Source: Lepisosteus oculatus
Lineage: Eukaryota > Chordata > Actinopteri > Semionotiformes > Lepisosteidae
Reading direction: 5' to 3'
Assembly (NCBI RefSeq): GCF_040954835.1
Contig: NC_090716.1
Coordinates: 2,095,605-2,159,604, forward strand
DNA length: 64,000 nucleotides
Below, piece by piece: positions 1-64,000 of this stretch. The notes under the pieces were generated by a model that did no database searches, was not told the DNA's origin, and worked only from the letters and a program-made list of their open reading frames with translations. A program made the translations under genes and the position numbers. Position 1 is the stretch's first letter. Every line of letters begins with the position of its first letter.

Positions 1-1399
1 TTCTGAAGTAATGGGGACGTGGTAGGTTATCACCAGCACAGTGAGATGCAGGAGCTCCAGTCCTCTGCTTTCCAACATTACAGTTTGCTGATCAGACCAC
101 ACTGTGCTCTACTGTGCCAAAAGTCACTGACTTAGCGCGAGCGATAAACTCCAACCCTAAATATAAAGAGGCCTATATTTTTAATTTGATAAGCAGGTTT
201 TATGAACAGATATTGAGAATAGCCGAGGCGGTATATAAAGTAAAGAAAGGAAATAATTCTTGTCCTTTTGTAAAACTATGCACCCCGAGGAAGGATCTGC
301 GTTTCTGCGCTGTACACATTTGACAAATCTCATTTGTGACACATCAGCAACTTTTGTCGCTGTGTCCACTGGTCTTTGACCAGTGTGAACAACACAATCC
401 AAAGTAGCTCAGCAGATCTCCTGTCCCCCTGTTCAGAGAAGCCGTTTCATTAAAAAGGAATTACATTATGACAATATTAATGAAATGCACTTTTCAGATG
501 CAGCAGCCTTTTACTGTTAAAATACCCGCAAGGCCATTTCTTAAGCAAGACGATCAGGGTTATAATTACAATACATTGCAGCATTTTGCTAAAGGCATAG
601 TCGAGAAAACCTCATTGATTACCTGATTGATTTTGATTGATTCACATAATGCATTTAATCTCCTACAGTGTGAACAAACTGTAGAGCAACCCACACCACT
701 GCCCCGTCTGGCTCGAAGACAGCAGACCAGAGCTGAAACTAAGAGCACCTGTTGAGTGTTTCATGTCTCTCATGTCGATTCTTTGCTTGCTCGGATACAC
801 AGAATTCAACATCTATTTCTTGGGCTAAAGCAGGGGAGGAATCATAACAGGTAGGTGAAATCCAAGGACGGTGCCGGAAATGTCCATTGGTTTCCCGTGT
901 GTCCAGTGTGGACGGCGTCTGGCTACACTTCTCCTGACCCGCGCCCTGCCCTCCTTCCCGAATGGAGTCTCCACTTTCCTCTGCGCTCTAGACGTCAGCC
1001 AGCAGGGGGCGCTGAGGCGTGGCGCGGAGTGAGGTCAGGGGGCGTACTGGGAGAAATGGCCTGTCGGAGAGGACCGCACTGGGCTTGTGGGAGCTGCAGC
1101 CGAAGCAGCCCAGCGCCAACGCCCGCCCCGGCTCGCCCGGGGAAGTCCCGGAGATTTGCACGGCGCCGGTGCCGCTCGAGGCCCCCTTGAGATCTTCGGG
1201 GGGGTCGGCGTCGACTGCAGCTCCGGGGGTGTCCAGCGTCAACAGTCCTCCTCCAGCTCCTTCACAAGAGCAGGACCAGGCCCGCTTCGGGTCCACCCCA
1301 CTTCAACCCGCCGGGCGCGAAGAGAAAGGTCCGATACAGCCGAAGGAACTGACAGCCAGGTCCCGCGCGTGTGTCCTGACCTCCTCTGTGGCTCCTGGG
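1..1399. other. sigirr 3' flank, no gene seen
   Basis: Includes the likely sigirr 3' UTR. A GC-rich stretch at 900-1400 has open frames on both strands but no recognisable protein, and no repeat was recognised. Confidence 0.5.
655..660 (-). terminator. sigirr: possible sigirr poly(A) signal (ATTAAA variant)
   Basis: No AATAAA was seen on the minus strand below 1400. An ATTAAA lies here, about 740 nt past the stop. This is a weak call based only on the hexamer. Confidence 0.2.
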
Positions 1400-1578
1400 T
1401 CAGAGGTCCTCCTCCGTGACCAGGCAGTAGAAGTCCGTGCGCGCCCCGTAGTTCCGGGAGCCCAGGTCGGACACGTCGATGTCCACGTCGCTGGGCCTCG
1501 GGTCCGCCGCAGGGGGGGGGTCAGCGGGGAGCACGGGGGCTCTCGGACGGGGGGCCTTATAAACCGGCAGGCGAACTC
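1400..1578 (-). CDS. sigirr: sigirr last coding exon (C-terminal tail, stop)
   Basis: The 179-nt exon follows a CCCCAG acceptor. A proline-rich linker leads to the acidic/tyrosine motif [20 protein letters not shown], then TEEDL and TGA (1402-1400). The motif is essentially unchanged from human SIGIRR. Confidence 0.95.
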
Positions 1579-4500
1579 CTGGGGGGCCAAAGGGAGAGAA
1601 AGGTTCGTGGAGGGCACCCCGAGTTCGGCGGCGGTGCTCACGCCAGGAGGAGTCGCGGATCTGTCACTCCAGTCGAGCGGCGGGTTCGACTGAGCCTGGG
1701 GAAAAGGGGCTGGCAGCTATCTGAGCTCCCTGAAAGAAGATGGGAGCCACTGGACAAGGGTCCGTTAAAACACAATCCTGGGCTTTGGCAGACATGATAC
1801 ATTCAGAGCTGGGACCCCACATCCAGCTGTAGCTCAGGCTGCAGGGGAGGAGCCCTGTGGGGAAACCAGGCAGGACTGGACAAGCACACACAAGCAGGCC
1901 TTTCTCCCCTAGTCCAGCCCAGACCCAGACCCGGACAGCAGAGGCGCTGTGCCGATACAATCTCTAGTCCAGCCCAGACCCAGACCCGGACAGCAGAGGC
2001 GCTGTGCCGATACAATCTCTAGTCCAGCCCAGACCCAGACCCGGACAGCAGAGGCACTGTGCCGATACAATCTCTAGACCAGACCCAGACCCAGACCCAG
2101 ACCCAGACCCAGACCCAGACAGCAGAGGCGCTGTGCCGATACAATCTCCAGTCCAGCCCAGACCCAGACAGCAGAGGCGCTGTGCTGATACAATCTCTAG
2201 TCCAGCCCAGACCCAGACCCGGACAGCAGAGGCGCTGTGCCGATACAATCTCTAGTCCAGCCCAAACCCAGACCCAGACAGCAGAGGCGCTGTGCTGATA
2301 CAATCTCTAGTCCAGCCCAGACCCAGACCCAGACAGCAGAGGCGCTGTGCTGATACAATCTCTAGTCCAGCCCAGACCCAGACCCAGACAGCAGAGGCGC
2401 TGTGCTGATACAATCTCTAGTCCAGCCCAGACCCAGACCCAGACAGCAGAGGCGCTGTGCTGATACAATCTCTAGTCCAGCCCAGACCCAGACCCAGACA
2501 GCAGAGGCGCTGTGCTGATACAATCTCTAGTCCAGCCCAGACCCAGACCCAGACAGCAGAGCCTCTGCACATCTGCTGTCGGGGTCCCAGTCAGATCTGG
2601 GGTCACAGGCTACACCCCCAGCTCACCCAGGTCTCCAGCAGGGTCGGGGTCGGGGCGGCAGTCCAGATAGTCGGGGTTCAGGGTCAGCATGGGGTCCTTG
2701 TCATCCTGGAGCAGAGTCTGGGGGTCCCCTGTGTTGTGGTGGTACATCAGCTTGCGGGGCATCTCCAGGACCAGGCTCTTCCAAAACTGGGAGGACGGGG
2801 TCTGAGGGGGGGTTGGGGGAGATGAGGAAGAAAAGGCTGAAACCTCAGAACCACACTTACCGCCAGCCACCTGAAGAGGGCGCTCAAACAGACAGGTATA
2901 GGGAAACACACGAGCACTGCTCTCATTTTTTCGAAAACAATTCCCATGTATAACGTTCAATGTACATATATAAACATATTCCCCCCTATATCTAGCCAAA
3001 GTCTTCTTTACAAGAAGAAAGATCAAGTAAAAGGTAGAGAGTGTTAAGAAGGAGAGTTAGTCACTCTCACTTGACCTCAGCTATGGATCTCGGCTTTGTG
3101 AAAACGCGGATCTGGACTCGCGCCCCCCAGCGGCCCAGGCTCTCACCATGGACTTGGAGCCCCAGAGCAGGAGGGCCACGCTGCGCCCGCTCTCCTTCAG
3201 CAGACGCAGCGCGGGCGGGCTCAGCTGCCTGCGCTGGCTCTCGAACACGATGAAGACGGGCCGCCGGCACAGCTCCTGCAGGCGCCAGAGTCCCTCCCTG
3301 GGGCGACGGAGAGAGGAGGAGAGCAGGGGGTCCAGTCACAAGACCTCGGCTTCAACCACAGGGCAATGGCAGCTTGCGCCAGACACCCACCACTCTTTGT
3401 GCAAACGCGGGCCTCCTGTTTCCACTGGTGACCCCTACTTTGTATTTCCCTGCTCATTCTGCACACATCCTGTGCCCGAAGGACTTTGGGAATCTTCCCC
3501 CGTGAAGCTGTACTTACTTTTCCGATCTTGTACATTAACTACCAATACATCCTTCGCCTGGGATTTCTACTGCCTTAGTGGACTGCATCAGCGGCCTGTC
3601 GGACCAATTTGCAGAGACCTCAAGTACAGAAGCTTATTGTTTAGTATTTAAAAGTATGGCGTTTAAAAGACAAACCTTTGGCGTCCATACGAGATTACTT
3701 TGCTTTAAAATGCAATGATTTAATTCGTGCACATTATTGCAAACTATATTAATATCTTGTAATAGATCTGCAATAATGTTGTCCCAGACAAACTAGCACT
3801 GACTTCAACGACAGAAGAATGAATCTGAAAGTGCTTGTGTACTGTCCTTCATGTCCATGCAGTGGAACACCCTGCGATTGAGCTTTCCTGGATCACACAC
3901 GCGTCATTTTCGCAGTGACTGTGAAAAGCAGAAATGACCCGCCTCCCCAAAAGTTTGTTATTCTTGATGTGAAACTGCAGAAACATGTACTGTACCTAGG
4001 TTCTTGCCTACTCTTTAAACACTGAGCGGAAAACATATATGGTGTACATTATACCTTATATACCTACTGTTGACTCAATGTTACTGTTATTGTTGATCAC
4101 AGTACACAGCAAGCCAACAACTGTGTGTTGTGTCTCTTCCTGGAATTGTTTTTCTTTTTGTTCAGTATTCCTCCTTCACTTTACATCCATGTCTGTGCAA
4201 ACAGACACACAAACAGTGTTCCTTCTCCTTTCAAATGACACCTGTCCCGCATTTTGCTGTATACTTGTAAATTCAAATGTATTCCATGAAGAATAACAGC
4301 ATTGTTCACAAATTAATTACTGCGTTTTAATGCAATATTACCTTGTATAAACACAAAAGATATTTTTTTCTCCATGGCGCTAATACACTTCTGTACTATA
4401 AAACAGAAGCTATATCAAAGCTGTAAACAAGCACTTCTGAAGTATTCAAGAACATGGGGACTATTCCTTGTGCACACTATGTAACCGTGTTGAATTTCCT

Positions 4501-7500
4501 GCCTGCGCTCACCTGAAGCTGTTGGTGCACCACTCCTGCTCCAGGTAGGCCCTGGACAGGACCACGATCAGGCGCCGGCACCGACTAACGTTCATCAGCA
4601 GCTCCGCAGAGGGCTCTGGGATGGGGAAGGGAGAGGGGGCGTGTCAGAGCACCAGCTACAGCACGCCTGAGATCAGGGGTCAAGGGTCAAGGTTGGGGCG
4701 GCCCGCAGTTACCTGAGCCGGGCAGAATGTCTCCGTCGTGCAGGTGCAGCTTGTAGCTGTACCTGTTCTCCAGGTGTGGCTTCAGGATGAAGTTCACAAA
4801 CTTCCGGTCGTGCTCATTGTTCACGTAGGAGACATAGGCATCGTACAGCTTCCCGTCTGGAAAGTCAGAGGAAAGTTAAGAGCCCGTCCTGTAGGTGTGA
4901 ACAGATGTCTTCTTCTATACATGGACAGTACGTGTGTGCACATATGACAACTTCCAGTGACATGGCAAACAAAACACGCCACGGGTCGTGAACCCTCATA
5001 CCTCCAAATGAGTAAATATGCAATCTGCAGCACATATGTTGGCAATGATAAAAACACAGCATAGAAGAAGGATCTTACCAGCTACTCCTTAAAATGTTCT
5101 CCATTGCATTTGGTCTTTGACTCTGAAATTTGACTCTCAGATATATGAAATGCAGCCCAGCCCAGTCCAGCTAAGCCAAGCCAAGCTAAATACGGCCCAG
5201 TCCAGTCCAGTCTAGCTCACCCCAATCCAGCCCAGCTAAATACAACCCAGTCCAGTCTAGCTCAGCCCCAGTCCAGCTAAATACAACCCAGTCCAGCCCA
5301 GCCCCAGTACCAGCCCAGCTAAATACACCCCAGTCCAGCCCAGCCCCAGTCCCAGTCCAGCTAAATACACCCCAGTCCAGCCCAGCCCCAGTCCCAGCCC
5401 AGTGCTCTCACTCACCGTTCATCTCGTAGTCGCCGTAGGCGTTCTTGTACCAGAGCCTGAGGTTCAGGCGGCAGCGGGAGTACAGCGCCAGGGCCAGCAC
5501 CAGGGCCAGCGCCAGGGTGAAGGCCGCGATCACGGCCGCGGTGTGGCTGGGCAGCCCTGCAGGACAGACCAGGGAACAGACTGTCCTCTGAAAGCCCAGC
5601 ACTCTGCTCTACGGCCTCACCACAGCTCCGCCCCAGGGCTTACTGCCTCTCTCTCTACTGCACCCTGCCCTGCTTTTCACACAGTAATCACTCCTCACAC
5701 TTATAGAGCACTTTCCTGGACACTCCCCTCAGAGCTCTTTACAGGTAATGGGGATCCCCTCCACCCCACCAGTGTGTACCCCCACCTGGATGATGCTCCA
5801 GTCCTCTCACACACACCAGCTCTCAGTGGGGAGGAGAGCAGAGTGATGAAGCCAGTTCAGAGATGGGGGTTATTAGGAGGCCATGACTGGTAAAGGCCAG
5901 GGGGAAATTTGCCCAGGACGCCGGGGTAACACCCCTACTCTTCTCGAGAGACGCCCTGCGATTTTTAATGACCACAGAGAGTCAGGACCTCGGTTTTATG
6001 TCGATCCCACTATACTGGGGCATTAGGACCCAGACAGACCGCAGGGTGAGCGCCACCTGCTGGCCCCACTAACACCTCTTCCAGCAGCAGCCTCAGCTTT
6101 CCCAGGAGTCTCCCATCCAGGTACTGACCAGGCTCACACCTGCTGAGCTCCAGTGGGGCTGCCAGCTGGGAGCTGCAGGGTGATATATAGATCAAGAGGT
6201 TATAGATATAATGTACAGTACACTTGCACTACCACACCGCACTGCCCCAGTGCTGCAACTCAAGAACAGCAGTAACTTCATGGCCCAGTCAGGGTGAACA
6301 GTGCATTTATTCTGTAACTATAGTTCTCATGTGCCTGTCAGTACTGACTCAGGGACTCAGCGTGAGGCCTGAGTGATGCCAAAGCCAGAGAAAATTAAGG
6401 GTTTACCACTTGTGTGCTCCAGCTCCTTACCCGTTCTCTGCAGCTTAAAAGTGGCTGTGGCGTTGCTCAGCCTGCAGGAGAAGACTCCGTAGCTCCCCTG
6501 ATCCCTCACAGTAACTTGCAGCAGACTTCTCACAAACCTCTGTGAGCCGTTGTTGGCAGACCTGTGGGGTGACACGGGCCCATGTGAATCCCGACATCAC
6601 TGTGCCGAACCCACAGATTCCCGCCGGACAGCTGTCCTCAGAAAAACCGGATAATAACATAACATCACATAACTTTATTGGCCCTATACAATTTCTTGCA
6701 TTAGGTCATAATTTGTCTTTTCACAGACCCCAGCTTGCTCTCCATGAGACACACAGACAGGGAGAGAAGCTGGGGGTCAGAGCGCAGGGTCAGCCATTGT
6801 ACAGCGCCCCTGGAGCAGTTGGGGTGAAGGGCCTTGCTCAGGGGCCCAATGGAGTAGGATTCCTCTGCTGGGCCGCGGGATTTGAACCGGCAACCTTCCA
6901 GCCACAGGCGCAGATCCTGAGCCACAGAGCCACTGCCCCGCCGTGCTCTAAAAGTCGGGTTTCGGAGCAGGCAGAGTTCTCGGCAGGATCTCTGCAAGCC
7001 AACTGGGTTTCAAACTCCGATCCCCAGTACTACAAGGTAACATTCCCAACAAGTGTGTGACCAGGCCAGCATTTAAGTGCATTTCTTGTGTGCATCTCAG
7101 TTTCTCTCCAGCAGAGGGCGCCCGAACCCCACAGCCGAAAATCCAGACTGATCTTTGCTTGCTGCAATGTTTTTTTCCCAGAGAGGCAGCCTGGCCCTGT
7201 CACTTTCCCCCTGATTACTTGCGATATGGATCTGGCATACTATGTACATATATATTACTATGATTCAGCAGTAGCTAATCTTAGCAAATAACCAAAATCC
7301 CAAGTAAATCCCAGCCGTGAATCCCAGCATCTAGAGCTGTGAAGGAAGTTAGCTCCAGAGAGCTCACTCACCACTCGGAGTCGTTCCTGGGGTAGAGGCT
7401 GGTGTTGGTCAGGAGCTGGTCATCCTTCAGCCAGTGCAGAGCAGAGTCGCAGTGTGGGTCCTGCGGGTCGGAGGACAGCCTGGCGGTGCAGTTGAGGGAC

Positions 7501-10500
7501 AGCTGAGCCCCCAAAGTCGACGTCAGCACCGGGGTCCCCAGGGGAGACAGGAACTCCGGGGCCCCACTGCACACGTTGTCTGGACAGACAGACACGGATA
7601 ACAGCGTCAGTCAGGTTTCCAGGCTGCAGGCCCAAGACCAGAGACGGGCACTGGGCAAGCAAAGAACTACACTCTCGTTTCTTTCCCACAGAAAACGCCA
7701 CGTGCCAACCCCCGTCCAGGGCAGCATTTGTCTTCACGTCGAAGAGACAAGAGCATGTGATGGGGAAAACAACGGACAGTCCCTGCTCACAGCAGCGGGG
7801 CGTGGGCCTGAACCGGACACCCCCACCCGCCCGAGTCACGATCTGCCCGCTGTCTCCCCGAGGGCAGTGATGGGAGTCCCCAGCACTGCTTCACACTGCT
7901 GTTTCCCCTGCGGTTCCTGCGCCCTGTGCCTGGAAATCCCAGCTGCCAAGCCGGCCGTGTCCTCTGATTGCTCACACCGAGCTGAACCAATGACGAGGCA
8001 GGGGATGACCAGCAGGCCCGAGCAGGTTAAACTGGGAAGAAGGTACCCAGTCAGGCGCACAGCCAGGGGGTGGGGGTGGGGGCGCTTGCTCTGTTTTTTG
8101 CAGGGCAGGTCACGCCTGATCAGCGTGTGTTTGCATGAGCACCTCATCTGGAAAAGCCCCCTCTGATCTCCCTGGGGGCTGGCTGCTAGCACAGGACACA
8201 AGGTTATCCACACACACACACAGGAGAGCAGCCTCCAGTGTGACTGAAACAGCAGGGCCGAGTCCTGAAACACACCACACCAGCCCTGCCTTTACTTCCT
8301 GGAAACACAACCCATAGGCACTGTGGCCACAGGTTCAGGCTGGGGCTGTCAAATACCAGTCTGAACAGCATGTAGCTAGCACCAGCCGACATCTTAAAGA
8401 GATCGCTCTTCAATAGAGGAATCGCACATTTCAGGTCAAACAAAAACTCCCGGCTGCTCTTCCACACTGAGGTAGACTCTTTCCAAGGGGCTCAACCTGG
8501 ACATCCGTCACACCTTTCTCTGAATCGAACTCTTTCCCGTCTGTGAAAAAAGGAACACGCACACACGAAAGAGGACTCTAGTGCCAAATCTGAGGGACGG
8601 AATCCAACCCTGTTTTTAACTTCTTGTGGGACACGTTAGCCGGACCCTGCTGGCGATGTGCTGTTACTCAGCACAGGTGGAACCACCAGTTCAGGCAGTG
8701 GGAGTCTGTGCTTGGCTGAGGAGCCAGTAGGATGAAGCTCCCACCTACAGGATAAGATCACTTTATTGGCCACCTCAAGTTCTTGTTTTAGGAATTATCT
8801 TTTCGCAGACCCCAGCTTGCTCTCCATGAGACACACAGACAGGGAGAGAAGCTGGGGGTCAGAGCACAGGGTCGCCATTGTACAGCACCCCTGGAGCAGC
8901 TGGGGTTCAGGGCCTTGCTCAGGGGCCCAATGGAGTAGGATTCCTCTGCCGGCTGCAGGATTTGAACCGGCAACCTTCCAGCCACAGGAGCAGACCCAGA
9001 GCCACAGAGCCACTGCTCCATCCCTAACTGGATTATAACCGAATGCCTCTAAATCAGAATCTCTACCCCCCCCCGGATGGGACCTGGATGGGAGACTCCT
9101 GGGAAAGCTGAGGCTGCTGCTGGAAGAGGTGTTAGTGGGCCAGCAGGGGGCGCTCACCCTGCAGTCTGTGTGGGTGGGGCTGCACACTGGTGGGGGTGGA
9201 GGGGATCCCCATGACCCGTAAAGAGCTCTGAGGGGAGGGGGCAGAAAAGCGCTGTGTAAGTGTGAGGAGTTATTTTTATTATTATTTTTATTACTCAGGG
9301 GCAGTACAAGCCAGTGGCTAGTTTACTTCAGCCAGACAAACGACGGGTTTCTGCTCCCCGATCGCCACTTCCCTTCTTGGAGTTTTAAACATCACCTCGG
9401 CAACGGCTACGGTTCGCACATCGCCTCCGCCGAGCTGCCCCGGCCAGGAACCAGCCCTCCTGAACTCCGCCCCGCCAGCGGACCCCATGCTCCCCGGCCG
9501 GTATAAACATGAACCCGTCGGCAGTCGTGCCCGGGTTCCACCTGCTTGCAGCTGTGAGGTGTGTTTACTGTGCACACACCCAGCAGTCACGCGCTGGCAT
9601 CACGCCCTTCAGGGCTGCCTGTCTCTGCTCACAGGAACACCAGAGTGCCATGTCTGTAATAAACTGGCTTCATCCCAGGGTGTCTCTCGAGAAGAGTAGG
9701 GGTGTTACCCCGGTGTCCTGGCCAAATTTCCCCCTGGCCTTTACCAGTCATGGCCTCCTAATAACCCCCCTCTCTGACCTGGCTTCATCACTCTGCTCTC
9801 CTCCCCACTGAGAGCTGGTGTGTGTGAGAGGACTGGAGCATCATCCAGGTGGGGCTGCACACTGGTGGGGGTGGAGGGGATCCCCATGACCTGTAAAGAG
9901 CTCTGAGTGGAGTGTCCAGAAAAAGTGCTCTATAAGTGTCAGGAGTTAATTAGTTAATAATCAGAGAGCACAGAGGGAGAATTCCCTGTGGGCAAAACAG
10001 GTGTAACTAAAAGAGCAGGGAAAGGCTTTCGCTGTCTTGGGAAAGCCCAGATGTCTCAGGACAAGAGCTGGGACACCAGCAGAGTCCTCAGCCACCCAGA
10101 AACAGAGCAGATCGTTGTTTCTGCCTCCCTGCCTTATCTGTGGCGCCCCTGGGTGAGTTATGAGTATATTCCTTTGGCGCTACCCAGCGCAGGGTCAGGG
10201 TACAGGAGCGCGGGGGCCGGCCCGCCAGGAGAGGAGGGGTCCTGCGGGTGGAGCTGACGAGCGCAGGGGGGGGGAGATCAGCTCCGAGCCCGGTAACCAG
10301 GCCAGCGAGAGAGCAGGACGTGTTCCACACCTCGGGTGTGTTTCCATTCCCCTCAGCGCGACAAAGACACGGACGCAGAAACTGCTGGAAAACAAAAGCG
10401 ATCGCGCACACACGCACACCGCTGAAAAGAGAACTGGACGAAGTCGCCAATTAACCGAATCAGAACTGAATGAAGGCGCTAATTTAATCACGACGGTTTA

Positions 10501-11009
10501 TACATTTAAACACGAAAACTGAATCCCCGTGCTAGGTGTTAGGGCGCCCATATGTCCGCAGCCGTTCGCACGCTGACCCGTCGTTCATTAAAAAAAAACA
10601 AATGCAGGAAGAAAGCTGTATTTTTTTACACTGCGGTGCTAGAAAGCGCTTGAACTTTTCCAGTGTTTTCTTTGGACAGCGTCCTGTCGGCACCTCTGCG
10701 CTCTCGACGCTGAACAGCTCCACCGATATGGCAGGAGAAAAGGGGTTAAAAAGGCAGATTTCAGCCTCAGGAAATCGCGCTCCCCGCTTTGCACAGCAGC
10801 GCAGGGCGAGTCCGAGATTCACTTGCTGGTTTTCTTAATGCCCACGCAAGCAAGCAAGCGACCCCCCCGCTCTCTACAGGGTTACCCCAAGCGAGACCCC
10901 CCCGGCGGCCCTCGCACCCTCTCCGGGCGAAACTCTCACCTGCGGCCGCCCAGGTGCCCGCCCGCCCGCAGGCGAGGAGGAAGAGAAACGTCACCAGTTT
11001 CGGTCGCAT
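1400..11009 (-). CDS. sigirr: SIGIRR, single-Ig IL-1-related receptor, complete, nine coding exons
   Basis: Coding exons (minus strand, 5' to 3'): 11009-10940, 7579-7372, 6561-6431, 5556-5416, 4856-4713, 4615-4513, 3297-3147, 2801-2627, 1578-1400. All junctions are AG/GT, phases agree, and the total is 1302 nt (433 aa plus stop; human is 410 aa). Residues 1-23 are a hydrophobic signal-peptide-like segment. Residues 24-136 form one Ig fold (Cys, WLKD Trp, Cys) with five N-glycosylation sequons. One membrane helix spans about 142-162. A TIR domain follows, with box 1 YDAYVSY (188-194), a BB-loop region ending DILPGS (226-231) and box 3 FWK (322-324). The tail ends with [21 protein letters not shown], nearly identical to human. 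The family acts at the plasma membrane as a negative regulator of IL-1/IL-18/TLR signalling, also as an IL-37 co-receptor in mammals. Identity is seen directly in the spliced translation; function is inferred from the family. Confidence 0.96.
1914..2560. repeat. ~55-bp minisatellite in the last sigirr intron
   Basis: About a dozen units of a CCAGACCCAGACC...GCAGAGGCGCTGTGC..GATACAATCTCTAGT pattern, with an expanded CAGACC hexamer run at 2078-2120. It lies between the last two sigirr exons and ends about 70 bp from exon 8. It creates several shadow open frames. Confidence 0.95.
2627..2801 (-). CDS. sigirr: sigirr coding exon 8 (TIR box 3 and tail)
   Basis: The 175-nt exon encodes the box 3 FWK motif, then [15 protein letters not shown], which matches the human tail. 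The donor at 2626-2625 (GTGAGC) leaves phase 1. Confidence 0.95.
3147..3297 (-). CDS. sigirr: sigirr coding exon 7 (TIR, central)
   Basis: The 151-nt exon encodes [19 protein letters not shown] and then a basic stretch ending LLLWGSKSM. The phase-0 donor ATG/GTGAGA is clear. Confidence 0.95.
4513..4615 (-). CDS. sigirr: sigirr coding exon 6 (TIR, central)
   Basis: The 103-nt exon encodes [20 protein letters not shown] and the EWCTNSF segment. The [11 protein letters not shown] core is the same as in human SIGIRR. Confidence 0.96.
4713..4856 (-). CDS. sigirr: sigirr coding exon 5 (TIR box 1 and BB loop)
   Basis: The 144-nt exon encodes [10 protein letters not shown] (TIR box 1), [11 protein letters not shown], and the GDILPGS segment of the BB loop. 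Boundaries are TTCCAG and GTAACT, phase 1 on both sides. Confidence 0.96.
5130..5405. repeat. CCCAGTCCAGC-type tandem repeat in sigirr intron 4
   Basis: Degenerate repeats of CAGCCCAGCTAAATACA and CCCAGTCCAG run up to the donor of the membrane-helix exon. Confidence 0.9.
5416..5556 (-). CDS. sigirr: sigirr coding exon 4 (membrane helix)
   Basis: The 141-nt exon encodes an Ala/Leu/Val-rich helix of about 21 residues, then [19 protein letters not shown]. The juxtamembrane CRLN.LWY..AYG pattern matches human SIGIRR. Confidence 0.96.
5697..6187 (-). mobile_element. 5S-headed SINE, copy 1
   Basis: Near full-length and reversed. The 5S-like head lies at the right end (CCAGGTACTGACCAGGCTCA, 6118-6137) and the tail at the left. 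It sits in sigirr intron 3. Confidence 0.85.
6431..6561 (-). CDS. sigirr: sigirr coding exon 3 (Ig domain, second half)
   Basis: The 131-nt exon lies between CCACAG and GTAAGG. It encodes the YGVFSC strand with the second Ig cysteine, and two sequons (NGS and NAT). Confidence 0.95.
6667..6943 (-). mobile_element. tRNA-headed SINE, copy 1
   Basis: Reversed copy: B-box-like GGATTTGAACCGG at 6879-6891 near the right end, tail ending TTTATTGGCC at the left. It sits in sigirr intron 2, about 100 bp from exon 3. Confidence 0.8.
7372..7579 (-). CDS. sigirr: sigirr coding exon 2 (Ig domain, first half)
   Basis: The 208-nt exon is flanked by GTCCAG and GTGAGT. It encodes the APEFLSP start of the ectodomain, the first Ig cysteine in an NCT sequon, and the HWLKD tryptophan of the Ig core. 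It joins exon 1 in phase 1 and exon 3 in phase 2 through a split Trp codon. Confidence 0.95.
8756..9020 (-). mobile_element. tRNA-headed SINE, copy 2
   Basis: Reversed copy, same body as copy 1 (CAGACCCCAGCTTGCTCTCC), with GGATTTGAACCGG near the right end. It sits in sigirr intron 1. Confidence 0.8.
9072..9295 (+). mobile_element. 5S-headed SINE, copy 2, internally deleted
   Basis: The head (ACCTGGATGGGAGACTCCTG) runs to CTGTGTGGGT and then jumps to GGGGCTGCACACTGGTGG, missing about 300 bp of the body. The ATTATT tail is intact. Confidence 0.8.
9340..9570. other. GC-rich segment with TATAAA in sigirr intron 1
   Basis: A CG-rich island between SINE copies includes CCGGTATAAACATG near 9500. 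It may be an alternative promoter or chance sequence. No exon could be tied to it. Confidence 0.2.
9672..9950 (+). mobile_element. 5S-headed SINE, copy 3, 5'-truncated
   Basis: Begins in the TCCCAGGGTGTCTCTCGAGA body segment and runs to the CTATAAGTGT tail. The 5S-like head is missing. Confidence 0.8.
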
Positions 11010-11360
11010 TGTTCGCCGCGGTCGAGCGTCGGTTCCTCTCCCGAAAACGAGAACGAAATCACCCCCCAAACTCTCCCTCCCCTCCGCCACACACACACAC
11101 ACTCACGCCTCTCCTCCTCGGCGGAAGGCGAGTCGGGGATGTGCGTGGGGCGCGCCGCCGCGGCCACCTGCGCCCCCCCCACCGGAGGGCGAAGCGAAAG
11201 TCCGCGCGGGGCGGCGACAGTCACGCGCTCGCGCTACCTGGGCGGCGCGACTCCCGCGTCACGTGACCTCGCGCTGACCCCCACCTGGACGCCTCCCCGC
11301 GCGGCGCGGCGCGTCTCCCCCCCCACCCGGGGTGGACAGATAGCGGCCGCAGCGGCGCGA
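10880..11360 (-). promoter_or_regulatory. sigirr: CpG-rich sigirr promoter region
   Basis: Dense CG dinucleotides and poly-C runs surround and precede the signal-peptide exon on the minus strand. The block ends at an ATC repeat near 11382. Confidence 0.45.
10940..11009 (-). CDS. sigirr: sigirr coding exon 1 (signal peptide)
   Basis: The 70-nt coding part starts at ATG 11009-11007 and encodes [18 protein letters not shown] and a few more residues. It ends at a GCAG/GTGAGA donor in phase 1. It sits in a GC-rich region typical of a promoter. The basic residues followed by a hydrophobic run are what a cleavable signal peptide looks like. A non-coding first exon further upstream is possible and was not identified. 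Confidence 0.85.
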
Positions 11361-12696
11361 ACTACGCCGCCTCTTTCGTTATCATCATCATCATCATCAT
11401 CATACCCGCCGTCTCTTATGACTCTGTCCACACACTTCCACAATAATGATAACTTAGTACGTGACGTAGGAGTACACCTGCGAGCCGCGAACTGCGAAAG
11501 TGGGGGTGGGGCACTGATTTACACAAAGAGTTGTGTAAATGGGCGAGTGGGGAACAAGCTGCGCACCTGTATTGTTGAAGCGGACACCCTGGATGAGATC
11601 CTCAAACCAATGAGGCACTGACTACCAAACGGGACCGAGCGCTTTATTCTCGATTAGAAGCGCTCTTAAATGTTTTCACGACCCTCCGCTGTGCAAACAC
11701 CGCGCCGCGACAGGGTTCAGAGCTCTCTCTCTCTCGCCCTCCGCCTCCCCCTTTTCACGTCCGCGCCTGTGTCCGCGGGCCGGTCCCTCTGGTTTCCCGG
11801 GCTCAGGTGAGCCCCCCGCTGCCCTGCAGGTTACAGGTGAGGGCCGGTCGCTGCCCCGCCACAGTGCGTGTCCGCCCAGCTCTCTGGAGGACGTGGTGAC
11901 CTGATTCATTCCGCGCACCTGCTGTTTTCCGCTCTCTCCTCGCTCTCGCAGGGCACCTCAGCGTGTCAGGTCTTGTTCGCCTGTAACTTAGGCGAGACTC
12001 GATACACCCCTGCACCGTTGTCTTGGAAAAGTATCGCACGTCTTTTTTTTTTTGTCTAAAAAACAACACATTAAGGTATTCATACAATACAGCAGTTGCG
12101 CTGCCGTCAGAGTTTGTAGAGGACTGATTTTTAAGTTCTAACGTGTGTAAGTAATTAACTTGAAAATCGTTTTCTTTCTTTTCGCCATTGACGAGTGTTA
12201 GCATGACAACTTTGTTTGTTGTTTTTTTCAGTTTCTGTGGGCTTCGTCCAGGTGTGGCGGCGACCCCGGCGCAGTGGCTGGCGGGTCTTGTAGTTCTCGG
12301 ACACTGTCGCCTACAGTTCCCATACACCCCTGCGCAGAGCCACCTGTGCACCCTAGAATTCAAAGACTGCGCGAAGGAGCCCATCTTCATCCAAACGAAC
12401 GCCTGCCATGTGTGTTGTTTTAGTCAAGCTGACCTATTTAAGTTGCATTTTGACTTTGTGAGAAATTGCGCGGTTGCCTTTGTTTTGTACATAAATATCT
12501 GTACTCACCCGATGGATCCGGTTTAAACTGTGACATCGTAACATTCCGAGCCTACAGTCTTTAAGTCAAGTAGTCTGAAAAAATCATCACACCATGTGTG
12601 GAGCCTCAATTGGTGCACATTGGTGCTGTTAATAACCTCAGCAGGTCTGAATCTAGGTCAAGAAACGGTGAAGTCTGATCATTTACAGATCATCAT

Positions 12697-13245
12697 GGCC
12701 AGCAGCCATATCCCCCTGCAGCTCCCAGCTGGCAGCCCCACTGGAGCTCAGCAGTGTGAGCCTGGTCAGTACCTGGATGGGAGACTCCTGGGAAAGCTGA
12801 GGCTGCTGCTGGAAGAGGTGTTAATGGAACCAATAGGGGGCGCTCAACCTGCGGTCTGTGTGGGTCCTGATGCCCCAGTATAGTAAAAGGGGCACTGTAC
12901 TGTAAAAAGGTGCCTCCCTTCAGATGAGACGTACTGTAAAACCTAGGTCTTGCTGTGGTCATTAAAAATCCCAGGGCGTTTCTTGCAAAGAGTAGGGGTG
13001 TTACCCCGGTGTCCTGGCCAAATTTCCCCCTGGCCTTTACCAGTCATGGCCTCCTACTAATCCCCCTCTCTGAACTGGCTTCATCACTGTGCTCTCCTCC
13101 CCACTGAGAGCTGGTGTGTGTGAGAGGACTGGAGCATCACCCAGGTGGGGCTGCACACTGGTGGGGGTGGAGGGGATCCCCATGACCTGTAAAGAGCTCT
13201 GGGTGGAGTGTCCAGAAAAGCGCTATATAAGTGTAAGGAGTTAAA
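12697..13245 (+). mobile_element. 5S-headed SINE, copy 4, full length
   Basis: Runs from the GCCATATCCCCCTGCAGCTC head through CAGTACCTGGATGGGAGAC to the CGCTATATAAGTGTAAGGAG tail. Confidence 0.85.
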
Positions 13246-14239
13246 TATTTAATAAACTGAGAACACAGAGGGAGAATTCCATGTCAGCATAAAACAAGTT
13301 GAGTCAAGTGTCCGCTGTATTATTATTGTTTTCTCCACTGGCTGGATCTCTCCTGGACTCACTGATGTGCCCTGAGGGCGGGTGGGGGCAGCGTTTTGGG
13401 GTTCCAGCACCTCAGGGTGCAGTTCAAGAGCGGCGAAGGGGCGTGTGTGTGTGTGGGGGGGGTCTGTGTTTCTCTCCTCACTGACCGGAAGGACGATATC
13501 AGGGGACCCCGCGGCAGAAATGAGGGCTCCTGGGGTGACTCACTGTGATGGGGTGTTGAGGGAGCCCTGAAACCCCCAGATTAAGAAGAGCCAGGAGAGA
13601 GGGGTTTGGGCACCTGGTAGGGATGCCCCCCTCCTTGCTGAAAATCCCTGTTGGGGCTCCCCCGGGACCCCAGGACACACTGCTGCGTGCGGGGCTGCGT
13701 CTCTCGGTTGGCCTGGGAGCTCTTGGGGGATCGGAGTCACGGAGCGAGGGGATGTCTGCTCCTCCGAGGACGTGGACAGAGGAGACACTGAGCTGCTGGC
13801 CCGGCGCTCTTTAACCTCACGAGCACTGAGCACACGGACGGCAGGAACGCGTCTTAATACTGCACGAGACTCAGAGCCCTCCCGCCCTCTCTCAGCATCG
13901 TTAACACGACTGCAGCAGGCAATGACAAACTGCAAGTACAAACAGCGTATGTAAAAAAAACCCTGTTTCTTTACTAGACACTCTTGGAATAGAGAATGCT
14001 GATCCACGGTGAAAGCCTGCTACATAGAAAAGCTTCAGCATATTGTGCGAAAATACACGTGTGGAAAAACTGAACCTGATGTAGCTTCCATAATATCCAG
14101 AGGGCAGGATGCAGAGCGATCTGATGAGGGCAGAGACAGGTGAGGTGGTGGACTCTGATTCGATATAGTGCCCCTCGTCGGTCAGCACTGTCTCACAGAC
14201 CTGGACAGCTTCCCATCCAGAGAGAGTTAATTCTCTCTA

Positions 14240-14460
14240 CAACCCGACCTCTCTAACTGGATGAGATCCCTTAATGAAGAGACAGGTATAAACGAGAGGA
14301 GTCCATTCTGCCCCTCTAGCCTGTCTGTTAGTAAATCATTAATGATCTGTGCCTTGGAAGAAGCCAGAGTATCAGCTTCAACACTTTGGCTGGGGGGGCA
14401 TGTTCCCCACTCCCACCACCCTTTGGGTAAAGAAGTGCCCTCTGATCTTGATTTAAAAAT
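14240..14460. repeat. probable dispersed repeat
   Basis: The run of AACTGGATGAGATC, GTATCAGCTTCAACACTTTGG, CCCACTCCCACCACCCTTTG and AAGAAGTGCCCTCTG looks like a repeat seen widely in fish genomes. This is recognition from memory, with no second copy in the window. Confidence 0.35.
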
Positions 14461-15471
14461 CACTTCCCCGGCGTGGCTGCTTGCGTCCTCTGCTGCGTGT
14501 ATCTTCTGCGTTCCTTTTTCTGAGCAAGCGACCGAAACAAAATGCATTACGAGCAAAAGACTTGGGGAGGGGAGACAGACGATCGTCCTCCTGCTTGACT
14601 TCAGGAATAGAGCAGGGGATTCCCTGGAGCTTGGAAAGAAACACCACTCAAGGCTTTGAAAAGTCACCCTGTCAGTTATAAACGTCTGCACGGGCAGGAG
14701 CTGAGAGCCCCCTGTGTTGGATGTGACTCAGTGAATCAGGAGTCATGGGGGTTCACTCAGGGCACACAGGCGAACCCCAGTCTCTCCGCTGCTCGGCGGG
14801 AATCACAGCTTGGCACTGGGCGTCACTCAGCTGGGTGTGGAAGCAGGATGGCCGTCTCTGGTCCTGTTGTAAACCTTTTCCGGTGTGGCCTGAAACACCA
14901 GAAACGAGCACCCTGCCGCCACACTGTTAGCGCAGTTCTCTGTGGTGTCCCAGATAGGAGCCTGAAGTCCCACCAGAGGAGGGATCACAGCTGTCTGCTG
15001 TTTCACACCGATGGCAGCTCTCCCATGATGCTGTGAGGGAGGCCACCTCAAGCCCTATGACTTCATTTCCTGCCTTCAGGTGAAAACCCCAAGGGAGCTT
15101 GGTCCCTGCTGCCAGCGTCAGTCTTCTGGGCTCTTTATAGCAGGGCTGACTATCCAAATAAAATAATAATAAAAAAAGAACAAGTTCATATCTTTGCACC
15201 TCAGAGTTTCATGATGTGGGGTGGCCTGGGTGTCTTTCTTCTTACTCCTCCATCATCTTGTGCTCCATATTCCTGAAAGAGCAAAAACAGTCTTTGAAGT
15301 TTACAAAACCAAAACTTTGATTTCAGACAAATGCCCAAATTTTCGTAGAGTTTTGAATCCGTGGAAGTTGTTTGCATATTGTGTTTTTAAGTTTAAAAAC
15401 CCTGGTCCCACTCAGTCAGAGTAGTGATCGGTCAGCCAATCGAAAACATCAAAGCGGCACTCAGGGGTGCC

Positions 15472-15477
15472 TTTTTA
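15472..15477 (-). terminator. ano9: candidate ano9 poly(A) signal AATAAA
   Basis: A canonical hexamer on the minus strand lies about 540 nt past the ano9 stop. The cleavage site itself cannot be seen. Confidence 0.4.
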
Positions 15478-16019
15478 TTGGACGGAACCACCTGCTCGTC
15501 ACCCAATAGGAACAAAGGATCCAGTAACTGGACTCTGATTGGTGGGTGCCGCTACTGATAGAATCTGTGTGTTAAGAGTTTTTCAGATCTCAGCAAGCCT
15601 GCTAGTCCTGCTCCCCGAATGAGAATCGTGCAAAATTCAATAACTACCTCACATCAAACTGAGGTAATGCTAATTTCTAGATATAAGGTGGCAAAGCCTG
15701 AAATATGAAAATGTTGATGCACATAATAAAGAATTGTCTCTAGTTCTATATGAAATGGGAGTATTGTATTTTGTGAACAAGTTAGAAATTATAAATATCA
15801 ATATCCCAGGTGGGATAAGATATTACCTGATGATTATTTTCCTTTAGCATTACCTTTAGTTAAAACCTTGCACTACAGCAGACAATCCGGCTACGACGTC
15901 TTGTCCCTGACAGCTTGTGATCTGATCACTGACTTAATCTCAGCGAAGCAAAAAACATAGATTCCCATGAGGTCCCGGGAGGGAGGCAGGCATGATGGGA
16001 CCTGTTGAGACCGATCCCA

Positions 16020-16196
16020 TCACACTGCTGTTTGCACACAGCCCTGTACCTCCCGGGCCTCGCCAGGGAGCCTCTGGACACACCTCAGCTCCTGCTTCAG
16101 CCTCTGCAGCTTGTCTTCCAGTCGCGCGTTTACGACCTTCAGAGGGACGTCAGGTACAAACCAGGCCGCTATGAACTTGAAGATGACGGCAATGTG
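16020..16196 (-). CDS. ano9: ano9 last coding exon (C-terminus, stop)
   Basis: The 177-nt exon encodes [18 protein letters not shown], then a charged C-terminal helix, and ends with TGA at 16022-16020. It matches human [18 protein letters not shown]. Confidence 0.95.
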   Translation of the reverse strand, partial: HIAVIFKFIAAWFVPDVPLKVVNARLEDKLQRLKQELRCVQRLPGEAREVQGCVQTAV

Positions 16197-19100
16197 CTGC
16201 ACAGACAGGAAGAGAGCAGGAAGAAAGCGATCAAGTTACGGTTTCCACTTTGCAGCTCAATGTACTGCTTGCAGGAGAAGGCCGGAGCTCTGTTTGTGGT
16301 GCAGAGAGTGTGCAGTATTTCACTGTCTGTGAACATGTGGCCCTGAAGCTGCAAACCCACAGCTGAGAGACCGAGTGACTCAGGCCACGCAGAACATCCT
16401 TCAAGCCTTCATCACTTCGACAGGTTTAGGAACACATTGAGCATATATCCACCCTTACGACCAGGAAGGTCAACAAACAGAAGCTAAAAAAAAGCAACGC
16501 CTAAGCAGATCACATAGAAAATATGATCTAGGCCATGTGCAGTAGTTTTATTTCCAGTAGACAGCAGGGTACTTTGGCAATCTGCCCCAATGCTTGTGCA
16601 CATACATCTTACACACAGCTGGCCAGACGGTGCGTTATTAGTCAGCAGGCAGCGCTGGAGAGGGCGTCTCACCTCGAACAAGATGACGAAGCCAAACCTC
16701 ACGGCCAGGATGAGCCAGTACTGAGAGGTGTAGGTGTAGTCTTCACTGTTCCTGTAGTCCTTGTAACTGCGGAGACAATAGTTGCAGACATGCAAGCTCT
16801 TGCCTTTAAATAATAATAATAATAATAATAATAATTGCTTACACTTATATAGCGGTTTTCTGGACACTCCACTCAAAGAGCTTTACATGTAATGGGGACT
16901 CCCCTCCACCACCACCAGTGTGCAGCCCCACCTGGATGATGCTCCAGTCCTCTCACACACACCAGCTCTCAGTGGGGAGGAGAGCAGAGTGATGAAGCCG
17001 ATTCATAGATGGGGATTATTAGGAGGCCATAATTGGTAAGGGCCAATGGGAGATTTGGCCAGGACACCGGGGTAACACCCCTACTCTTTCCGAGAAACGC
17101 CCTGGGATTTTTAATGACCACAGAGAGTCAGGACCTCGGTTTTACGTCTCATCCGAAGGACGGTGCCCGTCACTATACTGGGGCATTAGGACCCACATGG
17201 GCCGCAGGGTGAGTGCCCCCTGCTGGCCCCACCAACGCCTCTTCCAGCAGCAACCTTAGTTTTTCCCAGGAGGTCTCCCATCCAGGTACTGACCAGGCTC
17301 ACACCTGCTGAGCTCCAGTGGGGCTGCCAGTTGTGAGTTGCAGGGTGATATGGCTGCTGGTCATAAATCAGAGGCCAGGACACCTGCACTGCCTTATTGT
17401 GCACGTTCACAATCCATAGGCCAAAATGCGAACTTCTCACCCATCTGACACACTGTTACTGAGCCTGCCTGCACTCTAACCAATGCCTGATTTAAATTGA
17501 TTTGAAGCACTGACAATCAGAACTTGCAAACAAGAGCCTTTTGCACTATAGAGCAGACAGGGTTCCAGACATGGTGTCTCTCTATTCTGCTATCTGTAGC
17601 GCAGGACTCTATGCTTCAAAACCACATCGCTTGAAACACCCTGCTGTCATCCAACAGGCATCACTTCAGCCTGAGCACAGCCCTGTGCATAAAATATTTC
17701 ATTTTAAATCAAATATTTTTATTTTGTCAGGGAGGCTGCGATGATCTAGCTGTGGTTCATGAAATCGCAACACCTCTCGGCCAATACACTAACAGGAAAT
17801 TGTCAAGACTAAGCCGGCGCAGAGGACAGAGGTCTTTCAGGCGTCGCTGACCTGCAGTGGGTGACGTTGAGCCCTTTGTAATTCAGCTGACTGGGCAGAA
17901 AGTCCTTCTGGATATTCTCATCTGACACCGAGACGGTGGACAGGGTGTTGTTGATGTAGCCGGTCATACAACTGGAGGGGAGAGGGAGGAAGAGGAGAGA
18001 GAGGAAGAGTCAGCTCCCTGAAATATCAACGCACGGAGGGGCAGCGGGCTCGTTCAATCAAGGTGAAGGGGCAGATAATCCAAAAGAAATTGCACATTTC
18101 CCACTTTTCATCACTGTCTGCTTGTATTCCTCACTAACAGTCAGTGTAAGAGTCAGTATGGGTTGAGCACAAAAGAGTGAAAGTTTCATTACTTATATCT
18201 CGCAGAAAACAGACACAGAATGTAGGAATTGACACAGAATGTAGGAATGTTTGAATGTAGGAAGATAACTGGAGAAAATCCCAGCTGCTGGTGCAGGCTC
18301 TGCGTCTCCCAGCAGAGTTTTCCTGGATACCAGTGTGGAAGCTGGAGTCAGGCTGGAGACGTGCGAGGGGTGGAAGGCGGAGGCGACCGATGAGACCCAC
18401 TGGAGATGCGTGGCCGTCCCGTTGGCGCAGGGACCGTAGCGGTACTTGTACACCAGGCGAGGGATGAAGTCGGACGTGATGCCGATGACCAGGCCGTTGG
18501 CTATCACTGCCAGCACCCCCACCGCCTTCAGCACGTTGTACCACACGCCTGCGGGGGCAACAGGGAGGCCGCGGTAGTGCCAGTCAGGATTCTGAACACA
18601 GCGGAGGGCAGACTGGCACTCACAGACTCTCACACCCACATTCATACTCACACTATCTTGCACACTGATTCACACACACACACACACTGATGCACACTCA
18701 CTTACACACTCACTCATGCACACTCACAACACAGTCTCACACTCTCACGCTCACTTACACACTCTCATGCACACTCACAACACAGTCTCACACTCTCACA
18801 CACTCACTTACACACTCTCATGCACACTCACAACACAGTCTCACACACTCACACACTCACATGCACAGTCTCACACACTCACACACTCACAGTCTCACGC
18901 TCACACTCACTCACAACACAGTCTCACACACTCACGCTCACACTCACAACACAGTCTCACACACTCACAGTCTCACGCTCACAATCACGCACACCCACTT
19001 ACACACTCTCATGCACACTCAGTCTCACACACTCAATCACAGTCTCACGCTCACTCACTCGTGCACACTCTCATGCACACACTCACAACAGTCTCACACA

Positions 19101-22100
19101 CTCAATCACAGTCTCACGCTCACACTCACTCACGCACACTCAATCACACAGTCTCACGCACAACACTCACACTCGCTCATGCACACTCAATCACACAGTC
19201 TCACACACTCAATCACAGTCTCACGTTCACACTCGCTCATGCACACTCACTTACACACTCTCATGCACACACTCACAACACAGTCTCACACACACACTCA
19301 CAACACAGTCTCACACACTCACACATTCAATCACAGTCTCACGCTCACACTCACTCTCATGCACTCACAACACAGTCTCACGCTCACAACACAGTCTCAC
19401 GCTCACAACACAGTCTCACGCTCACACTCTCAATCACAGTCTCACGCTCACACTCACTCACGCACACTCAATCACACAGTCTCACGCACAACACTCACGC
19501 TCACACTCGCTCATGCACACTCAATCACACAGTCTCACACACTCAATCACAGTCTCACGCTCACACTCACTCATGCACACTCACAACACAGTCTCACACA
19601 CTCAATCACAGTCTCACGCTCACACTCACATGCACACACTCACTCATGCACACTCACAACACAGTCTCACACACTCAATCACACAGTCTCACGCACAACA
19701 CTCACTCTCACGCCCACACAGCTGCCTTACCGATGTTGTTGGTCTTTATGGGCACCAGTCTCCTCTCCAGACTGACCATCTTGATGGCGTCCAGCCGGAT
19801 CTCGATGATGTTGTTCAGCAGGGCCAGCAGGGGGGCCAGGGGGAAGGCGGCCACGAAGATGGTGGTGAAGCTGAACTGCAGCACTGCGACCGAGACGAGA
19901 CGTGACTTGTCGGAGCTGACCCTCCTGTACGGGGCCACAAGCACCTCCTCACTCTGCCCGGAGCATGGCCCCAAAACACACCACTGCCGACTGCAGATCA
20001 GGTGGACACAACAGCAGTAACCCTAAACTCAATCATACGCAAGCAGCCCCCAGGACAGCTGGTCTGCTGAGTCCTCCCCGCTCGTGTTTACAGCAGCTGT
20101 ATCAGGTAGATTATGTTCAAGTAGGTGGGGAGCTGCATCAGCAGGCGCAGGCTGCAAAGGAACAAGTAAAACGTTTATTCTCTCCTGAACAGAGAAGAAA
20201 AGAAACTCAACGTTTCGGCTGTGGAGCCCGTGGACACCCAAAGACGACTCCACAGCCTGAAACATTGCGTTTCTTTTGTTCTCTTTTCAGCAGGGAAAAA
20301 AACTTTACTTGTTCAGTTAGATTATCAGCAGTCATATCACCCTGCAGCTCCCAGCTGGCAGCCCCACTGAAGCTCAGCAGGTGTGAGCCTGGTCAGTACC
20401 TGGATGGGAGACTCCTGGGAAAGCTGAGGCTGCTGCTGGAAGAGGTGTTAATGGGGCCAGCAGGGGGCGCTCACCCTGCAGTCTGTGTGGGTCCTAATGC
20501 CCCAGTATAGTGACGGGGACACTGTACTGTTAAAAGGCGCCGTCCTTCGGATGAGACGTAAAACCGAGGTCCTGACTCTCTGTGGTCATTAAAAATCCCA
20601 GGGCGTTTCTCGAAAAGAGTAGGGGTGTAACCCCGGTGTCCTGGCCAAATTTCCCATTGGCCCTTACCAGTCATGGCCTCCTTATAATCCCCCTCTATGA
20701 ATTGGCTTCATGCTCTCCTCCCCACTGATAGCTGATGTGTGGTGAGTGTTCTGGCGCACTATGGCTACCATTGCATCATCCAGGTGGGGCTGCACACTGG
20801 TGGGGGTGGAGGGGATCCCCATTACCTGTAAAGCGCTTTGAGTGGAGTGTCCAGAAAAGTGCTATATAAGTGTAAGCAATTATTATTATTATTATGATGT
20901 CTGTGTCCAGGTAAAAAGGGCAGGGCATTAGCTGGGCAAGACTGCCTCACTATTAACAGTCTGTCTGTCAGCTCCAGGGGTAGCTAGGACAGCAAGAGAC
21001 GGCTCTGCTCTCACAGCCAGAGCTCACACACTAGCCACTGAGCTCTCACTGTAGCTCTCCGTGATACACAGAGGTGGGCCGAAGAGCCAAATGACCTCTG
21101 CCAACGACTGACCGGTGCTCGGCCTGGGCCAGAGACAGGATCCGGCGGAGAAACTGGGATTTCCCGGGGACTAACCCATCTCCAGGAACTCGTTGAAGAG
21201 GCTGAAGGCATCGACGTCTTTCAGGTCGTAGTTGCGGATCCAGTTGCGGGGCGCGGGGCCCCCCTCCTCGCAGGGGCGGCACCCTGCGCTGGCCCCCGTC
21301 TTCCTCCTCATCTTGTACCACCTGGCCAGCCAGCTGCGGAGACACAGCGCACAAGCCCAGAGGGAGGCCCTGAAACAGCGGTCGGCACGCGGGGGGCTCA
21401 AAGCAGCCCACCGGACGCCTCCCTCTTTTCACGGAGCGGGCAAAACGACAAGGGGGGGCTGGGCAGCTGCTCCCCAGTTCGCTCCGGGTCCCCCATGATC
21501 TAACCGGTGGGAGAGGGGCGCACTCACGGGCTTATGAACTCGATGACGTTGTTGAGCGTCTGCTTCAGCACCATGATGATGGCCATCTGGATGAAGAGGT
21601 CGGTGATGCAGCCGCTGGGGTGGCACTGGGGAAGAGGAGACAGTCCCAGTCAGCACCCGGACACTGACCCCCGACCCCACGGACCGGGGGGGTCATGCGC
21701 GAGCTTGAACAGCGCCCCCTGCTGGCGTCGGATCGCAGCACGACGGCAGGCCCCTCGAGGATTAATACCGCCACCAGAGACGATGGCGCGGGCGTTCCTC
21801 ACACGCTTGACGCTAGTCTGGGGGGCTGAAGAGGTGCCCAGATCTGGAGGTGAGGCTTCTCTGCTCTGCTACGCCTACAAAATGCAAAAAACGCTCTGTG
21901 CCTTGAAGCTGCGCTGGGGTCTCTGCGCACAGCCCTGGTCTCTTGCATTTCCGAAAGGCTGACGGATATGTCCTTTCTCAGGGATAATCCGTCCCTAGGC
22001 GTGACATCCTACAAACCAGCCAGGCCACAGACAGTTTCAGTGGTGCTGCACAGGGCGGACTGCTCACCTCCTCCAGCCTCCACTTCCCCGCAATCCGGAC

Positions 22101-24387
22101 ATAGTTCCCGGGACGCCCATTGATCCTGATGGGAAAAGACCAGAATTAGGCTACTCGCGCTGCCAGACTGGGACCCAGGAAGCCACGAGGTGTCCTACAG
22201 CTCCTTAGCATTTCATTCCCTTTCAATCCTTCCATCCATCCGGAGGGGCCAGAGCTTATCCCGCAAAGCAACAGGCGTAAGGCAGGATACACCCTGGATG
22301 GGACGCCAGTCCATTTCGGGCCACACAGACAGTAACACGCACACACGTGCACCAGGGCCAATTTTTCCAGAAGATAATGAACCTACTAGTGTTTCTGGAC
22401 TTTGGGAAGAAACCAGACCACCTACATGGGGAGAGCACACAAACTACGCATTTAGCACCCCAAGAATTAAACCCAGGGCCCCAGCACCTGCTCACCACTG
22501 CCACCCCCTTTTTATCCTTATTCCTTTAAAAGGCAAAAGTGCCATCATCCCGAAGCCCGAGCTGTCCTTGGGCAAAAACACTCAGAGCAACTGTGCGTCC
22601 CGGCTCGGGGGAAATCTCAGTCACAGTCGGCTAGTGCCGGTGCCACGACCTGCTCGAACCTGCAGCACTTGAGCTGTCGGGCCCAAGCTGCAGTCTGAGG
22701 GACCGCCTTTAGATGTCGCGTCACCTGGGAGCCCCAGGAAGCCCTGGTCATGGGCGTACAAGGACAGATGCCAGACTAGACCCCACCCAAACCCCAGCAT
22801 TCCGATCAACGAGAAGAGTCTCGACTACCGGGGCTGGAACAGGGAGGGAGGGCAGAGGGCAAAGGGCAGGGGGCAGAGGGCAGAGGGCAGGGGGCGGGTC
22901 TTACCTCCCCAGAAAGAAGGCCACGTAGATGAGCGAGGAGAAGAGGGTGAAGAACTGGAAGGTGAACATCTTGACGGTGAAGCTGGTCTCCGTGGCGGCG
23001 AAGGAGCGCGTCTTCTCTGCGGGACGACAACAGAACTACGGTTTGTGTCTCCTCCGTGTTAAGCTTAGTGCTGCACCGGCAAGCAGGGTTAGCCAGCGTC
23101 AAGGGGCTCTGAGTTCAAATCCAGCATTCCACACCACAGGCCAATCTTACTGGGGGGATCTGCGCCTGTAGATGGAAGGGTATCCCACCGCAGGCAGAGG
23201 AATCCTACTCCGTTGGGCCCCTGAGCAAGGCCCTTCACCCCAACTGCTCCAGGGGTGCCGTATAAATGGCTGACCCTGCGCTCTGACCCCCAGCTTCTCT
23301 CCCTGTCTGTGTGTCTCATGGAGCAAGCTGGGGTCTGCGAAAAGACAAATTCCTCATACAAGAAATTGTATAGGGCCAATAAAGTGATCTTAATACCTTT
23401 AAGCCCCCATGAGAAAAGCTCAAATATGTGTCAAATACATTGCTTGCTGAACTGATTAATAACTTACAGGGGTTCTCAATCTCTGGCAGCAGGTGACCTA
23501 TAAGAGAGTTGTTGCAACTGCCAAGAGCTGGACAGCCCAGCAGTGCAGGCTGTTGTCAAGCTGTAAGCTACCACACAACCAACAGAGGGAACTGTGGGTC
23601 ACTGTTCTTGACTGAGAGAAACCCCTGAGTACCGAACACACCCACTGACATCACATGTGAATGAGTGTACGGAGAGTTAAAGATTACCTTTCACAAACAT
23701 AAACACTGTGAAATATACATATATAATCAAAGGATAATGTAATAGAGAGAGTAATTATTGCACATACCCAAATTACACAGGTATAAGGCCACTTTCCTGT
23801 TCACCTGGAAAACAAATAGGAACAGTTATAATAGATGACTTATTACAGATAACACTGTGGTTTTGTTCGCCTTTACTGATACGCATCAAAGAACAGAGAA
23901 CAAAACTGGTTAGAGGAAGAGAGATGATGTAACCTCTACCCCATTAACCACAGTGTAGTTTCAAAAAAGTTATTATTACTATTTACCTGGAACAAAGATA
24001 TAAGCACATTATGTGTTAAAGCCAAGAAACTTTACTGAAAAATTCTACTGTTTTGATATCTAATCTTTTGCTGATTTCATAATGGAACATTAAAAGGAAT
24101 GACCGGAAACACACTGGTCTTCAAACACTTTTCACCCTGCGAAATATACCACAGCCGCACACACACAAAGACACACGCACAAAGGCGCGCACGCACACAC
24201 ACACCCAGGCTCGCACACACACAAGGTGCGCACACACACACACACACACCCAGGCTCGCACACACACAAGGTGCGCACACACACACCAAGGCTCGCACAC
24301 ACACACACCAAGGCTCGCATACACACACACACACACAAGGTGCGCACGCACACACACACACCCAGGCTCGCACACACACAAGGTGCG

Positions 24388-24450
<63 letters not shown>

Positions 24451-24766
24451 ACAAGGTGCGCACGGGCACACACTCACACACACCAAGGTTCGCACACACA
24501 CATACAAAGGCACGCGCGCACGCACACACACCCACACACACCAAGGTTTCGCACACACACCGAGGCGCGTGCGCACACGCACACAAAGGCACACGCGCAC
24601 GCACACACACACACACACAAAGGCACGCGCGCACGCACACACACACACACAAAGGCACGCGCGCACGCACACACAAAGGCACGCGCGCACGCACACACAA
24701 AGGCACGCGCGCACGCACACACACACGACAAGGTTTGCACACACACAAAGGCACGTACGCACACAG

Positions 24767-24800
<34 letters not shown>

Positions 24801-27800
24801 CCTCCCCGGACTCCCTGACCTTGGTCATGATGGTGATGGTGAGGTAGTGCAGCACGGCGCCCAGCATCACGGCTGTGGTGCTGGCGTGCTCGCTCAGGAA
24901 CGCCGACTCCGACTCCGACAGCACCACCGTGGCGACCACGCGGAACACCACCAGGGCCTGCGCCAGCCCGATGATCAGCACCAGCTGGGCACACGCGGAC
25001 ACAAGACACAGCGCCTTCAGCACAGCTGGACCGCCACCACCGTGGGTCACAGCACTGCAGCCGCGCAGCCGCCAGGTCTCCGGGGCCAACACCAGGCTCG
25101 GGGGGCTGTATGTGGGGAGTCTGCATGTTCCCCCAGGCTGTCTGTGTATTACTGGTTTCCCCACAGGTTGTGGGATGATTGCCTGCTCTGATCTGCCCCT
25201 TTCTGGGCTGGGCTGGGGTGGGATGGGGTTCACAAGATTCCGACTTCTGAAATATCTCCCCAGTGTAACAGACCCGGCGCAACAGAGGGGGGGGGGAGGG
25301 GGCGTCGCCCCCTCAGCTGAACTGTCCCGCCCCAGTCTTGGTCAAAAGGACTTCTGAACACTTCTGCATACTTAACTTGCGCCCTAAAAAACAGTTGTAC
25401 TTTGTCAAGGGTCAGATAACTACACTCACCCCGCATTCACAGTTACTGCATCGGACTGCTTGATGTGCAGGAGGGCTATCTGCCCAGGACCGGCACCTAT
25501 TCCACAGTGTCTGCCTTACTGGGCGTCGACATTATTACGATCTTGTTAGCTCGGGTGGACCGATTCCTTGCAGTAGTTTATCCTTATACTTACAATCGAT
25601 ATATAACTAGGACCGTAGTTATAGAAGTTGGTGCTTTTACAACTCTTTTTTCGTAACGATTCAGAAGCTCGTTACTGTCGATGTAGCTGCACAAATGAAC
25701 GCACCCGGTATTTTCTCGCTCCAGGCCATAAATGTGCTGTTTAGAGCCAACTATGATATTGTGACAGTTGTTAGTCCAATGACTTTGTTCTCCATACTTT
25801 ATCTTTGATAGATGATAGATGCAATAGGGATTTTCTTCCACTTTGATATATCATGTTTAATAATGAAAAGCACAGAACAGTTTGCGGGAATCAGTTCTTA
25901 ATGTAATGACTTCATTGCCCACAACTTTTCTCAGAAGATTCGAACTGTTCTGTGACTCAACATGAGTTCCGCATAAGCGAAATCTGTCTGTTCAAATCAG
26001 ACAAGTTTTCAAATGGTTAATCCTTAAACCTTTAACTTCTGGTAGATTTAGCAGGGCGTTAATTATAATGAAAGTTATTACTGGTAATCACAATTGTTAC
26101 AGGAGCTGGCTGTGCACCTCTGAGCTGGACGGTTCTGACCCTGGCTGTGTCCTCAGTAAAACTGCTCAAGAGCTACAATTACAGAGGCTGGTTCTCCCGA
26201 AAGCCCCAGTGAACCCTGGAACAATTACTCCCCATTCTTGAACTACTAACTTCAATTAGCTCAGTCAATTGGCTTCAATAAGCTCAGTCAATTGGCTTCA
26301 ATTAGCTCAGTCAATTGGCTTCAATTAGCTCAGTCAATTGGCTTCAATTAGCTCAGTCAATTGGCTTCAATTAGCTCAGTCAATTGGCTTCAATTAGCTC
26401 AATTTGCTTAAATTAACTTAGTCAATTGGCTTCAATTTACACAAAAATCATCTTCAATTAACAGTCAATTGGCTTCAATTAACAGTCAATTGGCTACCAA
26501 CTACCTCACAGACCAGGAGGGCCACATGGCCTCCTCCTGTTGTGTCCTCTCCGATGTTCGCCCCCTCCCGTGCGCGTGTGGCAGCCCTCGGACTCGGGCC
26601 AGGCACTCACCATGAGGGTGACGAGGATCAGGACCAGGGTGCTGCGCAGGTAGGAGTGCAGGTAGGGCTGGGGCTGGCAGGAAGGATTGTCCACCACGTC
26701 CAGGATCAGCTCCTCCTGCGGGACGACACAGCGGGGCTGGTCACGCCGGGCAGACCCTTCTCCACCCCCACCCCCCAGAACCGCAGACTACAGGGGCCTC
26801 GGGTCCCTGCCCTCAAAACCCAGAAAGTCGGAACGGGACCAGAACAGGGGGGAGAGAGTCAGGAAAAAGCTGCCCAGCCATGCGTCCAAAGCCGAGGGCC
26901 TGGTGTCTTTCAAGAACCAGCTGGGATCCATGTTCTCATCTGCTCCCATGACTGGCCCCTGTTTCTGCCCTTTCTGGTGTTCTTCTGCTCATGTCTTCGG
27001 GGGTCAGGACCTGCTGACGGGCCCAGTCCGTTTTCAGTCGTACCGATTCCCTGTTCTAAAACCAAACACGACACACTCCCCAGAACACTCACAGTACCTC
27101 CTCCTCACACCAGTTGAACACTTTCCACTTGCAGACGTACTCCGCTCGATGGCGCTTCCAGAACTCCAGGAACACGGTGGCTGGGAACAGCAGAGACAGC
27201 CGGGGGGAGATGTGAAACAGCGAGGGTCTGGGGCGAGCGGCTGAGATACACTCGTACACACGTGTGCGCACACACACATGTACATGCATACACGTGCACA
27301 CGCACACACTCATGCATACACACACTCACAACAACATGCACGCATAGGTTTACACACACGTACACACACTTGCAACAACATGCACATGTATGTTTACACA
27401 CACTTGCACGCACTTGCAACAACACGCACACATATATTTACATACACATACATGCCCGCACACACATGCACACACACACTGGTCTATTACAGCATGATGA
27501 ACCCACACAGAAATGCAAAGATACAGACATATACTGTACGGTTCAGCACACATTTTTGGTGAATGTTTCTTTGCACGTAAAAAAATCTCTATATATTTGT
27601 ATATTAATACCTGTATATAAATGTAACGAATTATGTGAAACACTTTCCTGTGCCTCCTGGGGCACAGAGACTCACCCCACACGGCCATGAACATGGCGAA
27701 GAACACAGTGCCCTCGTTGTCGAATAGGTGGGTGACCTGCGGGGACAAGGAAAGGCTCAGGTTAGGGGCTGTGCTGCTGACCGCTGACCGCTGACCTGTT

Positions 27801-30800
27801 CCAGCCTGCAGCTGGTCAGGCTCAGGGCAGGGGCCGTGCTGCTGACCGCTGACCGCTGACCTGTTCCAGCCTGCAGCTGGTCAGGCTCAGGGCAGGGGCT
27901 GTGCTGCTGACCGCTGACCGCTGACCTGTTCCAGCCTGCAGCTGGTCAGGCTCAGGGCCGGGGCTGTGCTGCTGACCGCTGACCGCTGTCCTGTTCCAGC
28001 CTGCAGCTGGTCAGGCTCAGGGCCGGGGCTGTGCTGCTGACCGCTGACCGCTGACCTGTTCCAGCCTGCAGCTGGTCAGGCTCAGGGCAGGGGCTGTGCT
28101 GCTGACCGCTGACCGCTGACCTGTTCCAGCCTGCAGCTGGTCAGGCTCAGGGCAGGGGCTGTGCTGCTGACCGCTGACCGCTGTCCTGTTCCAGCCTGCA
28201 GCTGGTCAGGCTCAGGTTAGGGGCTGTGCTGCTGACCGCTGTCCTGTTCCAGCCTGCAGCTGGTCAGGCTCAGGTTAGGGGCTGCGCTGCTGACCACTGA
28301 CCTGTTCCAGCCTCCAGCTGGTCAGGCTCAGGTTAGAGGCTGTGCTGCTGACCGCTGTCCTGTTCCAGCCTGCAGCTGGTCAGGCTCTGGTTAGGGGCTG
28401 TGCTGCTGACCGCTGACCTGTTCCAGCCTGCAGCTGGTCAGGCTCAGGTTAGGGGCTGTGCTGCTGACTGCTGACCGCTGACCTGTTCCAGCCTGCAGCT
28501 GGTCAGGCTCAGGGCAGGGGCTGTGCTGCTGACCGCTGACCGCTGACCTGTTCCAGCCTGCAGCTGGTCAGGCTCAGGGCAGGGGCTGTGCTGCTGACCG
28601 CTGACCGCTGTCCTGTTCCAGCCTGCAGCTGGTCAGGCTCAGGTTAGAGGCTGTGCTGCTGACCGCTGTCCTGTTCCAGCCTGCAGCTGGTCAGGCTCAG
28701 GTTAGGGGCTGTGCTGCTGACCGCTGTCCTGTTCCAGCCTGCAGCTGGTCAGGCTCAGGTTAGGGGCTGCGCTGCTGACCACTGACCTGTTCCAGCCTCC
28801 AGCTGGTCAGGCTCAGGTTAGAGGCTGTGCTGCTGACCGCTGTCCTGTTCCAGCCTGCAGCTGGTCAGGCTCTGGTTAGGGGCTGTGCTGCTGACCGCTG
28901 ACCTGTTCCAGCCTGCAGCTGGTCAGGCTCAGGGCAGGGGCTGTGCTGCTGACCGCTGACCGCTGTCCTGTTCCAGCCTGCAGCTGGTCAGGCTCAGGTT
29001 AGAGGCTGTGCTGCTGACCGCTGTCCTGTTCCAGCCTGCAGCTGGTCAGGCTCAGGTTAGGGGCTGTGCTGCTGACCGCTGTCCTGTTCCAGCCTGCAGC
29101 TGGTCAGGCTCAGGTTAGGGGCTGCGCTGCTGACCACTGACCTGTTCCAGCCTCCAGCTGGTCAGGCTCAGGTTAGAGGCTGTGCTGCTGACCGCTGTCC
29201 TGTTCCAGCCTGCAGCTGGTCAGGCTCTGGTTAGGGGCTGTGCTGCTGACCGCTGACCTGTTCCAGCCTGCAGCTGGTCAGGCTCAGGTTAGGGGCTGTG
29301 CTGCTGACCGCCTGCAGCTGGTCAGGCGCATGGCAGGAGCTGTGCTGCTGTCCACCCTCAGGCTGTGCAGGGCTTCAGCAGTGTATCTAGTGCTGGCCAG
29401 ATGTGCACAGACCAGCCTTCAACACTACTTTATATTGGCATATATACTGACTGGCACTGATGCCCTCATATCCTATTCCTGCTCTTAATTTAGGAGCCAT
29501 AAGTAACCACATTTTTTTTTTGTTTTCTTTCTTCTGCTTTCCTGAAAATGTGTGACATTGCACCCCATATTTGCCCTCTAATGAGGTTCCAGGAGAATTA
29601 AAGCTTTTTTTGCTTTGATCTAAAACCTGGACTGACAGTGTGATGGCAGGACCGTTTCACTGCCAGCCTGCAGGAGGCGCACAAGGGCATCGCCCTGCTG
29701 CAGTTTGAGGCATACCTTAGCATAGGTGCAGGTCTCTGAGAGCTGCCACACAGGACACTTCTTATCACACAGCGGGCACATCATGGTGTTGGCATCGCAC
29801 ACCTCTGAGCTGCCAGCACACAGACACAAGAGACAGATTCATCAAACAAAAACTGCTTTGACTTTGTTATTTGTTCATGACAACAAAACATATTACATTT
29901 CAAAGCCTTTAAAGACATTTAAATAGCAGGTTAGGTGGTGAATAGATAATAGAAAATATAAATTGATGACCTTATGAAAATGTGCTATATGTTCTGCCAT
30001 TTTCTCATTCATTTACTATGCTTATACTGCACATCTGCGGTGCTTTGCAGTGTACAATGCTTTTTCCTTACCTCTCTGTGCTTTTAGCACAATTGAACAT
30101 GTCTTACTGCCATTCTTCCAGTTTTTACAATGGCCTACCAAGGTACAGTTTTCCACACTTTTAAATTTCTAAACTCGGTGGAGTTGTCTGCCCTTTTCCA
30201 CAGTGCCTTTACTCACATGACGGGGTTGTTATCGAAGAAGGCTAGTCCATTCAGGAACACAACCATCCCCAATATAGCAGCAGGGATCAGCAAGGTGGTG
30301 TACCAGCCCAGCCACAGGAAATACAGTGCCACCTTCTCCCCGAGGTAGTTCCTGACACACACACACAGACCCATCAGATAGCCCTGAGGCCACAAGCCAA
30401 CAGACAATATGCACTTCATAGCACAGATGCAAATAAAACTGTACCCTTCCAGGCTCATTTGACTATCTAGCTCGTGGACTGATTGAATGATTAGATACTG
30501 CAGGCCTGTGGGCTACTGATCACATTACAGAAGGTCAATATATCACATGATTGAACGTGCATTACGCCTTTATATGTTCACAATCGCATGTTACGCTAAC
30601 TGCATTAAGTTTCAAGTTCCAAATTCCAAATATAGGAATAGGAAGAACTCCACCATATTAAAATGTGCAATTTTCCTACAGCACGTCCGTGTGCCTGTAA
30701 TATTAATAGCAGTGCAACAGGATATGCCCAAGTATATGCTACCAGGTGGATAGGTTTGTGCTCACTCCGTTATGTGCTCGGTGTTTTGGCTGTTCAATTC

Positions 30801-33800
30801 AATGAGGCAATGTTGTGCCTAATAGCAATCAATCTTTTTTTCCCCAAACTAAGAAGTGCTTTGCTTAACTGATTAACTGATTAATTAAGTGCTTTGCTTA
30901 ACTCATTTAACTCATTTAACTGAGGCCTACGGTCCTCACCGCACATCATCGATGGGTTGCCACTGGAAACAGGCTGTCCAGCGCGCCCATTTCTCCCTCA
31001 GTTCTTTCTGTTTCTCCTCCTGAAAGCAAGAGACAGGTGTCAACACTGGACAGTTGACCGTTTGTCATTCCAATCAGTCTGCCGCGTACCGAGGATTAAA
31101 GGAATCTCTTTATCCTGAATTCAAGAAGGTGGTGGGGATATTGGGAGAGAACCGGAATCCAGAGAGGGGCTGATGAATTCAACCCAAACTTCCAAAGCAG
31201 CGCATACCCAGGTCTAGAGGGCAGGAAGAGCTCAGAAAGAAGGGAGGTCTGGTATAGCCCGGTCTGCTCCACTGGCTTCTCAACAGCCAGCAGCCATATC
31301 GCCCTGCAGCTCCCAGCTGGCAGCCCTACTGGAGCTCAGCAGTGTGAGCCTGGTCAGTACCTGGATGGGAGACTCCTGGGAAAGCTGAGGCTGCTGCTGG
31401 AAGAGGTGTTAGTGGGGCCAGTAGGGGGCGCTCACCCTGTGGTCTGTGTGGGTCCTGATGCCCCAGTATAGTGTCGGGGACACTGTACTGTAAAAAGGCG
31501 CCGTACTTCAGATAAGACATAAAACTGAGGTCCTGACTCTCTGTGGTCATTAAAAATCCCAGGACGTTTCTCGAAAAGAGCAGGGGTGTTACCCCGGTGT
31601 CCTGGCCCAATTTCCCCCTGGCCTTTACCAGTCATGGCCTCCTAATAACCCCCCTCTCTGAACTGGCTTCATCACTCTGCTCTCCTCCCCACTGAGAGCT
31701 GGTGTGTGTGAGGGGACTGGAGCATCATCCAGGGGGGGCTGCACACTGGTGGGGGTGGAGGGGATCCCCATGACCTGTAAAGAGCTCTGAGTGGAGAGTC
31801 CAGAAAAGTGCTGTATAAGAGTAAGGATATTATAATAGAGTGGCACTGCTCTAAAAATATATCTACCAGGGTAACCGAGGGTATAACTCAGGCCCCCCAG
31901 CAGACATAGGAACTACCTGAACCAGCAGGTTTGCAGGCCAAAGGTGTACTCTTGTGCAGAGCACTGACAAATTGTTAGACATCTGAAGTTCAAGGGTGAG
32001 AGTGCAGAAATGGGCAGTCATGCCAGGGAATTCCTCACTCAGCGATGGAATGCTGTCCATCGTTTTTGACAAGCAATCGTTCGATGTGGGTTTTTTTGTC
32101 TTTGACCTCTACGGGGTGATGCGAGGTTTTCTATATTTTTCGGCTTCAAGTCAGAGAAGTGAAAATGGAGATACTGAAGGAGGTTTCAAGAAAGAGAGAA
32201 ACGAAGGGTGGGGTTTAAAAGAATGCAAGAGGCTCGGAGACCAGCCTGCTTGCGTAGCTGTGCATATTTACCTCGTGCAGCGAGAACGTTGTTTCAAAGA
32301 CGTGCTCATGAAGGAGGTCCTTCAGCCCCTCTGAAAGAGAGGACACCAGAAACACTGAGCACCCTGTCAGACAGCAAGGTTTACTTTTCCTAAATGAAAA
32401 TGAGAGGGATGTACATAACTGCCAGTTACCACCTCTGTGGGGTGCTTAGGTCTCTATGTAGTAAAAGGTGTACTGGATGCCTTCCTCTCTGGTGTCACAT
32501 TGGTGTGAGTCGTGGGATACCGAGATCTGTTCTCTCCAGGAACAAACTGAGAAGCACAGTCTGAGAGTCTCCCCAAGCCCTACACATACTTTTAATTTAT
32601 TCCCCAAACTCAAAATTGACTTTTGCTCTTTTGTTTCTATCAGAGGGTGGTGGCCAGTGTGGTCTTTTATGCATGTATGTGTTGTGAGGGGGGGGGGACA
32701 TACAGAAGAGAGACTCTGTTCGCCTTAACAGAGTTATGAAGAGGGTGGGTGCCATTATTGGGACACAGTACGGAAGAGGCCACGCTTATAGTGGGGGATG
32801 TGTGGAATCCTCTCCACACAGAGATCCTGGATCAAAAAAGCCTCTTCTGCGTCATTCAAAATCCCGGGGCGCATCTCGAAAAGAGTAGGGGGTGTCACCC
32901 CGGCATCCTGGCCAAATTTCCCTCGGGAACTCTCAGGTGTAAGTATCCCCGCTGCACCACAGAGAGCTTTAGGAGATCCTCTCCTCCTTCAGCCACTCGT
33001 GCGCTGATTAGCTCCAGAGACCTCTCAGGCATCTTATCCTGGACTCTTACTGGTCTTGTGCACTGCGTGGTGTGATCAGTCGTGTCACTCTCTGGAGAAT
33101 GTACAGTACGGTGCCTGCCTGTTCTTAAGTAATTGGCATGTCTGTGCAGTGTTTCATATTATTTATTGTATGTGCATGAGCTGTGCCCGGCAACTGAATT
33201 TTCCCCCTTGGAGATTAGAAAAGTGTATCGTATTTTTCATTTTTAAGGTAAGAGTGTTACTGCGATATCATTCGCCAGAACGACCAAGAGAGATCCAGCA
33301 ACCCAATGTCAGGTGGTGGGCTTTAGAGCTCATCTGATGCTTAGAGGTTCCTTAGGCAAGTTCCTGGTCAGATCTGGGCTCTGAATACACATCTTACATA
33401 CAAGTTAAAGATTGCAGCGATGTAACAGACATGTAAGTGAAGGGACACTCACCTCCATTATTGAGATAGGTGTTAAAGAGAATGAAGTGTGCCACCCTAA
33501 TCCTGGAAGATAAAATCATTATATTTTAGGATCAGATAACTTCCATGGCGAAATAAGAACATGGCGGGCATCTGTGTAGGATATCTGGCACAATTCGGTT
33601 ATCCGTGACTAGGTTATTGCTTGGGGAAAGAAATGCAATTAGCACAATGTCCAATGTCAGGTTAACTTGTTCACACTTGCTGAAACTCTCCCTGGGCCAG
33701 TTTAGAACGAACATTTTAATGGAAGAATAGTCACCTAGTGTTGCACAACAAGGACTGTGATAGAGAGACAATGGAATCACACAAATTCCGATCGATCCAT

Positions 33801-36800
33801 AGTTGATCATTGCCTAGGGCCTACGAAATGTTTAGGGCCTACAAAGGAGGGAAACAGTAGTGACTAACGAAAAACGAGCTGGAACAACATGCTTGCGGTC
33901 AACTCTCGGTGCTCCAGATCAATAATCCTACACTATTTAGTGCCTGTTCTAGAAACTAGAAGTATTGAAGTGATGGTCACTTGACTCGCTCCATCAATCA
34001 CGTGGTTTAACATTTAATAATAATAAGAATTGCTTACACTTGTATAGCACTTTTCTGGACACTCCACTCAGAGCTCTTTACAGGTCATGGGGATCCCCTC
34101 CACCCCCACCAGTGTGCAGCCCCACCTGGATGATGCTCCAGTCCTCTCACACACACCAGCTCTCAGTGGGGAGGAGAGCAGAGTGATGAAGCCAGTTCAG
34201 AGAGGGGGGTTAGTAGGAGGCCATGGCTGGTGAGGGCCAGGGGGAAATCTTATAGTTTAAAGTGCGTCATGTCAGTCGACATACAAGTAGTTCAATTGGC
34301 GTTTCCCCCTCTTTTTCGGGGGTGAAAGTGCCTAGGGCCTGCGAACAGTTTTTGATGCAGTTTCCCAGGCCTCAGCGGAAGAGTCCCACACTGTCTGACA
34401 CGCAGGGACCAAGAAACTGCATCAAACGTTTCCACCGCAAATGTCCTGGACCCCGCCGCAGCGGGCTGGAGAAGGGGGGCTCACCTGGTGGGCTCAGAGA
34501 CCGAGTCCCTCAGATCGCCAATCCAGTTACAGGAGTCGGACACCTTCAGCAGGTACTTGTACTTGAAAAAGATGTCCTTGGGGGTCCGGATCCCATAGAA
34601 TGTCTTTTTCCCGTACACACAGGACTGCAAACACACACAGAATCACTGGCCCGCCACACTCTGCGTAGAGGCGCATTCCTTTTTGCAGTGGTTAAATAAA
34701 CTCAGCATTTCAGTCCCTCACTCAGCCCCCCACCCCCTCAGACAAAGGCAAAACCCTGGTGAGATGAACACGTCGGGCAGTTTCTTGGGGGCTTGCCAGC
34801 CGCCATTTGATTTTTCAGCAAATACGTGAAACTTTGGGAAAATCGATTTTTTTCATGCCGATTTTAAAAGAGGGCTAACTCCAGCGCCCTACTGTGTCTA
34901 TGCAAACACAGAATGACCAGCTCAGCGGAGAAACAGGCGCTTGCCTCGGAGAAACAAGCTGCCCGGGTGCTTACTGTCGAAGAAAACTCTTCACTCAAGT
35001 GAGGTGTGGTCAGTCCTTCATGCATGCACATGAGGAGGATAAGATCATGCAGACCTGAGAGCAGTCTCTCATCCAGATCTGTAAGAATCTATCCCCCTGA
35101 GATGATGAATACAATAAGTTTTATACAGCAAATCCACACAGGGAAGCTCACTCTAAGTTTCCATATGAGGAGATGTTTTTTCTCTCTACAAACATTCTTC
35201 TTGGATGTAATATTAATGTCAAAAGGTCAAATAATATGCTTGAATTATCCTTTTATTCTGTTGCTAAGCAGAAAAGCATATGAGCTTTATAAATAGTCAC
35301 AATTTTATATACTTAAAAAAATGTTAAAATTCTTCCTCATCATATACATTAAGCACAGGGACGGGAGAAGACAACCTTGTACTAATCAATCTACTGTCTC
35401 CACACGCCCCCTCCAGCCGGTGACATCATTGCCATGGCAACAGACAGCAGGCGCGTGATGTCATAATGACATGCGGGGCCTTGGGCGCTGATGTGACCTC
35501 ACCGCTATCTGGAAGCCCTTGTTCTCCAGTTGCTGGATGAAGGCCACCTGCTTCTTGTGGCTCTCGCTCTCCTGCTCGTCCTCTATGTTTCTGCACACCA
35601 GCACGTAGTCACACGCCCCCTCCTAATGATGGAAGGGCAGCAAACACATCACTGAGTTGAGCCATCATGGAGCACCATCCAAAAGCAAAAGAAGTTGGTT
35701 TGCAGAAACATCTCATTATTTTATATCGGAAATATAAAATAAAATAACGTATATCCACTGTTAAAAAATAATGAATACATATTCACTATTTTCCTGAAGC
35801 ATCTCAGTGTTTCTTAGACTGGAGAGGTCTGTTATTATCAAGTGAATTATTGATAATAATTGCTGATCAGCCTGCTGTATTTGCAGAGATCTGCCAGTTT
35901 GCTGTGGGATACTAACTGAACAGCAGACGGGTGGCATGACTTTCTTATGCTCTTACGGGCGGAGCATAAGGCTCTGTGGCTCAGGATCTGCGCCTGTGAC
36001 TGGAAGGTTGCTGGTTCAAATCCTGCAGCCGGCAGAGGAATCCTACTCCGTTGGGCCCCTGAGCAAGGCCCTGAACCCCAACTGCTCCAGGGGTGCCGTA
36101 CAATGGCAGATCCTGCGCTCTGACCCCAAGCTTCTCTCCCTGTCCGTGTGTCTGTGTCTCCATAGAGAGAGAAAAGCTGGGGTATGCGAAAAGACGCATT
36201 CCTAATGCAAGAAATTGTGTAGGGCTAATAAAAAAAAAGAAACAGTCTGTCATTAGACCTGTGGGCTTTGAGAGCCGGGAGGGCCGCAGTGGCAGTGTTC
36301 TGCCTGATGATGGCGCTGTTGCAGCAGTAGAACTGCTCCGCAAGCCGAGAGAGCCCCCCCCTCTTACCGCGCTCAGCAACGCGGCCGCCTCTTCACAGCT
36401 GTGGTTGTTTCCCACGTTTTCTTCGAGCTCGATGCAGGCCTGGGAAGATATTTCAGGGTGGGAAAGATTCGGCACTGATGAGCGCATTTCAAACTGCAAT
36501 GAATGTAAAATGTGCGCAGTGACTTGTAAAACCTCCAGCTGACATCACAAAGTAAATTTCCAGGTGTGCGCAGCGCCATATTCTGCGATTCAGAACGAGG
36601 CAACAGAATTTCTGGTTAACGTGTAGCAGCTCTATTACACTGCCAACAAGCAGGCTTGTGAATCCGGCTCTTTTAACCTAATAGAAACATCGCTCTTGAC
36701 TTTGAGGTGGTTTGGTCGGGAAATACTACTTGTTAACTCTGCATGTAGATCATGTGGGAACATTTCTGTGGTGAAATGTCTGCTGCACAACCTGTACCTA

Positions 36801-39800
36801 CTGTACTTATCCGCTCGTACATCACAGTACAGAGACTAGTGTCGTTACAGAGACTAGTGAGCAGGAAGGGCCGCCTCACGTCACAATTAATGGGAACTCT
36901 CGCTCTCGCCCGTGAGTCTGTGACAACATGGCGACTTACAGTTCTGTCACACGGTTCACAATCTTGTGCTTAACTCAAAATTAACATTTTAATTTATTTC
37001 CAATGAATTTAGTTTGCTACAGAGATGTAATAACTGGTCTGAGAAATTGGGACTGCAGTTCCCCTTGAAACTCAACAGGACTCACCAGCACAGTGCAATC
37101 ACCCTCTCCCAGGCTGGAGAAAGAGTCTCACTGTGCCGTTTTCTGTTTTTTCTGCTCCCTTGGGTCAACATTCAGAACTGGTCTTTACAACCTGTAAATA
37201 GTGTTTACTTTCACTTTTGATGTGTACAGTAGTTTTATTGCACCCTTCTGGGTGAAGCAACGTGGTTTAATTCCTGTCTCGTGGCACGATAGTTCACTCC
37301 GGGCTCCACACGGCTGACAGCAAGCCATGTGTTTGAATGTGGGGGGATGGGAGTGGGAGTGGAGCTTTATGGCTGTCCCTGCCTGCGGATCATTCCCACC
37401 TCGCATCCTCTTTCCCAGTGCAGGGTTAACTGGTGTGGGGTTTGGTCTAGGAGCCTTCACTGAGACCGTGGAGAAGCAACAGGGGGTACAGATGTGTTCT
37501 GTGGGGTACAGATTTGGAGGCACAGGTGGGGTACAGATGTGTTTTGTGTGGTACAGATTTGGAGGTGCAGGTGGGGTACAGATGTGTTCTGTGGGGTACA
37601 GATTTCGAGGCGCAGGTGGGGTACAGATGTGTTCTGTGGGGTACAGATTTCGAGGCGCAGGTGGGGTACAGATGTGTTTTGTGGGGTACAGATTTCGAGG
37701 CGCAGGTGGGGTACAGATGTGTTTTGTGGGGTACAGATTTCGAGGTGCAGGTGGGGTACAGATGTGTTTTGTGGGGTACAGATTTCGAGGCGCAGGTGGG
37801 GTACAGGTGTGTTGTGTGAACTCTCCAGGGTAGAGCAATATTCAGGACCCACAGCCGGCACTGCAATCCTGCACGTCTACTCCAAGGGTCTGAGTTGGAC
37901 AGATGGAAGCCCAGGAATGGTTTAAACATGTGTCTCAGGACACACCGGCTGAAAGCTCTTTATTTTCACATCATTGTCTACAAAGCAACAGGGGAAAGGA
38001 GAGAAGGACAAACGTGATTTCCCAGCAACTCAAAGACCTGGGGGCGAAACGTTTGTACTGGAGCCAAGAGACCTCTCAGGAGAAGAGATCTGTGGCCTCA
38101 CTGGAAGGCAAGATGAGCAGAAAGAATGCAGGGGAGCCACCGGTCTGTTATCACTGAAGCCCTTATCCTAGAGAGACAAGCCCAAGCGCGTCCCAGAAAC
38201 TCCGGCAGCCAGACAGGACTGGGACCCCAGCACAGCCATGCAGAAAAGCAGCGAATAACAGTACAGCCAGACAGAAACATACAGCCACAGCCAAATCAGG
38301 CAACACTGGGGGTCTGTCTTTAAATCCTCACTCTGGGCAGGAAATGCAAAAAAACATGTCATGCTTGGTTATCCTGTCAATTAAAACAAGCTAGCATGGG
38401 CAAAAGTCCATAATATAGAGAGACTTCTACATTCCTAGGGTTTCACCTGGAGAAATGGAAGCCCAAGCAGTCCCAGTGCCTTGAACACGCGGCTCGAGAC
38501 GCACACAGGCCAGTGGCGGGACACCCAGAATGCCCTGCGGGTTGGGTGGAAGGCTCGAGCACACGGAAGACACACGTCGCCCTCCGGCTGAACCGCAGCC
38601 CCGTGAACTAGGTCTCCCCCTGGGGCTGGCATTTCAAGGAGGAAAGTAGAGGTCATGGGGTCGGGGTCTGGGCTCCTGAAGCACCCCCCCCCCCCCCCAT
38701 TCCCAGCAATGAAACGAGGGGTTAAAAGAAATGCATCTTCACACACTATCACGCGAAGTGCGGGAGAGGTCCTCCCGGAGGGCCGCAGCGTGTGTGCGCG
38801 ATGGGGATCAACCGCACAGAGAGGAGCAACGCACAAAAACACAGGCCGACCGCAACCAGGGCAGGGCAGGGCACGCTGGGTCCGTCTCTACATCCTCTCC
38901 CCGCGCAGGAAAGGAAAAACCCTTCTCTCGGCTGAAATTCCCTCGCGGTCATCTAGGGAAGCGATTCGGGGCGGCTCTGTCCCGGCAGACAGCAGGCGAC
39001 ACGGGTCGGGCGACACCGGTCGGATCAGCCGGCGGAGGCGACAGAGAGCTCCGCGGGTCAAGCACAACCACAGCTTCCAGTAAACAGCCAGGGCTTTGGT
39101 CATCTGCTGGAATAACTGCAGCAGCGACACAGCGGGAGGGATGCGGGCTGCTCGGAGCTCCGCTTTGAGCTGAGAAGTGCAACTTCTTGGAAATCGCTCT
39201 TCTTCCTGTGTACATTGTGTGAGCCTACAGCAGCCTGGCACTCTTCTGGAGAGAAGCTGCTATACAAGTGTAATTATTATTAAGCCCTTCTATTGCACCA
39301 CTAAGGCTTTCTTATTGAAACATGGCGTTCTGGTTATTGGGAAGTGTTATAATCTAAGGGACAATGGCCAGCACCTGCCTCGCGTCAACATTCCCTGCTC
39401 TCCAGAGCTTCAGAGCAAGGGGGTGTTAGCTGAGATGCGGGGGTGGGGGTGGGGTGAGATTCATTGATCAAAGCCATCGTGAGGTTTACCTTGGTTCATC
39501 AGGTCCCGGGGGAGAAGTCATGAAGAGGGTCACCTACGCTCCAGGAACGCGGCATAAAAACAGGCAGGTCCAGAGGGAGAGAGGGAGAGGAGGCATGGGA
39601 AGAGACAGAAGAGAAGAGAGAGGAGCAGGGTAGCAGAGAGAAAGACGAAAGCGCTGGGCAAGAGCTCCTTGACCAAATCAACCGTAAAGCACAGCCTAGA
39701 GTTCTGCATTTGCACCTTGTTAAGAGAGATGGTCATTCTGTTGCGTTTAGCAAACTCCGATTTCCTGTATGGAGGATCCTCAGGTTAAAAATGGCCTCTT

Positions 39801-42800
39801 CTGCACATTGGGTGCATTTTAGAACAGGGAGACAGTTTCACATTTCATTTTGTAGCATCTGGGTGAGAGCGAGAGAGATTTACCTGCAGATCCTATTCTG
39901 TTGGTTTAGAAGGCAGGTTGATCTCTCTTGTGGACCTGTGTAGCTGTTATTCAGGATTTGAATACTTGGGAGCAGTCTGGGGTTTTTCTGCTTGGTCGGG
40001 ACATAGGCCTTTGAGATGCCTTGTTTGTAAATAGCGTCACTTGTTTGTTTATGTTGTGTTTTGTTTAGGTGTGTCATTGTCACTGGTGATAAATCTTTGT
40101 CTAACCCACTGTGCGTGATTCATTACTCTTCACCCAAGCTGTGCCAGAGAGCAGAGAACTCAGGTGCTTCCCATTAAACCAACCACTCGGGTAGATTCTT
40201 GGCAAAATCTTTACAATTAGGGGGTTATGATTATTTCATGTGCTTATTGATCAATCCGCTCAGTCACGATCTGATATTTTCTATTTGTAACAACGCCAAC
40301 AACACCGTCGATCGAGCTAATAATGTCTGCTCTTTAATAATGGGACCTGCTGTATAGGCACTCTTGAGATGCTGCAGAACCTGAAAGTGGTTATATATAA
40401 CGCCAACAATGTTTGAATGCCTGCCAAGTTTCACCCTTTATGCAGAAAAGGTATCAAAAGCTAAAAATGTGCTTTATTTTCTCTCTCATGTCCTACGGCC
40501 TTTACCACGCTTTTAATCTCTCTTACTGTGCAGTACCTTCAGTGACTTTTACTATGGTAAATGATGGTGTTGCCCAATCTGATATAATCATGAGAAGGCG
40601 GGTTTAATGTCGAGATCAGTCATAGTGAAAATGCCAAATCACTCTTTTAAAAGGGGAACTTGCACTGCTTAAAGAGGCTGTAGTCTGCCTATCCTTTCCC
40701 GTTTCTCACAGATGTTCTCCTCCGTCACACATCACGATATCTTTTGCTTTCAAAGAAGCACCATCCTCTCTCCCGATTCCGATCCCGAGAGGCAGAGAGC
40801 TCTGGCCCGCAGCAGATGAAGCCTGGCTGGAGCAGCACCGGAGCTGGAGTCTGTGTCCCGTGGGGGAGCGGGGCTGAGCTCACGATCCGGGGACGCGCGG
40901 AGCTGGGGAGCAGGAGGTGCAGGCACACAGCACCTCACTTCTCTCTCCTCGTAACCAAACAGGAGCAGCCAACAAAAACAGCGTGCCACCTGACTGTCAA
41001 GGAAGTGTGCAAAATACCAGCTCGATAGCTTTCTGGCACCGTGCTGTTCAGGGGTTTTTGAACACGGGTGTATTTTTATTTTATTTTATTTGTATACGTG
41101 TATTTACAGATATATTCCATCTGACCATGCAAGTCTAGAGCTAATGAGTTACACCTGCAGGCCCAGCATGACCATGAGGCTCTGTGAGCAAGGGTGTGCT
41201 GTGTCACGAGAGTAAAAGCGCATTCCACATTTCTCTGTTCTCTGTCATCTGCACATGACATACCATCGGCATCGCAGTGCCGTGGTGGTTAGGACTTCTC
41301 TCTTGCAGCTCTCGGGTTCTGGGTCCAATTCAAGCATGTGGCACCTTCTGTGGGGAGTCTGCATGTTCTCCTCATTAAGGTTGGGGTTTTCCCCCACTTC
41401 CCAGATTGCCCTCTACCTCTACCTCCCTGGTTACATGGTGTCTCCCAATTGTGGGAGTTTGCCGTAGGAAAGGTAATTGGGATCCCCTCCATCCCCACCA
41501 CCAGTGTGCAGCCCCACCTGGATGATGCTCCAGTCCCCTCACACACACCAGCTCTCAGTGGGGAGGAGAGCAGAGTGATGAAGCCAGTTCAGAGATGGGG
41601 GTTATTAGGAGGCCATGACTGGTAAAGGCCAGGGGGAAATTAGGCCAGGACACCGGGGTTTTTAATGGTCACAGAGAGTCAGGAACTTGGTTTTATGTCT
41701 CATCTGAAGGACGGCGCCTGTTTACAGTATAGTGTCCCTGTCACTATACTAGGGCATCAGGACCCACACAGACCGCAGGGTGAGCGCCCCCTACTGGCCC
41801 CACTAACACCTCTTCCAGCAGAAAACCTTAACTTTCCCAGGAGTCTCCCATCCTGATACTGACCAGGCTCACACCTGCTAAGCTTCACTGAACTGCCAGC
41901 TGTGTGCTGCAGGAAGGGGTGTCCTGACAATGGACAATGTGAATCCCATGTCCACCGTCATTAGTCACAGCTCCTCCATGCCCGCTCAGCCCTGGAGCTT
42001 TAAGAGACTGGGCTTTCTGTTTACAACGTACAGCATGTCCCATAACACCCTGGCCAGACCCACTGCTGTACTCGCTGTGAAACTCACAGAATTGTGGTGT
42101 TATGGTTTTTTTGTGCTTGCGAAACAAATAAGTCCAGAAGGTTATTTCCAACAACCTCTCATGCCCTACAGTCATTCCAATTAAGGCTTTAAGCAAATAA
42201 AACCGAAAGTGTCCCAGTAACATATCTCTGCTTACAGCTCGCTACTGTCTAATCTCCCACCTCTGATGAGTGTCCCAGCAGGCAGAGCGCTGACTGGACT
42301 TCACTCCCACAGCCCTGTGCTGCTCAGCAGAAACTCCCAGTTTCATCTCTCCAGCAGAAATCCACTGGTCTGGGCGTCAGTCACACTCAGCAATGCCTCA
42401 GCGTTTAAGGTTCAAAACCAGAGCTGTACTGGGAATGGGGCTGATCGAAACATTCCTTCAAAGTTCCCTCGCCTGCTCCCAAAGTCAGGATGGGCAGAAT
42501 CGTGGTGTTTACTTTGTTTCACTAATAGAAATATTAATGATATCTACCTGTAGACTCACCCTCATTCAGAGCAGCTTACAATACGGCTCATTTAGGGCAG
42601 AGCACAAGGAATAAAAGTGCAGGTACAACAGGGTAAACAGACAGGAATACAATGACAACAAGGCAATGCAAACTGACTGAGTAACACGGTTCATGAACTG
42701 GCTTCATCACTCTGCTCTCCTCCCCACTGAGAGCTGGTGTGTGTGAGAGGACTGGAGCATCATCCAGGTGGGGCTGCACACTGGTGGGGGTGGAGGGGAT

Positions 42801-43702
42801 CCCCATTACCTGTAAAGCACTTTGAGTGGAGTGTCCAGAAAAGCACTATATAAGTGTAAGCAATTATTATTAGCTGTCTCACAGCTAGAATACAGAGACG
42901 CAGAGTGAATACGTGCATTAGTAAGAAACAAATTATATTCAATGCCAGTTGTGTCAGTTTTCCAGTAGTGAACCGCCAAGTTACGCATAATTAAAACCCG
43001 TTTATACTGTTTTACTTTGGTTGCGAACAACGTCCTGATATGTTTTTGCTTCTATGCTCTATTTTGACTTTGCTGCGCTGCCCACGGGACAGTGTGATCG
43101 GTCTATTTTCGTCGCTCCCACCAAAAACAAGCCACCGCAAGCACGCTAACAAACCGAAAACGAACGGCGTGACGTGACAGCGCATTTTCAAGACAAATCG
43201 AAAACAAAACTTCAAAATAACGTTTCCTTAACGGGAGAGAGGGTTTGATTTTGCAGCGGAATTCATTCCAGTGGCTGAAACCCCGGCTTAATGCAGAACG
43301 CTGCTGTGATCGACGTCATCCTGGAGGTACAGTGGGCACCTGTTCCATAGCAGAGCCAGCAGAGCCGAGCTCGACCCACCGAGCGCGACCTACTGTACCT
43401 GCAGCAGGCGTCTTCCTGCTACAGGATACTGGAGACCCGGAGCATGGGGGTTGAAGAAAATGAGCTGTGCGCGCAATTCGTAACTCGCGCGATCGAAGAA
43501 GTTAGGATACAGTTGCACTATATCAAAAAGCTAAAGGCGATCAAGTACCCGAGACAGAGAGAGAGGGAGAAAAAAAGAACTCGCATTCATTCACCTGAAA
43601 CTGGTTCATGCACGTAGAAGCGCATCTGTCCGGGCGGGTGTGCTGTATGTTGACGACGAACACCTATCGATATCGCCTTACCTGCCCGCCGGTAGTCTTC
43701 AT
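16020..43702 (-). CDS. ano9: Anoctamin-9 (TMEM16J), complete, 23 coding exons
   Basis: Twenty-two exons from 36439 down to 16020 are each recognised by similarity to human ANO9, by AG/GT borders and by matching phases. With a short first exon at 43702-43682 the spliced frame is 2340 nt, 779 aa; human ANO9 is 782 aa. Residues about 30-180 are the cytosolic anoctamin dimerisation region. About 183-720 hold the TMEM16 membrane domain, including [17 protein letters not shown] before the first helix and a cysteine-rich first outer loop (exon 9). Calcium-site equivalents are all present: N489 and E493, E545 and E548, E577 and D581. The outer loop before the last helix has sequons NGT, NNT and NVT. 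TMEM16 proteins are dimeric calcium-activated scramblases or channels; ANO9 has been linked to cation conductance and lipid scrambling. Which activity applies here cannot be read from sequence. Confidence 0.95.
16673..16766 (-). CDS. ano9: ano9 coding exon 22 (last membrane helix)
   Basis: The 94-nt exon encodes [10 protein letters not shown] and [18 protein letters not shown], matching human [33 protein letters not shown]. Confidence 0.95.
16808..17363 (-). mobile_element. 5S-headed SINE, copy 5, full length
   Basis: Reversed copy, from an (AAT)n tail at 16808 to GGGTGATATGGCTGCTGGTC at 17344-17363. It sits in ano9 intron 21, 40 bp upstream of exon 22. Confidence 0.85.
17852..17971 (-). CDS. 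ano9: ano9 coding exon 21 (glycosylated outer loop)
   Basis: The 120-nt exon encodes [17 protein letters not shown] and KGLNVTHC. It matches the human DCLKGYVNHSLSVF segment and has two N-glycosylation sequons. Confidence 0.93.
18401..18548 (-). CDS. ano9: ano9 coding exon 20
   Basis: The 148-nt exon encodes [20 protein letters not shown] and [20 protein letters not shown]. The donor chosen is CA/GTGGGT, because only it keeps the frame into exon 21. Confidence 0.92.
18660..19712. repeat. CA-rich minisatellite in ano9 intron 19
   Basis: About 1 kb of CACACTCACAACACAGTCTCACACACTC variants, with interspersed CACTCAATCACA and TCATGCACACTC units. It ends about 20 bp from the exon 19 donor. It opens false frames of up to 434 codons on the plus strand. 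Confidence 0.95.
19731..19883 (-). CDS. ano9: ano9 coding exon 19 (TM7-TM8, calcium residues)
   Basis: The 153-nt exon encodes [20 protein letters not shown] and then [12 protein letters not shown]577 and D581 correspond to E734 and D738 of TMEM16A. A CA-rich minisatellite fills the intron just downstream. Confidence 0.96.
20166..20311. repeat. fold-back element (inverted ~65-bp arms)
   Basis: The left arm starts GAACAAGTAAAACGTTTATT and carries CAACGTTTCGGCTGTGGAGC. The right arm is its diverged reverse complement, ending AACTTTACTTGTTC. Related single-arm copies lie at 62.39 and 62.69 kb. Confidence 0.75.
20331..20896 (+). mobile_element. 5S-headed SINE, copy 6, full length
   Basis: Head CATATCACCCTGCAGCTCCC, promoter-like CAGTACCTGGATGGGAGAC, tail TGTAAGCAATTATTATTATT. 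It sits directly beside the fold-back element. Confidence 0.88.
21176..21333 (-). CDS. ano9: ano9 coding exon 18 (TM7 start, calcium residues)
   Basis: The 158-nt exon encodes a basic loop, then NWIRNYDL and [11 protein letters not shown]545 and E548 correspond to E702 and E705 of TMEM16A. The donor is GTTAGT. Confidence 0.93.
21528..21625 (-). CDS. ano9: ano9 coding exon 17 (TM6, calcium residues)
   Basis: The 98-nt exon encodes [18 protein letters not shown] and [11 protein letters not shown]489 and E493 correspond to N650 and E654 of TMEM16A. Confidence 0.95.
22068..22125 (-). CDS. ano9: ano9 coding exon 16
   Basis: The 58-nt exon encodes [20 protein letters not shown], matching human RINGHPGKSTRLAGLWKLEE. 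Confidence 0.95.
22200..22505 (+). mobile_element. degenerate LINE-like or SINE-like repeat
   Basis: TCCATCCATCC, CAGGATACACCCTGGATGGG, ACGCCAGTCCATTTCGGGCC, ATTAAACCCAGGGCCCCAGC and CCACTGCCACC occur in the order of a repeat very common in fish genomes. Its class cannot be fixed by eye. Confidence 0.55.
22832..22900. repeat. GGGCAGAGGGCA short tandem repeat
   Basis: A G-rich run of GGCAGAGGGCAAAGGGCAGG units ends a few bases from the exon 15 donor of ano9. Confidence 0.85.
22905..23016 (-). CDS. ano9: ano9 coding exon 15
   Basis: The 112-nt exon encodes [19 protein letters not shown], matching human TLQFFTHFSSLIYIAFILG. Confidence 0.95.
23157..23392 (+). mobile_element. tRNA-headed SINE, copy 3, head truncated
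   Basis: Starts at GATCTGCGCCTGTAGATGG, lacks a clear B box and ends ATAGGGCCAATAAAGTGATC. Confidence 0.75.
23768..23804 (-). CDS. ano9: ano9 coding exon 14 (37-nt microexon)
   Basis: Only 37 nt long, it encodes [12 protein letters not shown] plus one base, matching human INRCVALKLCDFE. The acceptor TTTTCCAG and donor GTATGT are good, and the phases fit both neighbours. Confidence 0.9.
24150..24800. repeat. (CA)n and CACACAAAGGCACGCGCGCACG arrays in ano9 intron 13
   Basis: About 650 bp of CA dinucleotides and longer CA-rich units, read as (GT)n in the ano9 pre-mRNA. The array begins about 20 nt after the exon 13 donor. Confidence 0.97.
24820..24984 (-). CDS. ano9: ano9 coding exon 13
   Basis: The 165-nt, phase-0 exon encodes [17 protein letters not shown] and [18 protein letters not shown]. 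It matches human MAHVLVVYRVLASAL and GALVHYVTIIIMTK. The donor is GTCAGG, followed about 20 nt on by a long CA/GT tract. Confidence 0.95.
26245..26495. repeat. 23-bp minisatellite in ano9 intron 12
   Basis: About ten AT-rich units of TTAGCTCAGTCAATTGGCTTCAA, degenerating on the right to shorter CAGTCAATTGGCTTC units. Confidence 0.95.
26611..26715 (-). CDS. ano9: ano9 coding exon 12
   Basis: The 105-nt, phase-0 exon encodes [20 protein letters not shown], matching human LRPYQHSYLRSTVILVLTLL. Confidence 0.95.
27098..27180 (-). CDS. ano9: ano9 coding exon 11
   Basis: The 83-nt exon encodes [20 protein letters not shown] and FNWCEEE, matching human ATVFLEIWKRQRARVVLHW. Confidence 0.96.
27245..27480. 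repeat. CA-rich simple repeat in ano9 intron 10
   Basis: Irregular ACACACATGCACAC-type sequence with ACTTGCAACAACATGCACA units. Confidence 0.9.
27676..27736 (-). CDS. ano9: ano9 coding exon 10
   Basis: The 61-nt exon encodes [20 protein letters not shown], nearly identical to human THLFDNDGTVVFAIFMALW. Confidence 0.96.
27750..29340. repeat. ~58-65-bp minisatellite in ano9 intron 9
   Basis: About 25 units of CTGTTCCAGCCTGCAGCTGG, TCAGGCTCAGG and GGCTGTGCTGCTGACCGCTG, with one or two copies of a CTGACCG segment per unit. It starts about 15 bp upstream of the exon 10 acceptor. Variant units recur in the same order, so a higher-order pattern is present. Confidence 0.97.
29716..29809 (-). CDS. 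ano9: ano9 coding exon 9 (cysteine-rich outer loop)
   Basis: The 94-nt exon encodes [20 protein letters not shown] and LSETCTYAK. Five cysteines lie where TMEM16 proteins form outer-loop disulfides. Confidence 0.94.
30217..30351 (-). CDS. ano9: ano9 coding exon 8 (first membrane helix)
   Basis: The 135-nt exon encodes [18 protein letters not shown] and a hydrophobic helix [16 protein letters not shown]. It is the hallmark anoctamin entry into the membrane domain. Confidence 0.96.
30940..31019 (-). CDS. ano9: ano9 coding exon 7
   Basis: The 80-nt exon encodes a charged stretch with [20 protein letters not shown], matching human KTWARWRHMFREQPVDEIR. Confidence 0.94.
31287..31828 (+). mobile_element. 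5S-headed SINE, copy 7, full length
   Basis: Head GCCATATCGCCCTGCAGCTC, CAGTACCTGGATGGGAGAC, tail GCTGTATAAGAGTAAGG. It sits in ano9 intron 6. Confidence 0.86.
32272..32330 (-). CDS. ano9: ano9 coding exon 6
   Basis: The 59-nt exon encodes [20 protein letters not shown], matching human FEDLMKDGVFEARFPLHKG. It ends in phase 0. Confidence 0.92.
32858..32935 (+). mobile_element. 5S-headed SINE, copy 8, body fragment
   Basis: A short segment from AAAATCCCGGGGCGCATCTC to CCTGGCCAAATTTCCCTCGG, diverged. Confidence 0.6.
33453..33502 (-). CDS. ano9: ano9 coding exon 5
   Basis: The 50-nt exon encodes [16 protein letters not shown], aligned with human LRIRIVNFVVMNN. The acceptor is TTCCAG and the donor GTGAGT. 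Confidence 0.92.
34017..34250 (-). mobile_element. 5S-headed SINE, copy 9, 3' part
   Basis: Reversed copy: AATAATAATAAGAATTGCTT tail to GGCCAGGGGGAAATC, without the head. It sits in ano9 intron 4. Confidence 0.8.
34485..34624 (-). CDS. ano9: ano9 coding exon 4 (dimerisation domain)
   Basis: The 140-nt exon encodes [20 protein letters not shown] and more, equivalent to human QKQVFFGIRADNSVFGLYR. Confidence 0.92.
35503..35622 (-). CDS. ano9: ano9 coding exon 3 (dimerisation domain)
   Basis: The 120-nt exon encodes CDYVLVCRN and [14 protein letters not shown], matching human WDYVLVAQR and FLEELRRKGFHI. Confidence 0.92.
35966..36230 (+). mobile_element. tRNA-headed SINE, copy 4, best preserved
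   Basis: Head AGGCTCTGTGGCTCAGGATC with B box GGTTCAAATCC near 36012, body CCCCTGAGCAAGGCCCTGAA, and a tail TAGGGCTAATAAAAAAAAAG. It lies 140 bp downstream of ano9 exon 2. Confidence 0.85.
36368..36439 (-). CDS. ano9: ano9 coding exon 2
   Basis: The 72-nt exon, phase 0 at both ends, encodes [20 protein letters not shown] and four more residues. Its acceptor is CTTCCCAG and its donor GTAAGA. It corresponds in position to the weakly conserved N-terminus of human ANO9. Confidence 0.7.
36473..37066. repeat. ~590-bp dispersed repeat, copy A
   Basis: Shares long blocks with 46437-47018: ATTCTGCGATTCAGAACGAG, AACAAGCAGGCTTGTGAATC, GACTAGTGAGCAGGAAGGGC and CTGCAGTTCCCCTTG, in the same order and orientation. 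No coding frame or terminal repeat was recognised. It starts about 30 bp upstream of the ano9 exon 2 acceptor. Confidence 0.85.
37480..37815. repeat. 45-bp minisatellite in ano9 intron 1
   Basis: Seven or eight units of GTGGGGTACAGATTTCGAGG plus CGCAGGTGGGGTACAGATGTG. The 45-bp period keeps several frames open on both strands, giving false repeat proteins. Confidence 0.95.
37830..41270. other. ano9 intron 1, no further feature recognised
   Basis: A poly-C run occurs at 38683-38698 and a GC-richer stretch at about 38.7-39.1 kb. Open frames there have no recognisable motifs. Confidence 0.4.
41278..41462 (+). mobile_element. degenerate tRNA-headed repeat
   Basis: GTGCCGTGGTGGTTAGGACT, GGGTTCTGGGTCCAATTC and GTGGGGAGTCTGCATGTTCT follow the order of a common fish SINE or LINE 3' region. 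It directly abuts 5S-headed SINE copy 10. Confidence 0.5.
41473..41913 (-). mobile_element. 5S-headed SINE, copy 10
   Basis: Reversed copy, from GGGATCCCCTCCATCCCCAC to the diverged head GCCAGCTGTGTGCTGCAGG. It lacks the tail. Confidence 0.82.
42692..42872 (+). mobile_element. 5S-headed SINE, copy 11, 3' part
   Basis: From GAACTGGCTTCATCACTCTG to TGTAAGCAATTATTATTAG. Confidence 0.8.
43682..43702 (-). CDS. ano9: ano9 candidate coding exon 1 (seven codons)
   Basis: ATG at 43702-43700 opens MKTTGGQ and runs into a strong GTAAGG donor in phase 0, which is the phase exon 2 needs. A G sits at -3. A CCAAT box and a TATTTAA lie just upstream. The resulting total length (779 aa) is within three residues of human ANO9. 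It has no recognisable homology of its own, so another first exon remains possible. Confidence 0.5.
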
Positions 43703-43900
43703 GCCGACTCCTTTAACTCTGTCCAACGCAGGAGTTCATCCGCAGCGAGGAGCGGGACTGAATGGTTGAGGAATTCAGCTCTCGATACTTAAATACTCCT
43801 CTTGCTTCAAACCCAAACATTCACGCGTCTGGTTTGCGCAGCTCCTGAGATTGGCTCGCTCTTTACTTCCGTGTTGCTGCCTCAGCCCAGACGGGCCGTC
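43703..43900 (-). promoter_or_regulatory. ano9: candidate ano9 promoter
   Basis: On the minus strand a CCAAT box lies at 43854-43850 and a TATTTAA at 43795-43789, about 90 nt before the candidate ATG. Local sequence is CpG-rich. The order and spacing (CCAAT, TATA-like, start) fit an RNA polymerase II promoter. No transcript evidence is available. Confidence 0.45.
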
Positions 43901-44919
43901 CTGCGCTCAAAGCTGCCGGGCAGGTTTGCGGTGCCTCGCATTACCTGAACCTCACCTGGGCTACCTGAAGTCGCGCCCGAGTGTGGGGGTTTTTTCCCCT
44001 GGGGGTGTCGCCTACACAACGTGGGAAGACGTTTGCTTGGATAATTACAAGCCGCAAACGCTCTGCTTTGTTCAACTCTGCGGCTCAACACAACCCGAGT
44101 CTCAACAATCGGCTCTTTTTTCAGTTTTTAATCATCTCTTTTACTAATTTCTCTCACCCGTTCGTTCGTTTGACCCTGACACACAGATGAGGCTGTGCTT
44201 CTGCGTTCCTCCACAACCCGGCAGTTTACGGTCTCCGATTCCAGTTTAAGAAACACGAGTTAGTGTTTCTTGACGTTTCGTTTTGGGTTTTTTTCCGTTT
44301 TAAAGCTGGCCTTTAAGCCACGTCGCCATCAATTTTCAGTATTTTTTTTTCGTAAATAAGACGATAAGGCGTCCATATTCCACTGCATTTTAATATTCAA
44401 TGATAAGCAATACTACACTTTTATTTTCAAAAGTCACAATCCTATTATTTACAATCCTATTATGTGTACACAGCTAAATATTTACTTTCCATTTAATCAC
44501 GCTATCAAACAAGGGCCGACAATCTCTAAAATCCTCGACTACCAGAAATTTTAACGGCCACATTAACCGCACGTCGGCCCTGGCATTAAGGCAAACTTGA
44601 AGAAGGTGTTCACTCGCAAATTAGTAGATCCAAACATACTGACTGCTGTAATGCTCAGTTTATGAGTTAAGGTGATTCTTCGTGGATGTACACGAGTAAA
44701 TAATCGCGTAATCACACCATCTACCCGGCGCCGCGATCTGAATCCTCCGTCCACAGTGAAACAACTAGTTTCTGATCGCAGAAAGACCTTCAGTAAAACT
44801 TCCATTCAGATCTCCATCTAAAATTAAGTGTTAACGAAACGGATTCTGCGGGTAGTGAAACAATCCTTTACGTGAATCGGCCGTCTGTAAGCCGTGGGGT
44901 GCCCTTCGCTGTGAAGGGT

Positions 44920-45097
44920 GCGATGATATTTTATAATATGTCTTTGTTGTAAATGTCTGTAATATGCCTGTAGATTTTAATTTACTTCTATTTTTTGTTT
45001 TGTTCCATGTTAATTTTATTATTTTTATTTGCTTTGGCAACACCGATTGTACCCATCGGTCATGCTAATAAAGCACCTTGAATTGAATTGAATTGAT
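44920..45097 (+). mobile_element. LINE-like 3' end
   Basis: AATAAAGCACCTTGAATTG followed by further AATTG repeats (45067-45097) is typical of the 3' tail of a retroposon. Its left limit is uncertain. A similar tail ends at 54107. Confidence 0.45.
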
Positions 45098-46034
45098 AAC
45101 GCCTGTAACCCGTGTTCGTTAAGTGATTAATCGATGTGATTGATCGGTTGAGGGGCGTGGTGACCCGGAGTCTAGCCTGGCGGGCGCAGCGCGCAAGTCC
45201 ACCGCAGGGGGGCGCCCGCACACGCACAGCTCACATCAGAGGCTCCAATTAACCCACACAGCCTCGGGACCGTGGAAGGAAAACCCACGGAGAGACGTGT
45301 CCCAGTTTCGGGAAACGAACCCAAAGCCCGAATTTTCCAGGCATGAGCGCCGACTGCCGCGCCAGGACCAATCCGAGCAGTTTATAGCTCCTTTCCCATG
45401 ACGAAACTGGCAGGGGGTAAGGAAGCATTCAGGACCCGTCGCTTTGAACAGTGAAGTCGGTCACGGAGGTGTTTTGCCTCCGGCTTGGAAGCTGGACACT
45501 GGGTTCTGAGGAATTCAGCCGCGGGGACAGACCCACGGGAGCCCACCAGTGTGACGCCGGAGCCCGCAGTTCGCCGAGGACTGCCCACGGATATGCCCGA
45601 TTGCGTGCAAACCGGCAGAGAACCGCTTAGTGACCGCAGAGGCTGTGATTGTGCAAGACGCGAGTGGAGATCTCACTCGTGTAAGGTCTGATTTCTGACA
45701 CACAGTACTGGTGATCATGAGCTTCACCACTACAGAAACGCGAACTACACGCGCGCTTCTTACCGGAGCGGTATCCTCACAGCTAGTGAAATTTAAGTAC
45801 GGAAGAGGAAGTATTAATAGGACCACTTGCCACGAAACACTGGTCATTCATTGAGGATGCGCCAAGTTTCCAAAGTCGTGCAAAACCTCAGCTAACACAC
45901 CGAGTTGCGGAGTAGTTGCAAATCCACGCGTTCGTGGTGCTGTGCACCTCTTCGTGGAACTACTTCCACGCAGTTCGCTCGAGAAGGGACTTGCCGACAC
46001 CTGCTGTCCGTTCATACGAGTACAGGAGCTTATA

Positions 46035-46095
46035 AGCGCTTTGAGAAGCCACCTTTAAAGGCGCTATATAAAATAAAGTTTATTATTGTTATTAT
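46035..46095 (+). mobile_element. retroposon 3' tail (CTATATAAAATAAAG type)
   Basis: GAGAAGCCACCTTTAAAGGC, then GCTATATAAAATAAAG and an ATTATTGTTATTAT tail. The same type occurs at 52745-52806. Confidence 0.45.
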
Positions 46096-46436
46096 CTGGG
46101 GCTGTAGCCTGTGCCCAGGCGAAGGACGAATACAAACAGATCGTCGGCCTCCCAAGATCCGTTTAAACAGCACGTTTCTTTCTAAACCATGTGCCAGACT
46201 AAACCGTGTAATTGCTTCCCTGTTTACATTTCTTAAGGCTCAGAAACTACTTTTATTGGGCCACTTTGGATATAAAGGCATCAGGGCAACAGGTTTCTAA
46301 AGCTCCAACACTAGGACGTGCTGTACCAACACAAGCAGCCTGCCAGAGCTGACCACAACCTTTGTATTGCGCCTTTCATGACACCACCTCAAGCAGCTGC
46401 AACACTGTTTTTACACTTCGGGGCTGAAGAGAGTCA

Positions 46437-47018
46437 TCAGTGATGAGCACATTGCAAACTGCAATAGAAGTCAAATGCACACAGTAACCTGTAAAACCTC
46501 CTCATTTAAATGACAAAATAGAATAAATTTCCAGTATCCACAGCGCTACGTTCTGCGATTCAGAACGAGCAAACAAAACTTCCAGTGGGGTGAAGGGGCC
46601 CTGTCACTCTGTCAACAAGCAGGCTTGTGAATCCAGCTCTTAATCCAATAGAAATATTGCTCTTGACTTCTAGTTCTGGCCAACAAATACTACTTACCTG
46701 TTAACTCTGCCTGCAGATCACTTTGCGGCACTTTTGCAGCTAACCTGTACAAATTCGCTCGTATGCCGCATCAGTCATCACAGGGACTAGTGAGCAGGAA
46801 GGGCCGCCCCACGTGGCAGATCTGTGGGAACTCGCGCCCTTGTCCGTGGTGAGACCAGCGGGTTGTGATGACATGGAGACTTATAGTCCTTTCACAGAGG
46901 GCGCGATTTTGTGCTTCATTCGAGATGAATAAAAATGCTTCCAGGACGTCGATGAATGAAGTTTGTTACTGGGATTTTAATAACGGGTCTGAGCAACCGG
47001 GCCTGCAGTTCCCCTTGG
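46437..47018. repeat. ~590-bp dispersed repeat, copy B
   Basis: The partner of the copy at 36473-37066, diverged by substitutions and small indels. It lies between ano9 and tssc4, just beyond the tssc4 poly(A) signal. Confidence 0.85.
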
Positions 47019-47235
47019 AATAGGGAAGCCCCCCCGTGTGAGAGCCCGCAGTGTAAGAGGGAAGGACACCGAGCAGCAGGTGAGCGAATCTCTACACAAC
47101 GCAGCACGCGCTTGCTGGAACCCAGAGTATCTCACCTCACCTGCAGAGCATAGTATCCGCAGGAGATCCGTTCCATAATGCTGCAGTTATAACAAATAAC
47201 ACTGCCATGTGACTGACTGTGAACAAAGGGTATAT

Positions 47236-47241
47236 TTTATT
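47236..47241 (-). terminator. tssc4: candidate tssc4 poly(A) signal AATAAA
   Basis: A canonical hexamer on the minus strand, about 680 nt past the tssc4 stop, followed by a GT-rich stretch. Confidence 0.5.
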
Positions 47242-47917
47242 GGCGTTCACCTATCAAAGTACATCACACGTGATCTGAAACATACAGAGAAATTCTACTT
47301 CAGTTAAGAACTGCTATTCACCTGGACACTGGGTTTCTGTACAGCTTAAATGCAAGTATTGCTGAGAGGTTCGTTTTTACAGTTTTGTCACCGCTACTCG
47401 AAAATCACTGCAAGGAAAAAAAAAAAGTCACAAAGGGATCAAATCCACAATAGGACAGCTCGATCCGAAAGGCGGAACGGCTCTGTCCCCCAGGAAGGAG
47501 GTGATAATTACTGACCAGACACGGACAATCTGTCTGGGCCCGTCCAGGGGAATATTTTCACACAGCCCAGCCTATACAGGAAAGAACCTGAAACGTGCTT
47601 GCTGGGAAACGCGCAGGATAAACTCAAAAACGTCTTCCGCTACAACAGAGCAAGACAAAAGAAGTCGCAGCAGGAGGAGAATTTCTGGTGGAACACTACG
47701 AAAAAGACACCGCAGTTCTACGTTTTGTCACAATTTCATGTCACTCTATTGCAAAAAAAAAAAAAACTTGAACTACTGGAAGAAATCTGTTACTTTTAGG
47801 GGGTTGAAAATTGTGCAGGATCTTGGTAAATATTAAAAACAAGCTACACCTAAAACGAAAAAGCAGAATAACTTTACCAACAGCTCCACACACAAGTTAT
47901 TGTGACCGACGTCTTCG

Positions 47918-48949
47918 TCAGTCTTCCTCGTCTCTCCCCACGGTCTTCCGGAAGTTCTTCCGATTCACCTTCCGGCTGGCGTTGAATCCCACCGCTGCCA
48001 CCAGTGCCTCGGCTTTGTCCCCACGGTCCTCCCCGGCCCACTTCCTCTTCCTCGCCCTTTCTCTGGGCTTGGCCATCCTTTCCTGGCCGGCGTCGTTCTC
48101 CTCTTCCTCGGGCTCTTCCAGGTGGAGCAACCCGAATTCCTTCTTGCCCCCGCCCTCCTTCTCCCCCAACGGGCCACGTCTCCCCCTTCCAGGCGCCTCC
48201 TCGGCTCCCGGCGCGTCGTCTCCTTCCCCCTGTCCCTCGGGATTCCCGGGAGCATCCAGCGGCCGGCCGGGTTTGGAAAAGACGATCCTGCAGCCGGAGC
48301 TGCTGGAGTGGTCCTGGTTGAATGCCGGAGTGAAGGGCTCCTGGTTGTCCACCGCCCAGCTCCGCTTCCTCCTCTGCTGCAGGGTTTCTATGTACTCCTG
48401 GGCCACAGCGGCATTTTTCGCGCTGCTGGTCTCCGGCACGTCTTCCAGGCTATACTTGGTCCAGCGCTCCGGGTTCACCAGGTAATCCGGCACGGCCTTG
48501 GAAGACGAAGAGTCGGGGGGCGTCTTGCTTCTCGCCTTGGGGGCGTCTTCGCCGCCGTCCCTCTTCCTGCTGGCCGGCGGCAGCGGGCGCACGAAGGTCC
48601 GGTCGATGAGGTTGTCGTCTCCCAGGGAGGGCATGGCCAGCTTGGCGGCGCTCTCCAGGCAGTCGAAAATGCTCTGGCTGCGGGAGGAGAATCCCGTGCT
48701 CGTGCCCTTCAGCTGGAAGAAGGGCCCGCGGGGCCCGGCGGGCTCGGGACGTCCTGGGGCAGCCGGGTCGCCCTCGTCCGAAGAGTCGCCGCTGGAGGAG
48801 GAGACCACTTCCGGATCGAAGTGGGGCACGGAATCCTCAGGGTCGGAGTCGCTCAGGGACACCGTGTCCGAGAGGACGACGGCGTCGCTGTCGGGAGATT
48901 TGCTGGTCACTACGTCCGACATATCGCTCCCGTCTTCCTTCTCGCACAT
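47918..48949 (-). CDS. tssc4: TSSC4, U5 snRNP assembly factor, single coding exon
   Basis: One uninterrupted frame of 343 aa (human TSSC4 is 329 aa). ATG at 48949-48947 is preceded in frame by TAG ACC, so the start cannot lie further upstream in this frame; the ACC ATG context is favourable. The N-terminal third is acidic and serine-rich. Conserved segments include SRSQSIFDCLESAAKLAMPS, NLIDRTFVRPLPP and, as the family signature, VPDYLVNPERWTKYSLEDVP. The C-terminal third is rich in Lys, Arg, Glu and Pro and looks disordered, ending KKEFGLLHLEEPE and a basic tail. The mammalian protein is an intrinsically disordered nuclear factor that binds PRPF8/SNRNP200-containing U5 particles and promotes U5 and tri-snRNP assembly. 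Identity rests on the signature motif; the role is from the family. Confidence 0.93.
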   Translation of the reverse strand: MCEKEDGSDMSDVVTSKSPDSDAVVLSDTVSLSDSDPEDSVPHFDPEVVSSSSGDSSDEGDPAAPGRPEPAGPRGPFFQLKGTSTGFSSRSQSIFDCLESAAKLAMPSLGDDNLIDRTFVRPLPPASRKRDGGEDAPKARSKTPPDSSSSKAVPDYLVNPERWTKYSLEDVPETSSAKNAAVAQEYIETLQQRRKRSWAVDNQEPFTPAFNQDHSSSSGCRIVFSKPGRPLDAPGNPEGQGEGDDAPGAEEAPGRGRRGPLGEKEGGGKKEFGLLHLEEPEEEENDAGQERMAKPRERARKRKWAGEDRGDKAEALVAAVGFNASRKVNRKNFRKTVGRDEED

Positions 48950-48952
48950 GGT

Positions 48953-49018
48953 CTAGATGTCAGTGTGTGGCTCAACGGCTGCGAACAGGGACTTCCAAAC
49001 GCCCAGAGAGCTCACCGC
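48953..49018 (-). CDS. small-protein gene, coding exon 3 and stop
   Basis: Follows a CTGTTCCAG acceptor and encodes AVSSLGVWKSLFAAVEPHTD plus I, then TAG at 48955-48953. The same exon continues directly into the tssc4 reading frame. Confidence 0.66.
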   Translation of the reverse strand, partial: AVSSLGVWKSLFAAVEPHTDI

Positions 49019-51178
49019 CTGGAACAGGAAGGGAATTTCTGTGTTAATAATATTGTCACGATATTCACTGCACAATGCCGGCTGCTAGGCCAGAGTGGCA
49101 GTAACACTGGAGGTGTTATCATCTGCAAAGCTGCGAGAAATGAACTGAACCCCAGGTATTTTAACATCATTTTGGCGGGTCCTGTACGGGGAATTTAGCG
49201 CGTCCATAAACTACACAAATGAGATATACTGAGGAATGTCAAGACCATGTAGAAGCTACTGTTGCCTTAATGATGTGTAAGAATAATGGTGGATGGATGC
49301 TGCACACTGGTGGGGGTGGAGGGGATCCCCATTTCCTGTAAAGCCCTTTGAGTGGAGTGTCCAGAAAAGCCCTATATAAGTGTAAGCGACTATTATTAAT
49401 TTGATGTCCGATAAAAGGAGTCTCCCAAAAAGCTAGCAACCCTCACATGCACATGCAATTAACTGCTACCTACAAAATGGGCTAGATGTCAAATGGCCTC
49501 CTCTCCTTTGTAAACTATCCCCCGTTCTTTCAGTAACATGTGCAATGAATAATGTGGTGCACACTGTATAAGAAATGGACCACTAAATTCTGGTGCCCCC
49601 AGGCCCTGCATACATGTCTACCAGTTACTGGAACTACACAACAGAGAGCAACAACCTCACTGGTCCGTATATCGGTAGTAAGCTCTAGCAGGCTACGCTG
49701 GGGACCCCCGTGGGAAGGAGAGGACGAGGGTGCATCGACAACGAGCCGCACCCCCCCCCGCGCCGGCTCACCTGTTCTTGCGACTGCAGCAACTTTCCGC
49801 TGTCCGGGTCAGTCAGAGCCACCAATCTCTGCAGCTCCTCCACTCTGAAACGTACCGGGTGAACCCAGGCACGAGCAAAACATTCAGCTTTTAGAACACT
49901 TTAAGGACGTTTCCAGACAGCAAAGACGACCGAGGACGGGGGAACTGTACACCGGAAACAAAAGCACAAAGATCAGACGCCACATCCCGCGGCTCTAAAA
50001 CCACTCCGAAGTCGTCACACAGATCACATGGCGCGTGCATCTTCTGTATGGGGGGGAAAAACGCCCTTTGTGGTCTGGGAGTGCAATCGGGATCTTTTCC
50101 ACTCCACTGGCTGGAGAAGCAGGCCGGGGCAGCGAGTGTACACATCTTTCCTGAGACCAGCAGCTGTCTGAGGTTAAAGAGGAGACAGCTGCTGTGCTCA
50201 GGAAAGACGACAGGCGACCGATTTCTGCAGAGAGGAGGAGATCGACGGCAGCAGAGCTTCAGAGGGTTTGGAAACAGGACTGGCGCTGCTGCATGAAATT
50301 TGATCTCATGCGTGTAATCTTGCAAGATTGATCAACTGCTCAATGTGTACACTTGCATTTTATTTTTTTTTGTGAAGATAATGCTACTGAATCAAGGATT
50401 AGAATCAACTTGGAAACTACAGTGTCCTCTGGTGTGTGAGATCTCTGAGGGAAAACTAGAGTACTGCTGTAGGTGGTGTTGGTGGACCAGTAGGCGATGC
50501 TCTTGCCTCTGGACCTGAACTTCCCAACCAGTGTTCCTATGTGGCGATCATGGTGCCATCTTTCAAAGGGGCTGTTAACCTCACTAATTACCCCAGGGCT
50601 GTGTGAGAGAGGAGGGGTGCTCACACTGCTGTCCTGACTCTGGGCTCTACAGTCTGGACAGTAAACTGACTCCTGACTGCTGGGTCACTAGAGACCCCAG
50701 GGCTGTGTGTGAGAGGAGGGGTCCTCACACTGCTGTCCTGACTCTGGGCTCTACAGTCTGGACAGTAAACTGACTCCTGACTGCTGGGTCACTAGAGAGT
50801 TTGTGAAAAGCAAGGGTGGTAACATAGTGTCCTGGCTAAATTATACTCTGGTACTATACAACCTCCTTCATGTAAAGCTCCCCTTTAATTGGCAAATGTG
50901 AGCAATTTTCCCATTTTCTCTACAGCACAGGGCCCATGTGCAATCAGTTTAGATGTCATGCAGAGCTACGAACTCTGGGAAACGGAACATCCGGGACATG
51001 AGGATTTGGGATTTTGCAGGCGCCGGCGGGGAGTTTGAAACCTGGCACCTGTGGAACTGCAAGGCGGCATCTTACTGGAGGTGCAGACTCACAGGTTCTG
51101 GGTGCTGGCGAGGATGGTGCTCAGTTCGGACAGGATGCCAGCTTTAAGAGAGCGAGAATCGGCGCCCGTCTCTTCCAT
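48953..51178 (-). CDS. unrecognised 74-aa protein, three spliced exons, directly upstream of tssc4
   Basis: Coding exons are 51178-51093 (86 nt), 49844-49772 (73 nt) and 49018-48953 (66 nt). Acceptors TTTCAG and TTCCAG and donors GTGAGT and GTGAGC are good, and the frame stays open across both junctions (225 nt including stop). The start codon has G at -3 and G at +4. The protein begins MEETGADSRS and contains a Leu/Ile-rich amphipathic stretch (about 12-38: ILSELSTILASTQNLVEELQ and on) and a second one with GVWKSLFAAVE. The stretch looks helical, possibly coiled-coil. No signal peptide or membrane segment is seen. Its TAG is separated from the tssc4 ATG by a single ACC codon, so both frames would share the last exon. 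I do not recognise the family. It could be a conserved microprotein or a long upstream ORF. Confidence 0.7.
49299..49398 (+). mobile_element. 5S-headed SINE, copy 12, 3' fragment
   Basis: GCTGCACACTGGTGGGGGTG to TGTAAGCGACTATTATTAA. It lies in the intron between the last two exons of the small protein gene. Confidence 0.78.
49772..49844 (-). CDS. small-protein gene, coding exon 2
   Basis: Encodes VEELQRLVALTDPDSGKLLQ plus SQEQ and ends in phase 0 at ACAG/GTGAGC. There is no stop in the frame required by both neighbours. Confidence 0.7.
50591..50800. repeat. ~104-bp direct tandem duplication
   Basis: CCCCAGGGCTGTGTGAGAG to GGGTCACTAGAGA occurs twice in a row (second copy from 50695), almost identical, so the duplication is young. 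Confidence 0.9.
51093..51178 (-). CDS. small-protein gene, coding exon 1
   Basis: Encodes MEETGADSRSLKAGILSELS and eight more residues, ending in phase 2 at CT/GTGAGT. The exon itself begins at 51218 (acceptor CTCCCAG), giving 40 nt of 5' UTR. Confidence 0.68.
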
Positions 51179-52078
51179 GACGTTCCGGTCGTGCGTTCAG
51201 CAGCCAGTCAGCCGGGATCTGGGAGAGCGAGGAAGGGGAGAGAGAGAGAGTGGATTGGGGGCCCTAACAAAGTACCTGGCCGTTTGATGACTGAACTATC
51301 TGGCGCCCTCTAGTGAGCGTCCGTGTGTCCCATCATAACGCATCGAACATAAAAAACAACAACAAATGAGTCAACAACGACCTGAAAACGCATGAAAGTC
51401 AAAAACTCATCGCTTCAGTTTGCGATCTCCGAGATTTTTAAGTCTGACCTAGGGTTACCGTATTCCTAAAATAAAAAAACGAGGACACTCCGTGGATTGG
51501 GGGGAGGGGGGGTTGTATGTTTAAGAATCTACCAAATCTGGGATTTATATATTTCAACATTCACGCAAGCCACAGGGGGTGTCGGAGGAGATATCTGCAC
51601 CAGTAGATATTTATACTGGTACTAGAGACCCTGGTGAAAAGGAAAAGGGGTCAAATTCCTCAGGGCCGAGATTTAAGAAGCAGAGGAGCAGGCCAGGAAA
51701 ACCCGGACCTTAGTCTTGCGTGTTTCTGCACGGAGAACAAGCTACAAGACGCATTAGGAACTGAAATATCTTCGCCTTGTCTTCACTACTCGTGTTAAAC
51801 GGGAATCCTTAAAAACAAGGCGCCGGGAAACGATTGCTCTCCGTGTCTGAACACATTTAAAGGCACGACGCTCGGACATTTCGGCTGCTGTATCTGGCCC
51901 TGCATCCCTGTCCGTCTTCCGGGAGCTGCAGACATGCGCCCGAACCGTCGGATTCCGCTACAGTCGCCACAACCACGAACGCATGGACTGCCTTTGGGGT
52001 CGTAAAACAACCCCGGATCCCAAAAAGATCAGAGTTGTTATTTTCATAACAGAAACTCCCACCACCCCTCCATCTTAC

Positions 52079-52140
52079 CTTTCTTCCCGCGAAGTCAGGT
52101 TATTCTCTGCGCTACTGCATGCCGGATAGTGTAGTCTTTC
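52079..52140 (-). other. tssc4: candidate non-coding first exon of the small protein/tssc4 unit
   Basis: A strong donor AAAG/GTAAGA has its last exon base at 52079 on the minus strand. It faces the acceptor at 51218 that opens the exon with the small-protein ATG. The start site is not visible; the end given is approximate and set by the promoter motifs. Confidence 0.5.
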
Positions 52141-52188
52141 ACTGACGTAGACCCTTATTGCCCACAATCGAAAAACTACAACTCCCAG
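52117..52188. promoter_or_regulatory. paired ZNF143-type motifs and CRE-like site
   Basis: ACTACAACTCCCAG at 52175-52188 matches the ZNF143/Staf motif core (ACTACAAnTCCCAG). GCATGCCGGATAGTGTAGT at 52117-52135 resembles the same motif in inverted orientation. TGACGTAG at 52143-52150 is CRE-like. Such clusters mark housekeeping, often bidirectional, promoters. The site lies just upstream of the candidate first exon. Confidence 0.6.
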
Positions 52189-52744
52189 TTTCCAAGAGCA
52201 AGCGGAAATCCTGTAGCAGGTGGGGTGGGGGCTGTGTTTGTGGTAAGTAGTTAATGAGCTTCACGCTGCTTAGGTTAATGTAAGTGCAAGTCTGGCGATG
52301 GTGGATCTAGTGTTACAATTTACTTGTCCCGTGCATGATATTGTATTTTGTTGTGGTTATATAAAAATGTGTATTTTTATCCCTTTGCCTTTTCCAATTG
52401 CTACATGCGGATACAGGAGACCTAACTCTCAGGGGCCTCTAGGGGGCGGAAGGGACACGTTTATAAAAGCAGAACAGCTTGTTCCGATTCTAGATGGAGG
52501 TTAAACCTTTGAATAACTATTTTTTTTTAAAAAAAAAAACAAGTCATTGCTGAGAGATTTGTGTTATTATGTGAGTGTCAGGGTGTATTGTGAGCAATCA
52601 AGGGGGAAACGCTGAGATAATGTGCCAACGATGGAAAATATAACTTTTTAATAACCCCTCTGCTCCTACTGTATTCAGGATCCCCATCTACTGTCTCCTC
52701 TCACTGTGTGTTCTCATTGTGCATATCTTGTTTTTTTATCGTTG

Positions 52745-52806
52745 TTGTTCTATAAAGTGCCTTAAGAGGCCACCTTTAAAGGTGCAATATAAAATTATAT
52801 TATAAT
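52745..52806 (+). mobile_element. retroposon 3' tail next to a SINE
   Basis: CTATAAAGTGCCTTAAGAGG, CCACCTTTAAAGGTGC and an ATAAAATTATATTATAATA tail, followed at once by 5S-headed SINE copy 13. Confidence 0.45.
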
Positions 52807-52814
52807 ATAAAATA

Positions 52815-53308
52815 CTGGAGCTCCGCAGGTGTGAGCCTGGCCAGTACCTGGATGGGAGACTCCTGGGAAAGCTGAGGCTGCTGCTGGAAGAGGTGTTAGT
52901 GGGGCCAGCAGGGGGCGCTCACCCTGCGGTCTGTGTGGGTCCTAATGCCCCAGTATAGTGACGGGGACACTGTACTGTAAAAAGGAGTGTTCCTTTGGAT
53001 GAGACATAAAACCGAGGTCCTGACTCTCTGTGGTCATTAAAAATCCCAGGGCATCTCTCTAGAAGAGTAGGGGTGTTACCCTGGCGTCCTGGCCAAATTT
53101 CCCCCTGGCCTTTACCAGTCATGGCCTCCTAGTAACCCCCATCTCTGAACTGGCTTCATCACTCTGCTCTCCTCCCCACTGAGAGCTGGTGTGTGTGAGA
53201 GGACTGGAGCATCATCCAGGTGGGGCTGCACACTGGTGGGGGTGGAGGGGATCCCCACGACCTGTAAAGAGCTCTGAGTGGAGTGCCCAGAAAAGTGCTA
53301 TATGTGTC
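52815..53308 (+). mobile_element. 5S-headed SINE, copy 13
   Basis: Starts within the 5S-like head (GGAGCTCCGCAGGTGTGAGC), continues CCAGTACCTGGATGGGAGAC, tail diverged (GTGCTATATGTG). Confidence 0.85.
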
Positions 53309-53869
53309 TACTAGTTTTTAAATTTTTGTTCGGCATTTAAAAGTGTCTTCTGAATCTGCAACACCCCGTACAAAGTTTCACATTTGGAGTGGAGCATCAT
53401 TAATAAAATTGCATAATGAAGAATAATTGATTATAATAAAGCTTTTTCCCCCAAAGCAGCTCGCAGATAGGAGGTCAGGGGAACCATCTCATGCTCTCCA
53501 GGCTGACGCAAAGCAGAAGCCACAGCACTCAGCAGCCTGAGGGTCTACCCACAAGACACCAACCTGAGTTGGGACAAATGCTGCGACACTTTTTATAAAA
53601 AAGGACAACAAACTCTCTTTTTCCTATGAAAACCAAGCTATTTCAAGGTAGACAGAATGATCCTAACACGTTTTATACTAGACTTTTATTGAAAGTGTAC
53701 TAACGTAGTCTCACATGCTAATTTGGTAACATCAGTACCATTGATTGTAACAGGCTGGAAAAAGTAGTCAAATTAAGTAGCACATTAACTGGGGCAAATC
53801 AGATCACCTTAAATACCCTCTACAGGTAGAGGGTGGCAAAGAAAGCACTGTGTATTGTGGATTGTGTCT

Positions 53870-54107
53870 CTCAGCCCCTCCACTTTGAGTTCACTCCCTC
53901 TGTGTCCCCAGGTGTGATACTAATAGACACAGGAAATCTGTCATCCCCACTGCAATAGACATATACTGTAACTATCTTCTTCCTTATCTTGCTGGAACAC
54001 TGTTGCACTGACTTCTTTGGAAAAATGTTGTCTGCCGTTGTGTTGTTATGTTGGGAGTGTGCTGTGTGTGTCCGATGGGACAAATAAAGCTTGAATTTAA
54101 TTAAGAC
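53870..54107 (+). mobile_element. LINE-like 3' end
   Basis: TCCGATGGGACAAATAAAGC followed by TTGAATTTAATT resembles the tail at 45.07-45.10 kb. The left border is uncertain. Confidence 0.4.
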
Positions 54108-54134
54108 CAGGGCGAGGAGTGAGAAACTGCTTCA

Positions 54135-54300
54135 CTGTCAAATATCCAGGACACCAGGGTTAACATCCCCTCTCTTCCAAAGAGCCCTGGGATCTTCAAT
54201 GACCCAGCAAAGTTTAACGTCTCGTCTGAAGGACAGCAACTCCTACAGCACCGTGTCCCCAGTCGCCATACTGGCTACTGGTTTGGAGGTTGAGGGCTAG
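54135..54300 (-). mobile_element. diverged relative of the 5S-headed SINE body
   Basis: CAGGACACCAGGGTTAACAT, GCCCTGGGATCTTCAATGACC, CGTCTCGTCTGAAGGACAGC and CGCCATACTGG are in the same order as the SINE body but much more diverged. Confidence 0.5.
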
Positions 54301-56127
54301 AGGGAAGCGCACACCTACTGGTGTGACCTCAATACCACTGTCTCATCAGAACGAGAGTCAGTCTGAAGTCCCCAGAAAGATGGGTAGCACACCCATGTGT
54401 GTGCTTAGCCTGAGCATCTGTGAACGGGAATCAGTGTGCTGGATCATTTGGTTTATTCTTGATAATAGAATAACTAAACCATTGAACCGGTTAAGATGGA
54501 GCCAGCTGGTGTTTTCTACCGTTATAGCCTGAGTGATCTTGGGACCTTAATCTAGATTGTTTTCATAGAAAGAATACAGAATACTGCCATTTAACTAGTC
54601 TTAGCATAGGAACAGTTTACATACAACTGCAGTCTGAACACTTCTGAAATCTAGTCAGTAAGAACAAACTCACTCTTTGCAAGAGTCCTTACTGTGTTCC
54701 ACAGTGAGCAGGTCCAGAGTGGTCCTGCACTGCTGGGCGAGGTGTGCTTTAGATTAGCGCAACACTGGGCTGCTATTGACGGAACTGGGGCGATAATTTG
54801 ACGAGAGGGGAGGCCGGCTCTTTGGGTGGCGTATCAAGCACCGCCTGAGCGCCCTCGCTCTGTAACCTCAGTGCCAGCCCTCGCCCTCAGCTCGGAGACC
54901 AGCCGTGGCTCATCTGCGCCCACAAACCCCCAGTCTGCGTGCGCCCCGCACCTCACGGCAGCTACAAGTGGGTTTTCAGTACCGGGGGCCAGGAATAGCG
55001 CGTGCAGGAGCCCTGTGCCACGCCCCGGCCTGGTGGCGTTCCCAGAGGGAAATGAGAAGGCAGGGATAAGATAATTGGTACTTGAGCTGGGAACCACTTG
55101 AAAACGAAGGGAAGGGCCGAGTGCTGCTAAATTTGTCCTGATGGGAGGTCTGGGATCAAAACTGCAATTCAGAGGAGGAGTGGGAGCAGCTCGGGAGATG
55201 CCTTTAAGGAAGGGGGTACACCCCAGCGCCCGTGCGAACTCAACTTTAAGGTATCTCACTGCGCTGGCCCCTGTGCTGGGCGGATCACTGGGGCGCATGG
55301 AGTGTGTTCGCGTTGGAGCAGAACTGACAGGAAGCACCGATTCTCAAAATGTGTGTGTGTGTTTGGGGGGGAGGTCGGGAAACCCTGGGGTCCCCTGAAG
55401 ACCCCCCAGAGGAAGTCCCCGAAAAACCAACATGTTCACCATGATAGAGATAAAGCCAAGTGGGACAGGTGTTCCCCGGCTAAGCTAGAACACACAGACT
55501 AGATGAATGCACTGTGTGTGAAGACGTGCCCTAAATATTCCCTTCCCAGTGATGCATTTTGACATTGACCGTGTCCGTGGCTGTGTCTTAATGTAGGGTT
55601 CTTCTTAAAATAGTCAAAAACTGGGCTGGCAAGTCCGAAGGTTTATTCTTGAGAAACAATTTCCTCTCTGTGTGTATTGTGGGTACAGATTTGTGAGCGA
55701 TCACAGTTTTGTTCCTTGAACAGCCCTTTGTACCACATTGCAGTTAAATGAGGACTCGTTCTTTATCCAATCGAAGTTACATAAAATAGCCCCAATTTGT
55801 GCAGCTCATCAGATAACATGTCAGTAACTAACAGTGCAATGGTGCAAAAAAAATACTAATAACATGTTGACGTACTGAAGCAGACTCCCTGGTGTGGAGA
55901 AGTGGTCAGGGCTGTGTGCGACACTGTGGTTGAGTCCTTTAGCAAAGTATTTCACTGAGGCTGGTCCGGCACACAGCCTACTGCAGAGAGGGGCTCGGCC
56001 CTCTGGGGCCCTCCATTGGCCCATCGGGTTCAATAAAGGATTTTAATACAATATGACAAAGGAAGGTCAAGATCATAGGAACCAGCCAAAAATCAAAAAT
56101 ATTAATCATCAATGGTGTCCTTGGTGC

Positions 56128-56350
56128 CAAATTCCCCCCTGGCCCTTACCAGTCATGGCCTCCTAATAACCCCCCTCTCTGAACTGGCTTCATCACTCTG
56201 CTCTCCTCCCCACTGAGAGCTGGTGTGTGTGAGAGGACTGGAGCATCATCCAGGGGGGGCTGCACACTGGTGGGGGTGGAGGGGATCCCCATGGCCTGTA
56301 AAGAGCTCTGAGTGGAGTGTCCAGAAAAGTGCTATATAAGTGTTAAGGAT
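56128..56350 (+). mobile_element. 5S-headed SINE, copy 14, 3' part
   Basis: From CCAAATTCCCCCCTGGCCCT to GTGCTATATAAGTGTTAAGG. Confidence 0.8.
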
Positions 56351-56852
56351 TTAATTATTAATTATTATACAAATACAGAAAAATATGGAGAGATGCCTAA
56401 GAACTCAAGACAGGTTGCAGATGAGGGGGAGGCCTGTGTGGTTTGTTGGATGAAACAAGAGCACCTTCACTTTTTGATATTTATACTTCCCAATCTAAGA
56501 CAGATCCAGCGTTGGGAGTAGATTGTGAAAGTGCACTTGTTTTCACTCTTCTGATGCTTGTGTATCACCAGATCAAAATCCTTTGGGTTTCCCAGGGCGA
56601 TGTAGAATATGCAAGTCAGTAATGTGATCGGGCAGCTTGCTGTGCTGCAGACTGACACGGGTCTGGAGTTTGACTGTTAAAGTGCTCCTGCCATTGAGAT
56701 TCTTAATTCCAATGGTTTTCCAGGTTCCCTCTGATCAGTAACAGCTCAGGAACCTCACAAAAATGGATAAAAGAGTCCAATTAATGTTGTAACTGGACCA
56801 ATAACCTCCATACTTCACAGATTAAGAATGGATGGGCAACTCTAGTCTCCCA

Positions 56853-57279
56853 AAACAATAATAATAATTGCTTACACTTATATACTGTTTTTCTGGACCC
56901 TCCACTCAGAGCTCTTTACAGGTCATGGGGATCCCCTCCACCCCCACCAGTGTGCAGCCCCACCTGGATGATGCTCCAGTCCTCTCACACACACCAGCTC
57001 TCAGTGGGGAGGAGAGCAGAGTGATGAAGCCAGTTCAGAGATGGGGGTTATCAGGAGGCCATGACTGGTAAAGGCCAGGGGGAAATTTGACCAGGACACC
57101 GGGGTTACACCCCTACTCTTCTAGAGAGACGCCCTGGGATTGTTAATGACCACAGAGAGTCAGGACCTCGGTTTTATGTCTCATCTGAAGGACGGTGCCT
57201 GTTTACAGTATAGTGTCCCCGTCACTATACTGGGGGCATTAGGACCCACACAGACCACAGGGTGAGTGCCCCCTACTGG
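56853..57279 (-). mobile_element. 5S-headed SINE, copy 15
   Basis: Reversed copy: ACAATAATAATAATTGCTTA tail to GTGCCCCCTACTGG; head absent. Confidence 0.82.
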
Positions 57280-57839
57280 AGACCGGAGGTCTTCAGCATC
57301 ACTTTGTAAAAACGATTTGGGATTTTTTTTTGCTTTCAGTGTGTATGGATCACAATATAGGGATGCCTAACCAAGAGCAGGGGTAGGGACCTCCTCAGCA
57401 GCAAGTTTTAAGGGTTCAATCATCAGTTTATAAAGGACCCGGTACAATTAAACTGTGACAAATCGAAGGGTTTATTGAAATAAATAATTTAGAGATCATA
57501 TGGCAGATAAATCTGAGGACCCTTCGTTGCAATAGGATCATGTTTCCCTTAATCGAATAATTTACTCGCTCGAGTGATCAATAACTAATCCGGAGCTTTA
57601 ACAGAAACGGGTGATATACACAGTGAAATCCACGACAGGTCAAGGGGCTATCAGAGACCAGGGGTCGATAGCCTCGGTTATGATAATTCACGGTGTCCTA
57701 GCACAACTGCGTGGATATAAAACGCTACTTTTATTTTTCAAAGACGCTCAGCTATTTTGAGCACCAGTGCGGTTTCGCCGATTGAAAGCGCTTGAGAGGC
57801 TCTCCGGCCACTCCCCTTTAAGAGCAGGATCTTCGCCCG

Positions 57840-58480
57840 TTCAGCGCAGCTCGGCGCCAGACTCAGCGGAGAGGAATGTGACAGGAGCCGCGGTCAAGAG
57901 CTGCTGTGCGAACCGGGGCTGATCCACGGAGACCGAGCCGCAGGCGGGACTGCGGGACTGCGGGGCTGGGGTCGGTAACGGAACCGGCGGGCGGGTGTTC
58001 GGCTGCCCCCCCGTCTCCTTGTGCCCAAAAGACCCCGACAACGGCCAAGATGAATCGGCTAGCGGGGAAGACGAAGGACGAAACTTTGATAGAGATGCAG
58101 AGCGCGTCGGACGACCAAAGTGGAGGTGAGTTCAGAGCTGCGCGGAAGCTCATCCTTTCGACATTTCTTTGTGTCTGCTGTACAAATCACGGCTTGTACC
58201 AACGCTTCGGTCGGGGATGCCGCGATACTTCCCCTAATTTGGAGTGGCGCTGGAGCATTTTGTCTGAGCAGTGGGCTCCTGAGCCATACGGGTTCCTCCC
58301 CCCACCATCCTTCCCATCCACAGCACGCTCGGGGCTCCGCGCGTACGTCCCGGGACCGGCTCGGCACCGCCGGGAGCCGAGAGCCGGGAGAAGCCGGGAC
58401 GTCGCTGCGCCCCAAGAGGCAGATGCGGCGGCGGGTGTAGAGAGAGAGACCTAGCCGAAAACAAGTCAACGCTGACCGAG
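57840..58480 (+). promoter_or_regulatory. CpG-island promoter of the unidentified plus-strand gene
   Basis: Sequence is GC-rich with frequent CG dinucleotides around the candidate first exon, unlike the AT-rich flank before 57.78 kb. There is no clear TATA box. Confidence 0.5.
58050..58125 (+). CDS. first coding exon of an unidentified gene
   Basis: ATG at 58050 (A at -3) opens MNRLAGKTKDETLIEMQSAS plus DDQSG and reaches a consensus donor GGAG/GTGAGT in phase 1. The exon lies in a CpG-rich block (about 57.84-58.48 kb). The upstream frame is open back to another Met at 57906, but the 58050 context is better. No downstream exon was recognised up to 64000. In human, ANO9 is followed by PTDSS2 in this orientation, so ptdss2 is one candidate, but no PTDSS2 motif is present in these 25 residues. 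Identity is open. Confidence 0.5.
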
Positions 58481-58489
58481 GTAGAATCT

Positions 58490-59540
58490 CCTACAGCCTA
58501 CCCCCCCCCGCCTGGGGAAGAGAAGCCACATCGTTTCTTTCCCAGTCTCGGGTTACCGTGGTCGTTGCTGTCCTGACCGGGCAGACGTCGCTTACGCGTC
58601 GCTTTCGTGTGGCTGAACCCGGCTGCGGGCCCCTCCTCCCCCCCCCCGGTGTCCCGGGGCGGCCAGCCTGCATAACGGCGAGTCAAGCCCGCTGGGAAGC
58701 TGACGCAACTGTCTGTGGGCCCCTGGGGCTCCAGAGGCGCGGGGGTGGCGTTGCTGAGTTTCGGGAAATACCGTCTCTCTCCCTGAACAGGCCAGGGCAC
58801 CCCTCCTCATCCCAGCGGGGTGGGGTAGGTGGGGGCTGTCTGCGGACAGGCTTCCCCGGGATGAGCAGGCGGGGATGGGCGGTCCGGTGGGATTGCTAGA
58901 TTATTCCCTGTCCGAAGCCGGCCCGTACTCCGGCTGCACCCCTGAAGTACCAGCAGCCCCCTCCCCCCCCCCTTTTCCCGAGCCCCCCCGGACCAGCGGC
59001 GACTGCTGCCTGGCTGGGGACATCCTTTGGCCCAGCCGGCCTCCTGCAAATGACACGAGTGGAGGTCCACGAGAGAGAATTTCCGTGGGATGCGGATCCG
59101 GGACACCCTCGTACAGGCCTGGTACAGCCCCCCCCCCCTGCAGAAAACCGACAGGCACGCTGCTCTTCCAAGAGGACAGGGAGCCGTGACACAAACAGAC
59201 ACAACGACACAGAACGACAGTCTTTGAAGCTGGTGGTGTCGTGTGCTTGGTTCTGTCGTTTTCTTGGGCGCTCGCTCGGCTCACGGCGTCCTGTCGGTAC
59301 CGGAGCCACCTCGCCGGCCGGTGACATCGGCCCGTTCCCGGTCCGTGAGGGATAAGAGCCCAGTGAGATCCGACACTCAGCGCAGGGGTGGAGGGGGGGA
59401 TGAGGGCGGTCCTGGGGGAGACGGGCTCGTCCGCCCTCTCAGATTCTTTCATTGTCCGAAAAGCCGCAGTGCTCCTGTCCCGGTGCTGTTTTGTCAGCTG
59501 TACCTGTAAAGAGAACAAGCCCGGTATGTGATCCCTGCTT
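58490..59540. other. GC-rich intron 1 start of the unidentified gene
   Basis: GC-rich sequence with poly-C runs. No exon with a recognisable product was found on either strand. Confidence 0.35.
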
Positions 59541-59543
59541 GGA

Positions 59544-59741
59544 TAATAATAATAATAATAATAATAATTGCTTACACTTACACAGCGCTTTCCTGGACAC
59601 TCCACTCAGAGCTCTGTACAGGTCATGGGGATCCCCTCCACCCCCACCAGTGTGCAGCCCCACCTGGATGATGCTCCAGTCCTCTCACACACACCAGCTC
59701 TCAGTGGGGAGGAGAGCAGGGTGATGTAGCCAGTTCATAGA
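59544..59741 (-). mobile_element. 5S-headed SINE, copy 16, 3' part
   Basis: Reversed copy: a long (AAT)n tail, ATTGCTTACACTTACACAGC, to CCAGTTCATAGAGG. Confidence 0.8.
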
Positions 59742-60954
59742 GGAGTTAAGTGGTTAATTACCCCCCCCCCCCTTCCCCCAGAAAACCTGGGCCGTCGGGT
59801 CCGTACTGAGAGCCTCGGTTCTGAAGCACCCCGGGGGTCAGCCCGAACCCGAGCCCCAGCCCCAGCCCGGCTGCGTGGGCTCAGCTCCTGTCACGGACAT
59901 GCGTTTTCTTGTGCGGACATGTTTACCGACCTATGACTGGGACGGCCTAGACGATTCTTTTTTCAGCGCCCCTGAAACAGACTACTTTCTGAACCTGCAA
60001 GTGAAGGTGTACTATATACATTATCATACTCACACCACGTTCAGAAGTACTGCTTAGCTTACCCTGGCACCGTCCCGCGGTAATTGTACGACAAACTACA
60101 GACAGAACCCAGGCAATTGCGCTAAAACATATTTCATACGGTCCGTAAATCTGTCCAACAGCCCGAAATGTTTCAGATGGCTTTTACGCGATTCTTAGGC
60201 AAGCGGTTTAATTAAAGGTACGTGTCCGCATCAGCTCCGGCCGCTCCCCTCTTGATGAGCTTTACAATTAGCAGAGCGGGTCCCGGACGTCCCCTTTAAC
60301 GGGGAACATTCGCCGACACAATGTTCGGAATTCCTGTAACCAAACCCGCGACACCGCGCCCTCGCCCCTCCCCCGCGGCTGCAGGCGCGTGGAGTGGGCC
60401 TTTGCCAGGCAGGAGGAGGTGGGGGGGGCAGTTTGTTTACTTTCGGCGAGCATCGACGGGCTCCGTGGAGTCTGCCGCTGGAGAATCATTTGTAAGGCAA
60501 AATAATGAGTGGAGGTTCATTTGTATCAGCTAAGCCTTGGGCTGCAAAGCCCACAAAAGAGAAGATACTGCACACCTCTGCCACTGCACGGACCTTACAG
60601 GATGCTAGAATAGAGCACATTTGTGTTTAGATTGCACACTAGGCCGTGCGCGTCACACTCAGTGTAGCCTAGATCAGAATGCACCACCTGCAGACCTGAA
60701 TATCCAGATGAGCCGAGCCAGTGTAGCGGTTTGTATCGAAGGGCCGCTCGAGAGTGGATCGGACCTGGAAGAGGCAGGCAGATGACATCACCAGCCCGGC
60801 TACAGCTCCTGCACAGCGCACACTGCATCCAATTCCCCGCTGTTGAAGGTCTCGAGTAGCTAATGAGCCTGACTCTTCCCAGAGGATCGGCAGTACCAGG
60901 AAGTGTTTGGGCTGCAGGGCTCTCTGTGGTGCTTCTGTGCGCAGTGCTGTGCTG

Positions 60955-61890
60955 TACTGACAGGCAGAGGAGGCACTGATCGCTGCAGCACAGAGCACTG
61001 CCAGGCAGAGGAGGCACTGATCTCTGAAGCACAGAGCACTGACAGGCAGAGGAGTCACTGATCTCTGAAGCACAGAGCACTGACAGGAAGAGGAGGCACT
61101 GGTCTCTGAAGCTCAGAGCACTGACAGGCAGAGGAGGCACTGGTCTCTGAAGCTCAGAGCACTGACAGGGAGAGGAGGCACTGGTCTCTGCAGCAGAGAG
61201 CACTGACAGGGAGAGGAGGCACTGGTCTCTGCAGCACAGAGCACTGACAGGGAGAGGAGGCACTGGTCTCTGCAGCACAGAGCACTGACAGGCAGAGGAG
61301 GCACTGGTCTCTGCAGCACAGAGCACTGCCAGGCAGAGGAGGCACTGATCGCTGCAGCACAGAGCACTGACAGGGAGAGGAGGCACTGGTCTCTGAAGCT
61401 CAGAGCACTGACAGGGAGAGGAGGCACCAGTCTCTGAAGCACAGAGCACTGACAGGCAGAGGAGGCACTGATCTCTGCAGCACAGAGCACTGACAGGGAG
61501 AGGTAGGCAGAGGAGGCACTGGTCTCTGAAGCACAGAGCACTGACAGGCAGAGAAGGCACTGATCTCTGAAGCACAGAGCACTGACAGGGAGAGGAGGCA
61601 CTGGTCTCTGAAGCACAGAGCACTGACAGGCAGACGAGGCACTGGTCTCTGCAGCAGAGAGCACTGACAGGGAGAGGAGGCACTGGTCTCTGAAGCACAG
61701 AGCACTGACAGACAGAGGAGGCACTGGTCTCTGAAGCACAGAGCACTGACAGGCAGACGAGGCACTGGTCTCTGCAGCAGAGAGCACTGACAGGGAGAGG
61801 AGGCACTGGTCTCTGCAGCACAGAGCACTGACAGGGAGAGGAGGCACTGATCGCTGCAGCACAGAGCACTGACAGGGAGAGGAGTTGGAA
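60955..61890. repeat. 41-bp minisatellite
   Basis: About 22 units of GCACTGACAGGGAGAGGAGG plus CACTGGTCTCTGCAGCACAGA; neighbouring starts at 61201, 61242 and 61283 give the 41-bp period. Since 41 is not a multiple of three, each open frame reads a 41-residue protein repeat over three units. Confidence 0.97.
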
Positions 61891-62389
61891 AGTGAGGCCA
61901 GGAAAGGCTTCCCACGAGTCTGGAAGGGCAGGGTTCCCAGCAGTGCCGTGCAGCGCAGGGTTAAAAGTTCAGACAGCGAGGAGCAGAGGAGGCTGTGTGG
62001 GAGCACGTCAGAGAGGGAGCCTCCTGTTTCTCCCAGCGCAGGTCCTCCATGAGCACCGGGGACTCGAGGGCGGCTCGGAAAGACCAGCTGGAATATGTTA
62101 CCGCTGATCAATCGATTGATCCTGGCAGCCACGCCAGGACGAGGCTGCTGTGGTGCGCCGTGGCGACATCAGAGCCAGAAGGAGCCGACAGGCCAGAGAA
62201 AGACAGGCTGCAGGCCTAGGAAAGAGATTCGATTTTTAAGAACTCGATTTTCTTTTCACAGATAAATACAGAGAAGCACAAAACAGACAACTTGACATCA
62301 ACGTATAATACCTAGAACAGTATATGTGGACACAGCTTGTTAAGGTTAAAAAAAAGAGGCATCTGTTACATAGCAATAATAACGTTTGT

Positions 62390-62475
62390 TCTGCAAAGGA
62401 ACAAGTAACAGGTTTATTCCATGCTGAAAAAAAGAAGAAAGAGAACACAACGTTTCGGCCGTGGAGCCTTGTTCT
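62390..62475. repeat. single-arm copy of the fold-back family
   Basis: GCAAAGGAACAAGTAACAGG to CAACGTTTCGGCCGTGGAGC, like the left arm at 20.17 kb. Confidence 0.65.
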
Positions 62476-62684
62476 GGTGCATTTCTCCACATGGCATTTT
62501 GAATCCCTTCCAAAAAACACAAATGCCATTTCTTCTTTACATGGTAGTCAGTATCATAGGTTTGGGGATTCAGTCCTCTGGCCTCTATTTTCCACACAGT
62601 TTCTGCTTCCTTTCTCTCCCCAGATCTCTGACGCAGTAGTTCTCTCTAATGATGTGTAGCGTTTCTCATCAGTTTTGATGGTAG

Positions 62685-62752
62685 CAAAGGAACAAGTAAT
62701 AGGTTTATTCCATGCTGAAAAAAAGAAGAAAGAAAACACAACGTTTCAGCTG
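62685..62752. repeat. single-arm copy of the fold-back family
   Basis: GCAAAGGAACAAGTAATAGG to CACAACGTTTCAGCTG, nearly the same as the copy 295 bp to the left. It directly abuts a tRNA-headed SINE. Confidence 0.65.
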
Positions 62753-63018
62753 TTTATTGGCTGCATACAGTTTCTTGTATGAGGAAGTTGTCTTGTCACA
62801 GACCCCAACTTGCTCTCCATGAGACACACAGACAGGGAGAGAAGCTGGGGGTCAGAGCGCAGGGTCAGCCATTGTATAGCACCCCTGGAGCAGCTGGGGT
62901 GAAGGGCCTTGCTCAGGGGCCTAACAGAGTAGGATTCCTCTGCTGGCTGCAGGATTTGAACCGGCAACCTCCCAGTCACAGGCGCAGGTCCTGAGCCACA
63001 GAGCCACCACACTGCCCT
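62753..63018 (-). mobile_element. tRNA-headed SINE, copy 5
   Basis: Reversed copy: TTATTGGCTGCATACAGTTT at the left, GGATTTGAACCGG near 62952, GAGCCACAGAGCCACCACAC at the right. Confidence 0.8.
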
Positions 63019-63364
63019 GCTAGAGACCGGGGGCTGGGTAGTGTCCACTCGGCACACCGGTCTGCCAGCTCGCACCCAGGACCCCTGGGGCCGAGCTGGG
63101 TCAAGGGCACCGCCTGGCAGGGCTGGTACCTGCCGGACCACCTCTTCGATACCCTCTGCACTGTGGGCTCAGCAGGGAGAGCAGCCATAAAGATGGCAGG
63201 CAGATAAGTGAGGGGTAATGTTTAACACACTTTATGACCTGCCTGGCTGAGGCGTTGTTTTAAGGAATTGTGTTAAGAGTTAGGAGATGAAAGGCTGTGA
63301 ACTCTGGGTCAGTTTGTGTCTTGTAAAAAAACAACATGTTATGCTAACAAAGCAAACTGTGGTT

Positions 63365-63720
63365 TTTAGAGGGGTAGTTGAGAGAGGTAGTTGATAGTGG
63401 GGTAGTCGGGAGGCGGGCTGTGTAGTTCACAGAGGGGTAGTTGGGAGGCGGGCTGGGATGGTGACTGGGGTAGTTGGGAGGCGGGCTGTGGAGTTGACAG
63501 AGGGGTAGTTGGGAGGCGGGCTGGGATGGTGACTGGGGTAGTTGGGAGGCGGGCTGTGTAGTTGACAGAGGGGTAGTTGGGAGGCGGGCTGGGATGTTGA
63601 CTGGGGTAGTTGGGAGGCGGGCTGTGTAGTTGACAGGGGTAGTTGAGAGGCGGGCTGTGGAGTTGACAGAGGGGTAGTTGGGAGGCGGGCTGTGGAGTTG
63701 ACAGAGGGGTAGCTGACAGA
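63365..63720. repeat. GGGGTAGTTGGGAGGCGGGCTG minisatellite
   Basis: Alternating units GGGGTAGTTGGGAGGCGGGC with TGTGTAGTTGACAGA or TGGGATGGTGACT. It produces a false Pro/Thr-rich frame on the minus strand. Confidence 0.95.
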
Positions 63721-64000
63721 GAGGCTGGGTTAGGCAGTAGCTCTCCAATGTAATTTGCCCCCCCTGTACAGGGAAGAGATCAGACGCCCCCATGCCTCTG
63801 TGCTCAGCTTGTGAAAAGCTGAGTGCAGTGTGGTCAAGAGACCCCATGTCCCCATGATGAGCGAGGCCTCCTTGTGTGGTTGACCTTGTCCACAGTGTAG
63901 ACAGTGTGGTCTCTGGTGGCGTGGGCAGGGTGTAGGTCTGAGAGATTGTTCTGGGGGACTAGTGATTTTCAATGCCAGGTTAACGTTCTGCAGTACTTCA

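Follow-up and report, generated by a model that had tools for sequence, protein, structure and literature searches.

A 74-codon reading frame directly upstream of tssc4 in Lepisosteus oculatus: a probable bicistronic gene

Does the tssc4 gene of Lepisosteus oculatus encode one protein or two? In the window (the whole stretch of 64,000 nt analysed here, contig NC_090716.1, positions 2,095,605 to 2,159,604), a spliced reading frame of 74 codons stops directly before the tssc4 start codon. A preliminary description of this DNA had proposed a dicistronic mRNA from this arrangement. In our analysis, the locus is best explained as a bicistronic gene with a 74-residue microprotein upstream and TSSC4 downstream, a reading to which we assign a probability of about 0.7.

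Anatomy of the locus

The features needed for the argument all lie on the minus strand of the window:

52079..52120, minus strand: exon 0, a candidate non-coding first exon with the strong donor AAAG/GTAAGA (its G at 52078); the outer (5') limit is arbitrary
51093..51218, minus strand: exon 1, with a 40 nt leader, the ATG at 51178, codons 1-28 and two further bases
49772..49844, minus strand: exon 2 (73 nt), from the end of codon 29 to codon 53, flanked by TTTCAG and GTGAGC
48953..49018, minus strand: upstream-frame part of exon 3, with codons 54-74 and TAG, acceptor TTCCAG
47918..48949, minus strand: single-exon coding sequence of tssc4 (343 codons), Pfam family TSSC4 (PF15264)
47236..47241, minus strand: AATAAA, the first of the AATAAA/ATTAAA hexamers downstream of the exon-3 start and the probable end of the shared mRNA

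Rebuilt from the DNA, the segments 51178-51093, 49844-49772 and 49018-48953 join into one 74-codon frame that ends in TAG (48955-48953), followed by ACC and the tssc4 ATG (48949-48947). This reproduces exactly the three exons, the 74-aa frame and the TAG ACC ATG junction given in the preliminary description. The predicted mRNA holds two complete, non-overlapping frames of 74 and 343 codons on one strand, with a gap of 3 nt between the upstream stop and the tssc4 ATG. The two frames are also in the same phase, separated by a single TAG, a point that had not been spelled out before. The upstream ATG (51178) has a G at -3 and a G at +4, so that the strong context claimed for it is present; the tssc4 ATG has an A at -3 and a T at +4.

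The splice sites were ranked among all 216 GT and 237 AG sites in 52200-48947, using generic matrices that were not fitted to the species. The donor of exon 2, which ends in phase 0, ranked first of 216, and that of exon 1 (CT/GTGAGT at 51092, with T and not G at -1) sixth. Among the acceptors, that of exon 3 (49018) ranked third of 237, while that of exon 1 (CTCTCCCAG followed by ATC, first exonic base 51218) was fifth among the acceptors listed, from the same 237 sites. The acceptor of exon 2 is weak (36 of 237). The "consensus splice sites" of the preliminary description thus hold for three of the four sites that it used, but not for this one.

Upstream of these exons, the donor at 52078 ranked second of the 216 GT sites and likely marks a non-coding first exon. 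The stretch 52200-52079 contains one ATG only, at 52120, which would read ATG CAG TAG, and the observed/expected CpG ratio is 1.01 over 51801-52200, the region of exon 0. We also noticed ACTACACTATCCGGCATGCAGTAGCGC at 52105-52135 on the minus strand, directly before the likely first exon; we take it to resemble the ZNF143/SBF promoter motif.

The identity of the downstream frame is clear. Its product matches PF15264 with an E-value of 1.2e-20 and 74.4 bits (gathering cut-off 27), which places it in the TSSC4 family, and its residues 24-338 align to residues 23-320 of the human TSSC4 chain 7px3_T (E 5.9e-28). Since residue 24 pairs with human residue 23, the tssc4 ATG and the human start coincide to within one residue. 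The frame is intronless, with all 343 codons open in one exon. This fits a retroposed downstream frame, although it is alone no proof of retroposition. A search of the animal's own 1.2-Gb genome (813 contigs, 13 candidates scored) found only one TSSC4 locus with an E-value of 0.001 or lower, namely the one in the window. Neither of two 20-mers spanning the spliced junctions was found in the window.

Other genes and repeats could be recognized in the window, and its gene content is, as far as can be judged, that of a vertebrate. Two exon-like pieces at 4513-4856, on the minus strand like TSSC4, jointly encode a TIR domain (PF01582, E 3.7e-13) and presumably belong to a sigirr-like gene. Anoctamin pieces, which we take to be ano9-like, are scattered over 18193-35622 on the same strand. 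PF04547 is matched at 22905-23016 with 31.8 bits (cut-off 28) and, below the cut-off, at 18193-18669 with 22.7 bits; an anoctamin-dimer piece (PF16178) at 35503-35622 is likewise below its cut-off. The candidate exon at 16084-16196 matched no Pfam family. On the plus strand, a 24-residue stretch recurs in five nearly identical copies across 28202-29287, which makes a repeat array of about 1 kb, and long open frames of a repeated unit (CQCSVLQRPVPPLPVSAL and similar) at 60595-62168 on the minus strand form a minisatellite-like array.

Coding character of the 74-codon frame

We compared the length of the upstream frame with two kinds of chance sequence. The 267-nt leader (taken from one base inside exon 1) was shuffled 20,000 times with its dinucleotide composition kept, and 143 shuffles contained a closed ATG frame as long or longer. 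Pseudo-leaders, joined from splice-bounded segments of the rest of the window, had such a frame in 1454 of 200,000 cases (0.7%) and in 1462 of 200,000 in a second draw; 95 of the 1454 were without a further ATG.

The codon make-up is more distinctive. GC content in the upstream frame is 0.62, 0.42 and 0.72 at the three codon positions. A position model trained on tssc4 gave the frame 1.3 bits; 5000 open shuffles averaged -22.0, and a fraction of 0.0004 of them reached the score of the frame. The position asymmetry (chi-square) was less extreme and was reached by a fraction of 0.0148. Length and tssc4-trained score together were found in only 3 of 200,000 pseudo-leaders, or in 6 of 200,000 of the second draw with the score calculated per codon. 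With a generic vertebrate codon-position model, whose frequencies were not fitted to this species, the frame scored 0.118 bits per codon. None of 127 control ATG frames (at least 60 codons, outside 47.8-52.3 kb) reached this score, and length and generic score together occurred in 1 of 200,000 pseudo-leaders. Each of the three exons, taken singly, scored best in frame 0 under this model, and the alternative two frames of the spliced leader contain 4 stops each.

The generic model is no perfect judge, since tssc4 itself scored -0.04 per codon. Four Pfam-supported neighbour exons scored about 0.27, 0.10, 0.00 and -0.06, figures that were divided per codon and come from an exon scan that itself selected for score, the anoctamin-dimer piece being below the Pfam cut-off. 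Moreover, the figures must not be multiplied with one another, since the tests of the frame depend on each other and a long frame was the reason for choosing this locus. Frame length alone is moderately rare; codon make-up is the stronger evidence. Taken together, they indicate that the 74-codon frame is probably coding. The small protein that the preliminary description had suggested is now well supported in its coding character, through codon-position statistics in one genome that had not been available to that description.

The predicted product is 74 residues long, with only one Met. By eye, residues 9-40 or so look heptad-like; a DPDSGK turn comes next, and then a possible second helix. 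Of 2000 residue shuffles, 7 attained the best helix moment of the product, as did none of 2000 translated open shuffles. For the best heptad window (from residue 13) the signal was weak against residue shuffles (118 of 2000), with 15 of 2000 translated open shuffles reaching it. Pfam yielded no match at E up to 10, in a search whose HMMER filters drop most weak matches, and the PDB returned matches at chance level only, the best with an E-value of 1.2. Judging from its sequence, the product would be small, probably helical and probably protein-binding. Scans of prokaryotic and viral collections with the 74-residue query gave 57 pattern matches in viral_contigs and 276 in genome_contigs, and the TSSC4 query gave 26 in viral_contigs; none of these was confirmed. 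Such scans say nothing on conservation among vertebrates.

It could be argued that the exons are those of a real 5' UTR and that the frame is a chance uORF, which represses TSSC4 and yields no stable protein. Genes number in the tens of thousands, and with a frame of this kind in 0.7% of pseudo-leaders, some such leaders must arise by chance; the lack of a family match for the product would also fit. However, chance frames rarely resemble this one. Of the 1462 pseudo-leaders with a long frame, one reaches the generic score and six the tssc4-trained score, and the control frames do not reach the generic score at all. Every exon favours frame 0, and the amphipathic moment is attained by the few residue shuffles mentioned above only. 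We regard a chance uORF as unlikely.

A predicted shared mRNA and the possible routes to TSSC4

If the upstream frame is coding, it is highly probable that it shares its mRNA with tssc4. The minus strand is free of AATAAA and ATTAAA between 49018 and 47241, and any mRNA that contains the upstream frame should therefore extend over TSSC4 as well. To this extent the dicistronic mRNA proposed earlier follows from the anatomy, that is, from the 3-nt gap and the missing polyadenylation hexamers.

How ribosomes would gain access to the second frame is suggested by the leader. In the spliced exons 1-3, the two starts are the only ATGs, which suits leaky scanning; dinucleotide shuffles of the leader contain 2.0 ATGs on average and none in 6.7% of cases, and are both open and ATG-free in 0.59%. 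On the other hand, the good context of the upstream ATG disfavours much leaky scanning. A leader that lacks exon 1 has no ATG before TSSC4, and one that lacks exon 2 has an upstream frame of 30 codons with an earlier stop, a skipping event that is plausible in view of the weak exon-2 acceptor. Leaky scanning or exon skipping, taken together, would probably be the main route to TSSC4. Classical re-initiation across 3 nt is unlikely. We also considered a special RNA structure at the junction, but the fold there is not unusual (z 0.15). Termination-reinitiation of the calicivirus type, which is marked by a UGGGA-type motif complementary to 18S rRNA before the stop, was rejected as well, since TGGGA is absent from the 267-nt leader and the junction has no unusual fold.

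Three other explanations would give the locus a different output. There may be two kinds of mRNA: tssc4 would be transcribed from a promoter of its own within intron 1 or intron 2, and only the long transcript would give the microprotein, so that neither mRNA makes both proteins in amount. Single-frame isoforms are established at many loci, and the observed/expected CpG ratio of 0.81 over 49601-50000 is compatible with such a promoter. However, with no AATAAA or ATTAAA in between, the long mRNA would still include the complete TSSC4 frame, and we think that a division of this kind is improbable. It is also conceivable that the locus encodes one longer TSSC4 and that the TAG stems from an error in sequencing or from a recent nonsense allele, or else is read through. 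TAG ACC ATG does keep the phase, but this has a one in three chance of happening anyway, and the downstream ATG, with ACC before it, sits at the human start within one residue. The sequence after the TAG is not known to be a read-through context, and a longer TSSC4 seems very improbable to us. Finally, exon 2 could be spliced to an acceptor inside the tssc4 exon and thereby provide an alternative N-terminus. Its end in phase 0 would permit this, with in-frame AGs in the TAG itself, at 48712 and at 48706. These acceptors score only -3.6, 2.0 and 2.4, compared with 8.1 for the one at 49018, and all internal acceptors examined in 49100-48700 for a fusion of exon 2 to TSSC4 proved to be weak. Such a fusion is hardly to be expected.

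For the bicistronic reading, the joined mRNA, the translation of both frames and the mechanism that we infer would be as follows. A leader of three or four exons would encode a real, probably helical microprotein of 74 residues, and the last exon would carry the whole intronless TSSC4 frame. Scanning ribosomes would meet the AUG of the microprotein first and would mostly translate it. TSSC4 would be reached by leaky scanning, since no further AUG intervenes, and probably also from transcripts without exon 1, in which exons 1-3 contribute no upstream AUG. Classical delayed re-initiation would be a minor route, the stop being three bases before the TSSC4 start. The upstream frame would thus yield a second protein and at the same time hold TSSC4 output down, as in STREMI/SLC35A4.

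Relation to known bicistronic genes

Passages of PMC13303939 list STREMI/SLC35A4, MIURF/MIEF1, ASDURF/ASNSD1 and PYURF/PIGY as vertebrate bicistronic mRNAs, report 14 human bicistronic transcripts and propose a "gene symbiosis" model with a retroposed downstream frame. Translated uORFs of ASNSD1, MKKS, MIEF1 and SLC35A4 appear in passages of PMC10506109. A close parallel to the gar locus is STREMI/SLC35A4, where a small upstream frame and an intronless larger frame share one transcript (a predicted one in our case). According to the same passages of PMC13303939, the STREMI start represses SLC35A4, and a similar repression of the second frame would be expected at tssc4. There are differences, too. 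STREMI is 103 residues long, its PhyloCSF is positive, it is backed by long reads and protein evidence, and its leader contains further ATGs, whereas the predicted frame described here has 74 residues divided among three exons, with a 3-nt gap and no ATG in exons 1-3 beyond the two starts. In MIURF/MIEF1, ASDURF/ASNSD1 and PYURF/PIGY, too, a transcript encodes a small protein ahead of another one; these cases have mass-spectrometry or conservation evidence in the passages concerned (PMC13303939, PMC10506109), whereas the tssc4 pair is a predicted one.

TSSC4 is described as a U5 snRNP assembly factor in passages of PMC8206348 and PMC8934646, and it is this protein that the downstream frame matches (PF15264). 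The upstream frame is not described in the TSSC4 passages of these two papers, and the word "UTR" is absent from their main texts. TSSC4 is likewise absent from the main text of PMC13303939. More generally, among the matches listed in our search of open-access main texts, we found nothing on point about TSSC4 as a bicistronic, uORF or microprotein locus. The earlier statement that such a locus was not previously known is borne out within these texts and no wider. On this comparison, the TSSC4 locus probably joins the known vertebrate bicistronic mRNAs as a previously undescribed case.

A more far-reaching possibility, which we consider quite doubtful, is that of an ancient vertebrate gene pair in which one mRNA yields both the U5 snRNP factor TSSC4 and a helical microprotein not described before, in shares set by splicing. 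If this were true, the weak exon-2 acceptor and the skipping of exon 1 would let low spliceosome activity raise TSSC4, and a splicing factor would feed back on its own leader. The one-frame-per-transcript habit that is usual in gene-finding rules causes upstream small proteins to be missed. Should the upstream frame be conserved, the locus, with two AUGs, a 3-nt gap and a common phase, would be a clean natural case for the study of second-frame access, and the frame would add to vertebrate proteomes a protein without a Pfam match, encoded beside the splicing factor whose level it would control.
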